A DNA stretch of 64,000 nucleotides. Source: Sulfurospirillum diekertiae (GTDB lineage: Bacteria > Campylobacterota > Campylobacteria > Campylobacterales > Sulfurospirillaceae). Under the pieces are notes generated by a model. That model saw only the letters and a list, made by a program, of their open reading frames with translations. It was not told the DNA's origin and did not search any database. Made by a program: the position numbers and the translations under genes. The stretch spans positions 1,178,001-1,242,000 of the forward strand of contig NZ_CP023275.1 in NCBI RefSeq assembly GCF_002309535.1, given 5' to 3'. This document shows positions 1 to 64,000 of this stretch, one piece after another (positions within the stretch are counted from its first letter, which is position 1; each line of letters begins with the position of its first letter).

Positions 1-477
1 GAGGTGATTAAACAGATTAATAATCGAACAAGTATTCCTATTATCGTATTAAGTGCCCATTCTGATTTAGAAGCGAAAGTACAAGCCTTTCGTTTTGGGG
101 TAGATGACTATTTATGTAAGCCATTTATGCTTGAAGAGTTAGAAGTGCGTATGTGGGCAATTTTAAAACGTTGTTCCATGATCAAACTGGAATACAATAA
201 AAATAATCTTGCCATTGATTACAATAGCCAAACAATTTTACTCAATCAAAAACCACTCTCTCTGACAGCAATAGAATATAAAATACTTTCTTTCCTCATA
301 GAAAACAAAAATAGGGTGGTTTATCGCAATGTTTTAGCGATTCATCTCTCTTCTTTAAGTTCTCCACAATCTTTGAATTATCATATTCAAAATATTCGTA
401 AAAAGCTTGATGATGACCCAAAAAAGCCAAAATACATTATGACAGAGTATGGAACAGGCTATCGTTTAGTCTTGTAA
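1..477 (+). CDS. Response regulator, OmpR/PhoB type (5'-truncated by window)
   Basis: The reading frame is open from base 1, so the true start lies upstream of the window. What remains is the last third of a receiver domain, including the conserved Lys in LCKPF, then a winged-helix DNA-binding domain of the OmpR/PhoB class ending in a typical GTGYRLVL wing. The phospho-acceptor Asp is off the window. It would bind DNA as the output of a two-component pair. The next gene on the same strand begins about 80 bases downstream and is also a signalling protein, but no partner kinase can be assigned from the visible part. Family assignment is firm; the target genes are unknown. Confidence 0.9.
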   Translation, partial: EVIKQINNRTSIPIIVLSAHSDLEAKVQAFRFGVDDYLCKPFMLEELEVRMWAILKRCSMIKLEYNKNNLAIDYNSQTILLNQKPLSLTAIEYKILSFLIENKNRVVYRNVLAIHLSSLSSPQSLNYHIQNIRKKLDDDPKKPKYIMTEYGTGYRLVL

Positions 478-557
478 AACGCTCATTTCCTAATAATCCT
501 CATACAAAACTTATAATAAACCATTTCTTTGGTGTATAATCAAAGAATTGATCCAAG

Positions 558-2345
558 ATGATGAGGAAAATGATGGAAGCATCAGCAATGGAGGACCTAA
601 GATCTCGTTGTAAAAATGTGAAGATTTTATATGTTGAAGACGATGAAGTTACTCGAAAATACACCCAGTCTATTTTAAGCGAATTTTTTGATTGCATTGA
701 TGTTGCGAGTGATGGGAAAAGTGCTTATGATATGTTTTTTGATGCAGAAATTGCTCTACCTCACTTAGGTATTTCACAAGAACACCAAATACAAAAATAC
801 GACCTCCTTATTACGGATCTGAAACTACCCAGATTAGATGGTATTTCTTTAATCACTAAAATTCGTAAATTTTGTAAAGAGACGGCTATCATTGTCACAT
901 CAGCCCATAATGATGTGGAATTTTTAATTGAAACAATTCGTTTGGGGGTCGATGGTTATATTTTAAAGCCTATTGAACTTGATCAGTTTTTCGATTCTTT
1001 GAGCTCTACTGTGGAAAAAATCCTTCTCAAAGCAGAATATCGCGCGTATACGAATGATTTAAAGAACACAATAGTATTGCAAAAAAGTGCCCTTGAAGAA
1101 CAACTGCATACGGATGCACTCACAAAGCTTCCAAACAAATATACCTTGGATCGTATTTTAGAACAGATACAGCCCTCTGAAGTTCCCACGTTATTTTTGA
1201 TGAATATTGATAATTTTACAAATTACAATAAGCTCTATGGCATTGAAGTAGGCAATCAAATTTTAAAAGAGTTTTCCCACCATTTTAAAGAAGTTGCGAC
1301 ATCCCTTTGTTACGATGCTTTTCGTATCTCTTCTAATGAATTTGCGATGTTCTGTTTGAACACACAGCTTGATCCTGAAAAAATCTATGAAGATATTGCC
1401 CAAACACTTGACATTTTAAATGGTATCGAGATAAAAGTCGAAGGCCTTATTGAAAAAATATTGGTTCATATCTCCATGGGTGTAACGTTTGACCAAGAAA
1501 ATCTTTTTAAAAAAGCGTTTACTGCTCTTGATTTTGCCAAGCAAACAAATAAAGCTTTTGTTGTTTATACGAGCAATTTAGATGAGACGGAATCGTTAGC
1601 CAATGATTTTTATTGGCAAGATGTGATTGCAGACACGCTCAATAAAGACAATATTGTTCCTTTTTTTCAGCCTATTTGCGACAAAGAGAGGGGAATTATT
1701 AAATATGAAGCGCTGATTCGTATCAAAACCAAAGACAAATTTGATCAAGATCAGTATGTCTCACCTTATTATTTTTTAGACATTTCACGTCGAACGAAAC
1801 AATATGATAGTTTAAGTTATAGAATGATCGAAAAAGTATTTGCGATGATGGTGTTATACCCAGATATGACATTTTCGATTAACCTTAGTTTCAGAGATAT
1901 GCTCAACAAAGAAGTACGTGATTTTATGCGATCTAAAATTCTTGAGTTCAGAAAAAAAAGCAGAGCGGTTCATCTTGTTTTTGAAGTGGTTGAGAGTGAA
2001 AAGGTAACGGACTATACAACCATTATAAATTTTCTACACTATATTAAGTACGATGATGCACCGATTGCGATTGACGATTTTGGTACAGGTTATTCCAACT
2101 TTTCACATTTATTGGAATTAAATCCAGTCTATCTCAAAATTGACGGTAGTTTGGTTAAATATCTCGATACCGACATGAAGTCATTGAAGCTTGTTAAGGG
2201 CATCGTTTCCTTTGCTAAAGCTTTACATGTAAAGACGATTGCGGAGTACGTGCATAAAAAAGAGATCTTTGATCTTTTAGTCGAAATGGGTGTGGATGAG
2301 TTTCAAGGTTATTTTATTGGCGAGCCATATTTGGAGTTGCAATGA
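558..2345 (+). CDS. Receiver-GGDEF-EAL protein, probable c-di-GMP phosphodiesterase
   Basis: The 595-residue protein has a receiver domain (about 20-150; acidic residues 27-29, phospho-acceptor D87 in ITDLKLP, K137), a GGDEF-type domain (about 185-340) and an EAL domain (about 355-590). The cyclase signature is degenerate, reading SSNEF at 258-262, so diguanylate cyclase activity is unlikely. The EAL domain keeps EAL at 384-386, DDFGTGYS from 506 and the late Glu and FQGY motifs, so phosphodiesterase activity is likely. Several in-frame ATGs lie between 558 and 588; a GAGG at 563-566 favours 570 or 573, so the exact start is unsure. The stop overlaps the next gene by 4 bases. A palindrome copy at 2222-2233 encodes LHVK. 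Confidence 0.88.
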   Translation: MMRKMMEASAMEDLRSRCKNVKILYVEDDEVTRKYTQSILSEFFDCIDVASDGKSAYDMFFDAEIALPHLGISQEHQIQKYDLLITDLKLPRLDGISLITKIRKFCKETAIIVTSAHNDVEFLIETIRLGVDGYILKPIELDQFFDSLSSTVEKILLKAEYRAYTNDLKNTIVLQKSALEEQLHTDALTKLPNKYTLDRILEQIQPSEVPTLFLMNIDNFTNYNKLYGIEVGNQILKEFSHHFKEVATSLCYDAFRISSNEFAMFCLNTQLDPEKIYEDIAQTLDILNGIEIKVEGLIEKILVHISMGVTFDQENLFKKAFTALDFAKQTNKAFVVYTSNLDETESLANDFYWQDVIADTLNKDNIVPFFQPICDKERGIIKYEALIRIKTKDKFDQDQYVSPYYFLDISRRTKQYDSLSYRMIEKVFAMMVLYPDMTFSINLSFRDMLNKEVRDFMRSKILEFRKKSRAVHLVFEVVESEKVTDYTTIINFLHYIKYDDAPIAIDDFGTGYSNFSHLLELNPVYLKIDGSLVKYLDTDMKSLKLVKGIVSFAKALHVKTIAEYVHKKEIFDLLVEMGVDEFQGYFIGEPYLELQ

Positions 2346-3556
2346 TCTCTCTAACTCCATTTAATATCCTTTTATTACTAGCGTTAATCCTGTTTATTGG
2401 ACTTATGTGGATTTATTTGCTTTTAAAACAGCATCAAAAATTTAAACAGCTGATTGATTTTGCGATTGAAGGGTTGGTGCTTTCTCATAAGGGGCGTATT
2501 GTTGAAATCAATGATCAAGCTTTAAAGCTCTTTAGAGGAGAAAATAAAGAAGAGATCCTTGGTCGATTAATGGTCGATTTTGTAGCCTCTGCATCCAAAG
2601 AGCAGATACGCGAAAAATCAATGCAGAATACCCCTATGTATGAGTGTATGCTTCTACGCAAAGATGGAAGTTCTTTCCCTGCATTGGTCAAAGGCTCCAT
2701 CGTTCACAGTATGGGAAAAACCATGCGAATTTCCGCCATTATTGACCTTAGTGAGCTTAAAGAAGCTCAGTATGCACTCCAAGCGCTCAATAGTACCTTG
2801 GAAACTCAAGTTCAAGCACAAATTGAAAAAAATCGACAGCAGGAGATGATGCTTTTTCAACAGTCACGTCATGCGCAAATGGGTGAGATGATTAGCATGA
2901 TTGCTCACCAATGGCGACAACCTCTCAATGTACTCTCCCTTCTAGCACAAAATATTGCTTTCAAATATAAACTTCAAAAACTTGACGATACCATCATGGA
3001 TGAGTTTAAAGAGGACTCTATGCGCCAGATTTTGCAGATGTCAAAAACCATTGATGATTTTAGGGATTTTTTTAAACCCGATAAATCTCAGAAAGTTTTT
3101 GATGTTAAACAACAGCTTGCACATACGGTTGAAATGGTGAAACCTATTGTTTCGGCACATGGTATTGAGCTCTCTTTTGTCGCCGAAGAAGGTTTACATG
3201 TAAAGAGTTTTCCCAATGAGTTTGGTCAGTCGATCATCAACATCTTTAACAATGCTAAAGACGTTCTTTTAGAGAGTTGCGGTGATCATACAAAGCAGAT
3301 TATTGTTGAGGCAAAAAGAGAGGAATCTGACACGATTATTGTTTCAATAGAAGACAATGGTGGCGGTATTGATACGCTTGTGATGCCTTACATTTTTGAA
3401 CCTTATTTCTCCACAAAAGGTTCACAAAATGGGACGGGGCTTGGACTTTATATGACTAAAATTATTGTTGAAGAGCATATGAATGGACGTATTCGTGTGG
3501 CAAATACTGCCTCAGGTGCGCGATTTGAAATTATATTGCAGGGATTGGTATCATGA
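2342..3556 (+). CDS. PAS-domain sensor histidine kinase
   Basis: The 404-residue protein has one N-terminal membrane segment (about 7-27), a PAS-like domain (about 35-140), a short coiled coil, a kinase core with phospho-acceptor H189 in the HQWRQPLN motif common in Campylobacterota, and an ATPase domain with N box near 300-304 and G boxes at DNGGGID (about 338) and GTGLGLY (about 364). With only one membrane segment and no large outer domain, it probably senses through the cytoplasmic PAS domain. It overlaps both neighbours by 4 bases, so the RR-GGDEF-EAL protein, this kinase and the following receiver are translationally coupled and likely form one phosphorelay. A palindrome copy at 3193-3204 encodes LHVK (285-288). 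Confidence 0.9.
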   Translation: MISLTPFNILLLLALILFIGLMWIYLLLKQHQKFKQLIDFAIEGLVLSHKGRIVEINDQALKLFRGENKEEILGRLMVDFVASASKEQIREKSMQNTPMYECMLLRKDGSSFPALVKGSIVHSMGKTMRISAIIDLSELKEAQYALQALNSTLETQVQAQIEKNRQQEMMLFQQSRHAQMGEMISMIAHQWRQPLNVLSLLAQNIAFKYKLQKLDDTIMDEFKEDSMRQILQMSKTIDDFRDFFKPDKSQKVFDVKQQLAHTVEMVKPIVSAHGIELSFVAEEGLHVKSFPNEFGQSIINIFNNAKDVLLESCGDHTKQIIVEAKREESDTIIVSIEDNGGGIDTLVMPYIFEPYFSTKGSQNGTGLGLYMTKIIVEEHMNGRIRVANTASGARFEIILQGLVS

Positions 3557-3972
3557 AGTTGAATGATCTGAAAGAGGTTCGTCCTTTGATTGTGGAAGAT
3601 GAACACAATGTTTTAGACTCTTTATTCTCCGTTTTTAATACAGTGTTTGATGAGTTTTATACGGCTCGAAATGGTGAAGAGGGATTGTATCGGTTTTATA
3701 AAGATGCTCCTGATATTATTATTACGGACCTACAAATGCCTTTTATGAGTGGATTTCGTATGCTCAATCGCATTCGCATTGAAAATCCAACAATTCCAAT
3801 CATTATTACATCAGCATATAGTAGTCAAGATCAACGTGAACAAGCTGAAAAATTAGGCGTAAATGGTTATTTGGTAAAGCCCTATGATATGGATATGTTA
3901 TTTGCAAAAATTGATGAATGCTGTTGTAACTCTACTTTAGGCAAGATCGATCTCGACCAATTTTCCGTTTAA
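3553..3972 (+). CDS. Single-domain response regulator
   Basis: A 139-residue receiver with no output domain: phospho-acceptor D59 in IIITDLQMP, acidic pocket near residues 15-17, switch Thr/Ser in IIITSAY and conserved K109 in LVKPYD. It overlaps the upstream kinase by 4 bases and is the likely phosphate target of that kinase, acting through protein contact. Its last 36 bases overlap the 3' end of the convergent flavodiiron gene, so the two transcripts run into each other with no room for a terminator. Partner proteins cannot be read from sequence. Confidence 0.88.
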   Translation: MKLNDLKEVRPLIVEDEHNVLDSLFSVFNTVFDEFYTARNGEEGLYRFYKDAPDIIITDLQMPFMSGFRMLNRIRIENPTIPIIITSAYSSQDQREQAEKLGVNGYLVKPYDMDMLFAKIDECCCNSTLGKIDLDQFSV

Positions 3973-5172
3973 AATCTCAGCAAATTCGACCCCAAACTGG
4001 TAACATTCTTCAAGTTCGGATTGACTTGGGATCAGTTTTATTTTAAGCGGTGTAAGTGGTGGTACACGAAGTTTAAGGGATTTAAGACGGGCTAGAATAT
4101 GGTCGACCGCTTCGCCACTCCATCCATACGATCCAAACGCTCCGGCACATTTACCTTGTTTTTCTAAAAACATCAAACACGAAAGCAAGTCCCAAACAGG
4201 TTTGGGGGCATCGGCATTGATGGTGGGTGTGCCGATTAAAAAGCCGTCACTCTCTTCTAAAATCGCTATCATATTTTGTGATTCGATAGAGGCAAGATCA
4301 TACATATTGGCGACCACACCCTCTATACTTTCACACCCCTCAAAAATGGCTTGTGCCATCTCTTGGGTATTTTTATAACTGGTAAGGTAAAAAATAGAGA
4401 GTATTTTTTTGCCACTACCTTTATTCGTGTCAACTTTATGGCTCCATTGTTTATACGCATCAATATATTGATATGGATTTTCGCGTAATATTGGACCATG
4501 AAGAGGTGCAATCAGTTCAATTTCAAAACGTTCGTAGAGTTTTAGTGCACTTCTGACATAGCTTTGAAATGGGCGCATAATATGGTCATAGTAGTATTGA
4601 AATGCGTATGAAAAGTCACCTACTTTATTGTTGAAAAGGCGTTTATCATAATAGTGTGAACCAAAAACATCCCCACTAAAAAGTAGCTTGTCTTCCTGTA
4701 CGTAACTGCTCATGGTCTCTGGCCAATGCAGATAGGGTGTCGTGAGAAACGTAATGGTCTTGCCTCCAAGACTAAGCTGTTTATTGGTCCAAATTGTTTC
4801 AAAATTGATCTCTTCGCTGTTGGTAAGCGCTTTAAGCATCGTTGTGGCTTGAGGGGAAATAAGCACTTTGGCGTGCGGTGCTCTTCGGATGAGTTCTGGC
4901 AGCGCCCCTGAGTGATCAGGCTCAATGTGATGGATAATGACATATTTGATTTCATCATAGGAACACAGTGCTTCTACATGGCGGAAGAAATCATCTTGAA
5001 ACTCTTTTTTAACGGTATCAACAATAATGACACCCTCAGCAGTTTTAATGAGATACGCATTATAACTAGAACCATTGGCGGTTCGCATGACGATGTCAAA
5101 CGTTCGAATATCGGGATCAAATACACCTATAAAATAGATGTCCTTAGCTATGGTTATGGGGTGATGGTGCAT
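3937..5172 (-). CDS. Flavodiiron protein (FprA-type O2/NO reductase)
   Basis: The 411-residue protein has a metallo-beta-lactamase-like diiron domain (about 1-245) and a C-terminal flavodoxin-like FMN domain (about 253-400). Diiron ligands are visible: H82, E84, D86 and H87 in HIEPDH, H149, D168 and H225. Flavodiiron proteins reduce O2 to water or NO to N2O in the cytoplasm, using reduced rubredoxin, ferredoxin or NADH-linked partners. It is the last gene of a leftward operon (ferredoxin, NifX-like, this gene) behind a sigma-54 promoter, and its start overlaps the NifX-like gene by 29 bases. I infer that it protects nitrogenase by removing O2 with electrons from the operon's ferredoxin. AAAGG lies about 8 bases before the ATG. 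Confidence 0.93.
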   Translation of the reverse strand: MHHHPITIAKDIYFIGVFDPDIRTFDIVMRTANGSSYNAYLIKTAEGVIIVDTVKKEFQDDFFRHVEALCSYDEIKYVIIHHIEPDHSGALPELIRRAPHAKVLISPQATTMLKALTNSEEINFETIWTNKQLSLGGKTITFLTTPYLHWPETMSSYVQEDKLLFSGDVFGSHYYDKRLFNNKVGDFSYAFQYYYDHIMRPFQSYVRSALKLYERFEIELIAPLHGPILRENPYQYIDAYKQWSHKVDTNKGSGKKILSIFYLTSYKNTQEMAQAIFEGCESIEGVVANMYDLASIESQNMIAILEESDGFLIGTPTINADAPKPVWDLLSCLMFLEKQGKCAGAFGSYGWSGEAVDHILARLKSLKLRVPPLTPLKIKLIPSQSELEECYQFGVEFAEILNGKLVEIDLA

Positions 5173-5527
5173 GGAGAAACCTTTGCATCCAAAGAGGCGG
5201 ATTGCTATTTTTTAATGTGAGTAGGGTGTTTAACAGGGTATCAATGCGCTCATTTTCTTTCTCAGACTTCAGTACAAAGATACCAGAGCCTTTCACCATT
5301 AAAGAAGCGCGCGGTCCAATATGTGAAGCGCACAAAATGTTAGCATCTTCTAAGCATTCAATTTTATAAGCTAGTTTATCGCCTTCTTCAGTGAGTTCAT
5401 TGGGTGATTCGAGTGCTCTTAAAAAAACAAACGACTCTTCTTGAAGCTCATAGAGATAAAAGCATTTGCACCAGCCAAAATGGTCATTGACATGGATGTT
5501 GTCCGTGGATGCAAATGCTATTTTCAT
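5144..5527 (-). CDS. NifX/NifB-type FeMo-cofactor-binding domain protein
   Basis: A 127-residue protein of the dinitrogenase iron-molybdenum cofactor family (NifX, NafY, C-terminal NifB). The fold start MKIAFASTDN, the loop NDHFGWCKCFYLYEL and the later ANILCASHIGPRA match the family. Members bind FeMo-co or NifB-co and move it between NifB, NifEN and apo-nitrogenase. It sits between a ferredoxin and the flavodiiron gene and lies opposite nifEN, which fits a role in cofactor traffic. It is a paralogue of the gene at 19961 but differs strongly in sequence; which of them does the classical NifX job cannot be decided here. Confidence 0.85.
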   Translation of the reverse strand: MKIAFASTDNIHVNDHFGWCKCFYLYELQEESFVFLRALESPNELTEEGDKLAYKIECLEDANILCASHIGPRASLMVKGSGIFVLKSEKENERIDTLLNTLLTLKNSNPPLWMQRFLHAPSPHNHS

Positions 5528-5530
5528 CGC

Positions 5531-5908
5531 TTATTCCGCTACTGGAGTGTGTGCTTGGCGATTAGCAATCGAGATCGCTTCACGGTAAGGTTTAGGAGAA
5601 ACTTCTGGGAACATGATGCCATTTTTCTTATGCTCACGAATGTTGTAGATGCCACTCTCATGACCTGCAACATAATAGGCATTGTATTCAGCAGTGTAGG
5701 GCATATCCCATACAATTGCACCTTCGGTTGGACAGGCATCTGCACATTTTGGCATCGTGCCATCAGAACATTCAATGCATTTTTCTGGTTTAACATAAGT
5801 GTTGTCACCATTGACCGGTGAGTCGCTTGCACTGACAATAGCGGTTGCGGGACACTCATCAATACAACTGTCACAGTTGATACAAAGTTCTGTAATTTTT
5901 ACTGCCAT
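5531..5908 (-). CDS. 2[4Fe-4S] ferredoxin, nif-associated
   Basis: The 125-residue protein has two cluster motifs: C9-x2-C12-x2-C15-x3-C19-P and C44-x2-C47-x7-C55-x3-C59-P. The longer spacing in the second motif is typical of the FdxN/FdxB-like ferredoxins found in nif clusters. A C-terminal extension of about 65 residues without further cysteines follows. It probably carries low-potential electrons to nitrogenase, cofactor assembly or the flavodiiron protein encoded two genes downstream. It is the first gene of the leftward operon, about 130 bases from a sigma-54 promoter, with an AAGGATTT ribosome site before the ATG. Confidence 0.92.
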   Translation of the reverse strand: MAVKITELCINCDSCIDECPATAIVSASDSPVNGDNTYVKPEKCIECSDGTMPKCADACPTEGAIVWDMPYTAEYNAYYVAGHESGIYNIREHKKNGIMFPEVSPKPYREAISIANRQAHTPVAE

Positions 5909-5964
5909 GGTAAATCCTTTTGATGGGAATGGATTAGTAACTCTAAAAAACCTTGCTTGAATGT

Positions 5965-6001
5965 ACCCACGATGTGAAAAGGGCTTGATCGCATCGTGGG
6001 T
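5965..6001 (-). promoter_or_regulatory. Leader hairpin of the ferredoxin-nifX-flavodiiron operon
   Basis: ACCCACGATG and CATCGTGGGT form a perfect 10-bp stem around a 17-base loop. It lies between the leftward sigma-54 promoter and the ferredoxin start, so it would be in the 5' untranslated RNA. On the minus strand no T-run follows directly (TTTTTT comes about 15 bases later), so it could be an attenuator, an RNA-stability element or a protein-binding site. Function is inferred. Confidence 0.5.
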
Positions 6002-6040
6002 GTTGAGTAAGGGTTTTTAAAGGTACACACCCCTTTTTAT

Positions 6041-6056
6041 GCAAGAGCTGTTCCGT
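6041..6056 (-). promoter_or_regulatory. Sigma-54 (-24/-12) promoter, leftward
   Basis: On the minus strand the sequence reads ACGGAACAGCTCTTGCAT, a GG-N10-GC match to the sigma-54 consensus. The GG is at 6054-6053 and the GC at 6042-6041. The ACGGAACA core is shared with the nifH, nifX and CheW-sensor promoters in this window. It faces the ferredoxin, NifX-like and flavodiiron genes. Confidence 0.85.
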
Positions 6057-6200
6057 TAAAGATTTTTTTTAAATACAACACGAAGTTTTTTTCTTTATGT
6101 GGTATTTTTTTGTTTAGAAACTGCATTAAGAGTTTTGTTTCAGGGCTACTGTAAAAAGGTGCAATGTAAAAACTCTAAATGGAATGGATTGTGCAAATCT

Positions 6201-7553
6201 ATGACTATGGTAAATAGAAAACTGATCAAGGATTTGTTAAACGAGAGTGCTTGTTCTCATAACAAAACCAAAAAAGCGAGCTGTGATAAACCGAAACCTG
6301 GAGCGACGAGCGGAGGGTGTGCGTTTGAGGGAGCGCAAATATCACTCTTTCCTTATGCGGATGCTGTGCATTTGGTGCATGGCCCCGACACTTGTCTTGG
6401 CGCTTCATGGGAAACCAGAGCAACGCTTACAAGCTATGAAGGTGAAAACAACACACCACTGGGCTATTGCACGAATGTCAGCACCCAAGACATCATTTTT
6501 GGTGGTGACAAAAAGCTTTCAGATGCTCTCTCTTACATCGTAGAGCATAAAAAACCTAAGGCGATTTTTGTCTATGAAACGTGTGTCACAGCGATGATCG
6601 GGGATAATATTGACTTTACATGTAAAACCGCAGAAGAGCTGTTTCACATTCCCATCGTGCCTGTGCACGCCCCTGGTTTTGTGGGCAGTAAAAACTTAGG
6701 ATCACGCCTTGCCGGTGAAGCGGTGTTGGACGCTCTTGTAGGTACGCGTGAGCCTGAAGAGATTCATCCTTTTGGCATTAACTTGATCGGTGATTATAAT
6801 GTGACGGGCGATATGTGGCAATATAAGCCTCTTTTGGAGCGTATTGGCATCAAAGTTGTTTCCTCTCTTTCAGGTGATGGCAGAATAGAGCAGATCCAAA
6901 CGGCGCATACGGCAAAGCTGAATGTCATCGTCTGTGCAAAGTCGTTGGTGACGTTGTGTCGTAAAATGCAAGAGCGCTACAATATCCCTTATGTGAGTGT
7001 CTCCTTTTATGGAAAGCGTGACACGTCCAATGCGATTCGCTCCATCGTCAATGCGTTTGGCGATGCGGAATTGATTGCAAAAGCGGAAACGATCATTGCT
7101 GAAGAAGAGGCGAAATTGGAAACGCGTTTGAAGCTGTACCATCCGATGCTCAAAGGTAAAAAAGCGATTTTAAACACAGGTGGAAATAAGTCATGGTCGA
7201 TCGCCTCAGCACTTCAAGACATTGGCATCGAAGTGGTCGCCACCTGTGTGCAAAAAGCTACGGAAGAGGATGTAGCGATAGCGAGTGAATATGTGCCTAT
7301 TTTATTTAAAGCACCCGGTGTCGATCAGCCTCGTTTGATTGATGAGCATAAAGTCGACATTTTACTTGCGGGTGGGCGTAGTCTTTACACGGCGATTAAA
7401 AAGCGCATTGCCTTTGTCGATGTCAATCAAGAGAAGAAAGTAAGTTACGGTGCATACGGTGGGCTTGAAAACCTCGCCATTGATGTCTGTGCTGCCCTTT
7501 CAAACCCTGTCTTTAAACTGGTTGGAAAACAAGCGCCGTGGGACGCGGCATAA
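6201..7553 (+). CDS. nifE: NifE, FeMo-cofactor assembly scaffold subunit
   Basis: NifE and NifN form the tetramer on which the NifB product is matured with Mo and homocitrate before transfer to NifDK. The 450-residue protein shows the NifE start pattern (LLNESACSHN, then KPGATSGGCAFEGAQ near 31-45), the HGPDTCLGASWETR segment and the GDYNVTGDMWQ region. ATG at 6201 is chosen because homology to NifE begins just after it; an open frame extends back to 6099 with no family resemblance. No strong ribosome site precedes 6201. It is 18 bases upstream of nifN. A palindrome copy at 6615-6626 encodes FTCK. Confidence 0.95.
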   Translation: MTMVNRKLIKDLLNESACSHNKTKKASCDKPKPGATSGGCAFEGAQISLFPYADAVHLVHGPDTCLGASWETRATLTSYEGENNTPLGYCTNVSTQDIIFGGDKKLSDALSYIVEHKKPKAIFVYETCVTAMIGDNIDFTCKTAEELFHIPIVPVHAPGFVGSKNLGSRLAGEAVLDALVGTREPEEIHPFGINLIGDYNVTGDMWQYKPLLERIGIKVVSSLSGDGRIEQIQTAHTAKLNVIVCAKSLVTLCRKMQERYNIPYVSVSFYGKRDTSNAIRSIVNAFGDAELIAKAETIIAEEEAKLETRLKLYHPMLKGKKAILNTGGNKSWSIASALQDIGIEVVATCVQKATEEDVAIASEYVPILFKAPGVDQPRLIDEHKVDILLAGGRSLYTAIKKRIAFVDVNQEKKVSYGAYGGLENLAIDVCAALSNPVFKLVGKQAPWDAA

Positions 7554-7571
7554 ATAAATGAGGAGGAAAAC

Positions 7572-8861
7572 ATGAGCTTTATTAACCCCAAAGAGATGAA
7601 AACAACCACGATGAAGCCTTTACATGTAAACCCTCTTAAGCTCTCACAACCGATGGGTGCGACACTTGCCTTTTTGGGCATTAAAAACTGTATGCCTCTG
7701 ATGCATGGGGCGCAAGGGTGTGCATCATTTACGAAAGTACTGTTTACACGACACTTTAACGACCCGATCGCCATTCAAACCACTGCTGTTAATGATATAA
7801 CCGCCGTCATTGATGGAGGCGATAAAGGCATCTCCGAAGCGGTGGAAAACATCACCAAAAAAGTAACGCCTGATTTGGTCGGACTTTTTACGACAGGCAT
7901 GACGGAAACCAAAGGCGATGATATTAAGGGTGCAACGCTTCTTTTAAAAGAGAAGCAAAAAATGGTGTATGTGCATACGCCCGATTTTGAAGGTGGGCTT
8001 GAGAGCGGTTGGAGCTTGAGTATCCAAAACATTATTACTCAGCTCATTGAGCCAACCACGCATGTTCGAAAAGATAAAGTCCTTTTTGTCCCCAATGTCA
8101 ACTTTAGTCCCATTGAAGTTGAAAAACTCAAAGAAGCGTTGGAACTTCTGGACTTGGAAGTCTATGCGCTTCCTGATCTTAGCGATTCCCTTGATGGTCA
8201 TCTCGGTGTCAAACAAGGTGCGCTCAGCAGTGGAGGTATTAGCGTTTCAGACATTGAAAAACTGGGTGATGCGGGTGCTGTCATCACCATAGGGCGTTCG
8301 GTTAAAAAATGCGGAGAACTTTTTTATGAAAAATTTCCACAAAGTACCCATCTGCATTTTGATAGCCTTATGGGCTTAGAAGCAAGTGATGAGTTTTATG
8401 CCAAACTGTTTGAATTCTTAGAGTGTAAAAGTGTGCCCAGTGTGGTCAAACGTTGGCGTGCTCGCTTGCAAGATGTGCTCTTAGATACGCATTTTACCTT
8501 GGGAAAAGCAAAAATTCTTATCGCCGATGAACCTGATAGTGCTTATGCCATCTCTAAAGCTTTAAAAGAAGCGGGTGGTTCGTGTGAGGCATATATTGCA
8601 CAACGCAGTGAGGTGCAAGAAGCCTTTACATGTAAAGTTTCCATTGGCGATTTGGAAGAGGTGGAAAAAGTCCTTCCTACTATGGATCTGCTCATTACCA
8701 ACTACCATGGTGAGCGTCTAGCCCATAAACACCACAAAGAACTGCTCATTCGAGGTTTCCCCAATTATGAGCAAGTCGGTATTGGACTACGCCATAACAT
8801 ATTATATGAAGGCAGTTGTGCTTTTTTATGCGAAGTAACCAATCTATTAGTCCATCATTAA
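7572..8861 (+). CDS. nifN: NifN, FeMo-cofactor assembly scaffold subunit
   Basis: The 429-residue protein is related to NifK but shorter. It keeps the N-terminal NPLKLSQPMGATLAFLG block, the HGAQGCASFTKVLFTRHF cluster region and the TTAVNDITAVIDGG segment typical of NifN. It pairs with NifE from the gene directly upstream, and an AGGAGG ribosome site stands before its ATG. Two palindrome copies lie inside it, at 7619-7630 (read LHVN) and 8625-8636 (read FTCK). A strong hairpin follows the stop, closing the nifEN transcript. Confidence 0.95.
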   Translation: MSFINPKEMKTTTMKPLHVNPLKLSQPMGATLAFLGIKNCMPLMHGAQGCASFTKVLFTRHFNDPIAIQTTAVNDITAVIDGGDKGISEAVENITKKVTPDLVGLFTTGMTETKGDDIKGATLLLKEKQKMVYVHTPDFEGGLESGWSLSIQNIITQLIEPTTHVRKDKVLFVPNVNFSPIEVEKLKEALELLDLEVYALPDLSDSLDGHLGVKQGALSSGGISVSDIEKLGDAGAVITIGRSVKKCGELFYEKFPQSTHLHFDSLMGLEASDEFYAKLFEFLECKSVPSVVKRWRARLQDVLLDTHFTLGKAKILIADEPDSAYAISKALKEAGGSCEAYIAQRSEVQEAFTCKVSIGDLEEVEKVLPTMDLLITNYHGERLAHKHHKELLIRGFPNYEQVGIGLRHNILYEGSCAFLCEVTNLLVHH

Positions 8862-8882
8862 CGAACTTCAATACTTTCAATA

Positions 8883-8899
8883 GGGCACATTTTGTGCCC
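8883..8899 (+). terminator. Terminator of nifEN
   Basis: GGGCACA-TTT-TGTGCCC is a perfect 7-bp stem with a 3-base loop, 21 bases after the nifN stop. A T-rich run (TTTCCTTTATCTTTTTTT) follows about 12 bases later. Confidence 0.7.
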
Positions 8900-8987
8900 A
8901 ACTCATAATTTCCTTTATCTTTTTTTACTCTATTAAACTTCTTTTCGCAATCAATTTAGAAGTAATTTGGAGTTTTTAATACCCTTT

Positions 8988-9068
8988 TTGATTCATATTG
9001 TGAAAGAATCAATACTTTTTTCGTCAAAAGCAATGATATTTCACATATCTCACATTAAATCTCACATT
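8988..9068 (+). promoter_or_regulatory. Candidate operator region of the fcc operon
   Basis: Upstream of the flavoprotein gene there is an inverted repeat (TTGATTC at 8988-8994, GAATCAA at 9006-9012) and three direct TCACAT units starting at 9041, 9050 and 9062; the last two extend to TCTCACATT with 12-base spacing. Tandem repeats of this kind suit a winged-helix response regulator, and one is encoded at 13426. No clear -35/-10 pair was found. The 263-base gap holds no gene. Confidence 0.4.
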
Positions 9069-9124
9069 TAGTTATTAAAATTAAGTTAGAAATAAAAAAC
9101 ACTATTTCAAAAAGGAGTAATACA

Positions 9125-10705
9125 ATGAGTAAAGAGACGATGTCAAGAAGAGACGCTCTAAAGTTGGGCGTAGTTGGGGCAGGTGCAGCCATGTTAAGTG
9201 CAGCCAATGCAATGGCAGCAGCACCAACTGAAAAAGATGTCAAATTTGATGAAGAGTACGATGTTATCATCATTGGTTCTGGCTTTGCGGGTCTCGCAGC
9301 AGCAGCTAAATCAGCAGAACGTGGTTATAAAGTATTGATTCTTGAAAAAATGGGTCGTGTTGGTGGTAATTCAGCTATTAATGGTGGTGCGTTTGCCGTT
9401 CCAATGAATAGAGATCAAAAACAATTTGGTATTGAAGATTCTAAAGCGCTTTTTATTAAAGATGCTTTAAAAGCAGGACTTGGTATTAACCACGTAGAAA
9501 TGCTGGAGCTAATTGCAGATCGAGCGCAAGAGACATTTGACTTTGCCGTAAAATGTGGTGCAAAATTCCAAACAGGTAAAAAACCAACATGGTTTGGTGG
9601 TCATTCAGTGCCTAGAACTATTGTTACTGAAAATATGAGTGGCTCAGGCATTATTCAACCAATGGCAGCATTTGTCGAAAAACTTCCCGGTTGTAAAATG
9701 GTAACACGCGCAAAAATGGATGATTTTGTGATGAGTAATGATGGTACAACGGTTATCGGTGTAACTGCGCGTATTAATTACCGTTTTGATAATAAACTTC
9801 ACAATGATGACATTGAAAACAAGACAGGTGAGAAAAAAGCTTATCGCGCTAAAAAAGGTGTTGTTTTAGCAAGTGGAGGTTTTTCTATGGATAGAGACTT
9901 TAGACAACTTCAAGACCCACGTATGACACCCGATATGGATGCAACAAACCATGATGGTGCAACGGCTGGAGCACTTTTAAAAGCTTTCCAAATTGGAGCA
10001 CTTCCTGTACATATTAGTTGGATTCAAGAAGGACCATGGGCAAGTCCAGATGAGAGAGGTTTTGGTGTAGCACCACTCTTAACACAACAAGGTTTATTCA
10101 AATTTGGTGTTGCAGTTGATGTTAGAAATGGTAAACGATTCATGAATGAGATGGCTGATCGTAAAACACGAGCGGATGCTGAGTATGTTATCTTAAGGGA
10201 AGCGCCAAAAATGTATCCGGTAGCCATTGGTACGTACAATACATTTGAAGAGCAAATTTATGCAGCGATCGATAAAGGTCTACAAGGTGGCGTTATGAAG
10301 AAATTCGATACGCTTGACGCTCTTGCTGCAAACTATAAAATTCCAGCAGATGCACTTAAGGCAACGATTAAAAAATATAATGAAGATGTCAAAAATAGTG
10401 TTGAGGATGAGTTTAAAAAACCAACACTTAAAGGTGACTCTCTGAAAGAACTTAAAGGTGGTGATCCTATCGATATGAAAGGACCATTTTACGCAATTCG
10501 TTTATGTCCAAAACCTCACCATACAATGGGTGGCTTAAAAATTAATACAAAAGCTCAAGTCATTTCAGCCAATACGAACAAACCGATTCCAGGTTTCTTT
10601 GCAGCAGGCGAAGTAACGGGAGGGACACACGGTGCAAGTCGTCTAGGTAGCTGTGCAATTGCTGACTGCTTAGTATGTGGTATGGTAGCAGGAGAAAATA
10701 TATAA
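9125..10705 (+). CDS. Periplasmic flavoprotein reductase, flavocytochrome c family (FccA-like)
   Basis: The 526-residue protein begins with a twin-arginine signal (SRRDALKLG at 7-15, cleavage near AMAAA), then an FAD-binding motif GSGFAGLAAA from 51 and the fumarate reductase/urocanate reductase-type flavoprotein domain. H465 or H466 in HHTMGG and R506 in SRLGSC match catalytic positions of the family. Where fumarate reductases carry an HPT motif, this protein reads QEGPW (301-305), so the substrate may be another unsaturated acid. There is no haem motif in this chain; the haems are on the next gene's product, as in Wolinella fccABC. Substrate is unknown. Confidence 0.87.
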   Translation: MSKETMSRRDALKLGVVGAGAAMLSAANAMAAAPTEKDVKFDEEYDVIIIGSGFAGLAAAAKSAERGYKVLILEKMGRVGGNSAINGGAFAVPMNRDQKQFGIEDSKALFIKDALKAGLGINHVEMLELIADRAQETFDFAVKCGAKFQTGKKPTWFGGHSVPRTIVTENMSGSGIIQPMAAFVEKLPGCKMVTRAKMDDFVMSNDGTTVIGVTARINYRFDNKLHNDDIENKTGEKKAYRAKKGVVLASGGFSMDRDFRQLQDPRMTPDMDATNHDGATAGALLKAFQIGALPVHISWIQEGPWASPDERGFGVAPLLTQQGLFKFGVAVDVRNGKRFMNEMADRKTRADAEYVILREAPKMYPVAIGTYNTFEEQIYAAIDKGLQGGVMKKFDTLDALAANYKIPADALKATIKKYNEDVKNSVEDEFKKPTLKGDSLKELKGGDPIDMKGPFYAIRLCPKPHHTMGGLKINTKAQVISANTNKPIPGFFAAGEVTGGTHGASRLGSCAIADCLVCGMVAGENI

Positions 10706-11140
10706 ATGCGTAAGAAAAGAACTCTTTGTGTCTTAGGGTTCTTTTTCATTTTCAGTGTCATGTCTCTTTTTGGTGTGGATACAAATACGTCATCGCCCAA
10801 AATCAATATGACACCTGAACTTAAAAAAGAGTTTCCTATTAAGGCTCATCATGAAAAGCTGTCTCTTAGCTGTACGGATTGTCATGAAGGTCAGGGTGAT
10901 GACCCAAAAGATTTGAAATTGATTGGGGATAAAGGGTGCTTGTCATGTCATAAAACAAAACAATTTTTGGCAGATAGGCTAAAGTTTATGGATGCATTAC
11001 ATACCAATCCACATAATTCTATTCATGATGGACCAAAACTTTATTGTGATGAGTGTCACAATGAGCATAAGCCATCTGAAAATATGTGCTTGTCTTGCCA
11101 TAGTAATGATGTTAAAATTTGGATGAGGCCGACACCATGA
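10706..11140 (+). CDS. Periplasmic tetrahaem cytochrome c (FccB-like)
   Basis: The 144-residue protein has an N-terminal signal segment (about 6-23) and four CxxCH haem c sites at 56-60, 78-82, 114-118 and 128-132. Small tetrahaem cytochromes of this type pass electrons from a membrane quinol dehydrogenase to the flavoprotein in the periplasm. Its ATG follows the flavoprotein stop directly and its TGA overlaps the start of the NapC/NrfH-like gene, so the three are co-translated. Confidence 0.92.
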   Translation: MRKKRTLCVLGFFFIFSVMSLFGVDTNTSSPKINMTPELKKEFPIKAHHEKLSLSCTDCHEGQGDDPKDLKLIGDKGCLSCHKTKQFLADRLKFMDALHTNPHNSIHDGPKLYCDECHNEHKPSENMCLSCHSNDVKIWMRPTP

Positions 11141-11769
11141 TCAAAAAAATATTTCTCATCATCAAAAATAACATTCTGCTAATGGGCTTAGTAGGCATTT
11201 TGATCGGGCTACTCAGTTCATGGGTTCTTTATGAGGGACTGCATCGAACCAGTGATGATCGTTTTTGTATCGTGTGCCATGAAATGAAACCAATGGTTGC
11301 AGCCTATCATAATGATGTGCATGGTGGAAATGGTAAAGTAGGCATTAAAGTATCGTGTGTTACGTGCCATTTACCTCATGACAATGTGATTGCCTATATT
11401 GCAACAAAAGCTCGAAACGGCGTTGTCGAAGGAGCGATTCACTTCTTTGGTAATCCTGATGCAATTAATTGGCAGGCAAACCGTGCCAATCGTCAACATT
11501 TTGTTCGTGATGAAGCGTGTTATGGTTGTCATACCAACTATAAAACCAATGAAGCGATCAGTGTAAAAGGACGTGAAATGCACGAGCATTATGCCAGCCT
11601 CAAAGGAACAGATAAAGAGATAAGCTGTGCTTCTTGCCACGTTGAAATTGGGCACAAAGGGCTTAGAAGCATGCTTAATTACTATAAGCCTGAGTATGAA
11701 TACTACAAAGGCAAGTTAGATACAAAAAAAGATGAGGCTGAGAAAAAATTAGCCGAAGAGATGAAATAA
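11137..11769 (+). CDS. NapC/NrfH-family membrane tetrahaem cytochrome (FccC-like)
   Basis: The 210-residue protein has one N-terminal membrane anchor (about 11-32) and four CxxCH motifs at 44-48, 74-78, 128-132 and 164-168, the layout of NapC/NrfH quinol dehydrogenases. It would oxidise menaquinol and feed the FccB-like cytochrome. ATG 11137 is chosen because it overlaps the previous stop (ATGA) and has GAGG upstream; an earlier in-frame ATG at 11119 is less likely. The C-terminal 30 residues are Lys/Glu-rich. Confidence 0.92.
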   Translation: MIKKIFLIIKNNILLMGLVGILIGLLSSWVLYEGLHRTSDDRFCIVCHEMKPMVAAYHNDVHGGNGKVGIKVSCVTCHLPHDNVIAYIATKARNGVVEGAIHFFGNPDAINWQANRANRQHFVRDEACYGCHTNYKTNEAISVKGREMHEHYASLKGTDKEISCASCHVEIGHKGLRSMLNYYKPEYEYYKGKLDTKKDEAEKKLAEEMK

Positions 11770-11784
11770 GCATTATAAAGAGAA

Positions 11785-11816
11785 GCCCCATTGGTTTTGC
11801 GGTAAACGAATGGGGC
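11785..11816 (+). terminator. Hairpin between fccC and the porin gene
   Basis: GCCCCATT and AATGGGGC form a perfect 8-bp stem with a 16-base loop. No T-run follows, so it may limit rather than stop read-through or protect the fcc mRNA 3' end. A palindrome copy follows at 11826-11837. Confidence 0.5.
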
Positions 11817-11866
11817 AGATAGTGCTTTACATGTAAAGCACAAAAATGGGCAAAAAAGGAGAAAAG

Positions 11867-13264
11867 ATGAAACTTACTAAATTAAGTATGGTTGCAATTG
11901 CCATTTTAGGACTTGGTAGTCATGTTTATGCGGCAGATACACTGGCAGATGCTTTCAAAAATGGTAAAGTAAATGGCACGTTAAAAGCGTGGTATTGGGA
12001 TCGAAATGATGATGGTAACTTCTATCCAAAAGCTGATCATCAAAATATTTTGAATGTTGGTGTAGAGCTTGGTTATGTAACCGATACTTTATATGGTTTA
12101 AGACTTGGTTTTACATACCAAGGTAGTTCTTCTCCATTTGCAACAGATGATGCAAAAAAACTTTTCAATAAAGAAGAATCTGGTCAAGGTTCAGTCCTCT
12201 CTGAAGCGTATTTGGGTTACCAAATTGGAAAAACAGATGTGAAAGTTGGACGACAATACATTACAACGCCTCTTATTTCAGGTAATCCAACACGTTTCTT
12301 TAGAGAGTCTTTTGAGGGTGCGACAATTACCAATATGGATTTACCTCAAACAACACTTTATGCAAACTATGTGGGTAAATTCCAAGGTAGAACAGGCGAT
12401 GTCTTTAATGGTAATTTTTTAACACCTACTGGGGCTAATAATTATTCTTATGATGCGCCAGAATTTACAAAACAAATTATTATAGCTGGGGCTGGTCCAA
12501 CTGCATTTGGATTTGATGGTGCTTATTCATTGGGGGCTATTAACAAATCTGTTTCAAATCTTACATTATCCGCACAATTTGCTCAAGCACATGATGTGGT
12601 TATGAGTGGTGTTAATGGTAAAGGTCCTTATGGTGCTTCTTTTGCTAGTGCAACAGATGATATTTCATTTTATTACTCAGAAGCGAATTATGTTCTTCCT
12701 ATGAGTAATTATAAGCTTCTCTTCGATGCAAACTACAGAGGTTCACGTGCAGGTAGTGGACTTGATGTGGCACATATAGATGGTAATATGTTGGGACTTC
12801 GTGCTGGTTTCTCTGAGCTTTATGGCTTTGGTGGAACTATTGCATATACAACTGTAAGTAATGGAGATGATGCACTTCTTGGTCTTGGTAATGGACCATC
12901 ATGTTATACTATGCTTTCCATTCGTGGACCTTTGGTATTTAATAGCTTTGCAGGTATGGATACCTATAGATTTGGTGCAACCTATAATTTCTCACAAGTG
13001 GGTATTACAGGACTTACCTCTGAATTAGCGTATGTTACGGCAAAACAAGATACTCAATCTACAGCAACTATTTCAACTGCAACCAATGCGAAAGCAGAGA
13101 TTGAAGGCTATTCAGCAAGGCTTACTTATGCAGTTCCTGCACTTAAAGGGTTAACAACTGAAGTCACTTATGTATCCTTTGACAAAGATTATTTTGTTTC
13201 TGGTGCAAAAATAAAGTCTTATGATACTGACGAATTATGGTTTAACGTAAATTATAAGTTTTAG
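11867..13264 (+). CDS. Outer-membrane porin, OprD/MOMP-like
   Basis: The 465-residue protein has a cleavable signal peptide (ending SHVYA), then alternating beta strands and a C-terminal strand ending in an aromatic (NVNYKF), as expected for an outer-membrane barrel. It resembles the OprD-type porins of Campylobacterota. ATG 11867 is chosen for the AAAGGAG ribosome site just before it. Its place between the reductase operon and a response regulator suggests it admits the reductase's substrate, but a general porin role is equally possible. A terminator follows. Confidence 0.85.
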   Translation: MKLTKLSMVAIAILGLGSHVYAADTLADAFKNGKVNGTLKAWYWDRNDDGNFYPKADHQNILNVGVELGYVTDTLYGLRLGFTYQGSSSPFATDDAKKLFNKEESGQGSVLSEAYLGYQIGKTDVKVGRQYITTPLISGNPTRFFRESFEGATITNMDLPQTTLYANYVGKFQGRTGDVFNGNFLTPTGANNYSYDAPEFTKQIIIAGAGPTAFGFDGAYSLGAINKSVSNLTLSAQFAQAHDVVMSGVNGKGPYGASFASATDDISFYYSEANYVLPMSNYKLLFDANYRGSRAGSGLDVAHIDGNMLGLRAGFSELYGFGGTIAYTTVSNGDDALLGLGNGPSCYTMLSIRGPLVFNSFAGMDTYRFGATYNFSQVGITGLTSELAYVTAKQDTQSTATISTATNAKAEIEGYSARLTYAVPALKGLTTEVTYVSFDKDYFVSGAKIKSYDTDELWFNVNYKF

Positions 13265-13273
13265 TCTATTGAG

Positions 13274-13296
13274 TGATTCCAAGTAATTTGGAATCA
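13274..13296 (+). terminator. Terminator after the porin gene
   Basis: TGATTCCAA and TTGGAATCA pair as a 9-bp stem with a 5-base loop, followed by TTCAAATTTTTG. Confidence 0.75.
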
Positions 13297-13425
13297 TTCA
13301 AATTTTTGTTTGAAAAACCTAGTACGCTAATCATTCTTGGTATAATAAATTAATTATAGTATTAAAGAATATCATTAGAAATAGTGTTATTGTAAAATCA
13401 TACTAATACAACGAAAAGGAGAAAA

Positions 13426-14184
13426 GTGAAAGTTCTTTTTCTTGAACCAGATCGGGAGTTAGCAGATAATGTTGACGTTTACCTCAATGGATTACGTTTA
13501 AAAATGAATATGAAGAAAATACAATCTGAAGAAGAGATCATGCAAGAAGGCTCTTCTTTACTAGACTATTCTCTTTTTATTCTCAACCTCAAAAATCCTA
13601 CCGACCCTTCTATGATGAAATTTATCAGGCAAAGAGGAAGTGACGCTCCTATTTTGCTCATTTTAGACAAAGTGGCTAGTTCTCGTATGCTACAAACCCT
13701 TTATTATCTCTCATACGATGATGTTATTATCAAAGATTTTTCTCCTGATGAGATCGCTTTTAGGATTTACAAATTGTGTCATATTTGGAATGATGATACT
13801 TTTTGTTTAGCAAAAGACGTCTGTTTTGATTTTAAAAATGCTCTCTTTATTTATAAAGAAGATAAGATTTTTTTAGGTAGGAAAGAAGCACTGTTCCTCA
13901 AATATTTACTAGCCAAATCTCCACATATCGTTTCATCTGACGAAATTGTGTGTTATGTTTACCATAATGAAGTGATTAGCCAAGAGCGCATTAGATCACT
14001 TGTGCGACAGTTGCGCGCAAAACTTTTGCCTTTTCATCTTATTGAAACGGTTAAAGGCGAGGGATATAGAATCGTCAATACAAAAATAGAAGAAGAAATG
14101 GACAGTACAAGTAGTACGATCATAAAATTTTGCCTACCTTTATTGCCCGTTTTTGCAGATTCGTGTTTGTATGCTGCTTTATAG
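13426..14184 (+). CDS. Atypical OmpR-family response regulator (no phospho-acceptor Asp)
   Basis: The 252-residue protein starts with GTG behind an AAAGGAG site. It has a receiver-like domain (1-118) and a winged-helix domain (about 130-220, ending VKGEGYRIVN). The position normally holding the phospho-acceptor Asp is N54 in LFILNLKNP, while the acidic pocket (E7, D9) and K103 remain. Such atypical regulators usually work without phosphorylation. A hydrophobic C-terminal tail of about 30 residues is unusual. No kinase lies beside it; the fcc-porin genes upstream are possible targets. Confidence 0.82.
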   Translation: MKVLFLEPDRELADNVDVYLNGLRLKMNMKKIQSEEEIMQEGSSLLDYSLFILNLKNPTDPSMMKFIRQRGSDAPILLILDKVASSRMLQTLYYLSYDDVIIKDFSPDEIAFRIYKLCHIWNDDTFCLAKDVCFDFKNALFIYKEDKIFLGRKEALFLKYLLAKSPHIVSSDEIVCYVYHNEVISQERIRSLVRQLRAKLLPFHLIETVKGEGYRIVNTKIEEEMDSTSSTIIKFCLPLLPVFADSCLYAAL

Positions 14185-14212
14185 TCATGAAATGATCAAA
14201 TTAGGATAGTCT

Positions 14213-15148
14213 ATGAACCCTATTCGTGAAATATTAGCAAAGCAAAAAGTGCTTATTATTGATGGTGCCTTTGGTACAGAATTAGAGCGTAAAGGCTATG
14301 ATATCAACGATTCTCTTTGGTCCGCTAAGTTTTTAATGGAAAAACCAGAGGCCATTGGTGAAGTTCATAAAGACTATCTTGAAGCGGGTTCTGACTGCAT
14401 TACAACGGCAAGTTACCAAGCCACTTATGAAGGTTTTATGAAGCGTGGATTGAGTGAAAAAGAAGCAAAAGCACTTATCCAATCTTCAGTAAAAATTGCA
14501 AAAAATGTGCGTGATACCTTTTGGAAAGATGTCAAAAACCATGCCAAAAGGCCAAAACCTTTAGTTGCAGCTTCGGTGGGGCCTTATGGTGCATACTTAG
14601 CCGATGGCTCAGAGTTTAGAGGTCATTATGGGCTGAGCATAGACGAACTAATGATCTTTCATCGCAAGAGGCTTGCCACACTTATTGAAGCAAAACCTGA
14701 TCTTTTAGCATGTGAAACGATTCCCTGTTTGCTCGAAGCACAAGCACTGTGTAAACTCTTAGAGGCATTTCCTACCATACATGCGTGGGTGAGTTTTAGT
14801 GCTAAAGATGGTGTGCACATTAACAGCGGTGAAAGCATGCGTGAATGTGCTCAATTTCTTGATACCCAAAAGCAGATCATTGCTATTGGTATTAACTGCA
14901 CCGCTCCCCACTATATCGAATCGCTTATTGGTGAAATTAAAGCGGTTTCTTCTAAACCTATCATCGTATACCCCAATGGTGGGGCGACCTACAATGCACT
15001 CACTAAAACATGGGACGGACTCTCTAAAAGTGCATCCTATGGAAAAATGGCGTATGTTTGGTATAAAAAGGGTGCAAGCATCATCGGTGGATGTTGTCAA
15101 ACAACGCCTTTTGATATTGCGCAAATTGCACAATGGGTAAGATACTAA
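14213..15148 (+). CDS. mmuM: Homocysteine S-methyltransferase
   Basis: The 311-residue protein is a (beta/alpha)8-barrel of the homocysteine/S-methylmethionine methyltransferase family. The zinc site is visible as Cys in GINCTAP and the Cys pair in GGCCQTTP near the C-terminus, with N-terminal DGAFGTELERKG. It makes methionine from homocysteine using S-methylmethionine or S-adenosylmethionine. MmuM-like and longer MetH-type N-terminal domains share these motifs; the length fits a stand-alone enzyme. It stands alone on the plus strand. Confidence 0.88.
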   Translation: MNPIREILAKQKVLIIDGAFGTELERKGYDINDSLWSAKFLMEKPEAIGEVHKDYLEAGSDCITTASYQATYEGFMKRGLSEKEAKALIQSSVKIAKNVRDTFWKDVKNHAKRPKPLVAASVGPYGAYLADGSEFRGHYGLSIDELMIFHRKRLATLIEAKPDLLACETIPCLLEAQALCKLLEAFPTIHAWVSFSAKDGVHINSGESMRECAQFLDTQKQIIAIGINCTAPHYIESLIGEIKAVSSKPIIVYPNGGATYNALTKTWDGLSKSASYGKMAYVWYKKGASIIGGCCQTTPFDIAQIAQWVRY

Positions 15149-15243
15149 TCCTTCTTTAAAATAATGCTGTGAAGTGAATGATTTTCAGTTCACAGCACTT
15201 CCCGAAAACTTTTTTATCTTTACATGTAAAGTATATTTTCTAC

Positions 15244-15257
15244 GGAACACTTCTTGT
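15244..15257 (+). promoter_or_regulatory. Sigma-54-like promoter of the CheW-fused sensor gene
   Basis: ACGGAACACTTCTTGTA gives GG (15244-15245), N10, GT (15256-15257). The 15 bases from ACGG to TTGT are identical to those before nifX at 19909. GT replaces the usual GC in the -12 element. A palindrome copy sits 13 bases upstream (15219-15230). The 213-base gap between genes holds nothing else I recognise. Confidence 0.7.
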
Positions 15258-15361
15258 ATAGTGTTTAAAAAAGTGACTTTTTTTAGTCGTAATAGTGATA
15301 AAAATCTTTTGCATTCTGGTATCAAGCATTCTCTTCCTATTTAAAAAAAAGGTCTATCATC

Positions 15362-17887
15362 ATGTCAGAGCAAAGCCGTACATCTCGTTATAATGCCTAT
15401 ATTCCTGAAGTTGTTGCATATCAAAAAGCATTGGACCAGCTCTCTGAACGGTGGAATTTACTCTCTCTTTTGGGGCAAATGAGTAATATTGGTATGGACA
15501 TATCAGAGACGAGACAGGCCTTTAGTAATCTGTCAGAGCAACTGTTACAAAGACTTTCCGAAGAGACGGTCAAAAAACTTGCAACAGAACTTGGTGCAAA
15601 AGCACAAGTCGCAATAGATATTTTAATTCGTAATCTTTTTGAGCGTACAGCAGATATTGGTTTTCTAGCGATGGATACGATCATTTGTGACTTTGCTCGC
15701 ATGAACAATGAGGAACAGAAAGTCTCTTTGTCCGCACTGCAAAACCGTTTTCTTGAGTATATTGAAAAGTACAGTGTTTATAATGATGTTTTGCTCTTTT
15801 CTCTTGATGGTACGCTTATCGCCTCTACTAAAGATGAAAAAATAGGGAAGCAGATAGAGAGTTCATTGATCTATGAAGCAATACACACATCCAAAGAGTA
15901 TGTTGAGAGTTTTGGTGTTTTCCCATTAGTAAGTGAAAAAGAGAGTTTACTGTACAGTTATCGTGTGTGTGATGAGAATGGTACACCCCTTGCGGTGCTC
16001 TGTTTAGTCTTTAAATTTCAAGATGAGATGCGCGTTATTATCTCCAACCTTATCGAAAATGAGACATGGGCTGATATGCTTGTCTTAGATGAAAATAAGT
16101 GTACGATTTACAGTAGTGATCCCTTTCATTATGCTCTTGGAGCTCCACAAAAAACGGCACTTAAAAACTTTGATATCGTTCCTTTTGCTGGAAGTGAGTA
16201 TGTGGCAAAAACACAATCAACCAAAGGGTATCAAGGTTTTTATGGGCTAGGTTGGATGGGACACGCGCTCATGCCTCTCTCTTTTGCCTTTAATCAAAAA
16301 CATGAACATGTCCCTTTTACAGAAGAACAGATAAAAATTATAAAAAATTCTTCACTATTTTCTGAAGAGTTTACAAGCATTCCGACGAAAGCTGAAGCGA
16401 TTCAACGACGTCTTGATCTGACCATTTGGAATGGAAATGTGCAAATTGCCAATCAAAAAAGTGGCGATAACTCTTTTTCAAAATCACTCTTAAATGAAAT
16501 CTCTCGTACAGGTGCACAAACCAAAAAGACATTTGAAGAGTCCATCAGTAACCTTAACTGGACGGTTGTTGCTTCATTTATCAATCATGCAGCATTTAAT
16601 GCAAAACTTGCCATTGATATTATGGATCGAAACCTTTATGAGCGTGCCAATGACTGTAGATGGTGGGCTTTAAGTCCTGTATTTATCAAAGCATTTAGCG
16701 CAAAATATAAAGAGTGTACGACAATCCGAAAAGAATTTGGGCATGAAATCACCGAAGTTTTGGGAGCTATTAATTCACTGTATACAGTCTATAGCAATCT
16801 CTTTTTATTTGATGCACAAGGGTGTGTTATCGCTGTCAGTCAAGAAAAGTATGCTCATTTAATTGGTAAGCGCATAGGGGCACATTACATCGCGCAAACA
16901 TTAGCGCTTAAAAGTTCCAAAGAGTATGTGGTCAGTCCTTTTGAAAAAACGGAACTCTATGATGGAAAATACACCTACATCTATAGTGCGCCCATTTTTA
17001 TTGAAGGGGCAAAAGAGGCGCAAGGGGGCATTGGCATTGTTTTTGATGCAGAAGTTCAATTTGAAGCGATGCTTAAAGATGTGGTAGGGGAAGATGAACG
17101 TTCCTTTGCTCTTTTCTTAGAAAGTAAAACCAACAATGTTATTGCTTCAACCAATCCTGCTATTTGCATTGGAGAGCGATGTACTTTTTGTGATTCAATG
17201 GAAAATATGGTTCTGATTAAAAATGAGTATTATATTATTGGAAAAGGTAAGTCTCAAGGCTATAGAGAGTTTAAATGCAGCGACGGTTACTGTAATGACG
17301 TAACTGCAATTGTCTGCATCAAGATCGCAAACCAAGATGCGTGTGTAGAGGATATTTCAAAACAGACTAAAAAGCAGTACCTCTATCCCAAAATTGGTGC
17401 ATCGGAAAAAACGGTTGAGCTTTCAACTTTTTGGATGAATGGCAATCTCTTTGCTATCGAGAGTCAGCAGATATACGCTGCTCTTGAAGGTCAAGATGTT
17501 ACACAAGTGATCGGGTGCGATGAAATTTATGTTGGGATGATTACGTGGAATAACAAAACGATTCCTGTGGCTTCTTTAGCGAAGTATTTTCATCACAATA
17601 TTGCGTATAACAAAGAGTTACACCACATTGTTGTGCTGAAAGGAAGCGACGAAAAGCCTTTTGGTTTGGTGATAGACATGGTGCAAGACAGCCCAGAAGT
17701 TCCTGTGCGTTGTGTGGATGAAACAAGCCAAGCAATGATGGGTCAACAGACCCTCACGAAAGCCATTGTTAAAGCAGATGCGGGACAAGAGAAAGCAGAG
17801 ATGCTCTCCATTCTTGACCCTCTTAAAATAGAAAAATATTTACTGATGGAAAAAACAATTTCCAACAGTGAAATGAGAGTCAATTAA
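15362..17887 (+). CDS. Large soluble double-sensor protein with C-terminal CheW domain
   Basis: The 841-residue protein contains two related Cache-like sensor units. Each is introduced by a similar helix (RNLFERTADIGFLA near 97-110, RNLYERANDCRWWA near 425-438), and a CheW-like domain occupies about 690-830. No membrane segment or signal peptide is evident. The second sensor unit carries a cysteine group (C602, C607, C610, C639, C644, C652, C661) that could hold metal or an Fe-S cluster. CheW domains couple receptors to the CheA kinase, so this looks like a cytoplasmic input to chemotaxis. Its promoter has the nif-type -24 element. The 3' end overlaps the convergent MscS gene by 4 bases. Confidence 0.75.
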   Translation: MSEQSRTSRYNAYIPEVVAYQKALDQLSERWNLLSLLGQMSNIGMDISETRQAFSNLSEQLLQRLSEETVKKLATELGAKAQVAIDILIRNLFERTADIGFLAMDTIICDFARMNNEEQKVSLSALQNRFLEYIEKYSVYNDVLLFSLDGTLIASTKDEKIGKQIESSLIYEAIHTSKEYVESFGVFPLVSEKESLLYSYRVCDENGTPLAVLCLVFKFQDEMRVIISNLIENETWADMLVLDENKCTIYSSDPFHYALGAPQKTALKNFDIVPFAGSEYVAKTQSTKGYQGFYGLGWMGHALMPLSFAFNQKHEHVPFTEEQIKIIKNSSLFSEEFTSIPTKAEAIQRRLDLTIWNGNVQIANQKSGDNSFSKSLLNEISRTGAQTKKTFEESISNLNWTVVASFINHAAFNAKLAIDIMDRNLYERANDCRWWALSPVFIKAFSAKYKECTTIRKEFGHEITEVLGAINSLYTVYSNLFLFDAQGCVIAVSQEKYAHLIGKRIGAHYIAQTLALKSSKEYVVSPFEKTELYDGKYTYIYSAPIFIEGAKEAQGGIGIVFDAEVQFEAMLKDVVGEDERSFALFLESKTNNVIASTNPAICIGERCTFCDSMENMVLIKNEYYIIGKGKSQGYREFKCSDGYCNDVTAIVCIKIANQDACVEDISKQTKKQYLYPKIGASEKTVELSTFWMNGNLFAIESQQIYAALEGQDVTQVIGCDEIYVGMITWNNKTIPVASLAKYFHHNIAYNKELHHIVVLKGSDEKPFGLVIDMVQDSPEVPVRCVDETSQAMMGQQTLTKAIVKADAGQEKAEMLSILDPLKIEKYLLMEKTISNSEMRVN

Positions 17888-19752
17888 TCTTTTATCATTG
17901 CTTCTTTATCTTTTGTTTCAATAGAGGATAAAAGCGATAAATGAACATTTTCATCAATACTTTTAAGATGCAAATCGTGCTGTGGAAAAGGAATCTCAAT
18001 ACCATTGGCATACAGTGTGTTGTAGATAATAATCAGAAATCTTGAAATAGTTTTGCTCGGTGCTAAAATTTCTTCACCATGAATCCATACTTGCAGTGCA
18101 AAATCAACACTACTGCTCCCCATTCCCGTCATAATAACATTAGTGTATTTATCACGGGTAGAAAGAATATCTGGATAGCCACTCTTTGCAACCGCTTCTA
18201 TAATCACAGCAATCACATGTTCTGGTTTTGTACCATAGGCAACACCAAAAGGAATATCGAAACGTTTGAGTTTATCGTGCATCGTCCAGTTAATCACATT
18301 GCCTTCAATGAAATTACGATTAGGAACGATAACATCAATATTGCCGTTAGTATTGAGTGTGGTCGAACGCATGCGAATATCGGAGACATGACCGCGTAAG
18401 GTATCGGACAACTCAACAAAATCTCCAATTTTGATGCTTCTCTCAAACATTAAGATAATGCCAGAAACAAAGTTTGAGACAATATTTTGCAGACCAAAAC
18501 CAATACCCACTGAAAGTGCTCCAGCAACCAGTGCAATAGAGGAGAGATCAATGCCCATGACGTTCAGTGCCACAAAAAAAGCTGTGATGACAATAACGTA
18601 GTAGCCGATATTGGATAAAATTGTGCGTGTCGCTAGGTTGATAGACTTACTATTATGGGTCATTCTTTTAATGCTGGTTTTATAAAAACCTCCACCAAAA
18701 ATACCAATGAGAAAAACAAATAAGGCTAAGATCATTTTCAACATACTAATAGGTGAACCATTCACTGTAAAAATGGGTTCACTCATAATATTCCAAGACA
18801 TTTTAAGGATATTTTTGAACTCTTGTACCGTTGAGCCTTTAAGGGTATCTATTGTGCCAAAATAATTTTTTTCCATATTATGGAGTAAAGTGGCAATGGA
18901 CTCTTGGATAACCTTTGCATTTTCTAAACTAGAAACCGCATCAAGAATATTTTTTTCCAAAACAAATACTTTTTTGTTTTTAGATTTTAAGGCATCTGAA
19001 AATTCTGAAAATAATGAAGTGATCGTTGCTCTGACTGCTTTATTGTAGGCATCTTCTTTGGTATTGATTGCCGCAGTTGAAATACCTTTGTCGTGCGTAT
19101 CCCCTAAGAGTTCAAAACGCTCTTTTTTAACTAAAAAATTATCAATCGTTGCACGTAATTTCAAAGCTTCATCTTGCGCCATGACGGTTTTTTTAGGCAG
19201 ATTTTCAGAATCAAAGGTAATGCTTTTTAGCGATTCATTTAACATCTTATCGATGGAGAGTATCTCATTGACCATCATTTCATTTTGGTCTTTATACTCT
19301 AGAAATGACTTTGTGTACAGAGCACTTTGAAGCTCCAGTGTACGCTCTGAGGAATTGTTGTTCTCTAAACTTTTTATTTCTTTGGTTAAGGATTTTATTT
19401 TGGTGTCAATCGATTGGATTTTTTTCGTCAGAGAATCTTTTTTAAGCGTATCATCGATGTAACGATTAAAAAGAGCGTTATATTCATCAACATTTGTAGG
19501 TACACTTAAGGTAGTATTGGTAACGGTTGCGGGGATGGTATTGATCAATTTTTCAAGCAATACTTTTTGTAAAGCAATTTCATCATTTGATACTTTTGAC
19601 TCTTTGATCGTTTTTAAGAGGTTAATATAGACGGATTTATCTGCATTAATTAAAGAGGAATTTTGGTCATCTGCAAGAGCATTATGTGAGACGAACAAAA
19701 GTAAAAGTATGAACGATTTTAAGACACGCATAACCATTTGATTCTCCAACAT
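17884..19752 (-). CDS. MscS-family mechanosensitive channel with long coiled-coil N-terminus
   Basis: The 622-residue protein has a signal-like N-terminus, a periplasmic or extracytoplasmic region of about 300 residues rich in coiled coil, several membrane helices (about 330-430) and the MscS core. The pore helix reads GALSVGIGFGLQNIVSNFVSG, followed by FERSIKIGDFVEL and the beta domain with VPNRNFIEGNVINWT. It should release ions on membrane tension. The long N-terminal region is like that of the larger MscK/YbdG-type relatives. It converges with the CheW-sensor gene and is not part of an operon. Confidence 0.9.
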   Translation of the reverse strand: MLENQMVMRVLKSFILLLLFVSHNALADDQNSSLINADKSVYINLLKTIKESKVSNDEIALQKVLLEKLINTIPATVTNTTLSVPTNVDEYNALFNRYIDDTLKKDSLTKKIQSIDTKIKSLTKEIKSLENNNSSERTLELQSALYTKSFLEYKDQNEMMVNEILSIDKMLNESLKSITFDSENLPKKTVMAQDEALKLRATIDNFLVKKERFELLGDTHDKGISTAAINTKEDAYNKAVRATITSLFSEFSDALKSKNKKVFVLEKNILDAVSSLENAKVIQESIATLLHNMEKNYFGTIDTLKGSTVQEFKNILKMSWNIMSEPIFTVNGSPISMLKMILALFVFLIGIFGGGFYKTSIKRMTHNSKSINLATRTILSNIGYYVIVITAFFVALNVMGIDLSSIALVAGALSVGIGFGLQNIVSNFVSGIILMFERSIKIGDFVELSDTLRGHVSDIRMRSTTLNTNGNIDVIVPNRNFIEGNVINWTMHDKLKRFDIPFGVAYGTKPEHVIAVIIEAVAKSGYPDILSTRDKYTNVIMTGMGSSSVDFALQVWIHGEEILAPSKTISRFLIIIYNTLYANGIEIPFPQHDLHLKSIDENVHLSLLSSIETKDKEAMIKD

Positions 19753-19908
19753 TGAATAGGCATTTTAAAAGCTAATTATACCTTCTCTGTATTTAAAACA
19801 CATTTGCAATACATTAATACATTATTCATAAGGTTTTGATAGATAAACTCTCACAAATGTGAAGATATAAACTCCTTTTCTTGCTCTTTTAATATAATCA
19901 TTTCCAAC

Positions 19909-19922
19909 GGAACACTTCTTGT
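19909..19922 (+). promoter_or_regulatory. Sigma-54-like promoter of the second nif operon
   Basis: CAACGGAACACTTCTTGTAAATG gives GG (19909-19910), N10, GT (19921-19922), 39 bases before the nifX start. The core is the same as at 15244. Confidence 0.78.
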
Positions 19923-19960
19923 AAATGTATGAATAACGTTTAGCATAGGAGGATAAAAAG

Positions 19961-20317
19961 ATGGTCAAGGTAGCGTTTTTTACAAACGATCTCAAAAACA
20001 TTGATGCCCATTTTGGTTCAGGAGAGCAATTTGCCGTGTACGACGTAGGTGCTGAGGGTTTTTCACTCTCTAGCGTTGTTCAAACAGGTGAAGAGCGAAC
20101 GGAAGGCAGAGTCGAGATGTTACAACATGAGAACATTGACATTATGTACTGCATCGAAATTGGACCTGCAGCGGCTGCCAAAGTCGTCAACGGTAAAATC
20201 TTCCCTATCAAATACAAAGAAGTAGTGAGCATTGAAACAGAGCTGAATAAACTTCAAACCATGATAGCAACGAATCCTCCACCGTTTATCAAAAAAATCT
20301 TAGAAGCGAGAGGATAA
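19961..20317 (+). CDS. nifX: NifX, FeMo-cofactor carrier
   Basis: The 118-residue protein is a single dinitrogenase iron-molybdenum cofactor-binding domain (VKVAFFTNDL start, IDAHFGSGEQFAVYDV loop, MYCIEIGPAAAAKV). NifX binds NifB-co and the VK cluster and transfers them within FeMo-co synthesis. It is the first gene of an operon behind a sigma-54-like promoter and is followed by the DUF269 gene, its usual partner in nif clusters. A GGAGG ribosome site lies upstream. Confidence 0.9.
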   Translation: MVKVAFFTNDLKNIDAHFGSGEQFAVYDVGAEGFSLSSVVQTGEERTEGRVEMLQHENIDIMYCIEIGPAAAAKVVNGKIFPIKYKEVVSIETELNKLQTMIATNPPPFIKKILEARG

Positions 20318-20321
20318 GGCT

Positions 20322-20753
20322 ATGAATGAACTTGAAAAGTTGTTCATAGAGACTCTAACGTCTCAGATGAGAGCACTTGACCAATTTGGTACTTGGGCAA
20401 AAAAAAGCGATGAAGAAGTTTTGAGTGAAAAATATATTAAGAGTAAAGATGCACTGAAAAATATTCCTATTATTGCGGATATTGATGAGATGCAAATCCA
20501 AGATATTCGTCTGATTTTCCAGTCAATAGCTTTAGCTTTTGAGCTTAAAACAAACATTATGTGTTCTGTAGTCATGGAAATGAGCCACGAAGGATTCGGG
20601 CGTGCGGTTGTTATAGCTGAAAAAATTGTTGTTACCAATAAGTTTTTCAAAGATGCCCATCGTTACAGTTTTAGAACGTATGAAGATCTCGTTAAAGAAG
20701 GTGGCAAAATGTTAAAAGATGCTATCGAAATTTACGAAACCTATAAAAAATAA
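20322..20753 (+). CDS. NifX-associated protein (DUF269)
   Basis: The 143-residue protein matches the nif-specific DUF269 family: the opening LTSQMRALDQFGTWAKKSDEE, the IPIIADIDEMQIQDIR block, MSHEGFGRAVVIAEKIVV and the HRYSFRTYEDLVKEGGK end all follow the family pattern. Its biochemical role is not established, but it accompanies nifX in many diazotrophs. It begins 5 bases after the nifX stop. Confidence 0.9.
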   Translation: MNELEKLFIETLTSQMRALDQFGTWAKKSDEEVLSEKYIKSKDALKNIPIIADIDEMQIQDIRLIFQSIALAFELKTNIMCSVVMEMSHEGFGRAVVIAEKIVVTNKFFKDAHRYSFRTYEDLVKEGGKMLKDAIEIYETYKK

Positions 20754-20765
20754 TCAGGATAGAAC

Positions 20766-21281
20766 ATGGCAAAGGTTGGTATATTTTACGCAAGTGCGGG
20801 CGGTAATACAACATTGGTAGCGGAGGCTTTAAAAGAAGCCTATGAGCTTGAAGATGATGATTGTATTTTAATGGAAGATGATTTTGACAGTGTTGAGCAA
20901 TTTGACAATTATGATGCACTTTTTATTGGTTCTTCAACATGGGGTCAAGGCGATGTGCATTTTAGTTGGGTTGATCCACTCTTTGAAATCACTTCTGAAA
21001 ACATTAGTTTTACAGGTAAAAAAGTTGCATTTTTTGGTGCAGGTGATAGCAAAACACATGGTGAACATTTTTGTTCAGCTCTTGGCAAATTCAATCAAAT
21101 CTTTACCAAAGCAGGAGCAAATGTCATCGGTTTTGTTGACAAAGAAGCGTATACCTATACAGCATCTTTAGCTGAAGTTGGCGATAAACTCTGTGGTTTA
21201 GCGATTGATAATATTAACGAAGAAGATAAAACAAGTGAACGTATTGAAAATTGGATAGAACAGTTAAAAGGCGAATTATAA
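20766..21281 (+). CDS. nifF: Flavodoxin, nitrogenase electron donor (NifF-like)
   Basis: The 171-residue protein is a long-chain flavodoxin. It has the FMN phosphate loop near 8-14 (YASAGGNT), the first isoalloxazine loop SSTWGQGD (about 58-65) and the second GAGDSKTHGEHF (about 97-108). It is an acidic one-electron carrier for NifH or other ferredoxin-dependent enzymes. Membership of the nif operon, 13 bases after the DUF269 gene, supports a nitrogenase role. A palindrome copy lies 15 bases after the stop (21296-21307). Confidence 0.9.
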   Translation: MAKVGIFYASAGGNTTLVAEALKEAYELEDDDCILMEDDFDSVEQFDNYDALFIGSSTWGQGDVHFSWVDPLFEITSENISFTGKKVAFFGAGDSKTHGEHFCSALGKFNQIFTKAGANVIGFVDKEAYTYTASLAEVGDKLCGLAIDNINEEDKTSERIENWIEQLKGEL

Positions 21282-21369
21282 AAGCGTGAATAAGCTTTAC
21301 ATGTAAACATGAGATCAAGCTTTTTGTTTTGTGTTAAGGCATCTATAAAAATAGTGAAAAGGATAAAAA

Positions 21370-21702
21370 ATGAAAACGTTGGATCAATATTACAAACTAA
21401 AAGATGCAGAAGATTTTTTTGAGTTTTTTGGTGTTGAGTACGATAAGCACATCGTTGAAGTCAAGCGTTTTCATATTATGAAAGAGTATGGAACCCTTAT
21501 TAAAAAAGGGTTTGAGAATTTTAATGGTAATGAAAAATACCTGATGGATTTTCTAAAATTTGCTTTGATCCGTGTTTATATGGATTACAAACATGGACAT
21601 GCTCCTAGTGCGGCCGAAGTCTGGGGAATGTTGGAAGACGGCAAAGCCAAAGGGTGTTTAGCATGTGCTATATCATCGGAAGGAGGAAACTGTGCCTGCT
21701 AA
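21370..21702 (+). CDS. nifW: NifW-like nitrogenase-protective protein with Cys-rich tail
   Basis: The first two-thirds of the 110-residue protein match NifW (DAEDFFEFFGVEYDKHIVEVKRFHIMKEYG). NifW binds NifDK and supports its maturation or O2 tolerance. The C-terminal tail is unusual: GCLACAISSEGGNCAC contains four cysteines (CxxC and CxC) that could bind metal. The stop overlaps the nifZ GTG by 11 bases. The NifW call is good; the tail's role is unknown. Confidence 0.8.
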   Translation: MKTLDQYYKLKDAEDFFEFFGVEYDKHIVEVKRFHIMKEYGTLIKKGFENFNGNEKYLMDFLKFALIRVYMDYKHGHAPSAAEVWGMLEDGKAKGCLACAISSEGGNCAC

Positions 21703-22057
21703 TGATGAAATTGTTTTGCATGATAGTGTGACCGCAAAACTTTCGGGGAAAGATGAGCCAAAAGCGAAATTTTTTCTGGGGCAAAAAGTACAACTTTTGG
21801 AAGATGTTAAGAATGATGGAACCTATCCTTATCTTAAAATCGGTGAGGTGATGATTAAAAAAGGCTCAGTGGGGTACATTCGTACTATTGGTGAGTTTTT
21901 GCAAGTCATTCGTGTGTACGAAGTTCATTTTTTAGATGCAGAGGCGGTTGTTGAGGTCATTGGATGTCGGGAACATGAGCTTGAAGCACTTGAACCTTAT
22001 CGTGATCTTGAAGCCGAAGAAGTTGAATGGATGATGAATCACTATAACCAAAGTTAA
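21692..22057 (+). CDS. nifZ: NifZ, nitrogenase P-cluster maturation protein
   Basis: The protein matches NifZ: KFFLGQKVQLLEDVKNDGTYP, then GSVGYIRTIGEFLQ, YEVHFLDAE and the closing GCREHELEAL. NifZ acts as a chaperone in forming the second P-cluster of NifDK. GTG at 21692 is chosen because AGGAGG (21681-21686) stands 5 bases before it; an open frame reaches back to 21665 without a ribosome site. It overlaps the nifW stop by 11 bases. Confidence 0.85.
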   Translation: MPANDEIVLHDSVTAKLSGKDEPKAKFFLGQKVQLLEDVKNDGTYPYLKIGEVMIKKGSVGYIRTIGEFLQVIRVYEVHFLDAEAVVEVIGCREHELEALEPYRDLEAEEVEWMMNHYNQS

Positions 22058-22125
22058 ACATAAGAGTCATAAAAAAAGTTCTGAAAGAAAACGAATAAAA
22101 CAAATCTTAGTAAGGAGGAAAAGTC

Positions 22126-22464
22126 ATGGCGAAAGTAATCTTTATGCATTTTGATAAAGAAAAAGATGGTATCTACGATGCCAAAATAGGCGAACCAGTG
22201 GTGCGTTTAGCAAAAGAGAAGGGGATTCCTATCACTTTTGATCCTAAAGACCATTCAACATGTTTGATAAATGTTGAGAATATTAGCGAAGAAGAGCCTA
22301 CCAGTTACATGGAAGACGAAGAGCTTGATGAGCTTGTAAAACTTGGCGCTATTAGCCAAGAAGATGCTGATATTTGCCAACAGTTCACAGTTAGCCCAAA
22401 AGTGCGCATCGCTTCAATGATGATGATCAAGGGCGATGTTTTAATTAAACCATTTAAAAAGTAA
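22126..22464 (+). CDS. Ferredoxin-like protein lacking cluster cysteines
   Basis: The 112-residue protein has the length and block order of a plant-type [2Fe-2S] ferredoxin (EPVVRLAKEKGIPITFD, then a late RIASMMMIKGDVLIKPF). The four cluster cysteines are absent: only two Cys remain (in DHSTCLINVE and DADICQQF), neither in a CxxxxCxxC pattern. It lies 10 bases before a canonical [2Fe-2S] ferredoxin gene. An AGGAGG ribosome site shows it is well expressed with the nif operon. The fold relation is inference; a regulatory or docking role is possible. Confidence 0.6.
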   Translation: MAKVIFMHFDKEKDGIYDAKIGEPVVRLAKEKGIPITFDPKDHSTCLINVENISEEEPTSYMEDEELDELVKLGAISQEDADICQQFTVSPKVRIASMMMIKGDVLIKPFKK

Positions 22465-22474
22465 AGGATCACGT

Positions 22475-22771
22475 ATGACAACAAGAGTAGAAATTATCAA
22501 TGATTTTTTAGCAATTAATGTTAAACCGGGCGCAACGATTCAAGATGTTGTTGAAGCAAGTGGTAGTGCGCTTCCTTTTGGTTGCCGTGATGGTCAATGT
22601 GGCACATGTGCTGTTGAGATCGTTCAAGGTATGGAGTTTTTGTCTCCAAAAAATGAAAAAGAAGTTAAAGTGCTTAAAGAGATCTGCTTTGGCACCTGTA
22701 CTCCAAACACTCGTCTTGCATGTCAGATGAAAATCGACAAGCCAAACGGCGTTGTAAGAATTAAATACTAA
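22475..22771 (+). CDS. [2Fe-2S] ferredoxin, plant type
   Basis: The 98-residue protein carries the plant-type cluster motif CRDGQCGTC (C-x4-C-x2-C) and a fourth Cys in RLACQMK. It is a small soluble electron carrier, the last gene of the nifX operon. In other diazotrophs such ferredoxins (FdI, Shethna-like) feed or protect nitrogenase; the exact partner is not evident here. Two inverted repeats follow the stop. Confidence 0.9.
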   Translation: MTTRVEIINDFLAINVKPGATIQDVVEASGSALPFGCRDGQCGTCAVEIVQGMEFLSPKNEKEVKVLKEICFGTCTPNTRLACQMKIDKPNGVVRIKY

Positions 22772-22781
22772 GATTGTTCTA

Positions 22782-22838
22782 AGAGTTCTTGAAGAACTCT
22801 AACGTAGTGTTCACAGTGATACTTTGCACACTACGTTA
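22782..22838 (+). terminator. Tandem hairpins after the nifX operon
   Basis: First repeat: AGAGTTCTT-G-AAGAACTCT (22782-22800). Second: TAACGTAGTGT (22800-22810) pairs with ACACTACGTTA (22828-22838), an 11-bp perfect stem with a 17-base loop. TCTCTCCTGTACCTTTT follows. These probably end or attenuate the nifX transcript before rpoN. Nothing else was seen in the 198-base gap. Confidence 0.55.
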
Positions 22839-22969
22839 TCTCTCCTGTACCTTTTCATCCAAATTCATATCTGCATTGTTATGGTATTTCTGAAAAATAC
22901 AAACTATATGCGTAAAAATTAAGCAGCAATAACTTCTAAAAACACCAGAGCTTTGGGCATAATTTACGC

Positions 22970-24196
22970 ATGAGAAGTATCAACCTAGAATTCAAACAAA
23001 AGCAGAGTCTAAACCTCTCTTTAAAACTTTGGCTCCCACTGTTACAGCTTCCTCTTCAAGAGTTAAGTACGCACCTTGAAACATTGTCGTACGAAAACCC
23101 TTTTTTAGAGGTTAAGCGCCCCTTTGAACAAAACCTAGGTTCTAGCCATGGTATCGTCGAAGAGTTGGTACTGGGTAGCGAGTCTTTGCATGAAAAAATC
23201 ATTGAGCAGATTGTACCACCCCTTTTCCCAACACCTATTTCTCAAAAAGTCGCCCATGAAATATTGTGTGACATTACCGATGAGGGCTATTTTGATGGCG
23301 ATATGGAAAAAATTGCACAGACGTGTGGTGTGTATACAGAATATGTTGAGCGTATTCGTCAGCGTTTTTCCAAACTTGAGCCATATGGTGTTGGTGCACT
23401 AGATAGCAAAGAGTCGTTTGTTTTTCAATTAGATGCTCTCAGCGATGACATTGACGATGAACTATATAATCTAGTTCTCAAGATGATCGATCAGATGGCC
23501 AAGGTCGATAAATTTTCAAGGCATGGGCGTTTTGAAGAAGCCAAAGCGGTCATTAAAAAATTTGCGAATCCTCCCGCTTTAGAGTATCAATCAACACCTA
23601 AACAGATTATTCCCGATTTTTTTGTTGAAGTTGATGATGATATTAAACTACGTATCAACAACGACTATTATCCTGATATTCTCATCACCGACCCGTTTTC
23701 AAGTAAGAGTGAGAACATCAAAGAGAAGCTCAAAGAGGCACGTGACATCGTCAATCTTTTGGAACTTCGCAAAACAACGCTTTATAAGATCGTTCTTTTA
23801 GTGGTAGAGAGGCAGCTCTCTTTCTTTGTCGGTGGCGAATTAAAACCACTCAATATGAGTACACTTGCCGATGAGCTCTCGTTTGCAGAGTCCACCATCT
23901 CACGAGCCATCTCAAATAAATACATTGAGTCTAAGCAGGGAATTTTTCCACTTAAATCGTTCTTTACCAATGCGGTCTCATCCAAAGAGCTTTCATCTTC
24001 GGAAATAAAGAATTTTATCAATCAACTGATAGAATACGAAGATAAAAGTGAGCCGCTCACCGATGATGATTTATTGGAGCGCATTGAAAAACGTTTTAAC
24101 ATTAAGATGGTGAGACGCACCATCACCAAATACCGCAAATTGATGAACGTAGCATCATCGAAAGAGCGCAAGAAAATCTATAAGGTACAAGCATGA
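22970..24196 (+). CDS. rpoN: RNA polymerase sigma-54 factor
   Basis: The 408-residue protein has region I (Leu/Gln-rich, SLNLSLKLWLPLLQLPLQEL), the NPFLEV activator-contact end, a core-binding domain, the helix-turn-helix (FAESTISRAISNKY) and the RpoN box VRRTITKYR at 381-389. The usual box is ARRTVAKYR, so three box positions are changed. It directs transcription from -24/-12 promoters with an AAA+ activator such as NifA. Its stop overlaps the nifQ-like start (ATGA), tying it to nitrogen fixation. Whether a second rpoN for flagellar genes exists elsewhere cannot be seen. Confidence 0.93.
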   Translation: MRSINLEFKQKQSLNLSLKLWLPLLQLPLQELSTHLETLSYENPFLEVKRPFEQNLGSSHGIVEELVLGSESLHEKIIEQIVPPLFPTPISQKVAHEILCDITDEGYFDGDMEKIAQTCGVYTEYVERIRQRFSKLEPYGVGALDSKESFVFQLDALSDDIDDELYNLVLKMIDQMAKVDKFSRHGRFEEAKAVIKKFANPPALEYQSTPKQIIPDFFVEVDDDIKLRINNDYYPDILITDPFSSKSENIKEKLKEARDIVNLLELRKTTLYKIVLLVVERQLSFFVGGELKPLNMSTLADELSFAESTISRAISNKYIESKQGIFPLKSFFTNAVSSKELSSSEIKNFINQLIEYEDKSEPLTDDDLLERIEKRFNIKMVRRTITKYRKLMNVASSKERKKIYKVQA

Positions 24197-24555
24197 ATAC
24201 AACTACACATGAGAGCAGTGATAGCAGATACAGCAAACTTGAGATGCTCAAACTTGAGCGCGAAGTGATGGTTTTTTTACAAGGCTATGCCAAAAATCGC
24301 TATTCAAAGTATGTCATAGCACCGCATATTGCCGCCATGTCTTTGCAGATGAATCATCTCTATGAAGCAATGGGGTTTAAAAATCGTGTCCAGATGGGAA
24401 AGTACATGAAGTGCCATTTCCCAAAACTGGCTGAAATTAAACCTGTCGACAAATTGTGGAAGAAATTTCTCTACGATTCTATCAACAGAGTTGCCCCTTT
24501 TTGCTTTACATGTAAAGACAATTCGAACTGCTTTGCATGCCAGTTGGCGGGATAA
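24193..24555 (+). CDS. nifQ: NifQ-like molybdenum-donor protein
   Basis: The 120-residue protein matches the NifQ C-terminal half: MNHLYEAMGFKNR, then HFPKLAEIKPVDKLWKKFLYDSI, then a Cys cluster C104-x2-C107-x5-C113-x2-C116. Classical NifQ has a C-x4-C-x2-C-x5-C cluster motif holding a [Mo-Fe3-S4] unit that donates Mo to NifEN; the spacing here differs and the protein is shorter than the usual 160-190 residues. It is translationally coupled to rpoN. Palindrome copy 24505-24516 encodes FTCK (105-108) inside the cluster motif, supplying C107. Confidence 0.78.
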   Translation: MNTTTHESSDSRYSKLEMLKLEREVMVFLQGYAKNRYSKYVIAPHIAAMSLQMNHLYEAMGFKNRVQMGKYMKCHFPKLAEIKPVDKLWKKFLYDSINRVAPFCFTCKDNSNCFACQLAG

Positions 24556-24579
24556 AGCATCTTTAAAAAGGTCAAAACA

Positions 24580-25092
24580 ATGATTCGGTTTGCCGACGAA
24601 AATGATTTGGAAGCCATTTTAACAATTTACAACGATGCGATTTTAAATACTACTGCTGTTTATACCTATGTAGCAAAAACATTGGAAGAACGACAACTTT
24701 GGTTCCACAAAAAGAACGAAGAAGGCTATCCTCTGTGGGTGTATGAGTGCGATGGGAAAGTTGTTGGCTATGCAACCTATGGTTCTTTTAGGAGTAGTTC
24801 CGCTTACAAATATACCATTGAGCATTCGGTGTATGTTCACAAAGATTTTCGCAAACAGGGAATTGGAAAAATGCTTCTTGAAACCATTATCGACGATGCC
24901 AACGCTAAAGGGTACGCCACCATCGTTGCAGGTATTGATGCGTCTAATGCCAAGAGCATTCATCTGCACGAAAAATTAGGCTTTAGTGTTGCTGGAATTG
25001 TTCATAAAGCAGGGTACAAATTTGGTCAATGGCTTGATTTAGCCTTTTACGAACTTCAACTTGATTGCCCCAAAAATCCTACGGAAGGGTGA
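24580..25092 (+). CDS. GNAT N-acetyltransferase, phosphinothricin acetyltransferase-like
   Basis: The 170-residue protein is a single GNAT domain: acetyl-CoA loop FRKQGIGKMLL (about 88-98), the SVYVHKDFR strand, and the closing GFSVAGIVHKAGYKFGQWLDLAFYELQL typical of the phosphinothricin/methionine sulfone acetyltransferase group. It probably acetylates a small amino-acid-like compound. It starts 24 bases after the nifQ-like gene but is not a nif gene. A palindrome copy lies 8 bases after the stop (25101-25112). Confidence 0.85.
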   Translation: MIRFADENDLEAILTIYNDAILNTTAVYTYVAKTLEERQLWFHKKNEEGYPLWVYECDGKVVGYATYGSFRSSSAYKYTIEHSVYVHKDFRKQGIGKMLLETIIDDANAKGYATIVAGIDASNAKSIHLHEKLGFSVAGIVHKAGYKFGQWLDLAFYELQLDCPKNPTEG

Positions 25093-25138
25093 GTTTAGAC
25101 TTTACATGTAAAGCCTTATTCCAGAGCAAATGCATTTA

Positions 25139-25537
25139 TTATGCGTGTGTTTCTATTGTAAAAAAAGGGTTATGCGCGATTTCCCATAAATGACTGTCAG
25201 GGTCTTTAAAATAGCCGCTGTATCCGCCCCAGAATACTTTTTGAGGTTGTTTGGTAGGGGTCGCACCTGCTTTGATGGCTTCTTGAAAGAGTTCATCCAC
25301 TTCAGCTTCACTGCCAAGCATATGCGCAAGAGTAACACCATGAAAGGTACTTTCATCAAATGTAACGTTTGCATCTTCTGCGAGTGCTTTTTTCTCATAG
25401 AGCGCAAGCCATGTTCCGTTGAGCGTAAAGAATGCAATGTTCTCTTCATAAGGAAATCCCAGCCCTTTTTGATAAAATGCAATAGACTTCGCCATATCAC
25501 TGACCCCTAAGGTAATCATACTCATGTAGGGTTTCAT
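25139..25537 (-). CDS. VOC/glyoxalase-superfamily protein
   Basis: The 132-residue protein has two beta-alpha-beta-beta-beta units of the vicinal oxygen chelate fold (MITLGVSDMAKSIAFYQKGLGFP start, GGYSGYFKDPDSHLWEIAHNP end), with His and Glu in metal-ligand positions. Such proteins include isomerases, dioxygenases and antibiotic-binding proteins; the substrate is not known. The palindrome copy at 25546-25557 sits directly upstream and its AAAG end forms part of the ribosome site AAAGGA before the ATG. Confidence 0.83.
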   Translation of the reverse strand: MKPYMSMITLGVSDMAKSIAFYQKGLGFPYEENIAFFTLNGTWLALYEKKALAEDANVTFDESTFHGVTLAHMLGSEAEVDELFQEAIKAGATPTKQPQKVFWGGYSGYFKDPDSHLWEIAHNPFFTIETHA

Positions 25538-25560
25538 TGTTTTCCTTTACATGTAAAGAT

Positions 25561-26793
25561 TTAGAGGACTTTTAAAACCATGCTATTGCACAAATCATCG
25601 CTTTCAAACTGTGTCCTATCACCCGCTTTGAGATTGGGGACGGGGAAGAGTCTGACGGTGAGGGGTTTATTGAGTCTAAAGGCAAGTGTTCCTGTATCGG
25701 CGCAAATAGCGGCAATTTTTTCCACCGATGTGTCTCCTTCGATGGGTACGGTATCGAGCCCGATGCCACACACTGCGGAGTATTGAAGCAAAGCTCTGAT
25801 GTCAAATTCATGGCGTGTGGTCGCATCGGCTAAGCCTTGATCTTCTACAACGGCGAGCATCAATCCTGAAAAACCGATGAGCTCACATCCCTTTTGCGCC
25901 TTAAAGACTTTGGTTAACAGGGCAGAAGCTTCAAGCGTTCCTGCGGCACCAAAGAAAGGCACGCCTAAAAGTTTATAGACATCGACCATCGAAGCGCAGT
26001 TTTTTGACGGTGCGGCGGAGGTATCGATGCCCGCAAAGTTTGTTTTGTAAGGATGTTCATAAGCATGGGTAATGTCAAGAATTTCAGTAATGTGGTACTG
26101 TAACGCATCACGCATAATGGCATAGGATTTTTGCATTTTAAGATTATGATTTTTTTCTTTTTTGAGACTTTTGAGTGCTTCTACAAGGAGGTCAGGCGTT
26201 TCAAGTCCGAGAGCAAAGCAGTTTTCATCATGGCTGTTATGGTAAGACGCTGGAAAATAGGGAATGTGTGACTTACAGTTATAGTTAATCGTAAAGTTAA
26301 AGTTGCCTTCGCCTCGTGGAGTAATGTGACCGATCTCTTCTACCGCTTTGGCACAACACAGTGTTAAGTCACGATCAACGATGCCGAGTTCATCGACACT
26401 AATATTCACACACGCGTTGCAAATATCGCCAAAGGCTTTGATCATCTCAGGTAAAAGAGCGATCTCTTCTTCTGTTTTAGCTTCACCGATAGCAAATCGA
26501 ATACGGATTTTTGGCATAGATGGACTTTTGAGTACCGTAGCAAGGGCTTGCATGTCTTTGAGAACAGCATGATATGACGAGGTATGAAGATACTCTCCAA
26601 AAGGATTGGTCACAATGCGAATGGATTGAACATGGTAACCATGCGTTTTAAATTCATGTGCTAAATCGCCGCCAAAGCTCGCTGCTTTAAAAATCGCTTC
26701 TTCCCAAGTGCTTTTTTCTTTGTCTAATGTCACAAAGGAGGTAATGGTGCGAATTTTACATAAATCTTTATTTTTGAGGCTTTCTTTTACCAT
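25561..26793 (-). CDS. DUF711 (UPF0210) family protein
   Basis: The 410-residue protein belongs to the UPF0210/DUF711 family, glycyl-radical-like barrel proteins of unknown activity. Recognisable blocks are RIVTNPFGEYL, GNFNFTINYNCKSHIPYFPASYH, FAGIDTSAAPS and GLDTVPIEGDTS. It is shorter than the usual 445-450 residues. It reads in the same direction as the VOC gene, with a palindrome copy between them. An AAGGAAG site precedes the ATG. Function unknown. Confidence 0.82.
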   Translation of the reverse strand: MVKESLKNKDLCKIRTITSFVTLDKEKSTWEEAIFKAASFGGDLAHEFKTHGYHVQSIRIVTNPFGEYLHTSSYHAVLKDMQALATVLKSPSMPKIRIRFAIGEAKTEEEIALLPEMIKAFGDICNACVNISVDELGIVDRDLTLCCAKAVEEIGHITPRGEGNFNFTINYNCKSHIPYFPASYHNSHDENCFALGLETPDLLVEALKSLKKEKNHNLKMQKSYAIMRDALQYHITEILDITHAYEHPYKTNFAGIDTSAAPSKNCASMVDVYKLLGVPFFGAAGTLEASALLTKVFKAQKGCELIGFSGLMLAVVEDQGLADATTRHEFDIRALLQYSAVCGIGLDTVPIEGDTSVEKIAAICADTGTLAFRLNKPLTVRLFPVPNLKAGDRTQFESDDLCNSMVLKVL

Positions 26794-26926
26794 CGATCTT
26801 CCTTGAGCGATTTACAAAATGATAGCTAAATCATTTTGAGATGTAAAGGTGTAAAATTGTACTAAATGCTTATTTTATAGGCTGTAAAAGGATATAATTT
26901 AAAAGAGTTCATTGAAAAGGGTGCCA

Positions 26927-27697
26927 ATGTTTTTGAAAGTAATATTTGTGCTTGGATTGTTTTGTTCGTTATATGCGGAAGATGCAATGATTGCTAAACT
27001 TTTTGATGATGAAACTATAACAGGGACAATGCTCATCGAGTCATTAGACGGTACAGAACACTCTGTGTACAACGATGAGCGCGCCAACATGCCGCTGCTT
27101 CCCGCTTCGACGTTTAAAATTCCCAATACACTCATAGCGCTTCAAGAAGGTGTGGTTAACGCAGACTCGATCATTGTTTGGGACAAAGTAGAACGAAGTG
27201 TGAGAGCATGGAATCAAGACCAAACACTCAAATCTGCCTTTAAAAGTTCGTGTGTCTGGTGCTATCAGTCTTTTGCACGTAAGATCGGGTTGGAAAAGTA
27301 CAATGAGTATCTACAGAAGCTTCACTATGGCAATGAAACAACAGGGCATAATGTTGAGCGTTTTTGGCTCGATGGAGAGCTCCGCATTAGCGCTTATGAG
27401 CAGATAGCCTTTTTGAAAAAGCTTTACAAAAATGCTTTACCGTTTCAGCAAGAACATATGGATTTACTCAAAAGTATCATGATCGACGAGCAGGGTGAAA
27501 ATTATATCATTCGAGCGAAAACAGGTTGGGCAGTACCAAAAGATGCAGAGCACCATGGCTGGTATGTAGGGTATGTAGAGAGTCCAAAAGGAGTTTATTT
27601 CTTTGCGACCAATCTTGTCATTGAATCAACCGATGAGCTTCCTCTTCGTAAACTTATGACAGTCCAAGCACTAAAAAATAAGGGTATTGTTGAGTGA
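26927..27697 (+). CDS. Class D beta-lactamase (OXA type)
   Basis: The 256-residue protein has a signal peptide (ending LYAED) and the serine beta-lactamase motifs: S61-TFK64, S108-C-V110, YGN at 134-136, WLDG at 147-150 and KTG at 198-200. It hydrolyses penicillins in the periplasm, as the OXA-61-like enzymes of Campylobacter and Arcobacter do. ATG 26927 is chosen over a TTG at 26912 because of the AAAGGG site and the signal peptide. It stands alone and looks chromosomal, with no mobile-element sequence beside it. Substrate range cannot be inferred. Confidence 0.9.
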   Translation: MFLKVIFVLGLFCSLYAEDAMIAKLFDDETITGTMLIESLDGTEHSVYNDERANMPLLPASTFKIPNTLIALQEGVVNADSIIVWDKVERSVRAWNQDQTLKSAFKSSCVWCYQSFARKIGLEKYNEYLQKLHYGNETTGHNVERFWLDGELRISAYEQIAFLKKLYKNALPFQQEHMDLLKSIMIDEQGENYIIRAKTGWAVPKDAEHHGWYVGYVESPKGVYFFATNLVIESTDELPLRKLMTVQALKNKGIVE

Positions 27698-27721
27698 ATT
27701 ATCTTTACATGTAAAAATAAT

Positions 27722-29998
27722 TTACGAGCTCATGTGTGGGTGATTTTGCTCAAAAAATTCTTTGAGCGCATCATATCTTAAAGGTTTTGCATAAAAGTAG
27801 CCTTGAAACCTGTCACAATCTAAGCTTTTTAGCATGGCTTCTTGCTCTTGCGTTTCCACTCCTTCCGCTAAAATATATAAGTCTAAATTTTTACCAATCA
27901 TAATGATGTTTTGAACCATTTTTTCAGCTGTAATATCATTTAAAATTGTATCCACAAAGCTTTTGTCGATTTTTAACTCATCGATAGGCAACTTGCGTAA
28001 GATACTTAAAGAAGAATACCCTGTACCAAAATCGTCCATCGAAATATGCAATCCCATACCGCGTATTTTTTGCAAAAGTGGCAAAATGTAGTCAATATCT
28101 TCAATAAACAAACTCTCCGTAATTTCAAGGCACAATGAAATAGATGCTAGCTTTGCACGATCTATCTCTTTAGTCAGTTTTTCTAAAAAATGGATTTCCA
28201 TAAATTGTTTGATGGAAATATTGACAGAAGTTTGAAAGGATGTGCCGAGTTCCATTTGCAATGCTTTCATCTCTTTGAGGGTTGTACTCATAATAAAATG
28301 TCCAAGTTGAGGCATAAGTCCAGATGCTTCTGCGATAGGGATGAATTGATCTGGAGGAACTAGTCCCAGCTCTTCACTTTGCCACCTTATAAGTGCTTCA
28401 ACACCATAAATAACGCCATGCTTATCTACTTGTGGCTGGTACACCATATAGAGTTCATTATTTGTTAGAGCTTTGTGCAGGGCTTGTTCAACATTGACAC
28501 GGTTAAGGTAGCCTTCTTGCATGGAGGGCAGAAAAAGATGAACGCTATTTCGCTGTTTTTTAGCTTCGTACATGGCAATATCGGAAGCCCGTAAAAGCAT
28601 ATCTAAGGTCGTGCCATGTTCTGGGTACTTGGCAATACCGACACTCACGCCAATAACAAAGTTAAATTGTTTGATATGATAGGGCTTTAACAACTCTATT
28701 GTCATATTTTGTATATGTGAAAGAAGCTTAGTGTCGTCATCTATCAAATAAGAACTCAAAATAATAAACTCATCACCACCTTGTCGAATCACAACACTCT
28801 CTTTTTGTACAAGACTTAAGAGACGTTTTGAAAATTCAATCAGAACCATATCCCCAAAATAATGACCAAAACTGTCATTGATATTTTTAAAATGGTCCAT
28901 ATCGATATAATAGAGATTAAAAGGTGGAGCTCCATGATATACCCAATCTTGAATGTATTGTTGTAAATAATTACGGTTTGGTAGCTGCGTGAGTGTATCG
29001 TGGGTGGCTTGGAACGTCAAATCTGCTCTTCGTTTGTTCTCTGCATTTGCAACCATTTTGAAGAGTAAAAATAAAATCATATGTATAACGATAAAGATAA
29101 GCCCATAAATAATCAAATTTTGAATAAAATCATACATAATTTGAGAATGATCTACCTCTGAGAGTATCCATAGTTCGTAACGAGGTTCATATTTAAGAGC
29201 GATTTGTATACGTCTTCCCTCAATTGAAGAAGTTTCAACCGTATAAATTTCACTTTTTTGTTTCATCTCTTCAATCGAAATGTTGTATTTTTGGCTAATA
29301 TCGTTAAATAGAGTTTGCAAAAAATGATTGGGAAGAGGTGCTTCGTAAAGATTCTTAGATATTTCATGGTTAGAGGATTGAAATTGGACAAAGTGATCAC
29401 GATCTCGAATGAGGGTCACGGTATTGTAATCACCCAAGGAAAGATTTTCGGTATAAATCTTAAAAGCGCCTTCTATTCCAATGCCTGCTGTCATGACGCC
29501 AATAGGTTGCTCCAACTCATCATAAGCTGTTTTGCGAATGGGAATGCCCCAACGCCCACTCCCCGCAATAAAATAGGTTCTTCCTAGTACCATCTTTTTC
29601 TGGGTGAGTGTATAATCAAAGGAGTCTCGTGTAACCGCTTCTGTTCTTAAATTGGGACGTTTCGATTTATCAAAATTAGAGCTGGTGTAGAGATACGTAC
29701 CTTCAACATCGGTAAAGCCAAAAGAGACAACCGAAGGATTAAGAGCACGTAAATCGTCTAAAATATTTGGATCTTTTTCTCTAGCAATTTCATTCCCTAA
29801 AAGATTGAGCATCATCTCTTGGGTTAGAAAAAGAGAGTCGGTTGCATTGGAAACAAGCTTAACCAGATTGATTTGATCCGTCTCGTATTTTTGATGGATA
29901 CTGTTCAGTTGAATGTACGAAACAATGCCTAAAAAGAGAAGCGCACTTGCTAAAAGGATATAAAAAATAGTCCAAATATTTTTTTGAAGAGTAGCCAA
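27722..29998 (-). CDS. Membrane sensor with GGDEF and EAL domains
   Basis: The 758-residue protein has an N-terminal membrane helix (about 10-30), a periplasmic Cache-type sensor (about 35-275), a second membrane helix (about 285-310), a GGDEF domain with intact GGDEF (RQGGDEFIIL) and an EAL domain with intact EALIRW, DDFGTGYSS and GYFYAKPL. Both c-di-GMP synthesis and breakdown look possible; usually one dominates. It converges with the beta-lactamase gene, and a palindrome copy lies in the 24-base gap. Confidence 0.92.
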   Translation of the reverse strand: MATLQKNIWTIFYILLASALLFLGIVSYIQLNSIHQKYETDQINLVKLVSNATDSLFLTQEMMLNLLGNEIAREKDPNILDDLRALNPSVVSFGFTDVEGTYLYTSSNFDKSKRPNLRTEAVTRDSFDYTLTQKKMVLGRTYFIAGSGRWGIPIRKTAYDELEQPIGVMTAGIGIEGAFKIYTENLSLGDYNTVTLIRDRDHFVQFQSSNHEISKNLYEAPLPNHFLQTLFNDISQKYNISIEEMKQKSEIYTVETSSIEGRRIQIALKYEPRYELWILSEVDHSQIMYDFIQNLIIYGLIFIVIHMILFLLFKMVANAENKRRADLTFQATHDTLTQLPNRNYLQQYIQDWVYHGAPPFNLYYIDMDHFKNINDSFGHYFGDMVLIEFSKRLLSLVQKESVVIRQGGDEFIILSSYLIDDDTKLLSHIQNMTIELLKPYHIKQFNFVIGVSVGIAKYPEHGTTLDMLLRASDIAMYEAKKQRNSVHLFLPSMQEGYLNRVNVEQALHKALTNNELYMVYQPQVDKHGVIYGVEALIRWQSEELGLVPPDQFIPIAEASGLMPQLGHFIMSTTLKEMKALQMELGTSFQTSVNISIKQFMEIHFLEKLTKEIDRAKLASISLCLEITESLFIEDIDYILPLLQKIRGMGLHISMDDFGTGYSSLSILRKLPIDELKIDKSFVDTILNDITAEKMVQNIIMIGKNLDLYILAEGVETQEQEAMLKSLDCDRFQGYFYAKPLRYDALKEFFEQNHPHMSS

Positions 29999-30080
29999 AA
30001 GAAACTCCTTTTGTCACAATGATTAATCATAACATAATTTCTTGGTCATGTAATAAAAGATGGAATAAAGTGCCAAAAAT

Positions 30081-30103
30081 AAAGAAGGTATTTTGCCTTC
30101 TTT
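30081..30103 (-). terminator. Terminator of the MotAB/ZorAB-like pair
   Basis: AAAGAAGG and CCTTCTTT form an 8-bp stem with a 7-base loop; on the minus strand it directly follows the motB/zorB-like stop and is followed by ATTTTTGG. Confidence 0.75.
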
Positions 30104-30105
30104 AT

Positions 30106-31179
30106 TTATTCTTTACGTTTTAAAAAGGTTTCGATCTCTTCAATGGCTTTTTTATTTGAGAGGTTAAATTTGATTTCAATGCGCCTTGAAGCTTCTTTGT
30201 CTTCAACCCCATTTTTAAAGATACGATCACTGTAAGCTCGTCCATTGGCGCTGAGGTATTTTTGAAGAAGTGCCGTACGTTTTTCATCGAGAGAATAGAT
30301 AAACGCCATAACCGAATAGGCTCTCTTTTGCGAAAGATCAAGGTTGTGCATGTAAGACCCATCGGAGTCTGTGTGTCCTTCAATGACGATATGGTCGATA
30401 TTTTCACGTATCGTAGCATCATTTAACAGTACATCAAGGTAGGGTTGCAGTGTCTCTGTCAGCTGTTTTTTCGCTTCAGGTTTAAGCTCATACGAACCGA
30501 CGTCAAAGAGTACGGAAGCAGGCAGACGAATCGCACCGCTGTTGGGGTCAATGTTGATCTTTTTGCCCAGTTTTTCTTTAAGTTCTTGTATCACTTTGAT
30601 GCGAATTCCCGTGAGGTTTTTGATACGAGATTTTGTTAAATTTAGATCTTCAACTAACTGCTGATGCGCAGCAGTGCTTTCCAGCAATTTGGCACTTAAC
30701 AAAGCAAGCTCACCCTCTTTTAGCTTAAGCGTTTGGGTCGTTGTCCCAAGTTCCATTTGGCTTGCAACAAGTTCACCTTTCACTTCGTCACGAGCAAGCT
30801 CTGTGTCAAGCAGGAGTTTTTTGAGGCTTTCAATTTCTCTGTCGCTGAGTTGGAGTTTTGCAGTGCTTACATTGAGATCATTCTCTTTTTGAGCAAGTAA
30901 CTCTTGTGCGATTTGCAACGAAGCACTTGTGACATTCATGTCAGAACGTAGCCTTAAAAAATCTTGCTTTTTCTGTATAAGCTCTTCTTGGCTAAGCTGC
31001 AAAACTCTTTTTTGCTCTTCAAGATCGTTTTTGATCCCTTTAAGATCGGTTTGTACATAGACATATTTGACAACAATCGCGCCAATAAGCAAAATAAAAA
31101 CAAACAACAGTCCTGCCATGAGGTCAGCGTATGAAACCCAAAAGTTTTGGTCTGAGCTTTGAGATCGGTTGTAACGCAT
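30106..31179 (-). CDS. MotB/ZorB-like membrane protein with OmpA domain
   Basis: The 357-residue protein has one N-terminal membrane helix (about 21-42) preceded by the MotB-type SYADLM motif with D19 in the proton-channel position, a coiled coil of about 150 residues rich in Leu, Gln and Glu, and a C-terminal OmpA/MotB peptidoglycan-binding domain (about 220-345; EGHTDSDG, LDLSQKRAYSV, SRRIEI). This is the layout of stator B subunits and of ZorB from the Zorya phage-defence system. Its ATG overlaps the stop of the partner gene (TAATG). No zorC, zorD or zorE follows. Confidence 0.82.
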   Translation of the reverse strand: MRYNRSQSSDQNFWVSYADLMAGLLFVFILLIGAIVVKYVYVQTDLKGIKNDLEEQKRVLQLSQEELIQKKQDFLRLRSDMNVTSASLQIAQELLAQKENDLNVSTAKLQLSDREIESLKKLLLDTELARDEVKGELVASQMELGTTTQTLKLKEGELALLSAKLLESTAAHQQLVEDLNLTKSRIKNLTGIRIKVIQELKEKLGKKINIDPNSGAIRLPASVLFDVGSYELKPEAKKQLTETLQPYLDVLLNDATIRENIDHIVIEGHTDSDGSYMHNLDLSQKRAYSVMAFIYSLDEKRTALLQKYLSANGRAYSDRIFKNGVEDKEASRRIEIKFNLSNKKAIEEIETFLKRKE

Positions 31180-32339
31180 TATTTTAACGCATCCATTTTT
31201 TGGATAATCTCTTCGGTTTCCGCATCGATGATCTTCAAGCTCTCTTTGAGTGATTCAACTTCTTCATTCGAAGGTGCTTCATTGCGTGCAACACTCGTTG
31301 CTTTAAGGACTCTGAGCATCTCTTGGTTGGTTGCTATCATCTCTTCATTACTCTCTGCCATCTTTACATGTAACGTAGTTGTGTTCTCGTTGAATTGGTT
31401 GAGTTTGGTGAGCATATCTTCATAAACATGTACCAAGTCGCGCTGTTTTTCCTGCGATTTTGCAAGCATTTCCATGCCGTCTTTGATGTGTTCAGCACCT
31501 CTTTTGACCGCTGCCGCTTCTAGGGTGAGCATCTCATCAAAGAGCTCAAATTTCGCTTCAATATTTTTACCTAGACGCTCAAAAAAGTCGTTGGAACTAA
31601 GGTGTTCAAACATTCTTCCAATGCGATCAAAATGTTGAAGATTTTCTTGCAAATACGCATGTTCTATCTCTTCTTTTGACCAAAACAGTGATGCGGTTGA
31701 CTCTTGGATAAGAGCGACTTCTTTATCAAAACGGCTGAGTCCTCGTTTTTCAAAGAAGATCCACCAAAGTGAGAGTAAGATACCATAGATCGAGACGTAA
31801 AACGCTGTGCCAACACCACTTAAAAGAAGGGTTATCTCATTTTCCAAAGCGCCTGCTGTTTGCGAAGAAAAATTAGGCAGGGTTAACGCGATAGAGATAA
31901 ACGTACCTAAAATACCCATCGTTGGGAAGATAGAAGCCGCAACAGAAGCGTAGTTGTCATTGCGAATGCGTTTGGCATAGGCATCGATGAAATTCTCAAA
32001 AGATGCATTGGACTTGACGCTACTACCGATAGGCATGAGGTTTTTGGAAACATACTCGTGAAGTTCAGTTTGAAACTCTTTAGCATAGCGAAGAAACGTA
32101 CAAGCACCCAGTTCTCCATTGTGTTTGGCAAAAATGAGTGAAACAATGTAGATAAATCCGATAAGAATAATACTATGGATACCTACTTTAAAATGAAGAA
32201 TGTCTAAAAACCCCAGTAAAAAGTAGATATATGCTAACGTTGGAAGTAAAATGAGCTTCAGATAGACAAAAGCACAGCTACGTTGGGGTGTTTCGAGTGA
32301 TGCGAGATTTTGGAGTGTTTCGTTCATGTCTTCGTTCAT
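31179..32339 (-). CDS. MotA/TolQ/ExbB-family proton-channel protein, ZorA-like
   Basis: The protein of about 386 residues has membrane helices near 25-75 and 155-215 (counting from ATG 32339), the MotA/TolQ pattern SIFPTMGILGTFISIALTLP and GVGTAFYVSIYGILLSL, and a long cytoplasmic coiled-coil tail of about 160 residues. Such subunits form a pentamer around a B-subunit dimer and convert ion flow into rotation. A long tail is a mark of ZorA. ATG 32339 is preferred over an upstream ATG (32423) because AAAGG precedes it. A palindrome variant at 31363-31374 encodes LHVK. Confidence 0.8.
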   Translation of the reverse strand: MNEDMNETLQNLASLETPQRSCAFVYLKLILLPTLAYIYFLLGFLDILHFKVGIHSIILIGFIYIVSLIFAKHNGELGACTFLRYAKEFQTELHEYVSKNLMPIGSSVKSNASFENFIDAYAKRIRNDNYASVAASIFPTMGILGTFISIALTLPNFSSQTAGALENEITLLLSGVGTAFYVSIYGILLSLWWIFFEKRGLSRFDKEVALIQESTASLFWSKEEIEHAYLQENLQHFDRIGRMFEHLSSNDFFERLGKNIEAKFELFDEMLTLEAAAVKRGAEHIKDGMEMLAKSQEKQRDLVHVYEDMLTKLNQFNENTTTLHVKMAESNEEMIATNQEMLRVLKATSVARNEAPSNEEVESLKESLKIIDAETEEIIQKMDALK

Positions 32340-32555
32340 AAAAAGCCTTTGTAAAGTATCTATAATTTCTTTGTGGACTATTATAACGCTTCTTTTTATA
32401 CAGATGCTTAACAAGCGCTTCAAATTGCTTATAATTAACGTGAGATTAATATTAAAAGACTACAATTTATCATACTAAAAACTCTGTGGTGAGAGAGATA
32501 CCGCACTGTGTATCACTTTTCAAATGCCTTTCCTTAACCTCTTTAAGGTTCATTC

Positions 32556-33443
32556 ATGTCCTCCAAAAAAGATTTTTTAGAACGTCACAGCATTAAGCAG
32601 TTGCTTAAAACGACACTTCATGGTACTATTGAAAATATTGCGACGCATTTAAAGGCTTTTTTACAAACCAAAGACCCTGAAAGCTTGCATCAGTACCGTG
32701 TTTACATTCGCACGGCACGCTCTATTTGCTTGGAATTTAGCGAGTTTATGGATGAAAAACGTCAATTTGTCCTTGATAAAACGCTCAAAGTTCTCCAGCA
32801 AGAGACCAACGAAATGCGTGATCTTGACGTTTTTATAGAGTCGCTTGATGTCTATAAGCAAAAGGTTGACGATCAGTATTGGGATGATGTTGAACATCTC
32901 CAAACACAACTTTTGGCAGAAAAGGAGTTGGCGTATCGTAGTTTTGAAATAAAATTTACGCCCAAGCTTCAAGCCAAGATCATTGAAGAGTTAACCGAAT
33001 TACAGAACGATGAAAAGCTCTGCCTTCCTAAATCCGAAGAAAAACTGTTCCGTCACATCAAAGCCATCATCGAAAAGCGTCTCAAAAAGATTGCTAAACT
33101 CTCCAAAAAGCTTGATATAAAATCTTCCAATGAAAAATTTCATAAACTAAGACTCCACTACAAAAAACTCCGTTATACCTGTGATGCTTTATCTTTCAAA
33201 CAGTTTGCTAAAAGTTTTAAACCAATTCAAAATGCTTTTGGCAAAGTGCAAGACAAAAATACCCAAATCGAGCGTATCAAACGTTATAATAGCGCCAACA
33301 GTGTGGCACTCCAAAAGGTCATTGCGCTTTTAGAAGAAGAAATTGACAATGATAAGCGTGTCTGCATCGAAAAATCGACTAAGGATATCCTCCAAACTAT
33401 GCACGAAAAATTTGAAAAAATCTTTACATGTAAAGAGTCTTAA
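32556..33443 (+). CDS. CHAD-domain protein
   Basis: The 295-residue all-helical protein matches the CHAD family (conserved His alpha-helical domain): HQYRVYIRTARSICLEF, EMRDLDVFIESLD, FHKLRLHYKKLRYTCDAL. CHAD domains bind polyphosphate and often accompany CYTH phosphatases; no CYTH gene is in the window. A palindrome copy near the 3' end (33423-33434) encodes FTCK four residues before the stop. The metallopeptidase gene begins 2 bases after. Confidence 0.85.
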   Translation: MSSKKDFLERHSIKQLLKTTLHGTIENIATHLKAFLQTKDPESLHQYRVYIRTARSICLEFSEFMDEKRQFVLDKTLKVLQQETNEMRDLDVFIESLDVYKQKVDDQYWDDVEHLQTQLLAEKELAYRSFEIKFTPKLQAKIIEELTELQNDEKLCLPKSEEKLFRHIKAIIEKRLKKIAKLSKKLDIKSSNEKFHKLRLHYKKLRYTCDALSFKQFAKSFKPIQNAFGKVQDKNTQIERIKRYNSANSVALQKVIALLEEEIDNDKRVCIEKSTKDILQTMHEKFEKIFTCKES

Positions 33444-33445
33444 TT

Positions 33446-33949
33446 GTGCCAGATTTAGAATACATCGCTCATTATCCTGAACATCTCAAAGATCAGATTC
33501 GCCATCTTATTCAAGTAGAAAAATTAGGAGCGTACCTACTTTCCAAGTACCCAACCACGCACAATCTGACAAGTGACAAGGCGCTGTATGCTTATGTGAT
33601 GGAGATACGAACAGAGTTCCTTCGCAAAAGTGAGCCCATCACCAAAGTGTTATACGATGGCAAGATCAACGACATCAACGACGCGCTTGGCTTGCACCGT
33701 GTTACCATCAAAAACCATGGAGGACGCCTTAGAAGTAAAAGCGAAATCCGCGTAGCAACACTGTTTAAAAACACCCCAGAGCCTTTTTTAAAAATGATTT
33801 GTGTACACGAACTCGCCCATCTCAAAGAGAAAGAGCACAACAAAGCCTTTTACGCCTTATGCGAAAAAATGGAGCCAAGCTATCATCAGTTGGAGTTTGA
33901 CGTCAGGCTTTATTTGACGCATTTGGATTTGTTTGGGAAGTTGTATTAG
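33446..33949 (+). CDS. YgjP-like zinc metallopeptidase (DUF45)
   Basis: The 167-residue protein starts with GTG 2 bases after the CHAD stop. It has the zinc motif H121-E-x2-H125 in HELAHLKEKEHNKAFY with a further His at 131, as in YgjP/WLM-type gluzincin-like peptidases. The natural substrate of this family is unknown; some members are linked to DNA-protein crosslink or protein quality control. The tight spacing suggests co-translation with the CHAD protein. Confidence 0.82.
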   Translation: MPDLEYIAHYPEHLKDQIRHLIQVEKLGAYLLSKYPTTHNLTSDKALYAYVMEIRTEFLRKSEPITKVLYDGKINDINDALGLHRVTIKNHGGRLRSKSEIRVATLFKNTPEPFLKMICVHELAHLKEKEHNKAFYALCEKMEPSYHQLEFDVRLYLTHLDLFGKLY

Positions 33950-33972
33950 GTTTTACATGTAAAGGGAAGTCG

Positions 33973-34482
33973 ATGAATGAAAATTTAAAAGATATTTTGT
34001 CTATATTATCTGATATAGCTACAATACTTGCATTTGCATGGGCAGTGTATGAATTTTACATCAAAAGAAGATTTAAAATTAAAGCTACTGCTTTTCCTCT
34101 TCCTCTCAATAAAAGTGAAAAAGAATATCTTTTTTCTTTTAAAGTAATCAATTTATCTGATCAATCTTTAAAAAGAATTGATTATATCGGTCTCTGGATT
34201 GAGCGAAAAAATTCATTTGGGCAATTTTGGGAGATTGCACTTAAGGATGTTAGTTACCAAGAAAAGACAGTATTTACAGAAAATATTTTACCCTTTTTAA
34301 ATTCTGCAGTTCAACAATGCTGTAATGAACAAACAAGATTTGATAAATTAGTTAAGCCTAAATTGAAGATCGTTCTTAGAACAACAATCGATCGTGAAAT
34401 AAAAGTTACTATTGATGATTTTTTTCAAAAACAAGTAGATGATAAAATTGATATACTATTTAAGAAATATGAGATTAATTAA
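33973..34482 (+). CDS. Hypothetical protein with one membrane helix
   Basis: I do not recognise this 169-residue protein. It has one N-terminal membrane helix (about 7-28, SILSDIATILAFAWAVYEFY) and a Lys-rich beta-type cytoplasmic domain. Its base composition is more AT-rich than that of neighbouring genes, which hints at recent acquisition. The palindrome copy 33952-33963 lies directly upstream, and its AAAG end together with GG forms the ribosome site AAAGGG 6 bases before the ATG. Confidence 0.65.
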   Translation: MNENLKDILSILSDIATILAFAWAVYEFYIKRRFKIKATAFPLPLNKSEKEYLFSFKVINLSDQSLKRIDYIGLWIERKNSFGQFWEIALKDVSYQEKTVFTENILPFLNSAVQQCCNEQTRFDKLVKPKLKIVLRTTIDREIKVTIDDFFQKQVDDKIDILFKKYEIN

Positions 34483-34520
34483 TATCAATTTTGTTAAATT
34501 AATAGATAAAGGAATGACAT

Positions 34521-35327
34521 ATGAAACTCTCCCAATTCCCTCTCTACATCATCGATGCCTTCACCAACGAACTGTTCAAAGGCAATCAAGCAGCCGTCGT
34601 ACCACTCAATAATTGGTTATCTGAAAGTGTTATGCAAAGCGTCGCCTCTGAGAACAACCTCTCGGAGACAGCCTTTTTTGTGCGAAACGATGCGGGTGTG
34701 CATGAGATACGTTGGTTCTCACCGCTGAAAGAGATCGACTTTTGCGGTCATGCGACTTTGGCGAGTGCGTATGTTATCTTTAACCATTTGGGCGAAAAAG
34801 GCACTATCAAATTTTGGGCGAAAGCGGTCAATACTATTGAGGTGAATTTGCGTGACAATGGACTGATTGAAATGAGTTTCCCCAATCGTGCGCCTGAGCG
34901 TGTTAGCGAAGTTCCCGAAGCATTAAAAACGGGGCTTTCCATAACGCCACTTGAATTTCACAAAAACCAACAAGCGTACTTTGCGGTGTATGCCAATGAG
35001 GACGATGTTAAAAAGGTCGTGCCTGATCTTGAAAAGCTCAAAACCCTTGGACCGCTTGACGTCGTGGTGACCGCTTCTAGTGTGGAGTATGACTTTGCAT
35101 CACGCTACTTTTGGCCTGCGAACGGTGGGGTGGAAGACCCAGTGACCGGTTCCATTCACGCAGGGTTGGCGCCTTTTTGGGCGAAGCGTTTGGGTAAAAC
35201 TGAACTTATAGCTTTGCAGGCTTCTCAACGTACGGGTGTGCTAAATTGTCGTGTCATGGAAGAGCGTATTTTTATCTCGGGAACGTGCAAAGCGTATTTG
35301 GAAGGCAGTATTAGTATCCCATTTTAG
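34521..35327 (+). CDS. PhzF-family isomerase/epimerase
   Basis: The 268-residue protein has the two hot-dog-like halves of the PhzF/diaminopimelate epimerase fold: DAFTNELFKGNQAAVV and LSETAFFV near the N-terminus (catalytic Glu region), EIDFCGHATLASAYV, and VEDPVTGSIHAGLAPFW in the second half. PhzF isomerises a phenazine precursor, but most bacterial homologues have other, unknown substrates and no phenazine genes are present. A palindrome copy follows the stop by 1 base. Confidence 0.87.
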   Translation: MKLSQFPLYIIDAFTNELFKGNQAAVVPLNNWLSESVMQSVASENNLSETAFFVRNDAGVHEIRWFSPLKEIDFCGHATLASAYVIFNHLGEKGTIKFWAKAVNTIEVNLRDNGLIEMSFPNRAPERVSEVPEALKTGLSITPLEFHKNQQAYFAVYANEDDVKKVVPDLEKLKTLGPLDVVVTASSVEYDFASRYFWPANGGVEDPVTGSIHAGLAPFWAKRLGKTELIALQASQRTGVLNCRVMEERIFISGTCKAYLEGSISIPF

Positions 35328-35328
35328 C

Positions 35329-35360
35329 TTTACATGTAAAGAGACATCATGCGATGTCTC
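35329..35360. terminator. Palindrome plus hairpin between convergent genes (copy 1)
   Basis: TTTACATGTAAA (35329-35340) is followed directly by GAGACATC-ATGC-GATGTCTC (35341-35360), an 8-bp stem. It lies between the phzF-like stop and the convergent transporter stop. The same composite occurs at 37279-37310 with a different loop. Confidence 0.7.
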
Positions 35361-36279
35361 TGGTTTTGTCAAACACTCTTTTGAACTTAAAATTACTACC
35401 AAACGTATTGATAATAAGCCCTAAGACAATCAAAAAACAAGCGCTAATCTTTAAGCTTCCGATTGGCTCATTGAACACAAAGTAAGAGCCAAGAAGCCCA
35501 AATATAGGCACTAAAAGTGACAGAGGTGCGACGCTTGATGCTGGGTATTTGTGCAGGAGTGAGTTCCAAACCCAGTAGCCCATGAGGGTTGTAGGGTACA
35601 CTTGAAAGAGAATGGAAAAGATGGCTTTGCCATCAAGATTTTCGAAAAAGTTTACAAACACACTATCGCCTTGCGTAAGGTACGCCAACAAAAAAAGAGG
35701 AATCGGCGAGAAGATACTCGCATAAATTAAAAACGCAAAGACCTCTTTTGTTCCCGCTTTTTTGACAATGACATTGGCGATACTCCAAGATATTGCGCCA
35801 ACTAGTACGAAAAAAAGTCCAAAGTAAGTGACCGTGCCATCGGTAATGCTGATAATAAAAGCAATGCCCGCAAGCGCTGTGACAAATCCTAACTTTTTAT
35901 GCAGTTGGATTTTTTCATGTAAAACAATAGAACCTAAGATGACCGTAAAAAAAGCACTTAGTTGCAACACCAAAGAAGCAACGCCCGCTGATATGCCAAA
36001 GTAAATGCCCAAAGAGACCATACCCCACAGTCCAACGCCAAAGATGAGCCCATAACTTGCAATATGCACCATTGAGACATTGGGCTTTTTGATAAAAAAA
36101 ATTAGCGGTATGGCACAAAGCAAAAAGCGAAGCCCTGCGAGCATAAAGGGATTTAAGGAGAGGAGTCCTAGCTTGATGATGGAAAAATTAATCCCCCATA
36201 CAAATGTAATGAAAACCGCCAGTAAGAAGTCTTTTTTTTGCATGAAATGCTCCCAATAATTTAGTATGGGTGAAATCAT
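35347..36279 (-). CDS. EamA/DMT-family transporter
   Basis: The 310-residue protein has about ten membrane helices in two EamA repeats and lacks a soluble domain. It should move a small metabolite or drug across the inner membrane. An in-frame ATG 12 codons downstream (36243) is an alternative start that removes a short polar leader. It converges with the phzF-like gene over a shared hairpin, and the AraC-type regulator is divergent upstream, so that regulator may control it. Substrate unknown. Confidence 0.85.
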   Translation of the reverse strand: MISPILNYWEHFMQKKDFLLAVFITFVWGINFSIIKLGLLSLNPFMLAGLRFLLCAIPLIFFIKKPNVSMVHIASYGLIFGVGLWGMVSLGIYFGISAGVASLVLQLSAFFTVILGSIVLHEKIQLHKKLGFVTALAGIAFIISITDGTVTYFGLFFVLVGAISWSIANVIVKKAGTKEVFAFLIYASIFSPIPLFLLAYLTQGDSVFVNFFENLDGKAIFSILFQVYPTTLMGYWVWNSLLHKYPASSVAPLSLLVPIFGLLGSYFVFNEPIGSLKISACFLIVLGLIINTFGSNFKFKRVFDKTRDIA

Positions 36280-36394
36280 ATCCGTAAAAAAAAATTAATT
36301 CTTCACTAGTGTTGCTCTAAAAGTTATCTATTTGTGCTCATAAAATTATTATATTTTGCTAAAATTCTTACATGTAACGTGAAAGGATGCGCAA

Positions 36395-37276
36395 ATGCGA
36401 CGAAAAGAGACCAATCTAACGCATAGTAAATTAGCCAATGATCTGCTCAATTACATCAATAATCATATTGAAACGCAGATCAATATTGACGAGTTGGCGG
36501 CTGAGTTTGGGTTGAGCAAATTTCACTTTCACCGCATTTTTAAAGAGCAAACGGGTAGCAACATCTACGAAACGATTCGCTCTGTCAGATTGCAAAAAGC
36601 GTCCAATCTACTCATCACAAACAAATACTCAACCATCACGCAAATCGCCAATATGTGTGGGTATAGCTCCCAAACTTCATTTATTCGGGTGTTTAAAGAG
36701 CGCTTTTCCCAAACCCCAAAACTGTGGCGCAATGGCGGCTACAAAGCGTACTCCAATGCCATTTTAAGTGGCACATGTAATGCCTTACTCACCCATACCG
36801 ACTTTTCACATTTGGAAGCCAAAATAGTCAAAACAAAACCCAAAAGTGTTTACTACATCAGGCAAAAAGGTTACAACCGTCAAGCGGTACAAATATGGCA
36901 AAAGATGATGGCTTGGGTTTATACCAACGAGATAGAGCAGTACGAGCAGATCGCCATCTACCACGACAATCCCATCATTACACCACTTCACGAATGTTCT
37001 TACGTAGCGTGCATTGCGCCCATGGATGACAAAAAATTGAAAAATACGAGCTTACCTATTTTTGAGATGTACGATGGACTTTGCGCAACGTTTGAGGTAG
37101 AGGGGCAATACAACGATATGCTTAAACTCATCCAATGGGTTTACCACGAATGGCTTCCTGAGAGCGGATATGAAGCGATCACGATTCCCTCATACACTAT
37201 CTTTGAAAAGAATCATTTTTTAAGTGATGATGGACTTTTTAAGTGTACGTACTATCTGCCGGTGAAGTATGTTTAG
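36395..37276 (+). CDS. AraC-family regulator with GyrI-like effector domain
   Basis: The 293-residue protein has an N-terminal AraC helix-turn-helix pair (about 8-108, FHFHRIFKEQTGSN and ITQIANMCGYSSQTSFIRVFKERF) and a C-terminal GyrI/SOUL-like effector domain (about 135-290), as in Rob and SoxS-type multidrug regulators. It is divergent from the EamA transporter and may respond to a toxic compound. A palindrome copy and hairpin follow its stop. Confidence 0.88.
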   Translation: MRRKETNLTHSKLANDLLNYINNHIETQINIDELAAEFGLSKFHFHRIFKEQTGSNIYETIRSVRLQKASNLLITNKYSTITQIANMCGYSSQTSFIRVFKERFSQTPKLWRNGGYKAYSNAILSGTCNALLTHTDFSHLEAKIVKTKPKSVYYIRQKGYNRQAVQIWQKMMAWVYTNEIEQYEQIAIYHDNPIITPLHECSYVACIAPMDDKKLKNTSLPIFEMYDGLCATFEVEGQYNDMLKLIQWVYHEWLPESGYEAITIPSYTIFEKNHFLSDDGLFKCTYYLPVKYV

Positions 37277-37278
37277 CG

Positions 37279-37310
37279 TTTACATGTAAAGAGACATCAA
37301 GTGATGTCTC
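37279..37310. terminator. Palindrome plus hairpin between convergent genes (copy 2)
   Basis: TTTACATGTAAA (37279-37290) is followed by GAGACATC-AAGT-GATGTCTC (37291-37310) and then TACTTTATTTTTTT. The stem is identical to copy 1 at 35341-35360; only the loop differs. It serves the araC-like gene on the plus strand and the hydrolase on the minus strand. Confidence 0.75.
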
Positions 37311-38224
37311 TACTTTATTTTTTTCTCTTCCAAAAATTTCAACAACGCTTCTAAAACAACCTTTGGTTTCTCTTCCGGTACAAAATGCCCGCAATTTTCT
37401 ACCCCAAAGCCTTGCACATCGCAGGCGTATTTTTGCCAGCCTTCTAGTACATTCCAGATATTGCCAACCACGCCATTGGCTCCCCAAAGAACGAGGAGAG
37501 GTGTTTTGATGGTAAAAGGTCTGTCGATTTTATCGTGTTCTAGGTCAATGGTATTTGATGCTCTATAATCTTCGCTAATGCCATGCACGGTTGCCGGATT
37601 ACTGTAATGGCGAATGTACTCTTGCAAGACATCTTCAGGAAAGTTTTTTTGCGCCTCAGGGGTGGCTTTTTTGAGGAGATTGTTGCGGATGAAATACTCA
37701 GGATCAGCTCCCAAAAAACGCTCAGGAAAGTCATATGCTTGGATGTAGAAAAACCAGTGCCAGTATTTGGTTGCAAACTCACGATTGGTCTGTTCGTACA
37801 TATCGAGCGTTGGGAGTATATCCATCATCGAGCAGGTGAGTACCTTTTCAGGATGGTCAAGCATGAGGCGGTGACATACTCGCGCACCTCGATCGTGCCC
37901 CACAATATGGAACTTTGAAAAGCCCAATTTTTGCATCACGCTCACTTGGTCTTGTGCCATCACACGTTTAGAGTAGTTAGAGTGATCAGGCAAGCCTTTG
38001 GGTTTGGAGCTATCGCCATAGCCTCTAAGGTCAGTGGCAACAACGGTATATTTTTTGGCAAGCTCAGGGGCAATGTCTCGCCAGATGAGGTAACTTTCAG
38101 GATGCCCATGCAGCAGTAAAATGACCTCTTCACCCTTACCACCGATGAGGGTGTTGATCTGTACATTATCACCCACGTCGATCATTTTTCGCTCAAACCC
38201 TTTGAAATAATCCGTTATAGCCAT
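37310..38224 (-). CDS. Alpha/beta hydrolase, fluoroacetate/haloacetate dehalogenase-like
   Basis: The 304-residue protein closely follows the haloacetate dehalogenase (FAcD/DehH1) pattern: oxyanion-hole HGHPES, nucleophile Asp in GHDRGARV, catalytic-base region with His in CGHFVPEE, the acidic residue in MDILPT, and the halide-pocket His-Trp in KYWHWFFY. Such enzymes hydrolyse carbon-halogen bonds of small acids; closely related epoxide hydrolases share the core. The conserved His-Trp favours the dehalogenase reading. Activity on a halogenated compound is inference. Confidence 0.8.
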   Translation of the reverse strand: MAITDYFKGFERKMIDVGDNVQINTLIGGKGEEVILLLHGHPESYLIWRDIAPELAKKYTVVATDLRGYGDSSKPKGLPDHSNYSKRVMAQDQVSVMQKLGFSKFHIVGHDRGARVCHRLMLDHPEKVLTCSMMDILPTLDMYEQTNREFATKYWHWFFYIQAYDFPERFLGADPEYFIRNNLLKKATPEAQKNFPEDVLQEYIRHYSNPATVHGISEDYRASNTIDLEHDKIDRPFTIKTPLLVLWGANGVVGNIWNVLEGWQKYACDVQGFGVENCGHFVPEEKPKVVLEALLKFLEEKKIK

Positions 38225-38323
38225 TGCACCTCTCCGTCATTGTAATATGTGATATTTTATCACATGATGAGAAATTCTGCTTTAAAATTTTTACATGTAA
38301 CGCTAAAGAGATACTTTTGTGTT

Positions 38324-39199
38324 TCATTTTAACAATAAAAATGTTGCAATGGTAGAAATGGCAATGCCAACGCACACTTCCGCTGAAAGTGTTGCACCTT
38401 CAAAAAAATAAAGGAGTAACGCGATGCTTGCAGGGCTAAGATAGATATACGCCATAACTTTTTTAGGACCAATAAGAACTGTACCTCGTTGGTACAAATA
38501 TGCCGTGATAAATGTAGCGATTACTGAGAGGTAGAGCAAATAACCTAGGTCTTTTATACTAAGGTTCTGCCATTCTAATGGAATGCTCCACAACACTTTG
38601 GCACCTAAAAGCCAAAACGTACCACTTAAAAGTGTCATCAAAACAAGCACGCTCATATCATCCTCTTTTTTGTGGACAATCTTCATAAAGATGGAGTAAA
38701 GCGCCATGCTCACAACAGCACCCAAAAAGATGAATTCACCTTGCCCGAGTGAAAAACATAAAAGGAGCTGTATGTCACCTTTGAAAACGACGATGAGTGT
38801 ACCGACGATACCGCAGATGTAGATAAAGAGTTGCTTTAAAGGGATGCGATCACGAAAGAAAAAGATACATAAAGTTGCGGTAACAAGGGGAACAAGAGTG
38901 TAAAGTGTTCCGGTACTTAGCGCATCGGTGTACTCTAATGCCTTGAAAAACAGAAGAAAATAGAGCACATAAAAAAAGCTAATAAGCATAGCCCTTGGAA
39001 ATGTTGAAAAAATGAGAGCGCGTTTTTTCGCATAAAAAAGAACAAACGGTGCAAGGACAAAAGTTGCAATCGTAAAACGAAGCAAGGTGAGTGAAATAGG
39101 GTGAACAATACCTGCAAGTTTTTTGGAGAGGATGAAGGAACCTGCGACCAAAAATGTCGCAAGAAGTACCATCACATGAGCTTTGAATTCGTTTGACAT
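38324..39199 (-). CDS. EamA/DMT-family transporter
   Basis: The 291-residue protein has ten predicted membrane helices in two EamA halves. It is separate in sequence from the transporter at 35347. A Crp-type regulator gene lies just upstream on the same strand (54-base gap), which may control it. Substrate unknown. Confidence 0.83.
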   Translation of the reverse strand: MSNEFKAHVMVLLATFLVAGSFILSKKLAGIVHPISLTLLRFTIATFVLAPFVLFYAKKRALIFSTFPRAMLISFFYVLYFLLFFKALEYTDALSTGTLYTLVPLVTATLCIFFFRDRIPLKQLFIYICGIVGTLIVVFKGDIQLLLCFSLGQGEFIFLGAVVSMALYSIFMKIVHKKEDDMSVLVLMTLLSGTFWLLGAKVLWSIPLEWQNLSIKDLGYLLYLSVIATFITAYLYQRGTVLIGPKKVMAYIYLSPASIALLLYFFEGATLSAEVCVGIAISTIATFLLLK

Positions 39200-39252
39200 T
39201 AAAATCCTTTGATAAATCTAGAACGTTATCGTAGCGGATTTTATGGGGATTG

Positions 39253-39855
39253 TCATTTACATAGGTTGAGGCTTTTACGAATGCGGCTTAGTTGTGTGGG
39301 AGTGATGCCAAGATGACTTGCGATGTGATGTTGCGAAACTCTTTTTTCAATGTCAGGGAATTTTTCGAGAAAGTTTTGATAGCGTATGGTCGCATTGTCA
39401 ATGATGAGGGAAATCTCATTTTTTTCTTTTTCAATGATCCAATTTTGCTCAAGGTAGCGGATGTAAAAGTTTTTAAAAGCATCGTGCGTATCAATAAGAT
39501 GACGATAGCCTTCATAATTAATTTCGATGATGGTACTTGGCTCTAATGCCTGAATGCACAAATAGGAATTTTCACCACTTAAAAGCGAAACAACTGAGGC
39601 AGAAAAGTAGTTTTCCATAAAGAGATTTTTGGTGTAGATCGTGCTTTGCTCATGAAGATAGTACGTGCGCAACAATCCTTTGCAAATAAAATAGATCGCA
39701 TGTGCTGGTGTGTAGTTGTCTTGAAGTAACGTCCCTTTTGGTATGCACTTGAGTTTGAGATAGGGTTTAAGGAGTTCGAATGCATCATCACTAATGGGCG
39801 AATAACGGTTTAGAATTTCATAAAACTGTTCATAATAGTGTGCCTCATTCCTCAT
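39253..39855 (-). CDS. Crp/Fnr-family transcription regulator
   Basis: The 200-residue protein has a cyclic-nucleotide-binding-like beta barrel (about 25-115) and a C-terminal helix-turn-helix (HHIASHLGITPTQLSRIRK, about 172-190). It has no N-terminal Fe-S cysteine group, so it is not a classical FNR, and the helix-turn-helix type is that of small Crp-like regulators. The effector is unknown. Confidence 0.85.
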   Translation of the reverse strand: MRNEAHYYEQFYEILNRYSPISDDAFELLKPYLKLKCIPKGTLLQDNYTPAHAIYFICKGLLRTYYLHEQSTIYTKNLFMENYFSASVVSLLSGENSYLCIQALEPSTIIEINYEGYRHLIDTHDAFKNFYIRYLEQNWIIEKEKNEISLIIDNATIRYQNFLEKFPDIEKRVSQHHIASHLGITPTQLSRIRKSLNLCK

Positions 39856-39994
39856 TTAGTCTCCTTTATGAAATAATTCTATCATAATCAATTTTAGGTT
39901 ACATGTAAAGTGCAAAAGCCTATTTTTCAACCACTGCTTTGGCGTAAGTATGGGTATAATGGTGTTCTAGTTATAGAATTTTTAGGAAAGATAT

Positions 39995-40945
39995 ATGGCA
40001 GCATTGATCGCTCTTGGTTTGGTATCGGGTCTTTTTTTTAGCTCTACTTTTGTGCTCAATCGTTTGATGAGTTTAGAAGGAGGGCATTGGGTCTGGTCAG
40101 CATCACTGCGTTATGTTTTTATGATACTGTTTTTACTCATCGTCATTCGCCTTTTTCAGGGGCGTAAAACAGTTGTAGCGCTTTTGAAACTTTATGTGGA
40201 ACATTGGCTTTTTTGGACGGTGGCGGGAAGTATCGGCTTTGGGTGTTTTTACGCTCTTTTGTGTTTTAGTGCCGATTATGCACCGGGTTGGGTCATTGCG
40301 GCAACTTGGCAGTTGACCATTATCGCTTCTTTGTTTGTTTTGATGTTTTTTGGTAGGGTATTTCCTAAGCGCATTTGGGTCTTTTCAACGATTGTTGTGG
40401 TAGGAGTTGGTCTTATCAACACGTCTCATATCACGACCTTTCACTTTGTGGAGTTTGCAAAAGGGGCTTTTCCTGTATTGATTGCGGCGTTTTGCTATCC
40501 ATTTGGTAATCAGCTTGTTTGGGAGTCCAAACATGGGCATAAACATTTTCCTAAAATTGACTCGCCTTTGTTGGAAAATGCTTTTAATAAAGTCTTGCTT
40601 CTCTCTTTAGGTTCGTTGCCTTTTTGGATTGTCTTGGTTCTTTGTATTGATCCACCGATGCCTTCAATGGGGCAAGTGCTCAATACTTCTTTAGTGGCAC
40701 TTCTTTCAGGTTTAGTGGCGACCACACTTTTTTTACTGGCACGTCATCAGGCGCATACGTCCAGCGAACTTGCCGCTGTCGATGCAACCCAATCCAGTGA
40801 GGTGATCTTTGCTCTTTTAGGCGAGATGCTTTTTTTAGGTACAGCGCTACCCAATGCACAAGCATGGCTAGGTATCATTTTAGTTTTTATTGGGCTTGGA
40901 TTTTTTATCTATTTTCAGGAAAAAGAGTGTGCTATTCACGATTGA
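39995..40945 (+). CDS. DMT-superfamily efflux transporter (multidrug resistance type)
   Basis: The 316-residue protein has nine to ten membrane helices and belongs to the EmrE-like multidrug efflux group of the DMT superfamily (LGLVSGLFFSSTFVLNRLM start; AVDATQSSEVIFALLGEMLFLG near the end). It lies alone, divergent from the Crp-type regulator. Substrate unknown. Confidence 0.8.
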   Translation: MAALIALGLVSGLFFSSTFVLNRLMSLEGGHWVWSASLRYVFMILFLLIVIRLFQGRKTVVALLKLYVEHWLFWTVAGSIGFGCFYALLCFSADYAPGWVIAATWQLTIIASLFVLMFFGRVFPKRIWVFSTIVVVGVGLINTSHITTFHFVEFAKGAFPVLIAAFCYPFGNQLVWESKHGHKHFPKIDSPLLENAFNKVLLLSLGSLPFWIVLVLCIDPPMPSMGQVLNTSLVALLSGLVATTLFLLARHQAHTSSELAAVDATQSSEVIFALLGEMLFLGTALPNAQAWLGIILVFIGLGFFIYFQEKECAIHD

Positions 40946-40993
40946 TTCATAATAATGCGTTACAATACTACAAAATATAGAAGGATTTGAGGA

Positions 40994-41518
40994 ATGAAAA
41001 CGCTTAAAAAAGCATGTTTGATTTTAGGTTTAGCTTTAGGGGCGTGTGTGTATGCTGAGACTCCTAAGATGGCGTTGCCATTTAACATTACTCCTGAGAT
41101 GTATGCAACGTTTATGGCTCAAAATTTAGCACCTAGTTTACCGCATACTTTTACGCAAAAAGATCTATCGCTTGTTGTGACTAACGTCCATGCTGAGCAA
41201 AATAAAGTCTTTTTTCACTCAAAAACGACTCAGTACAAACAAATTCTTGCCGAGTTAAATAAATACCATACCTTGCCAGATGATTTGAAAAAGCAATGTA
41301 AAGACTTTTCCAAAATTGCGATGGTCGATAAAGGGGTTGAATACTATTTAAGCGTTGAAGAAAATGAGAAAAAATTTGTTGTGAAATATGATAAAGAAGC
41401 ATGTTCTGAAAGCTTCGATCCCGCACAAAAAATCTTCATCGGTGGATACAACCGTTATGGTTATGACATCAACGGTGCGAGCAAAAAAGACAATTTTGCT
41501 AAACAATCTTTACATTAA
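40994..41518 (+). CDS. Secreted hypothetical protein
   Basis: I do not recognise this 174-residue protein. It has a clear signal peptide (about 1-21, LGACVYAET) and a Lys-rich mature part with two Cys that could form a disulfide (KKQCKDFS and KEACSESF). It follows the transporter gene by 49 bases and converges with the split diguanylate cyclase gene, sharing 4 bases. A periplasmic location is likely. Confidence 0.7.
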   Translation: MKTLKKACLILGLALGACVYAETPKMALPFNITPEMYATFMAQNLAPSLPHTFTQKDLSLVVTNVHAEQNKVFFHSKTTQYKQILAELNKYHTLPDDLKKQCKDFSKIAMVDKGVEYYLSVEENEKKFVVKYDKEACSESFDPAQKIFIGGYNRYGYDINGASKKDNFAKQSLH

Positions 41519-42664
41519 CGAACACAATTACGACCCGCATCTTTTGCTTCATAGAGCTTTGCATCGGCTTTGATGTAAAGCTCATCAAGCCTTTTAATTT
41601 CAGGGGTATACATCGCTAAACCAATGCTGACAGTGAAATTGAGAATTTTGCCTTCATCATAAGGTATTTCAAGGCTGCTCAGCTCTTTGTTCAAGGTTTC
41701 CATCTTAGCTCTAGCTTGCTCTTCGTTTACATGTAAAAGTAAAAAGGCAAACTCTTCACCACCAATACGAGCCATAATGTCTGTGTCGCGCAAACTTTTT
41801 AAACAGTGCTTGGCAAGCGCTTTTAATACAGCATCGCCTATAGGGTGTCCTAAGGTATCGTTAATATTCTTAAACTGATCCACATCAAGAACCGCAAAGC
41901 AGATAGAACCGTTGTAACGTACAGCGCGTGTAAACTCTTGTTCGGCTACTTCGAGAAAATACCGACGGTTATGGAGACCTGTTAAGGTGTCGGTTTGGGC
42001 GAGGTATTGCAGTTCTTTTTCTAATTCAATACGTTGTCCTATCTCTTCTTTGAGATTCATTTGCTCTAAAAAAAGTGCTTTGTGGCTTTTCATAGACTCT
42101 TGTTGATAACGTGAACGATGATACTCAACCCAACTACTAATAAATGCAACGGTCATATAAGTAACACTAAAACGCACTTGAAAAGGAATGCTATACGTCG
42201 TATGAATTTCGGGGACAATGCCAAACAGTCCAATGATCATGCCTAAAAGCACACAACTGTACAAAAAACCAAGACGATTGCCAAATAAAAATATGGTTCC
42301 AATAGGATAAACATATGCCCAAAGAATACGTGAGTTGTCTGTATCGGTAGCATTGAAAATCATATAGAGAATTAAAAAAGCATAAAGTAAGTTGGAAATA
42401 TGATAGATTAAAGATGTCTCTTTCATCTTAGGAATAAAGACTAACGACCCGATAAGATGTGTGTGAAAAGAGAATCACCAAAAAAGACAATGTAAAATTG
42501 TGGATATAAGCATTGTAAGCGCTCGTTCCTAGTGCTACTGGTGCCATCAAAAGGGTAATCCAAACATAATGATTGAGTCTTGAAAGTTCCGTTTTGTCCT
42601 GACACGATGATTTGGCAACGATAATATCAACAAAATACTGAATGTTTTTGGCAAGTGTAATCAT
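41515..42664 (-). pseudogene. Membrane-bound diguanylate cyclase split by a frameshift
   Basis: Two adjacent frames read as one protein: 42428-42664 (78 residues, membrane helices) and 41515-42426 (303 residues, further membrane helices, then GGDEF with IGGEEF and the DTLTGLHNRR entry). The second frame runs on upstream of its first ATG through a hydrophobic stretch (HLIGSLVFIPK), so one extra base near the CTCTTTTCACACACA tract at about 42460 would explain the split. If joined, the product would be a MASE-type sensor cyclase of about 380 residues. A real split, a phase-variable tract or a sequencing error are all possible. A palindrome copy at 41726-41737 encodes LHVN. Confidence 0.7.
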
Positions 42665-42739
42665 AATAGTTGTTATTCCTTAAAGTGTACATTCTAAAAT
42701 GTAGGAAAGAAGGCTCCTTTTTACATGTAAAGCAAAATG

Positions 42740-42766
42740 AGGGCAATAGAAAAGTTTTATTGCCCT
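42740..42766 (-). terminator. Terminator after the D-amino-acid transaminase gene
   Basis: AGGGCAATA and TATTGCCCT form a 9-bp stem with a 9-base loop, followed on the minus strand by CATTTTGC and the palindrome copy at 42720-42731. Confidence 0.65.
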
Positions 42767-42776
42767 TGATATTGTT

Positions 42777-43631
42777 TTACGCGTTAGCTTCTTTAAGAGC
42801 GGCTTCGACATACAATGCACGAAGTTTTTTAACCATTTCACCAGGTTTTCCGCTACCGATAGGCTTACCATCAATCTCAATGATCGGAAGAAGGAAAACG
42901 GTTGCACTTGCCATAAACGCTTCATCGGCATTGAGTGCTTCTTCAATGCTAAAGAGACGCTCTTCGACTTTGATACCATGGGTATGCGTGATTTCCATCA
43001 ACACTTTACGACGAATACTTGGCAAAATAGAATGTGAAAGTGGACGTGTGATAATCACGCCATTTTTAATGATAAATGCCGCAGAAGAGGTTCCCTCAGT
43101 AACAAAACCATCTTCAACCATCCAACCCTCATACGCGCCTTTTTGGTGGACTTCTTCTTTTGCCAACACTTGACCTAAGAGTGAAATAGACTTGATGTCA
43201 CGTCTTTTCCACCTAATGTCCGCACAACTGACAACCTTCACACCAATTTCTGCAAGAGGATGGTTGATAACCTCTTTTTTAAAGGTAAACGCCATAAACG
43301 TTGTTGGGGTATTTTCAGGGAAATAAAATTCACGAGGTGCGACACCACGTGTCACTTGCATATAAATACCGCCTTCAACAAGGTCATTTTTCGCAATCAA
43401 AGTATCTAAGATCGTAATAATCTCTGTTTTACAAAAAGGCGCTTTAAGACCAATTTTGCTCATACTTCCTTCAAAACGCTCAAAGAAAGGCGCTTTGTCA
43501 ATCACTTTGCCATTGATAACAGGTACCACTTCGTAGATACCATCACCAAAAAGATACCCACGATCAAAAATAGATACTTTCGCATCTTCCTCTTTACAAA
43601 AATCTCCGTTTAAAAAAACAATACTGCTCAT
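42777..43631 (-). CDS. D-amino-acid transaminase, class IV aminotransferase
   Basis: The 284-residue protein is a class IV PLP enzyme: FDRGYLFGDGIYEV near the N-terminus, catalytic K147 in DIKSISLLGQ, and TEGTSSAAFII. The YEV and RGVAPREFYFP pieces resemble D-alanine aminotransferase, which makes D-glutamate from D-alanine. Branched-chain aminotransferases share the fold. ATG 43631 is chosen because GGAG precedes it; an upstream ATG at 43643 has no site. A 14-codon relic of a second copy lies at 46640-46684. Confidence 0.88.
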   Translation of the reverse strand: MSSIVFLNGDFCKEEDAKVSIFDRGYLFGDGIYEVVPVINGKVIDKAPFFERFEGSMSKIGLKAPFCKTEIITILDTLIAKNDLVEGGIYMQVTRGVAPREFYFPENTPTTFMAFTFKKEVINHPLAEIGVKVVSCADIRWKRRDIKSISLLGQVLAKEEVHQKGAYEGWMVEDGFVTEGTSSAAFIIKNGVIITRPLSHSILPSIRRKVLMEITHTHGIKVEERLFSIEEALNADEAFMASATVFLLPIIEIDGKPIGSGKPGEMVKKLRALYVEAALKEANA

Positions 43632-43834
43632 TACAGACTCCAAAAAAAATAATACGATATTGTATCAAAAGGTTTCTTAGCCATCTGTGCAATAAGTAGG
43701 CAGAAGTTTCTTTTTTACATGTAAAGCGTTGTAAAAGAAGTTTGGATGATTTTCTATTTTGGTTTTAAAGATCAAAGAGATATTATTTTGACAGACATTG
43801 GAGTTTGGGTTGAACTTGGTTTGAAGTAGAGAAA

Positions 43835-43858
43835 TTAAAAGTTTAGCCCTGACCTCTA
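43835..43858 (+). repeat. Left arm of an imperfect inverted repeat
   Basis: TTAAAAGTTTAGCC is the exact reverse complement of 44403-44416; extended to 24 bases the two arms match at 21. The pair flanks one open reading frame, like the ends of a small mobile element. No transposase is present. Confidence 0.65.
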
Positions 43859-43881
43859 AACTCACAAATTAAGGCTAAAAT

Positions 43882-44367
43882 ATGAAGGGCTTAACAACAG
43901 ATGGTATTGTGTGTCAAATTATCTCAGCATTAAAGACGTATAAACTTCAACAGTATTGTATTAGTACCATTAATGATTGCCAGGTTGTTTTAAATCATTT
44001 AATAAGAAAATACAGTGAGCCTTTAAAACGTGAGAGTAAAAGACCAATGTATTGTTCAAAAAACTTGCAAGAAGGGGTGAAAAAAATCAGGGAACATGTC
44101 ATCCCTGTTAAAGTAGTTATGGAATATTTATTGAGTCTAAAAATTGATGAGGAAGGATCCATGAAAGATACAATTAAAACATATTTAGATAGCAACCTAA
44201 TCATTGTGGATTTAACTGATGAAGAGGACAAGAAACTTATTATCGAGTATAAAGACAGTATGCCTAAGGCATATGCTGAGCCAACGAGTGAATATTACCA
44301 GGATATCTGGTGCCGTTATAAATTAGCAGGTATATATGACAATATTCAGGAATGTAATAAAATCTAG
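43882..44367 (+). CDS. Hypothetical protein flanked by inverted repeats
   Basis: I do not recognise this 161-residue protein. It is mixed alpha/beta, with no signal peptide or membrane helix, and has a Lys/Arg-rich stretch (about 50-75) and an acidic C-terminal third. No transposase, nuclease or toxin signature is visible. It lies between 24-base inverted repeats, with just over 20 bases from the left arm to its ATG, so it may be the cargo of a small non-autonomous element or a domesticated element. Confidence 0.55.
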   Translation: MKGLTTDGIVCQIISALKTYKLQQYCISTINDCQVVLNHLIRKYSEPLKRESKRPMYCSKNLQEGVKKIREHVIPVKVVMEYLLSLKIDEEGSMKDTIKTYLDSNLIIVDLTDEEDKKLIIEYKDSMPKAYAEPTSEYYQDIWCRYKLAGIYDNIQECNKI

Positions 44368-44392
44368 TTAGGCGAATAAAGAGAAAGATAAA

Positions 44393-44416
44393 TAGGGGTT
44401 ATGGCTAAACTTTTAA
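44393..44416 (-). repeat. Right arm of an imperfect inverted repeat
   Basis: GGCTAAACTTTTAA (44403-44416) matches the left arm at 43835-43848 in inverse orientation. Related single copies occur at 46694-46715 and 49762-49781, and a shorter one at 49115-49140. Confidence 0.65.
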
Positions 44417-44508
44417 CTTTTAGACCCTTTCCTTAGCTTTCATTGTATGGTACTAGTGCTTGCCAAACTTTTACATGTAAGAATTTTTGCATCAAAAAAA
44501 GTTAAGAA

Positions 44509-45906
44509 CTAATTTCGACCTTTTTTTTCTAGTGTGTTCATCCATACTTCTTTTAAAAGTGCGACTCCTTCGCGGATTTCTGTTTCGCTCAATCCTCCAA
44601 ATCCCATGCGGATAGCTTCCCAATCGTTTCCGTAATAATCACTTGCAAGATAGAGTTTTATGCCTTTTTCTAAAGCATTTTGTCTTAAAACATTTAAATT
44701 AATCGTGTGCGTGGGGCGCATCAAAATGGCTAGTCCTCCACCTTCGCTGATGATTTCAATCATTGAGCCAAACGTCTTTTGCAAGGTTTCTTTCATCACG
44801 TCGTGTTTTTTGCGATTGAGCGTGCGAATTTTGCGCAAGTGCCTTTCCCAATGTCCGCCCGCCATAAAAAGTTCTAAAGTTTTTTGCGTTGAAAGCGACA
44901 CGGAACAGCGTTGGTGACGGGTAAGAAATAACGTTTTATACTTATCAAGATACCGATGAGGAAGGACTAGATAACTGACACGAAGGGCAGGGGAGAGCGA
45001 CTTGGAAAAGGTTCCGACATAAATGACTCTATCGTCCTTATCTAAGCCTTGGAGCGAGGGAATCGGGCGATTTTGATACCGCAGTTCGCTGTCGTAATCA
45101 TCTTCAATGATGATGCCTCCTACTTGTTTTGACCAATTCAGAAGTCGTATGCGGTTACGAATGGGCATGCTGACTCCCGTTGGGTATTGATGCGAGGGCG
45201 TGATGTAAACCAGATTTGAAGGCGATGCTTCAAGCTCATCGATGACTAAGCCCTCTTGATCGACATGAATGGGCACCGTGGTATAACCATAATCATTGAA
45301 GAGAGAACGGACGATCGGAAAACCCGGATGTTCAATCGCAATATGGCTACATTGTTTTTTTAAAAGCGTCGCTAAAATGTGCATCGAATCGGCAAAACCG
45401 CCACAAATAATAACATGCGTGGCATCGCAGTTTACGCCACGTGATTGCATCAAATAGCGTGCTATCTCTTCACGAAGGCCGATTTCACCTTGTCTATCGC
45501 CGTACGCTCCAAAATCAAGCTCCTCTCCCATCGCTTTGATAAAAAGCCGCTTCCAGAGTTTTAAGGGAAACGCATCAGGCGTCAGTCTTGCGGGAACAAA
45601 ATCGTAATGTATCGAAGGCGATGTTTTTGTGTTGAGCATGTAAATTGTTTTGATTGGCGGGTCTTGTTCTAAAGGCATATCGGCAACAAAATACCCACTT
45701 TGGGGCGCACTTTCGATATAGCCTTCCGTGTAAAGTTGTTTGTACGCCAACTCAGCCGTGTTTTTACTAATGGAATATTGCGAAGCGACGTTTCTAATTG
45801 AGGGGAGTTTGTCGCCATATTTTAGCGTCGTTACAATCTCTTTTTTCATGGCTTCGTAGAGTTGCAAATAGAGCGGCTTATTGCTTTCTTTGTCTAAGAC
45901 ATACAT
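44509..45906 (-). CDS. MocR/PdxR-type regulator (GntR helix-turn-helix plus aminotransferase domain)
   Basis: The 465-residue protein has an N-terminal winged helix of the GntR class (about 10-75; YGDKLPSIRNVASQYSISKNTAELAYKQL) and a type I aminotransferase-like domain (about 110-455) with the PLP lysine in GTFSKSLSPALRVSY. MocR proteins use PLP or a PLP-amino-acid adduct as effector. It is divergent from the flavin-reductase-fold gene at 46006, which resembles PLP/FMN-binding enzymes, and very likely controls that gene and itself through the shared 99-base region. Confidence 0.92.
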   Translation of the reverse strand: MYVLDKESNKPLYLQLYEAMKKEIVTTLKYGDKLPSIRNVASQYSISKNTAELAYKQLYTEGYIESAPQSGYFVADMPLEQDPPIKTIYMLNTKTSPSIHYDFVPARLTPDAFPLKLWKRLFIKAMGEELDFGAYGDRQGEIGLREEIARYLMQSRGVNCDATHVIICGGFADSMHILATLLKKQCSHIAIEHPGFPIVRSLFNDYGYTTVPIHVDQEGLVIDELEASPSNLVYITPSHQYPTGVSMPIRNRIRLLNWSKQVGGIIIEDDYDSELRYQNRPIPSLQGLDKDDRVIYVGTFSKSLSPALRVSYLVLPHRYLDKYKTLFLTRHQRCSVSLSTQKTLELFMAGGHWERHLRKIRTLNRKKHDVMKETLQKTFGSMIEIISEGGGLAILMRPTHTINLNVLRQNALEKGIKLYLASDYYGNDWEAIRMGFGGLSETEIREGVALLKEVWMNTLEKKGRN

Positions 45907-45930
45907 AACTGTCCCCTAAAATTTTTAACA

Positions 45931-45968
45931 AACTGGCTCTTGTAACCAGTACAGTTTGGGATTATAAT
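45931..45968 (+). promoter_or_regulatory. Promoter and candidate operator between mocR-like and nim-like genes
   Basis: TTGTAA (45940-45945), a 17-base spacer and TATAAT (45963-45968) make a near-consensus sigma-70 promoter for the gene at 46006. Overlapping it are AACTGG and CCAGTACAGTTT, an ACTGG/CCAGT inverted pair plus related direct repeats, a suitable binding site for a MocR dimer. Confidence 0.7.
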
Positions 45969-46005
45969 ACCAAATATTTTATGAAAAAGTATAAGGATTG
46001 AAACG

Positions 46006-46605
46006 ATGCGACGAGCAGAATTTGAAGTAAACGACCCAAAACTCTTAGAAGAACTCTTATCCAGCTGTGAATATGGAACGCTGTGTTTGATTGATGGTGA
46101 TGAGCCTTACAGCGTACCGCTCAATTTTGTATGGCATGATGGGTGCATCTGCTTTCATGGTTCAAAAGAAGGACGTAAGATGGACACAATGGCAAAAAAC
46201 ACAAACGCAAGTTTTAGTGTCGTAAAACCTCTATCTTTAATTCCTTCGTATTTTAGCAATACCCGTTCCGCCTGTCCTGCCACGCAACTGTTTATCTCTG
46301 CGCATTTTTCAGGTCATGTGGAAAGTATAGACGATGCGCAACAAAAGTGCGATGTTCTGAATGCGCTCATGCAAAAATTGCAACCAGAGGGAAAATACGA
46401 TGTGATTGAAGTCGAAAATCCCATGTATAAAAAAGCCATAGAGACAATAGGCATTGTTCAATTAAATCCAAAATCTATCTCATTAAAAATCAAAGCAGGG
46501 CAAAATTTGAATGCGGAACGCAAGGCGTTGTTGATAGAAAAATTGCGTGAACGTGGAGAAGCTCTTGATATACTGAGTATTGAGCTTATAGGACAGATGA
46601 GTTAA
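46006..46605 (+). CDS. Pyridoxamine-5'-phosphate-oxidase-fold flavoprotein (NimA-like)
   Basis: The 199-residue protein is a split-barrel FMN-binding protein like NimA 5-nitroimidazole reductases (EYGTLCLIDGDEPYSVPLNFVWHDGCICFHGSKEGRKMDTM). Such proteins bind FMN or related cofactors and reduce or bind small molecules. It is divergent from the MocR-type regulator. Directly after the stop comes a perfect 28-bp palindrome centred on TTTACATGTAAA. Confidence 0.85.
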   Translation: MRRAEFEVNDPKLLEELLSSCEYGTLCLIDGDEPYSVPLNFVWHDGCICFHGSKEGRKMDTMAKNTNASFSVVKPLSLIPSYFSNTRSACPATQLFISAHFSGHVESIDDAQQKCDVLNALMQKLQPEGKYDVIEVENPMYKKAIETIGIVQLNPKSISLKIKAGQNLNAERKALLIEKLRERGEALDILSIELIGQMS

Positions 46606-46633
46606 AAAGAGGCTTTACATGTAAAGCCTCTTT
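46606..46633. terminator. Perfect 28-bp palindrome with TTTACATGTAAA core
   Basis: AAAGAGGCTTTACA and TGTAAAGCCTCTTT form one unbroken 28-bp palindrome immediately after the stop codon of the nim-like gene. As RNA it would fold into a 12-bp stem with a CATG loop, A-rich on one side and U-rich on the other, fitting a bidirectional terminator. Confidence 0.8.
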
Positions 46634-46639
46634 GGTTAT

Positions 46640-46684
46640 TTAGGCGTTTGCTTCTTTGAGCGCTGCTTCAACGTAAAGCACGAG
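46640..46684 (-). pseudogene. Remnant of the 3' end of a second D-amino-acid transaminase gene
   Basis: On the minus strand the sequence reads LVLYVEAALKEANA and a stop; the intact enzyme at 42777-43631 ends RALYVEAALKEANA. The rest of the gene is missing. The nucleotides differ at several positions, so the copy is old. A palindrome copy lies beside both genes' 3' ends. Confidence 0.85.
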
Positions 46685-46693
46685 AGAAAAGTG

Positions 46694-46750
46694 GTCGGAG
46701 CTAAACTTTTAATTTTTATCCATACATGAAAAAAGTAGCTTGTCCCCTTT
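46694..46750. repeat. Two partial repeat-family copies
   Basis: 46694-46715 (CGGAGCTAAACTTTTAATTT) matches the inverted-repeat arm around 43835/44416. 46731-46748 (AAAAGTAGCTTGTCCCC) is a half copy of the arm AGGCTACTTT/AAAGTAGCCT found at 49377-49452. Confidence 0.55.
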
Positions 46751-46818
46751 ACCAACAAAACTGATGGATTACGTGGCACGAAAATAAAGTGATTAAAGCC
46801 CTAAAATAGGGCTTTAAC

Positions 46819-48960
46819 TTATGTTCTAAATTTATTGAGGATGGCGTTGAGTTGTGCGGTGAGTTCATTGAGGTGCTCACTCGCCCCTGCGATTTCTTCC
46901 ACACTTCTAGTATTTTGCGTTGCTAACGTATTGATTTCTTCGATTTTGGAAACGATGGTATCGATTTTTTCACCTGTTTGGATGTAGTCATTGACCGTTT
47001 TTTCATTGAGTTTGGTTGCAACATTCATCATAGAAACAGTGTTATCCAGTTTGCTTTCCACATCCCCCGCGAGCGCGTTTAATTCTTGGATTTGTGTTGA
47101 ATTAACATTCATTCTCTCTGAGCTGTCCGTGATAGCTTGAACAATGACATTAATGGTTGCGTTGATTTCAACCAAACTTTTTTGGGTGCGCTCTGCTAAG
47201 GTGCGTACTTCATCGGCAACGACTGCAAAGCCTCTTCCATGCTCTCCTGCACGTGCGGCTTCGATGGCAGCATTGAGTGCTAGAAGGTTTGTTTGATCAG
47301 CAATATCGCTGATGACGGTAAGAACATTTTTAACTTGGTCGGCATCAGAGCTAAGTTGTTGGATTTTTTGTGCAAGTTCTTGCTCTGTTTGCGCGCTCTC
47401 TTGAACACGCTGTCCCAGTTTTTGAAGGAACTTACGAGCACTTTGGAGTTCATTATTTGCCTTAACAATCTCTTCTTTTGAAGCTTTTGCTTCATTGACG
47501 GAAGAGACAATTTCTTGTTTGGTCTCGCTTGACATGTGTGTGGCTTGAGAAATGATGATTGAAGAGTCTTCCACGCGTTTGCCCACTTGCATGGTTGTCG
47601 CTGAGAGCTCATGCGCAATCGATGCATTTTCAGAACTGGTGTCTTTTGCTAATTTGATAGTTGAGTGAACTTTATCGATAAATTGGTTAATCTCATGGGA
47701 AGCATCACCAATTTCATCTTGATTTTTAATAGCTAATTTTTTGGTTAAATCACCATCACCCGTTGCCAAATCATGGGCAGTTTCTTTAAGGCTTAAAAGA
47801 GGTTTGGCAATAATACTGGTAGTAAGAAAATAGATTGCAATAATAGCCAGTAAAGCAACGATAAAACCAACGACAATTTGTAATAAAGCATTATTATAAA
47901 GTCGATCTGTCATATTTTTATCAAGCACCAAAGCTTTCGCCAATATAATTTCCCGTGGTACTTGAATCAGAACCGCCCAGGGTTTACCCGTCTGTCCAAG
48001 TTGGATGGGAGCAACCGCTTCTATCATACCACTATCATCGTTGATACGAACTAACGCTTTACCTGCTTGAATAGCTTCATAAATCTTTTCCCACCCTTTA
48101 GGCATCACTTGTTTAAAATGACCCCCGATCATAGCAGGATTCTCGCTTTGGGCTACCAACAGACCATTGTCTGCAATGATGGACACCTGTCCATGAGCTT
48201 CAAACAATTCTTTATCAACTTTTTCGGCAATTTTCTGAACAAAATCTAAGTTATAATCCGCCCCTGCAACGCCATAGAATTTACCATTGACGTTAATAGG
48301 CACAGACATAGTAGCGAGGAATACTTGCTTACCTTGTACGATATAAGGTAATGGTCCAAGCACACTTTCTTTATTCTGCTCACGTGGGGTAATATACCAG
48401 TCTCCTTTAAGAACACCGTTAGGATGCTTGTCGTAGGTGTCGTACTCAACTAAAGGTTGAACGGCAATTTTGCCTTTATCATCACGCGTCCAATAGGGGG
48501 TAAAGCGTCCGGTAGTTGGATTGTTACCGTCTTTGTCTACACGGGAGTTCTCATCAAGCCCATCGATTGCATTTGGCTCCCAACAGGAGTAGGTACCATT
48601 AAAGCTTGTGTTACTTTTCAATACATTGAGAAGCACAGCATTGAGCTGATCGCGGCCAATGTCCAGAGTGCCTTTACCATCTTTATGTTTAAGTTTACTC
48701 ACTTCAAAGGTGTTAGCCATGGTACGCGCAGCATCCAAAGCCAACGCTAATTCGGACTGAATGGTACCACTTTGCTCGCCGGCTAAATTTTGCAGTCTCT
48801 CCATATTGAGCTCAGTCAATAAAGAAGAAACCTCCTTGGAAACGACATCTTGTGTTCTCGTGGATGAAAACAACCCGTAACCCACCAATAGAATAACTGC
48901 TGAAACCAAGCAAAGCCCAGCTATCAAAACAATTTTAGTTTGAATTGATTTAAATATCAT
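46819..48960 (-). CDS. Methyl-accepting chemotaxis protein with double-Cache sensor
   Basis: The 713-residue protein has an N-terminal membrane helix (about 8-28), a large periplasmic double-Cache domain (about 35-350; [18 protein letters not shown] and [15 protein letters not shown]), a second membrane helix (about 358-380), HAMP, and a signalling domain with the tip [32 protein letters not shown]. Such sensors usually bind amino acids or organic acids. The ligand is unknown. No CheB/CheR pentapeptide is seen at the C-terminus. Confidence 0.92.
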
Positions 48961-49013
48961 CGTACACCCCCTTTTTTTATTTAATTTTATATAAAAATAT
49001 GCAATTAGTTAAA

Positions 49014-49262
49014 CTATTTAGATAAAAATTGATTCAAAGTCAATTTGCTATATAGATATTGTGCTTTTTGTTGCCACCTTTTGTATGGATATGTTTGGTT
49101 TATGAAATTAGCTAAGAATAAAAGTTGAAAGTTTGACCTCCTAAAATTTAAATGATACGCTACATAATGATTGAGTCTAAAAATTTCCTCTTCATTCTGT
49201 GAAAGTGACTTAGCAACAATGAGATCAACAAAATGTTGAATTTTTTTAGCCAATAAAATCAT
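49014..49262 (-). pseudogene. Remnant of the N-terminus of a membrane diguanylate cyclase
   Basis: The first 34 or so residues (MILLAKKIQHFVDLIVAKS ... RLNHYV) match the N-terminus of the split cyclase at 42664 (MITLAKNIQYFVDIIVAKS ... RLNHYV). After that the frame encodes unrelated sequence and ends. It is probably a decayed duplicate; expression as a short peptide cannot be excluded. Confidence 0.65.
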
Positions 49263-49376
49263 GTCGACTCCTTTTGTTTAATTCTACATCATGTGTGTTA
49301 CAAAGGCGTTGTAAGGAGAAAAGATAAAGCACAAAAATTACTAGATGGAACATTATGCGTCAGTGAGGAAAAAGAG

Positions 49377-49452
49377 GGGACAGGCTACTTTAATAGAACT
49401 AGACAATAAATCTTTTACATGTAAAGAAAAAGTAGCCTACTCCTTTTGTCCC
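49377..49452. repeat. 76-base hairpin element containing TTTACATGTAAA (copy 1)
   Basis: Outer arms GGGAC/GTCCC and inner arms AGGCTACTTT (49383-49392)/AAAGTAGCCT (49429-49438) frame a loop holding TTTACATGTAAA (49414-49425). A related element lies at 50467-50545. The arm resembles REP-type sequences; no REP-associated transposase is nearby. Confidence 0.65.
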
Positions 49453-49475
49453 TAATTTATATAACAAGGAAATTC

Positions 49476-49769
49476 ATGTCAAAAGTAACATTGAAAGGTT
49501 TTATTTTAGTTCCTGAGGCGGAACTTAAATTTGTAAAAAGTGAATTGGTTAATCATAAACGTCTTACGCTCGAAGAGCCGGGTTGTCTTACATTCAGCGT
49601 TACTGAAAATTTTGAAAACCCGCTTCGCTTTGATGTTTATGAAGAGTTCACAGATAAGGTTGCTTTTGAGCATCATCAGAAAAGAGTAAAAGCATCTCAT
49701 TGGGGTAAAGTGACAGGAAACGTTGAGCGCCACTATCAAATCTTTGAGGAAACTAGGACTCAGGGCTAA
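49476..49769 (+). CDS. Antibiotic-biosynthesis-monooxygenase-domain protein (quinol monooxygenase-like)
   Basis: The protein of about 97 residues is a single ferredoxin-like ABM domain (KGFILVPEAELKFVKSELVNH; GCLTFSVTENFENPLRFDVYEEFTDKVAFEHHQ). Dimeric ABM proteins oxidise quinol-like or aromatic substrates without cofactor. ATG 49476 is chosen because an AAGGAA site precedes it; an open frame begins at 49446. It lies between two copies of a hairpin repeat element. Confidence 0.8.
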   Translation: MSKVTLKGFILVPEAELKFVKSELVNHKRLTLEEPGCLTFSVTENFENPLRFDVYEEFTDKVAFEHHQKRVKASHWGKVTGNVERHYQIFEETRTQG

Positions 49770-49781
49770 ACTTTAAACTTT
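49762..49781 (+). repeat. Copy of the GGGCTAAACTTTTAA repeat family
   Basis: CAGGGCTAAACTTTAAACTTT overlaps the end of the ABM gene and matches the inverted-repeat arm at 43835-43858 in inverse orientation. The rest of the gap up to 50041 holds a palindrome copy (49832-49843) and no gene. Confidence 0.5.
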
Positions 49782-50041
49782 TTGAGGAAAAAAGTGATAA
49801 TTTACTTTGATCAAATTAGAAAAATTCAATTTTTACATGTAAAGATTTGAAAAAGCAGTTTGGTTCATTCTGTATTTTTATAACATATAAACACGAAACA
49901 GTAAAATAAGTCTATAGCTTACATTTATTTCATTAAGAGAATTATAAGTTACTATAGGATAAATTTTTCAAAATTAATTTTATAGTTAAGCTAGCCACGT
50001 GAAAAGTCGCTTGGCTTTGAGTAAAACATTTGGAGGAATAA

Positions 50042-50452
50042 ATGAGTGAAACATTGAACAAAGAATTGGTCTTAATTGAAGCGAATGCGGTTGCCTACTT
50101 AACTGCGTTCAATCGCGAAGACGTTGCAGGTGTGTTAGCAACATACGCTGATGACGGTGTACTAATGGCTCCTGGTAGATCTGCGGTAGTGGGCAAAGAT
50201 GCACTTGCCATAATCTATCCTGAAGTCTTCGAGCAAGTAGACTTTGCCATGAGCTATGAAATAAAAGAGGTTGTACAAATAAGCGACGACTGGGCGTTCG
50301 TTCGAAGTGCTACCAAAGGTACTGAAACCAACAAGGCGACCAGTGTCGTCATATCTTCAGAGTATCAAGAGCTGTTTTTATTACGTAAATCAGCTACTGG
50401 AGCGTGGCAGACTGCACGATACAGCACGTCCAAGATCAGTCCTATGATCTAA
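50042..50452 (+). CDS. SnoaL-like/DUF4440 domain protein
   Basis: The 136-residue protein has the cone-shaped NTF2-like fold of the SnoaL/SgcJ group (AYLTAFNREDVAGVLATYADDGVLMAPG; SDDWAFVRSATKGTE; FLLRKSATGAWQTARY). Proteins of this fold are small isomerases, hydrolases or binding proteins. A TGGAGGA ribosome site precedes it. It stands alone between repeats, as does the ABM gene, and may be a transferred single gene. Confidence 0.8.
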   Translation: MSETLNKELVLIEANAVAYLTAFNREDVAGVLATYADDGVLMAPGRSAVVGKDALAIIYPEVFEQVDFAMSYEIKEVVQISDDWAFVRSATKGTETNKATSVVISSEYQELFLLRKSATGAWQTARYSTSKISPMI

Positions 50453-50466
50453 ATAGCTAAGATAAA

Positions 50467-50545
50467 GTGGAGCGTAGTTTAATGGAATTGGCTAATAAAC
50501 CTTTACATGTAAAGTGTAAAAGTAGCCTCGTTCCTCTATCTCCAC
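50467..50545. repeat. 79-base hairpin element containing TTTACATGTAAA (copy 2)
   Basis: Outer arms GTGGA (50467-50471)/TCCAC (50541-50545), an inner arm AAAAGTAGCCT and TTTACATGTAAA at 50502-50513. Its inside is roughly 80% like the element at 49377-49452, including TTTAAT-GAA--G--AATAAA before the palindrome. Confidence 0.6.
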
Positions 50546-50551
50546 ATTCTG

Positions 50552-51016
50552 CTACCCTCGTAACTCAACCCCCAAAAAGATAGCAACAACTCCTAAGACA
50601 ATATTAAGAGGCAATAAAACATTGGGGAGCAATCGCACCTGTTCTTTGGCACTTGCAAAATCACCCCGATCAAAAAGCGTTTGTGCATGTGTGCGTTTGA
50701 TGTACATATAGACATAATTGAGCGTCATAATTGTCCAAAGACTCTCTTTTATATGAACCACCACTCCTGATAAGCCTGTGCCTTTAAGAATGATAAACCC
50801 GCAAAGAACAATCAAGACAATAAAAGGCATGACAAGGTTAAACAACCGACCTACGATGTGTAATGTTTTGCCAAGCTTTATTTTTGGCTCTTCAATACTT
50901 TGAATTACAGGATGAACAGCAAATTTAATCGCAATCATACCGCCGACCCAAATCACGGCTGAGATGATATGTAAAAATAGGATGATCGTTTTGTAATGCT
51001 CAAAAAGTGCCTGCAT
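50552..51016 (-). CDS. CopD/DUF2269-like integral membrane protein
   Basis: The 154-residue protein has four membrane helices. The first carries HIISAVIWVGGMIAIKF, the pattern of CopD-type and related haem- or copper-associated membrane proteins. It stands alone on the minus strand, divergent from nifH. Function is unknown; copper or haem handling is only a family hint. Confidence 0.72.
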   Translation of the reverse strand: MQALFEHYKTIILFLHIISAVIWVGGMIAIKFAVHPVIQSIEEPKIKLGKTLHIVGRLFNLVMPFIVLIVLCGFIILKGTGLSGVVVHIKESLWTIMTLNYVYMYIKRTHAQTLFDRGDFASAKEQVRLLPNVLLPLNIVLGVVAIFLGVELRG

Positions 51017-51140
51017 CTTTTCTCCTTTTCCATATTATATAGCGATTGATTATACCCCACTCTTCACCTTTGAACATTGACATTTTACATGTAAATATTT
51101 CGCTTTATATTTTTTATTTTTTTCAAAAGTATTTTTCTAC

Positions 51141-51154
51141 GGAACACTATATGC
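51141..51154 (+). promoter_or_regulatory. Sigma-54 promoter of nifH
   Basis: CTACGGAACACTATATGCAAAAG gives GG (51141-51142), N10, GC (51153-51154), 41 bases before the nifH start. A palindrome copy lies 46 bases further upstream. No clear NifA upstream activator sequence (TGT-N10-ACA) was identified by eye. Confidence 0.9.
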
Positions 51155-51174
51155 AAAAGTGTGTGGTGAAATAA

Positions 51175-52107
<933 letters not shown>

Positions 52108-52145
52108 TAACCGAAGAAAACTTTAGCGCCCCAGTGGCAAATGTA

Positions 52146-52170
52146 GTCAAAAGAGCTTTGCCCTTTTGAC
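52146..52170 (+). promoter_or_regulatory. Intercistronic hairpin after nifH
   Basis: GTCAAAAG and CTTTTGAC form an 8-bp stem with a 9-base loop in the 93-base gap between nifH and the next gene. No T-run follows. Such hairpins often stabilise nifH mRNA so that NifH exceeds NifDK; that role is inference here. Confidence 0.55.
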
Positions 52171-52200
52171 GTTATAAAAAAATAAAAAGAGGAGCACACC

Positions 52201-52560
52201 ATGTTTATATGCGGATACCACTTCCCAGCATCTTTGGGAAATAAAATTAGTCATGAGCAAGTCGTAGAGAGAGTCACAGCAGAAGTTGGCGATCTTTCAG
52301 ATGTTAGTTACGCAGTCCTTACCAGTGAAAACCGTGATGGTATCAAACAAGAAGACCTACGTGTTGAAAAAGGTTCATTCCTTTTCACAGCATTGGCTGA
52401 TTACTATAAAAAATCAGACATTGAAGGCGAATATAAAATGATTTTTTATACCAACAAGTATCAAATGAGTGAAGTTTCTAAAGCAGTCGATGGTGGTAAA
52501 ACAGCAGACGTTTGTAAAAAACTTGACGATATGCTTCTCTACAGGGTCAAAGTCGCGTAA
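52201..52560 (+). CDS. Unrecognised 119-residue protein between nifH and nifD
   Basis: I do not recognise this protein. It is not a GlnB-type NifI regulator (no matching fold blocks) and not the delta subunit of V/Fe nitrogenases by any motif I can see. It is soluble and acidic, with Cys only at about 5 and 105; the N-terminus reads MFICGYHFPASLGNK. A GAGGAG ribosome site and short gaps (93 bases before it, 30 after it) place it in the nifHDK operon, so it is probably made with nitrogenase. Possible roles are subunit protection, assembly or regulation. Confidence 0.85.
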   Translation: MFICGYHFPASLGNKISHEQVVERVTAEVGDLSDVSYAVLTSENRDGIKQEDLRVEKGSFLFTALADYYKKSDIEGEYKMIFYTNKYQMSEVSKAVDGGKTADVCKKLDDMLLYRVKVA

Positions 52561-52590
52561 GCGTACTTTTTAAATAGAAAGGAAAATAGC

Positions 52591-54045
52591 ATGACAACAG
52601 AAACATTGCTAAGCCAACAAGAAGCCGCAATTGCGGAAGTGCTTGCTGCTTACCCTGAAAAGGCGAAAAAAAGTAGAGAAAAACACCTTGGCGTTGATAT
52701 GCCAGAGGGTGTTAAAGGTGCTTGTGATTCAACCAAGAGTAACAAACAAACCGTTCCAGGCGTTATGAGTCAACGTGGTTGTGCTTATGCAGGAAGTAAA
52801 GGTGTTGTTTGGGGTCCAGTGAAAGATATGATTCATATCTCTCATGGACCGGTTGGTTGTGGTCAATATAGCCGCGCAGGTAGAAGAAACTATTACATTG
52901 GTACAACAGGCGTTGATACCTATGTAACGATGAACTTCACAACCGACTATAATGAAAAAGACATCGTTTTTGGTGGCGATAAAAAGCTTAAAGCGGCACT
53001 TGCAGAAATTGATGCACTTTTCCCACTCAATAACGGTATTTCCATTCAAAGTGAATGCCCCATCGGTTTGATTGGTGATGATATTCAAGCAGTAGCCAAA
53101 GGCTACAAAAAAGAGTCTGGCAAGCCTACGGTTGCGGTTTCTTGTGAAGGTTTCCGTGGTGTTTCACAAAGTTTGGGTCACCATATTGCGAACGATATGA
53201 TTCGTGATGAGGTACTTCCAGATAACTCTTATAAAAAAGATTTTGTATCAACTCCGTATGATGTTGCCATCATCGGTGACTATAACATCGGAGGGGACGC
53301 TTGGAGTTCAAGAATTTTACTTGAAGAGATGGGTCTTCGTGTTATCGCTCAATGGAGTGGTGATGCTACTTATAAAGAGTTAACGATCGCTCCAAAAGCG
53401 AAAATAAACCTTCTTCACTGCTACCGAAGTATGAACTATGTTGTTCGTCATATGGAGCAAGAATTTGGCGTGCCTTGGATGGAGTATAACTTCTTTGGTC
53501 CAAGCAAAACAACAGAGAGCTTACGCAAAATTGCAGCGTTCTTTGATGAGACAATTCAAGCTAAAACAGAAGCGGTTATCGCTAAATATACTGAAATGAC
53601 TGATAAAGTCATTGCAAAGTATCGCCCTAAATTAGAAGGCAAAACCGTCATGTTATATGTCGGTGGATTACGTCCTCGCCACGTTATTGGTGCTTACGAA
53701 GATTTGGGAATGAAAATTATCGGTACAGGTTATGAGTTCGGACATGGTGATGACTATAAACGTACCAAAGATGAGCTTAGTGGCTCAACCTTGATCTATG
53801 ACGATACCAACGAGTACGAATTAGAGCAATTTGTCAAAAGACTGAAACCTGATCTTGTAGCAAGCGGTGTAAAAGAGAAGTACGTTTTCCAAAAAATGGG
53901 TTTACCATTTAGACAAATGCACTCTTGGGATTATAGTGGTCCGTATCATGGATACGATGCCTTTGCAATTTTTGCAAAAGACATGGATTTGGCGTTGAAC
54001 TCCCCAGTATGGGCTCACACCAAAGCACCATGGGAATCTAAATAA
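52591..54045 (+). CDS. nifD: NifD, nitrogenase MoFe protein alpha subunit
   Basis: The 484-residue protein carries the P-cluster cysteines C64, C90 and C156 and the FeMo-co ligands C277 ([11 protein letters not shown]) and H453 (PYHGYDAF). The [17 protein letters not shown] and [12 protein letters not shown] blocks are typical. The sequence SISL-type V/Fe signatures and a delta-subunit gene are absent, so it is Mo-type. It is 10 bases before nifK. It binds the active-site cofactor and reduces N2. Confidence 0.97.
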
Positions 54046-54055
54046 GGAGAGCACA

Positions 54056-55606
54056 ATGCAAGACGTAGAGAACATAGTAAATGGGCAAAAGCTCTTTTTA
54101 AAACCAGAGTATCAAGATGTTTTTAAAAATAAAAAGCAATTTGAAAGCAGTGCAGGTTCAACCAACCCTGAAAAAGTAATCGAAGTTGCTAAGTGGACAA
54201 CAACATGGGAATACCGTGAGAAAAACTTAGCACGTGAGCACATCACGATTAACCCAGCCAAAGCGTGTCAACCTTTAGGTGCTGTTATGGCAGCACTTGG
54301 GTTTGAAAACACCATGCCGTATGTTCATGGAAGTCACGGTTGTGTGGCTTACTTTAGAAGCTACTTTACACGTCACTTTAAAGAGCCAACACCATGTGTT
54401 TCAGACTCTATGAGTGAAAGTGCAGCGGTTTTTGGTGGTTTGGCAAATATGAAAGAGGGTTTACGTAACTGTAAAGCACTTTACAAACCAGACATGATTG
54501 CTGTTTCTACTACATGTATGGCAGAAGTTATTGGTGATGACTTGAATGCGTTTGTGATCGGTGCTCGTAAAGATGCTGAGGGTGAACTAGATGGTACGCC
54601 AATTCCAGCTGCACACACCCCATCATTTGCAGGTAGCCACGTGACGGGTTATGACAATATGATGAACGCCATTTTGCAAGAGCTCAATCCTGTTGAGGGT
54701 CGTGAGATCGTTAAAGATGAAGAGCGTATCAACATCATTCCTGGTTTTGAACCATACCTTGGAAGCTTGAAAGAAATTAAGAAAATGGCTGCTATGTTTA
54801 GCGACAAAATCGTTATGCTTGGTGACCATGAAGATCAGTGGAATACCCCAGCAGGTGAGTATAAACTCTATGCAGGTGGTACACCTTTAGCGGTTGCAAA
54901 AACAGCAAGCAGCGCAAAAGCGACTATTTCACTTCAAAAGTATTCTACAATCGCCACGGCGAAGATGATTAAAAATGACTGGAAACAAACGTATGCAACC
55001 TGCAACCCAATCGGGTTAGGTGGAACAGATGAGTTTGTAATGAAACTCAGTGAACTTACAGGAAAACCTGTTCCTGCTGAGCTTACAAAACTTCGTGGTC
55101 AACTTGTTGATGCGATGCAAGACAGTTATCCGTATATGCACGGCAAAAAATTCGCCATCTGGGGAGATCCTGACTTCTTGTTAGGTGTTGTTTCTTTCTT
55201 GGTTGAAATGGGTGCTATTCCTGTACACGTTCTTTGCCATAATGCGCCTCGTAAAAACTGGGAAAAAGAGATGCAAGCGATTCTTGACAAATGTACCTTC
55301 AAAGAAGAGTGTCACATTTGGATGGGAAAAGACTTATGGCATTTAAGAAGCCTTATTTTTACGGAGCCAGTAGATTTCATGATTGGTAACGTTTACGGTA
55401 AAGAGTTGTATCGTGATACAAAAGTACCATTGATTCGTATCGGTTTCCCAATCTTCGATAGACATCATCTCCATAGATACTCTATCAGTGGATATGAGGG
55501 TGCGCTTAATCTTTTAACATGGATTACCAACTCCGTCCTAGACGCGTTGGATGAAGAGACAAAAGATATCGCAAAAACAGATTTCTTCTTCGACTGCGTA
55601 AGATAG
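54056..55606 (+). CDS. nifK: NifK, nitrogenase MoFe protein beta subunit
   Basis: The 516-residue protein has the beta-subunit P-cluster cysteines C71, C96 and C154 (NPAKACQPLGA, HGSHGCVAYFR, STTCMAEVIGDD) and the DSMSESAAVFGG block. Together with NifD it forms the alpha2-beta2 MoFe protein. A terminator hairpin follows 12 bases after the stop, so the operon ends here. Confidence 0.97.
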   Translation: MQDVENIVNGQKLFLKPEYQDVFKNKKQFESSAGSTNPEKVIEVAKWTTTWEYREKNLAREHITINPAKACQPLGAVMAALGFENTMPYVHGSHGCVAYFRSYFTRHFKEPTPCVSDSMSESAAVFGGLANMKEGLRNCKALYKPDMIAVSTTCMAEVIGDDLNAFVIGARKDAEGELDGTPIPAAHTPSFAGSHVTGYDNMMNAILQELNPVEGREIVKDEERINIIPGFEPYLGSLKEIKKMAAMFSDKIVMLGDHEDQWNTPAGEYKLYAGGTPLAVAKTASSAKATISLQKYSTIATAKMIKNDWKQTYATCNPIGLGGTDEFVMKLSELTGKPVPAELTKLRGQLVDAMQDSYPYMHGKKFAIWGDPDFLLGVVSFLVEMGAIPVHVLCHNAPRKNWEKEMQAILDKCTFKEECHIWMGKDLWHLRSLIFTEPVDFMIGNVYGKELYRDTKVPLIRIGFPIFDRHHLHRYSISGYEGALNLLTWITNSVLDALDEETKDIAKTDFFFDCVR

Positions 55607-55617
55607 TTTGTTAAGTT

Positions 55618-55643
55618 GAGGGCTTCGGCTCTCTTCTTTTTTA
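55618..55643 (+). terminator. Terminator of nifHDK
   Basis: GAGGGC-TTCG-GCTCTC (one G-T pair) with a UUCG loop, followed by TTCTTTTTTATTTT. The same stem-loop type ends the gene at 57806. Confidence 0.88.
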
Positions 55644-56009
55644 TTTTCCGCCTTTACCATTTCCACTATTTCCTCCTTTTCCACTTCCATTGCATGCACC
55701 AGCAGAAGAGCTGGAACTATTACTATTTGAGCTTCTTCCTGTAAGCGTATTGATTTGTTGCGTTTGAATATCTTCACTTTTTTCAGCACTTAGCTCAGAC
55801 ATCAGTTGCTCTCGTTTGGCTTCATTTTCAACTCTAGCACGTTCTTTAATCGCTTGAATATAGCGGTGTCGGTATTGTCTTGGCGCAGAGTGCATTTGGG
55901 TAGTGAGTTCATCCATGTTTTGGGTCTTTTGTATCTCTTGGGTAATGTCATTATCATCAAGAGCATAAAGCTGTAATGTCAGCAGACAGAAAATCATGGT
56001 GTATTTCAT
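55641..56009 (-). CDS. Secreted small protein with Ser/Gly/Asn-rich tail
   Basis: The 122-residue protein has a signal peptide (about 1-16), a helical charged middle part (RQYRHRYIQAIKERARVENEAKREQLMSEL region) and a low-complexity tail of Ser, Gly, Asn and Lys. Its start overlaps the kinase stop (ATGA), so it belongs to the two-component operon. It resembles the product of 57806 in layout, though not in detailed sequence. A role as a periplasmic partner of the kinase, as CpxP is for CpxA, is a guess. Confidence 0.7.
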   Translation of the reverse strand: MKYTMIFCLLTLQLYALDDNDITQEIQKTQNMDELTTQMHSAPRQYRHRYIQAIKERARVENEAKREQLMSELSAEKSEDIQTQQINTLTGRSSNSNSSSSSAGACNGSGKGGNSGNGKGGK

Positions 56010-57055
56010 GCTTTTTCCTCTTTAGAAAAAAGAAGTGTGATCGATGTTCCTGTCTCTGCATTACTTTCAAGAGTAATTTGAATGACTAAAATATCGCACA
56101 ATTTTTTTACGATATTCAAACCTAACCCCAGCCCTTTTTCGTTCTCTTTATAGTATCGATCGTAAACAAGGCGACAGTTTTTAATACCAATACCTGTATC
56201 ACTGATGTTTACACGGTTCTCTTTATTACTCAGTTTTACGGAACCATTTTTGCGGTTGTATTTACAGGCATTGGAGATGAGATTGTCAAATATACGTGCG
56301 ATCGAATCAGGATCGCTATGAATGATGCAAGGTTCTGTTTCAAAAATAAAGGTCAATTTTGGGTAGAGCTTTTGATAGAGTTTGGCTCTTACATGTAAAA
56401 GTTTTTCAAGATCAACTTCGCCTTTTTTGGGGATAAATCCTTGGTGCAAGATTTCTAAATTTCGGTACAAAGAGGCGATAGTTTTTGCAGCGAGTTCTAT
56501 ACGCTCTAAGGCTTCCGATGGTGCTGTTTTGGCAATGGATTTTGTATTGAGAAGTATGGAGGTTACAGGTGTGTTAAGGTCGTGAATCATATCTTTCAAG
56601 AAACTTTCTAACAGGTAAAGTGCATGTCTGAGTGGATAGAGTGCATAAAACGAATAAAAAAGTGAGAAGGCGATGATGGCACATAAGAGAGCACTATAGA
56701 TTAGAAGAACTTTGTTGATAAGAAGATGGAGTTGTCCCTTATACTCCTTGTCAGACATGATTACTTTGAACATAGAATTTTTCGTGCTTGGAATTGCAAA
56801 ATAACCACACATTCCACGATCGCAAGGCTGTAAATTGAGCTCATCGACACTGTTATCATAAGGAATGACATCGACTTCAAAGGTATAATTTTGAAAATCA
56901 TAGGTAAACGATTTCATTTTCGTGAAAATCTGCTCTTCCATGATGTGTTTTTGTTCACTGTAATAAAAATAGGCAACCAGAGTGGTAAGAAGCATTAATG
57001 TGGCAAAGAAAATACCAAATGTTTTAAAAAAAGCCTCTTTCTCATATTTTCTCAA
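56006..57055 (-). CDS. Two-component sensor histidine kinase
   Basis: The 349-residue protein has two membrane helices (about 10-32 and 110-140) around a small periplasmic domain of about 80 residues that includes a Cys pair (QPCDRGMCGY), a HisKA region with phospho-acceptor His in DMIHDLNTPVTS, and ATPase motifs ISNACKYN, DTGIGI and GLGLGLNIVKKL. The Cys pair may bind metal or respond to redox. Its start overlaps the regulator gene by 14 bases. A palindrome variant at 56388-56399 encodes LHVR. Confidence 0.9.
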   Translation of the reverse strand: MRKYEKEAFFKTFGIFFATLMLLTTLVAYFYYSEQKHIMEEQIFTKMKSFTYDFQNYTFEVDVIPYDNSVDELNLQPCDRGMCGYFAIPSTKNSMFKVIMSDKEYKGQLHLLINKVLLIYSALLCAIIAFSLFYSFYALYPLRHALYLLESFLKDMIHDLNTPVTSILLNTKSIAKTAPSEALERIELAAKTIASLYRNLEILHQGFIPKKGEVDLEKLLHVRAKLYQKLYPKLTFIFETEPCIIHSDPDSIARIFDNLISNACKYNRKNGSVKLSNKENRVNISDTGIGIKNCRLVYDRYYKENEKGLGLGLNIVKKLCDILVIQITLESNAETGTSITLLFSKEEKA

Positions 57056-57677
57056 GACGGTATCCTATGCCTTTGACATTGATAACTTGAAGGGAAAAAC
57101 GCTGTTTGAGTTTGGTTATATGTACACGCAAGGCACTATCGCTGGATTTTTCCATCACGTCAAAAAACTGCTCTTTAAGAATGGTTTGATTTAGATTTCG
57201 TAGGAGTAGATCAAAGATTTCTTTCTCAACAGAGCCAAGATCAATCTCTTTCTCGTTTTGAAAAAGGCGCTTATTCAAAAGATCGTAGGTGATTGAACCA
57301 TACGCTAAAAGGGGATTTTTTTTCAGAATATGCGCTTTAATGCGCACTAAAAGCTCATCAAACTCAAAAGGTTTTTTGATGTAGTCATCACACGCGCTGT
57401 CAAACGCTTTGGTGATGGTTTGAATGTCTTTATAGGCACTGATAAAAAAAGCGGGAGTAGCATCGCCACTTTCACGTAGAAGTTTAAGCAGATCAAGACC
57501 GTTGAGGAGGGGAACGTTGATGTCAAAGAGATAAAGATCAAACGAGGTTTCATACGAATAGGTGAGTGCTTCTTCGCCATCACTGGCATGTACCACTTCA
57601 AAACCTTCACCCATCAGCAGACTTTTGAGGGTCTCACTTAAAAGGTAGTCATCTTCAAGTAATAAGATTTTTGGCAT
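57042..57677 (-). CDS. Two-component response regulator, OmpR/PhoB type
   Basis: The protein of 211 residues (from ATG 57677) has a receiver domain with acidic residues in LLEDDYLL, phospho-acceptor Asp in YLFDINVP, Lys in IKKPFEFDE, and a winged-helix domain ending in VKGIGYRLEKI. ATG 57677 is chosen for the AAGGAGA site and because the receiver begins there; a longer frame to 57782 is unlikely. It pairs with the overlapping kinase gene downstream. Confidence 0.9.
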   Translation of the reverse strand: MPKILLLEDDYLLSETLKSLLMGEGFEVVHASDGEEALTYSYETSFDLYLFDINVPLLNGLDLLKLLRESGDATPAFFISAYKDIQTITKAFDSACDDYIKKPFEFDELLVRIKAHILKKNPLLAYGSITYDLLNKRLFQNEKEIDLGSVEKEIFDLLLRNLNQTILKEQFFDVMEKSSDSALRVHITKLKQRFSLQVINVKGIGYRLEKI

Positions 57678-57710
57678 GGTTTTCTCCTTAGGTAAAGAAT
57701 AGCAAATATC

Positions 57711-57777
57711 TGTTAATGAAGTGTTAAAGTAAAAAAAATTTGTCCTTAACAGTTTGCTAACACTTTCTCCGTATAGT
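57711..57777. promoter_or_regulatory. Divergent operator between regulator and Gly-rich protein genes
   Basis: TGTTAA-TGAAG-TGTTAAAG (57711-57729) is a direct repeat of TGTTAA at 11-base spacing. TTAACA-GTTTG-CTAACAC (57746-57763) is the same pair facing the other way. Such tandem half sites suit OmpR-type dimers and would let the regulator act on both divergent genes. TATAGT (57772-57777) is a likely -10 for the plus-strand gene. Confidence 0.6.
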
Positions 57778-57805
57778 TTCAATATATATCAACAAGGAGG
57801 CAAAG

Positions 57806-58150
57806 ATGAAAAAGAGTCTATTTGTGTGGATGGTTTTAGGTGTCGTTGCATTTGCGGCAGACTATTCAGCCATGAGTGCAACAGAGCTAAGTGCTATGAG
57901 AGGAACGGTTCCTGTCGAAGATAGACCCGCTTTTCAAGCGGCAATGCAAGAAAAAATGCAAACGATGAGTCAAGAAGAGCGTCAAGCTTTCACGCAAGCT
58001 CGCACTTCCAATCCAACAACAGGCAATATGGGGGCAAGTACAGGCGGTACGAATGGCAGTGGTAGCGCTAGTGGTTCAGGTATGGGCAATGGTGGTATGG
58101 GAATGGGTGGCATGGGTAATGGAAAAGGCGGTGGTCGAGGAGGGCGATAA
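57806..58150 (+). CDS. Secreted DUF1104-like protein with Gly-rich tail
   Basis: The 114-residue protein has a signal peptide (about 1-18), a helical DUF1104-type part (MSATELSAMRGTVPVEDRPAFQAAMQEKMQTMSQEER) and a tail of Gly, Asn, Met and Ser repeats. It is divergent from the two-component operon and lies next to shared operator-like repeats, so it is a likely target. Function is unknown; a periplasmic stress or metal-related role is speculation. A terminator follows. Confidence 0.75.
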   Translation: MKKSLFVWMVLGVVAFAADYSAMSATELSAMRGTVPVEDRPAFQAAMQEKMQTMSQEERQAFTQARTSNPTTGNMGASTGGTNGSGSASGSGMGNGGMGMGGMGNGKGGGRGGR

Positions 58151-58166
58151 ACACTCTGGTATGTTA

Positions 58167-58187
58167 GAGAGCTTCGGCTCTCTTTTC
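58167..58187 (+). terminator. Terminator after the Gly-rich protein gene
   Basis: GAGAGC-TTCG-GCTCTC with a UUCG loop, followed by TTTTCTTTTG. Confidence 0.88.
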
Positions 58188-58301
58188 TTTTGTTTTTGAT
58201 TTATTTCTAATCCTATAATTCAATCAATCCTAAATCCAAACTGTGATAAGATAACTTCCACAATTTTACCTGTACATGTGTCAAAACAAAGGAAATTTTT
58301 T

Positions 58302-59867
58302 ATGGGAAATAGTGACGATCTCAAACAGACCAACAAGCTTGTCCTTCGTAATTTGGAACTTGAAGATTACGAGCAAGTTAAAAGAATTATGGATAGAGTT
58401 TATCCGACATTGGGTGGATGGACACCTCTTGAATTTAAAGCACAACTAAGCACCTTTCCTGAAGGGCAAATTTGCATCGAAGATGATGGCAAAGTTATTG
58501 CCGCAGCGCAGAGTTTGATCGTCGATTACGATAAATTTGGCGATCGCCATACGTACAATCAAATTACAGCTAACGGACTCATTTCGACTCATGATCCTAA
58601 AGGCAATACGCTTTATGGCTTAGACATTTATGTCGATCCCGACTATCAAGGGCTTCGCCTTGGGCGTAGACTTTACGATGCACGTAAAGAGCTCTGTTAC
58701 AGACTTAACTTAAAGCGTATTATCGCAGGGGGCCGTATCCCTGGGTATGCCGCTCATGCGCATGAAATGACCCCTTCTAAGTACATCGAACTCGTTAAAG
58801 ACAAAGAGCTCCGCGACCATGTGTTAGGCTTTCAACTTGCCAATGACTTCCATGTTCGTCGTGTGTTAAAAGGCTACCTCAAAGGGGACGCCGCTTCGCG
58901 TGAATACGCCACACTTTTGGAGTGGAGTAATGTGGACTATGAAGAACCGCATACCAACCCAACGGTCAATCGTGGCATCGTGCGTGTGGGCATCGTACAG
59001 TGGCAAATGCGTAGTGTTAAAAGTGTCGAAGAGTTTTTGGATCAGGTCGAATTTTTCGTGGATGCGATGGCAGGCTACAATGCTGATTTTGTGCTGTTCC
59101 CTGAATTTTTCAATGCACCGTTGATGGCTTTGCGCTCCGATGAAAATCCTGAAACAGCGATTCGTACCGTTGCAGCGCATACCGATACGTTGGTGGAAAA
59201 AATAGGGCAGTTTGCCGTGCGTTACAACATCAACATCATCGCAGGCAGTATGCCCGAATACGATGGCAATACACTCTACAACGCCAGTTATTTGTGTCGT
59301 CGTGATGGTACAAAAGATGCGCAGAAAAAACTACACATTACCCCCGATGAAGAGGCGTACTGGGGCATGCACGGCGGCGATAAGCTCTGTGTGTTTGAAA
59401 CCGATGTGGGGCGTGTGGGCATTTTGGTCTGTTACGATGTCGAGTACCCCGAACTTCCACGTCTTTTAGCCGATCAAGGCATTGATATTCTCTTTGTTCC
59501 TTACTGGACAGACACTAAAAACAGTTATTTACGCGTGCGTCGTTGTGCGCAAGCTAGAGCGATTGAAAACGAGTGTTACGTCGCTATTTCAGGCAGTGTG
59601 GGAACCTTGCCTAGAGTGGAGAACATGGACATCCAATATTCTCAAGCAGCGGTTTTTAGCCCCTCCGATTTTGCGTTTCCACATGATGCCATCATCGCTG
59701 AAGCAACGCCAAATACGGAGATGACTTTGGTCGCCGATCTTGATTTGAGTCTTTTAAAAGAGATTCGTGAACGAGGCAGTGTGCGCAATTTACATGCCCG
59801 TCGTAATGATTTGTACAGTTTGCGTTGGAAGGGCGACAAAGATGATTTTGTTGTCGTTAGTGGATAA
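58302..59867 (+). CDS. GNAT acetyltransferase-nitrilase fusion protein
   Basis: The protein of about 521 residues (from ATG 58302, with an AAAGGAAA site) has an N-terminal GNAT domain (about 10-205; GLRLGRRLYDARKEL acetyl-CoA loop) and a C-terminal nitrilase-superfamily amidase domain (about 220-515). The catalytic triad is visible as Glu in LFPEFFNA, Lys in KKLHITPDE and Cys in ILVCYDVEYPE. This two-domain architecture is known in many proteobacteria but its substrate is not established. The next gene starts directly after its stop. Confidence 0.88.
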   Translation: MGNSDDLKQTNKLVLRNLELEDYEQVKRIMDRVYPTLGGWTPLEFKAQLSTFPEGQICIEDDGKVIAAAQSLIVDYDKFGDRHTYNQITANGLISTHDPKGNTLYGLDIYVDPDYQGLRLGRRLYDARKELCYRLNLKRIIAGGRIPGYAAHAHEMTPSKYIELVKDKELRDHVLGFQLANDFHVRRVLKGYLKGDAASREYATLLEWSNVDYEEPHTNPTVNRGIVRVGIVQWQMRSVKSVEEFLDQVEFFVDAMAGYNADFVLFPEFFNAPLMALRSDENPETAIRTVAAHTDTLVEKIGQFAVRYNINIIAGSMPEYDGNTLYNASYLCRRDGTKDAQKKLHITPDEEAYWGMHGGDKLCVFETDVGRVGILVCYDVEYPELPRLLADQGIDILFVPYWTDTKNSYLRVRRCAQARAIENECYVAISGSVGTLPRVENMDIQYSQAAVFSPSDFAFPHDAIIAEATPNTEMTLVADLDLSLLKEIRERGSVRNLHARRNDLYSLRWKGDKDDFVVVSG

Positions 59868-60341
59868 GTGATACGACTTTTCAGCGATGGCAGTGTCAAT
59901 ACCCAAACGCATGTGGGATTTGGTGCTTACCTCCTCGTTCCTGAAAATGCACCTTTAGAAGCGTTTGAGACTTTACATGTAAAGGTAAAAGCCTTTCATC
60001 AAACCTCTTCTACGAAGCTCGAACTTCAGACAGTGCTCTGGGCATTGGACGAGGTAAAAAGCTCTGAGGAAGAGATTACTCTTTACACCGATTCTCAAAA
60101 TATCATCGGTTTACCAAACAGAAGAGAGCGGTTTGAGCGCATGGATTATGCAACGAATCAGAAGAAGAGGCATGAACATGCCACGTTGTACCAAGCCTTT
60201 TATCGGATGATGGATGAGATGAAGTGTTCTTTGATGAAAGTAAAGGGGCATAAGCACACATGCGATAAAGATGCAATCGATCGTTATTTTACCTTAGTTG
60301 ATCGCGCTTCACGTGAGGCACTTCGAAAAAGTGGTCTGTGA
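59868..60341 (+). CDS. RNase H-like protein
   Basis: The 157-residue protein uses a GTG start placed directly after the TAA of the fusion gene. RNase H-type acidic residues are at D7 (SDGS), E52 (TKLELQTV), D75 (YTDSQN) and D145 (LVDRAS). It probably cleaves RNA in RNA-DNA hybrids, although the loops differ from classical RNase HI. A palindrome copy (59972-59983) encodes LHVK at 36-39 within the loop between strands. A further copy follows the stop by 3 bases. Confidence 0.78.
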   Translation: MIRLFSDGSVNTQTHVGFGAYLLVPENAPLEAFETLHVKVKAFHQTSSTKLELQTVLWALDEVKSSEEEITLYTDSQNIIGLPNRRERFERMDYATNQKKRHEHATLYQAFYRMMDEMKCSLMKVKGHKHTCDKDAIDRYFTLVDRASREALRKSGL

Positions 60342-60399
60342 TCGTTTACATGTAAAGAAAGCCAAGAGAAGGGAATCCTTCTCCTAGTGTGTGCAAAGG

Positions 60400-60690
60400 T
60401 TATTTGCCAAAGTGTTTAGAAGCGTGATGTAGTGTTGATTTGGTGGATTGCCAAATGGACTCAACCCCTTTTTTCATTGCATCAAATTTCTCTTCACTCG
60501 CAGCTACAAGTTCTGCAAGTTTGGCTTGACCCTCCTTCATCTTGTCTTCAAGTTGTTTAATCTGTTTATGCATCTCTATTTGAGCATTGGCACTCGCACC
60601 TGAAGCTTCCGCTTTAAATTTATCTACTTGTGCTTTGCAGGTGTCAAATTCTGCTTGTATTTTTTGTTCATAAAGTTTTTTATCACTCAT
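60400..60690 (-). CDS. Small coiled-coil protein
   Basis: The 96-residue protein is almost entirely helical, with heptad-like Leu/Ala spacing and a high content of Lys, Glu and Gln. It resembles the protein encoded at 60760 over most of its length (KLYEQ / ELYEQ start; QLEDKMKEGQAKLAEL / MLESKLEEGRNKLAEL middle), so the two are tandem paralogues. Function unknown; similar small helical proteins occur among stress or polymer-associated proteins. Confidence 0.75.
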   Translation of the reverse strand: MSDKKLYEQKIQAEFDTCKAQVDKFKAEASGASANAQIEMHKQIKQLEDKMKEGQAKLAELVAASEEKFDAMKKGVESIWQSTKSTLHHASKHFGK

Positions 60691-60759
60691 ATTCGATCCT
60701 TTAGTTGTTTGTTATCATAAATATTGATGCAGATGCACGACACACAATGGAATAGAAAA

Positions 60760-61056
60760 CTATGCAGTAGCTTTGAATCTTACAGAAGCATCTTCAAAGG
60801 CAATGACAATAGAATCCCACGTCTCTTCAAAGCTTTTTTTAGTTGATTCAAAGTTGCTTCCTGTTGTTTTATTGAGTTCTGCAAGTTTGTTTCTCCCTTC
60901 TTCAAGCTTACTCTCAAGCATTTTAACATGCTGGTTGAGTTCCACTTGAACATTGGTTCTAGCTGCAAATGATCGTGTTCTAAAGAGGATCATTCCCATT
61001 TTCCATTCGTTAAGTTGCGTCTGTTTTGTTTGTTCGTAAAGTTCTTTACTGCTCAT
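60760..61056 (-). CDS. Small coiled-coil protein, paralogue of its neighbour
   Basis: The 98-residue protein is a paralogue of the 60400 gene product and has the same helical layout, but a more basic central part (FRTRSFAARTNVQ) in place of the Ala/Gly-rich loop. It lies upstream of its paralogue on the same strand. Function unknown. Confidence 0.72.
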   Translation of the reverse strand: MSSKELYEQTKQTQLNEWKMGMILFRTRSFAARTNVQVELNQHVKMLESKLEEGRNKLAELNKTTGSNFESTKKSFEETWDSIVIAFEDASVRFKATA

Positions 61057-61408
61057 TGAAATCCTTTTTTAGGGTCGATTTTATTCGTGTTAGTGTGATA
61101 TGTCATCTGTCCTTGGGTTAGTTCGTAAGTAGATAGTAAAAAAGTGTTGAAACGTTAAGTGTGCAGGGCTTACAAATGTTATTGAGCGATTCTTCCTCTC
61201 AGGACACGCTCGAATACGCCTCATTGTAAAAAATGACATTTAGAATACGGACGATGAGGGGTTGTGGCTGATGTTACAAAGCCAGTGTTCCTATCAACCT
61301 CTTTCACTATACTCTTATTTGAACGATTGTGGTGCTTTTTGAAAATAGAATTGAAATAGAGGGGCGTTTCTTCTTAAAGTACCCATTATCATTTTTTGAA
61401 AACGGTTT
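61057..61408. other. Intergenic region without recognised gene
   Basis: About 350 bases between the coiled-coil gene and the chemoreceptor-like gene. I see no open frame with family resemblance, no tRNA fold and no promoter that stands out. Confidence 0.5.
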
Positions 61409-61430
61409 GAGAGGTTACATGTAACCTCTC
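61409..61430. terminator. Perfect 22-bp palindrome with TTACATGTAA core
   Basis: GAGAGGTTACA and TGTAACCTCTC form an unbroken palindrome, 2 bases from the chemoreceptor-like stop codon. The core differs from the common 12-mer at both outer positions (G and C replace T and A), yet symmetry is kept. Confidence 0.75.
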
Positions 61431-61432
61431 TT

Positions 61433-62575
61433 TTAGACTTTAAATTCGTTCAGCTTTTCTTGGAGTGTCACACCCCATTTATCAAGCACGGTTGTAATTT
61501 CCATAATCTCTTCACTTTTTTGATAAGTTGCATGAAAGATTGTCTCTATTTGCAGTGAAGCTTCTTTGATTTGCTCCGTTTCTTTTTTGAGATTGACGGA
61601 TTTTGTTGCAATATCATTGGAGAGAGCTATGTTTTTATCGGCTACGTTGACGAGTTGCTCGAGTACGATATTGGCATTGGTAGAGACATCTTGAAGAATG
61701 TTGATCTCAGAAGCATTGTCTTTCATCTGTTGACTGATGGAGGTGATGGAGCTCACGATGGAGGTAATGGTTGTATTGATCTCTTCAAGGCTTTTTTGTG
61801 TCTTCTCCGCCAAGAGCCTGACTTCGTCGGCAACAACGGCAAATCCACGACCGTGTTCGCCTGCACGCGCTGCTTCAATGGCAGCATTAAGTGCCAATAA
61901 ATTGGTCTGATCGGCGATATCGTCAATGACGCTGAGAATATTTTTGGTCTCTTGGGTATCTTTACTCAAAGCGTTGAGTTGTATGACGAGAAGATTCTCT
62001 TTTTGAACACTTTTAGCAATCTTTTCACCTAATTCGATGATGTTTCTTTGTGTATCGCCAAGATACGTACCGATCTGTTGCATCTGTGTTTTACTCGCAT
62101 GCGCGTTGTGACTGATGTCGTCAAAAACAACTTGCATATTGTTGACATGCATAGTACTCTCATCGATGATGATCTTCTCTTTTTGGGTTTGAGCATGAAA
62201 AAATGAGACGATGTGTTGCAGTTGCGCTGAGATTTGACTGTGCGTTGTGGCATGCGCTTGAAAGCCAAGAATGGCATGTCTGATTTTCTCTTTGAAAAAG
62301 ACAACAGAGTCAAGCATTCTGGCAGATTCAGCATTGAAGCTGGTGTTGATCTTGATCTCTTTGGTAAGATCCATTGAGGCTAAAGCTTGGTTTATTTTAA
62401 CACTGAGATCCACGCCCCATTTTTTTTCATCAATATCATGCACGATGAGGATCACGGCAATAGCGTATTGAATGATAGCTCCTAGTGTGCTGGTTGTAAA
62501 AAAATAGGCATTGAGTGGAAGGATCAAAAAAGCTGCAATGTGGATAACTCTCATTCTAAGAAACAGAGATTTCAT
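61433..62575 (-). CDS. Membrane-anchored methyl-accepting chemotaxis-like protein
   Basis: The protein of about 380 residues (ATG 62575, with an AGGAG site) has two short membrane helices near the N-terminus (about 8-45), no periplasmic sensor domain, and a signalling domain with the tip [36 protein letters not shown]. It probably senses an internal or membrane signal. Signal and kinase partner are unknown. Confidence 0.88.
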
Positions 62576-62751
62576 TGTATTTCTCCTGTATGAAATAGAA
62601 TTCACATTCTACTTCATACGCAAAAATAAAAGATTGATCTGTATCAAAAAATAAGATAATTTTACTCTCTTTTTGAAATAAACAGTTAAAAGTCTTTACA
62701 TGTAAAAAAGATAAAGAGAAAATATGAATACTTTCTCTTCGTTTTGATAGA

Positions 62752-63591
62752 TTATCGGTCGTATTTTTTAGCGTACTCCGCATCATTATAAATAGCTTCA
62801 CCGTAAAGTTCTTTACCAAAGCTACGGATCACTTTTTGACCATCCCCTTTGGTCACAAATTCAATAAACTTAGCACTCATATTTTTTTGAGGTGTCTCTA
62901 AACCATTTTGTTTGAGAGCGTTATAGGTATTGACTAAGAAAATATCACCTCTAAAAAGGATTTTCATGTTTTTGAGCTCTTTTTGTGCAGCGACCCATGT
63001 GCTACTATCGGTCATAAAGTAAGCCCCTGTGGTATCAGCTTTTTTAAGCGTTGCTAACATGAAATCTTTGTTGATGGTATACCAACTACCTTCAGGTGAA
63101 ATATTGGCTTTTTTCCAAATTTCAAGCTCTTTTTTATGCGTTCCTGAGTTGTCTGCACGGGTATAAAAAAGGGCTTTTTTGGCAGCAATGCGTGAGTATG
63201 CTTCGACGACACTGGAAGAGTCTTTAATGAGAGCCGGGTCTTTTTTGGGACCTGTAATGTAAAATTCATTCGACCCAATGAGAGAACGATCGCTCGCCCA
63301 ACCCTCTTTAAGAGCCTCTTTTTCGCCCTTTGGCGCATGCACCATAATCAAATCAACCTCTTTGTTTTTAAGCAATGAGAGCGATTCTCCCGAACCTGCT
63401 TTGATCCAACACAGTGACATATCATTTGATTTCGCAAACTCTTCCGCTAAGGCTTTAACAAGACCTAACTCCCCAGGGCTTCCTGTTGCAAGTTTGAGCT
63501 CTAGTGCGCCCTTGCCATAACGCTCTGTGCAGTTTGCCGCAAACATGACACTACACAGTGCCAGTGTGGTAATGAGAACTTTTGAAAGCAT
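62752..63591 (-). CDS. Periplasmic binding protein, TupA-like (tungstate/molybdate type)
   Basis: The 279-residue protein has a signal peptide (about 1-18) and the type II binding-protein pattern of TupA: KNKEVDLIMVHAPKGEKEAL, NEFYITGPKKDP and ADNSGTHKKELEIWKKA. TupA family members bind tungstate or molybdate for an ABC importer. The opening ATGSPGELGLVKAL differs from the classical TTTS motif, so another oxyanion is possible. Permease and ATPase genes are not adjacent. Supply of Mo to nitrogenase would fit but is inference. Confidence 0.75.
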   Translation of the reverse strand: MLSKVLITTLALCSVMFAANCTERYGKGALELKLATGSPGELGLVKALAEEFAKSNDMSLCWIKAGSGESLSLLKNKEVDLIMVHAPKGEKEALKEGWASDRSLIGSNEFYITGPKKDPALIKDSSSVVEAYSRIAAKKALFYTRADNSGTHKKELEIWKKANISPEGSWYTINKDFMLATLKKADTTGAYFMTDSSTWVAAQKELKNMKILFRGDIFLVNTYNALKQNGLETPQKNMSAKFIEFVTKGDGQKVIRSFGKELYGEAIYNDAEYAKKYDR

Positions 63592-63738
63592 AGAAACTCC
63601 TTTGGTATATGTTTAGAATAACGTATCGCAAAGTTACGAATCTCTCATTTAAAAAGATGCGTTTAGTAGTAAAAAAATGACAAATGTTATAAATGAGCCT
63701 ATTTCTGTTTCTCAAAGAAGCAATCAACCCAAAAGCTT

Positions 63739-64000
63739 TTACATGTAAAGCTTCTGATCCTCAACGAGACCTAATTTTCGTGCGATTGCCACAGCGGCTT
63801 CTCTGCCATCAAGGGCGGCATTGACCACCAAGTTTGCACCTCTGACTACATCGCCTCCTGCAAAGATAAACGGATGAGAGGTCTCTTTATGTTCATCCAC
63901 AATCAGCGTATTGGATTTACCGATGGCAAGGTTGAGTTCATCATAAAAGTCAAAATGTTTAGCTTGAAAGCCAAGGGCAAGAATGATACTGTCGGCAGGT
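63739..64000 (-). CDS. Glutamate synthase small-subunit-like oxidoreductase, C-terminal part
   Basis: Only the last 87 codons are in the window. They read SIILALGF, then FIFAGGDVVRGANLVVNAALDGREAAVAIARKLGL, the end of the FAD/NAD(P)-binding domain of the GltD family (also present in PreT and related enzymes). The stop codon TAA is the TAA of the palindrome copy at 63738-63749, with the last codons reading KLYM. The start lies beyond the window. Confidence 0.85.
   Translation of the reverse strand, partial: PADSIILALGFQAKHFDFYDELNLAIGKSNTLIVDEHKETSHPFIFAGGDVVRGANLVVNAALDGREAAVAIARKLGLVEDQKLYM

Follow-up and report, generated by a model that had tools for sequence, protein, structure and literature searches.

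Which role might be filled by a gene of no recognised family that lies between nifH and nifD, inside the structural operon of nitrogenase? The question arises from a stretch of 64,000 nucleotides (the window) of the complete 2.81-Mb genome of Sulfurospirillum diekertiae, a member of the Campylobacterota, in which a gene for a 119-residue protein (52201-52560, plus strand, ATG start, TAA stop; below, the orf) is set between nifH, for a 303-residue Fe protein scoring over the TIGR01287 cut-off (51196-52107, plus), and nifD (52591-54045, plus) and nifK (54056-55606, plus), for the 484-residue alpha and 516-residue beta chains of the MoFe protein. A first-pass annotation, drawn from the letters of the DNA, had flagged the orf as an unrecognised gene at this place, and its coordinates, start and neighbours are confirmed here. 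A literature search, which reached few subscription papers, found no mention of it, and a 2026 survey of nitrogen-fixation genes limited itself, by its own statement, to genes already recognised (PMC12903952). The evidence below suggests that the orf is an overlooked nitrogenase helper or regulator. In our preferred reading, to which we give a probability of about 0.5, it would be a nitrogenase-dedicated accessory protein that acts post-translationally on nitrogenase, more likely by regulating or protecting the enzyme than by assembling it.

The gene and its operon

The orf is a real gene under purifying selection, not a chance open reading frame. Homologues occur in 73 of 397 Campylobacterota genomes, nearly all aligned over their full length and with identities down to about 34%, and each of these genomes, like that of the host, carries a single copy. 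Values of dN/dS against congeners are 0.02-0.12 (nifH, 0.02-0.06; nifD, 0.01-0.06), and over eight loci the two other frames of the same strand contain 55 and 117 stops. The strong ribosome site remarked upon at first pass is borne out: a Shine-Dalgarno AGGAG (52190-52194, plus) stands 6 nt 5' of the ATG, and a site of this GGAG/AGGA type is kept in 93 of 94 loci (some duplicates among them), the exception being a decayed operon. The predicted product is acidic, with a mass of 13.5 kDa and a pI of 5.4.

Upstream of nifH, a GG-N10-GC motif marks a putative sigma-54 (-24/-12) promoter of the nifH-orf-nifD-nifK operon (CGGAACACTATATGCA; 51140-51155, plus), and rpoN lies in the same window (22970-24196). 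In 47 of 74 loci such a site precedes nifH by 51-62 nt (0.8% of shuffles), while the nifH-orf gaps of all 74 loci hold one site and the orf-nifD gaps none. Judged by these motifs, the orf would be part of a nifHDK transcript that starts at a sigma-54-type promoter, and a strong ribosome site of its own would direct its translation. The gaps that flank it are unequal, 93 nt after nifH and 30 nt before nifD in the window, with medians over loci of 97 and 30 nt. The longer one contains a perfect 8-bp hairpin, GTCAAAAG..CTTTTGAC (52146-52170, plus), a possible mRNA-processing or attenuation element that is present in only part of the genus. At this and several other loci (window 52108-52189; L002, L005, L006, L008, L010, L028, L031, L036) the gap is occupied by an insert of about 90 nt that bears a hairpin and belongs to one of two unrelated kinds, the central hairpin of the insert occurring once in the window; in the remaining members of the genus the gap is only about 25 nt. 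The earlier proposal that the orf is expressed at nitrogenase level thus finds indirect support in the shared sigma-54-type motif and strong Shine-Dalgarno sequence, but the hairpin and the 93-nt gap after nifH qualify it: with the hairpin in front of it and nifD close behind, the orf may be expressed at the level of NifDK rather than that of NifH.

Immediately beyond nifK (window 55641-58150) lies a two-component system on the minus strand (sensor, 56006-57055; regulator, 57042-57782), with a gene for a small protein ending in a glycine-rich tail on either side of it (55641-56009, minus; 57806-58150, plus). Other nif genes form two blocks 30-45 kb from nifHDK (window 6099-8861 and 19961-22464): nifE and nifN, and then nifX, genes for a NifX-associated protein and a flavodoxin, and a nifW homologue, followed by rpoN. 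Two more genes beside nifX and nifW, probably nifZ and one for a ferredoxin-like protein, had no NCBIfam match and were assigned by eye.

Elsewhere in the host genome a second locus (L104; G000:C1:1541000-1556000) encodes an Fe-only nitrogenase, with AnfD scoring 1032 bits and AnfG and AnfK over cut-off; in the coordinates of that locus, anfD (8561-10129), anfG (8173-8697) and anfK (6765-8159) are on the minus strand, as are genes for a NifA/AnfA-like (4532-6070) and a NifE-like (3170-4510) protein. No AnfH was found in the host genome, where the NifH of the nif operon is the sole NifH-type protein, and therefore one Fe protein must serve both the Mo and the Fe-only enzymes. Five further genomes of the genus combine an AnfD-like match with a single NifH. 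A NifH shared by two enzymes makes a NifH helper conceivable, and with the orf directly 3' of nifH in the same operon, its product could be imagined to take part in the folding, Fe-S insertion or docking of the Fe protein. Yet the orf is equally found in genomes without an AnfD-like match, it is nearer to nifD, and in part of the genus the hairpin-bearing inserts separate it from nifH, and we regard such a NifH partner as improbable.

Linkage to nitrogenase and exchange of alleles

The first-pass annotation left to be settled whether the orf is strictly linked to nifH and nifD or has homologues away from nif genes. Within the Campylobacterota the linkage is strict: nifD and nifH matches are each found in 75 of the 397 genomes, all 73 genomes with the orf carry both, and every orf locus that was read has the order nifH-orf-nifD. 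No homologue was detected away from nif genes in the 397 genomes of the phylum, in 72,556 plasmid records (247 of them bearing nifD) or in viral contigs. A scan of genome contigs with one sequence as query, and so limited to close relatives, gave 25 nif loci; in each of them the order is nifH-orf-nifD and NifH is Campylobacterota-like. As controls among plasmids, nifH and nifD are adjacent in Pseudanabaena, and Nitratidesulfovibrio has the order nifH-NifI1-NifI2-nifD.

Four nif-positive genomes deviate. In two the contig ends early, 50 bp upstream of nifD (G389) or inside nifH (G367). A third (G223; L073, 3832-7341) has a decayed nif operon, with a broken, stop-bearing nifH, incomplete nifD and nifK genes and an orf that has lost its ribosome site. 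The fourth (G007; L077) lacks the orf and has a different, anaerobe-type nitrogenase, whose NifH and NifD are about 60% and 39% identical, in an operon nifH-NifI1-NifI2-nifD-nifK-nifE (7904-9463) that is not of the usual cluster-I type. In this operon, the only one of anaerobe type found in the phylum, NifI1 and NifI2, named by eye from sequence, occupy the exact slot of the orf. This genome is a natural control, in which the other type of enzyme has NifI in the place that the orf holds beside the cluster-I-type enzyme. Bound to nif and absent without it, the orf is linked as a dedicated accessory gene would be, and we hold with high confidence that it is dedicated to nitrogenase. The suggestion of a lineage-specific nitrogenase accessory protein is accordingly upheld as to linkage, its accessory function being inferred, and needs amending as to the lineage, which is not one genus but the whole phylum (all cluster-I-type nif operons examined). 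Experiments have shown nitrogen fixation in two members of the phylum, both of them species of Sulfurimonas (PMC12029903). Epsilonproteobacterial nitrogenases share a cluster with those of Gammaproteobacteria, one that also takes in the Deferribacterales, and the nitrogenases of Deferribacterota, Aquificota and sulfur-oxidising Gammaproteobacteria group with them or nearby (PMC8399215), so that homologues of the orf in those groups are possible.

The orf proteins fall into two subfamilies that are about 40% identical to each other. Type I proteins begin MFxCGYHFPA and are 50-100% identical to that of the window; type II proteins (25 of 75 sequences) mostly begin MFILGFHFPADMGN, lack Cys4 and are 33-45% identical to it. 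The same 25-member clade, with support of 1.0, appears in the trees of the orf and of NifD, distances in the two proteins are correlated (r = 0.92), and one genus (g12) holds both types. The subtype of the orf therefore follows that of the nitrogenase, not the genus, and the matching split, together with the mixed genus, implies that the orf was carried along in transfers of the nifHDK operon between lineages.

On a finer scale the orf has its own history. In three pairs of loci (L004/L011, L010/L036 and L017/L086) it differs by about 25% while NifH and NifD are 97-99% identical; for L004 and L011 the identical residues amount to 99.3% in NifH, 74.8% in the orf and 99.2% in NifD, and for L017 and L086 to 97.4%, 74.4% and 98.1%. 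Between L004 and L011 the synonymous difference (pS) reaches 0.52 in the orf, compared with 0.26 in nifH and nifD, and nucleotide identity, 68-75% inside the orf, leaps to 99% where nifD begins; the raised synonymous difference and the abrupt jump point to recombination rather than fast local evolution. The orf has thus been repeatedly replaced as an allele within near-identical nitrogenase backgrounds, from which it follows that one nitrogenase tolerates different alleles. Either drift helped by the conserved flanks or diversifying selection may lie behind the exchange, and we prefer neither. Such replacement, with its doubled pS, might also be expected of a neutral or selfish passenger lodged between two conserved genes and swapped by recombination in its flanks. 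A neutral gene, however, would be lost or turn up elsewhere, whereas every intact operon keeps the orf across deep divergence, its motifs invariant, its Shine-Dalgarno sequence conserved and its dN/dS well below 1, and we give the passenger explanation very little credence.

Known families and predicted structure

Scans against Pfam, NCBIfam, PHROGs and PADLOC and a sequence search of the PDB gave scattered weak matches to unrelated families, inconsistent across members, none of them above a curated cut-off where one was given. The earlier judgement that the protein matches neither NifI nor a nitrogenase delta subunit holds good, no known nif family having emerged among the profiles compared. 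Near-invariant residues are concentrated in the N-terminus (1-14, MFxxGxHFPAxxGN), in a helix (83-97, YTNxYQxxExSKxxD) and at 105-111, where C105, D109 and M111 are conserved; no metal-binding motif was seen in the orf, and among its cysteines only C105 is near-invariant. AlphaFold, given 65 sequences, confidently predicts an alpha/beta protein of order b-a-b-b-a-b-a-a-b (pLDDT 95, pTM 0.89). A fold search with this model found neither a PDB nor a viral entry with E below 1e-3. The top PDB match, the N-terminal domain of DapD (3r5a; E 8e-3, 14% identity), had a TM-score of 0.45 over 90 columns, where a shared fold would call for a value clearly above 0.5, and is too faint for a safe assignment; any resemblance would be of fold only, the orf has no acyltransferase domain, and a functional link to DapD is unlikely. 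A model in which the orf was joined to NifD by reading through its stop codon, built on a shallow alignment of 25 sequences, had pLDDT 57 and pTM 0.46, with NifD unfolded.

The small proteins of known nitrogenase systems were compared in turn. NifI1 and NifI2 resemble the orf in size, in belonging to a nif operon and in their slot between nifH and nifD (L077, L097), but they are two genes of the PII family and the orf is a single non-PII gene: neither sequence, profile nor PII fold matched, and alignment with hhalign to NifI1 of L077 and NifI2 of L097 gave a probability of 0.2%. CowN, a CO-protection protein that binds the MoFe protein (PMC8047169), is likewise small, acidic, nif-dedicated and without a metal site, and its post-translational protection offers a possible parallel (PMC8047169); its predicted structure, however, is a four-helix bundle, the modelled orf is alpha/beta with no PF20543 match, and the host has a true CowN gene elsewhere (G000:C1:724008-724301), which is present in most sampled genomes of the genus, unlinked to nifHDK. 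The delta subunits AnfG and VnfG are also small proteins encoded within a structural operon beside the D subunit, but show no profile similarity to the orf (TIGR02929/TIGR02930); AnfG belongs to the separate anf operon, and Mo-nitrogenases have no delta subunit (PMC5328986). NifW, NifX, NifZ and NifT share with the orf the character of small nif accessory proteins; profile comparison, made for NifW and NifX, was negative, and both are separate genes in the window. With NifW, NifX, CowN and AnfG all encoded elsewhere, their jobs are therefore taken. A search of 41 relatives for DraT, run without a positive control, detected none.

A candidate role in regulating or protecting nitrogenase

NafY, NifT and NifZ exemplify a known kind of protein, the helper in NifDK assembly, and the orf product might be another, a chaperone that holds apo-NifDK or aids insertion of the P-cluster or FeMo-cofactor and, encoded beside nifD, meets nascent NifD. 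Its median distance of 30 nt from nifD, its alpha/beta fold without a metal motif and its universal presence in the cluster-I-type operons of the phylum, as an essential step would predict, are in keeping with such a maturation factor. Against it, nifE, nifN, nifX, the nifW homologue and the probable nifZ assigned by eye already lie elsewhere, other cluster-I nitrogenases mature without the orf protein, and, to our knowledge, most genes for assembly helpers sit elsewhere than between nifH and nifD. We consider assembly a possible but rather unlikely function.

Our first choice is regulation or protection, since the operon has no NifI and the orf stands in its place; position between nifH and nifD is by itself insufficient to establish a regulatory role, and we advance this one tentatively, leaning modestly towards tuning or protection of the assembled enzyme over help in assembly. 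In outline, the orf protein would work only with the cluster-I molybdenum nitrogenase of Campylobacterota and would act after translation by binding a nitrogenase component. Its gene being nearer to nifD than to nifH hints at NifDK as the most likely partner. Direct binding to one component or another seems fairly probable and would involve the most conserved regions of the protein, namely the motif at its N-terminus, the helix at 83-97 and its C-terminal end, although recurrent exchange of alleles against constant NifH and NifD argues against a broad co-adapted interface. Once bound, the protein may tune or protect nitrogenase in its assembled state, in the manner of NifI1/NifI2 or CowN. A bolder version, which we put forward as speculative and doubtful, would make the orf a non-PII post-translational regulator or protector that replaces NifI1-NifI2 throughout the Campylobacterota, its alleles having diversified and passed from strain to strain.

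Across a whole phylum, diazotrophs retain an unnamed gene inside the structural operon of nitrogenase. Small accessory proteins determine whether nitrogenase functions in a given host, which bears on efforts to move nitrogen fixation into new organisms, and the orf may explain how the enzyme is controlled or protected without NifI in Campylobacterota.
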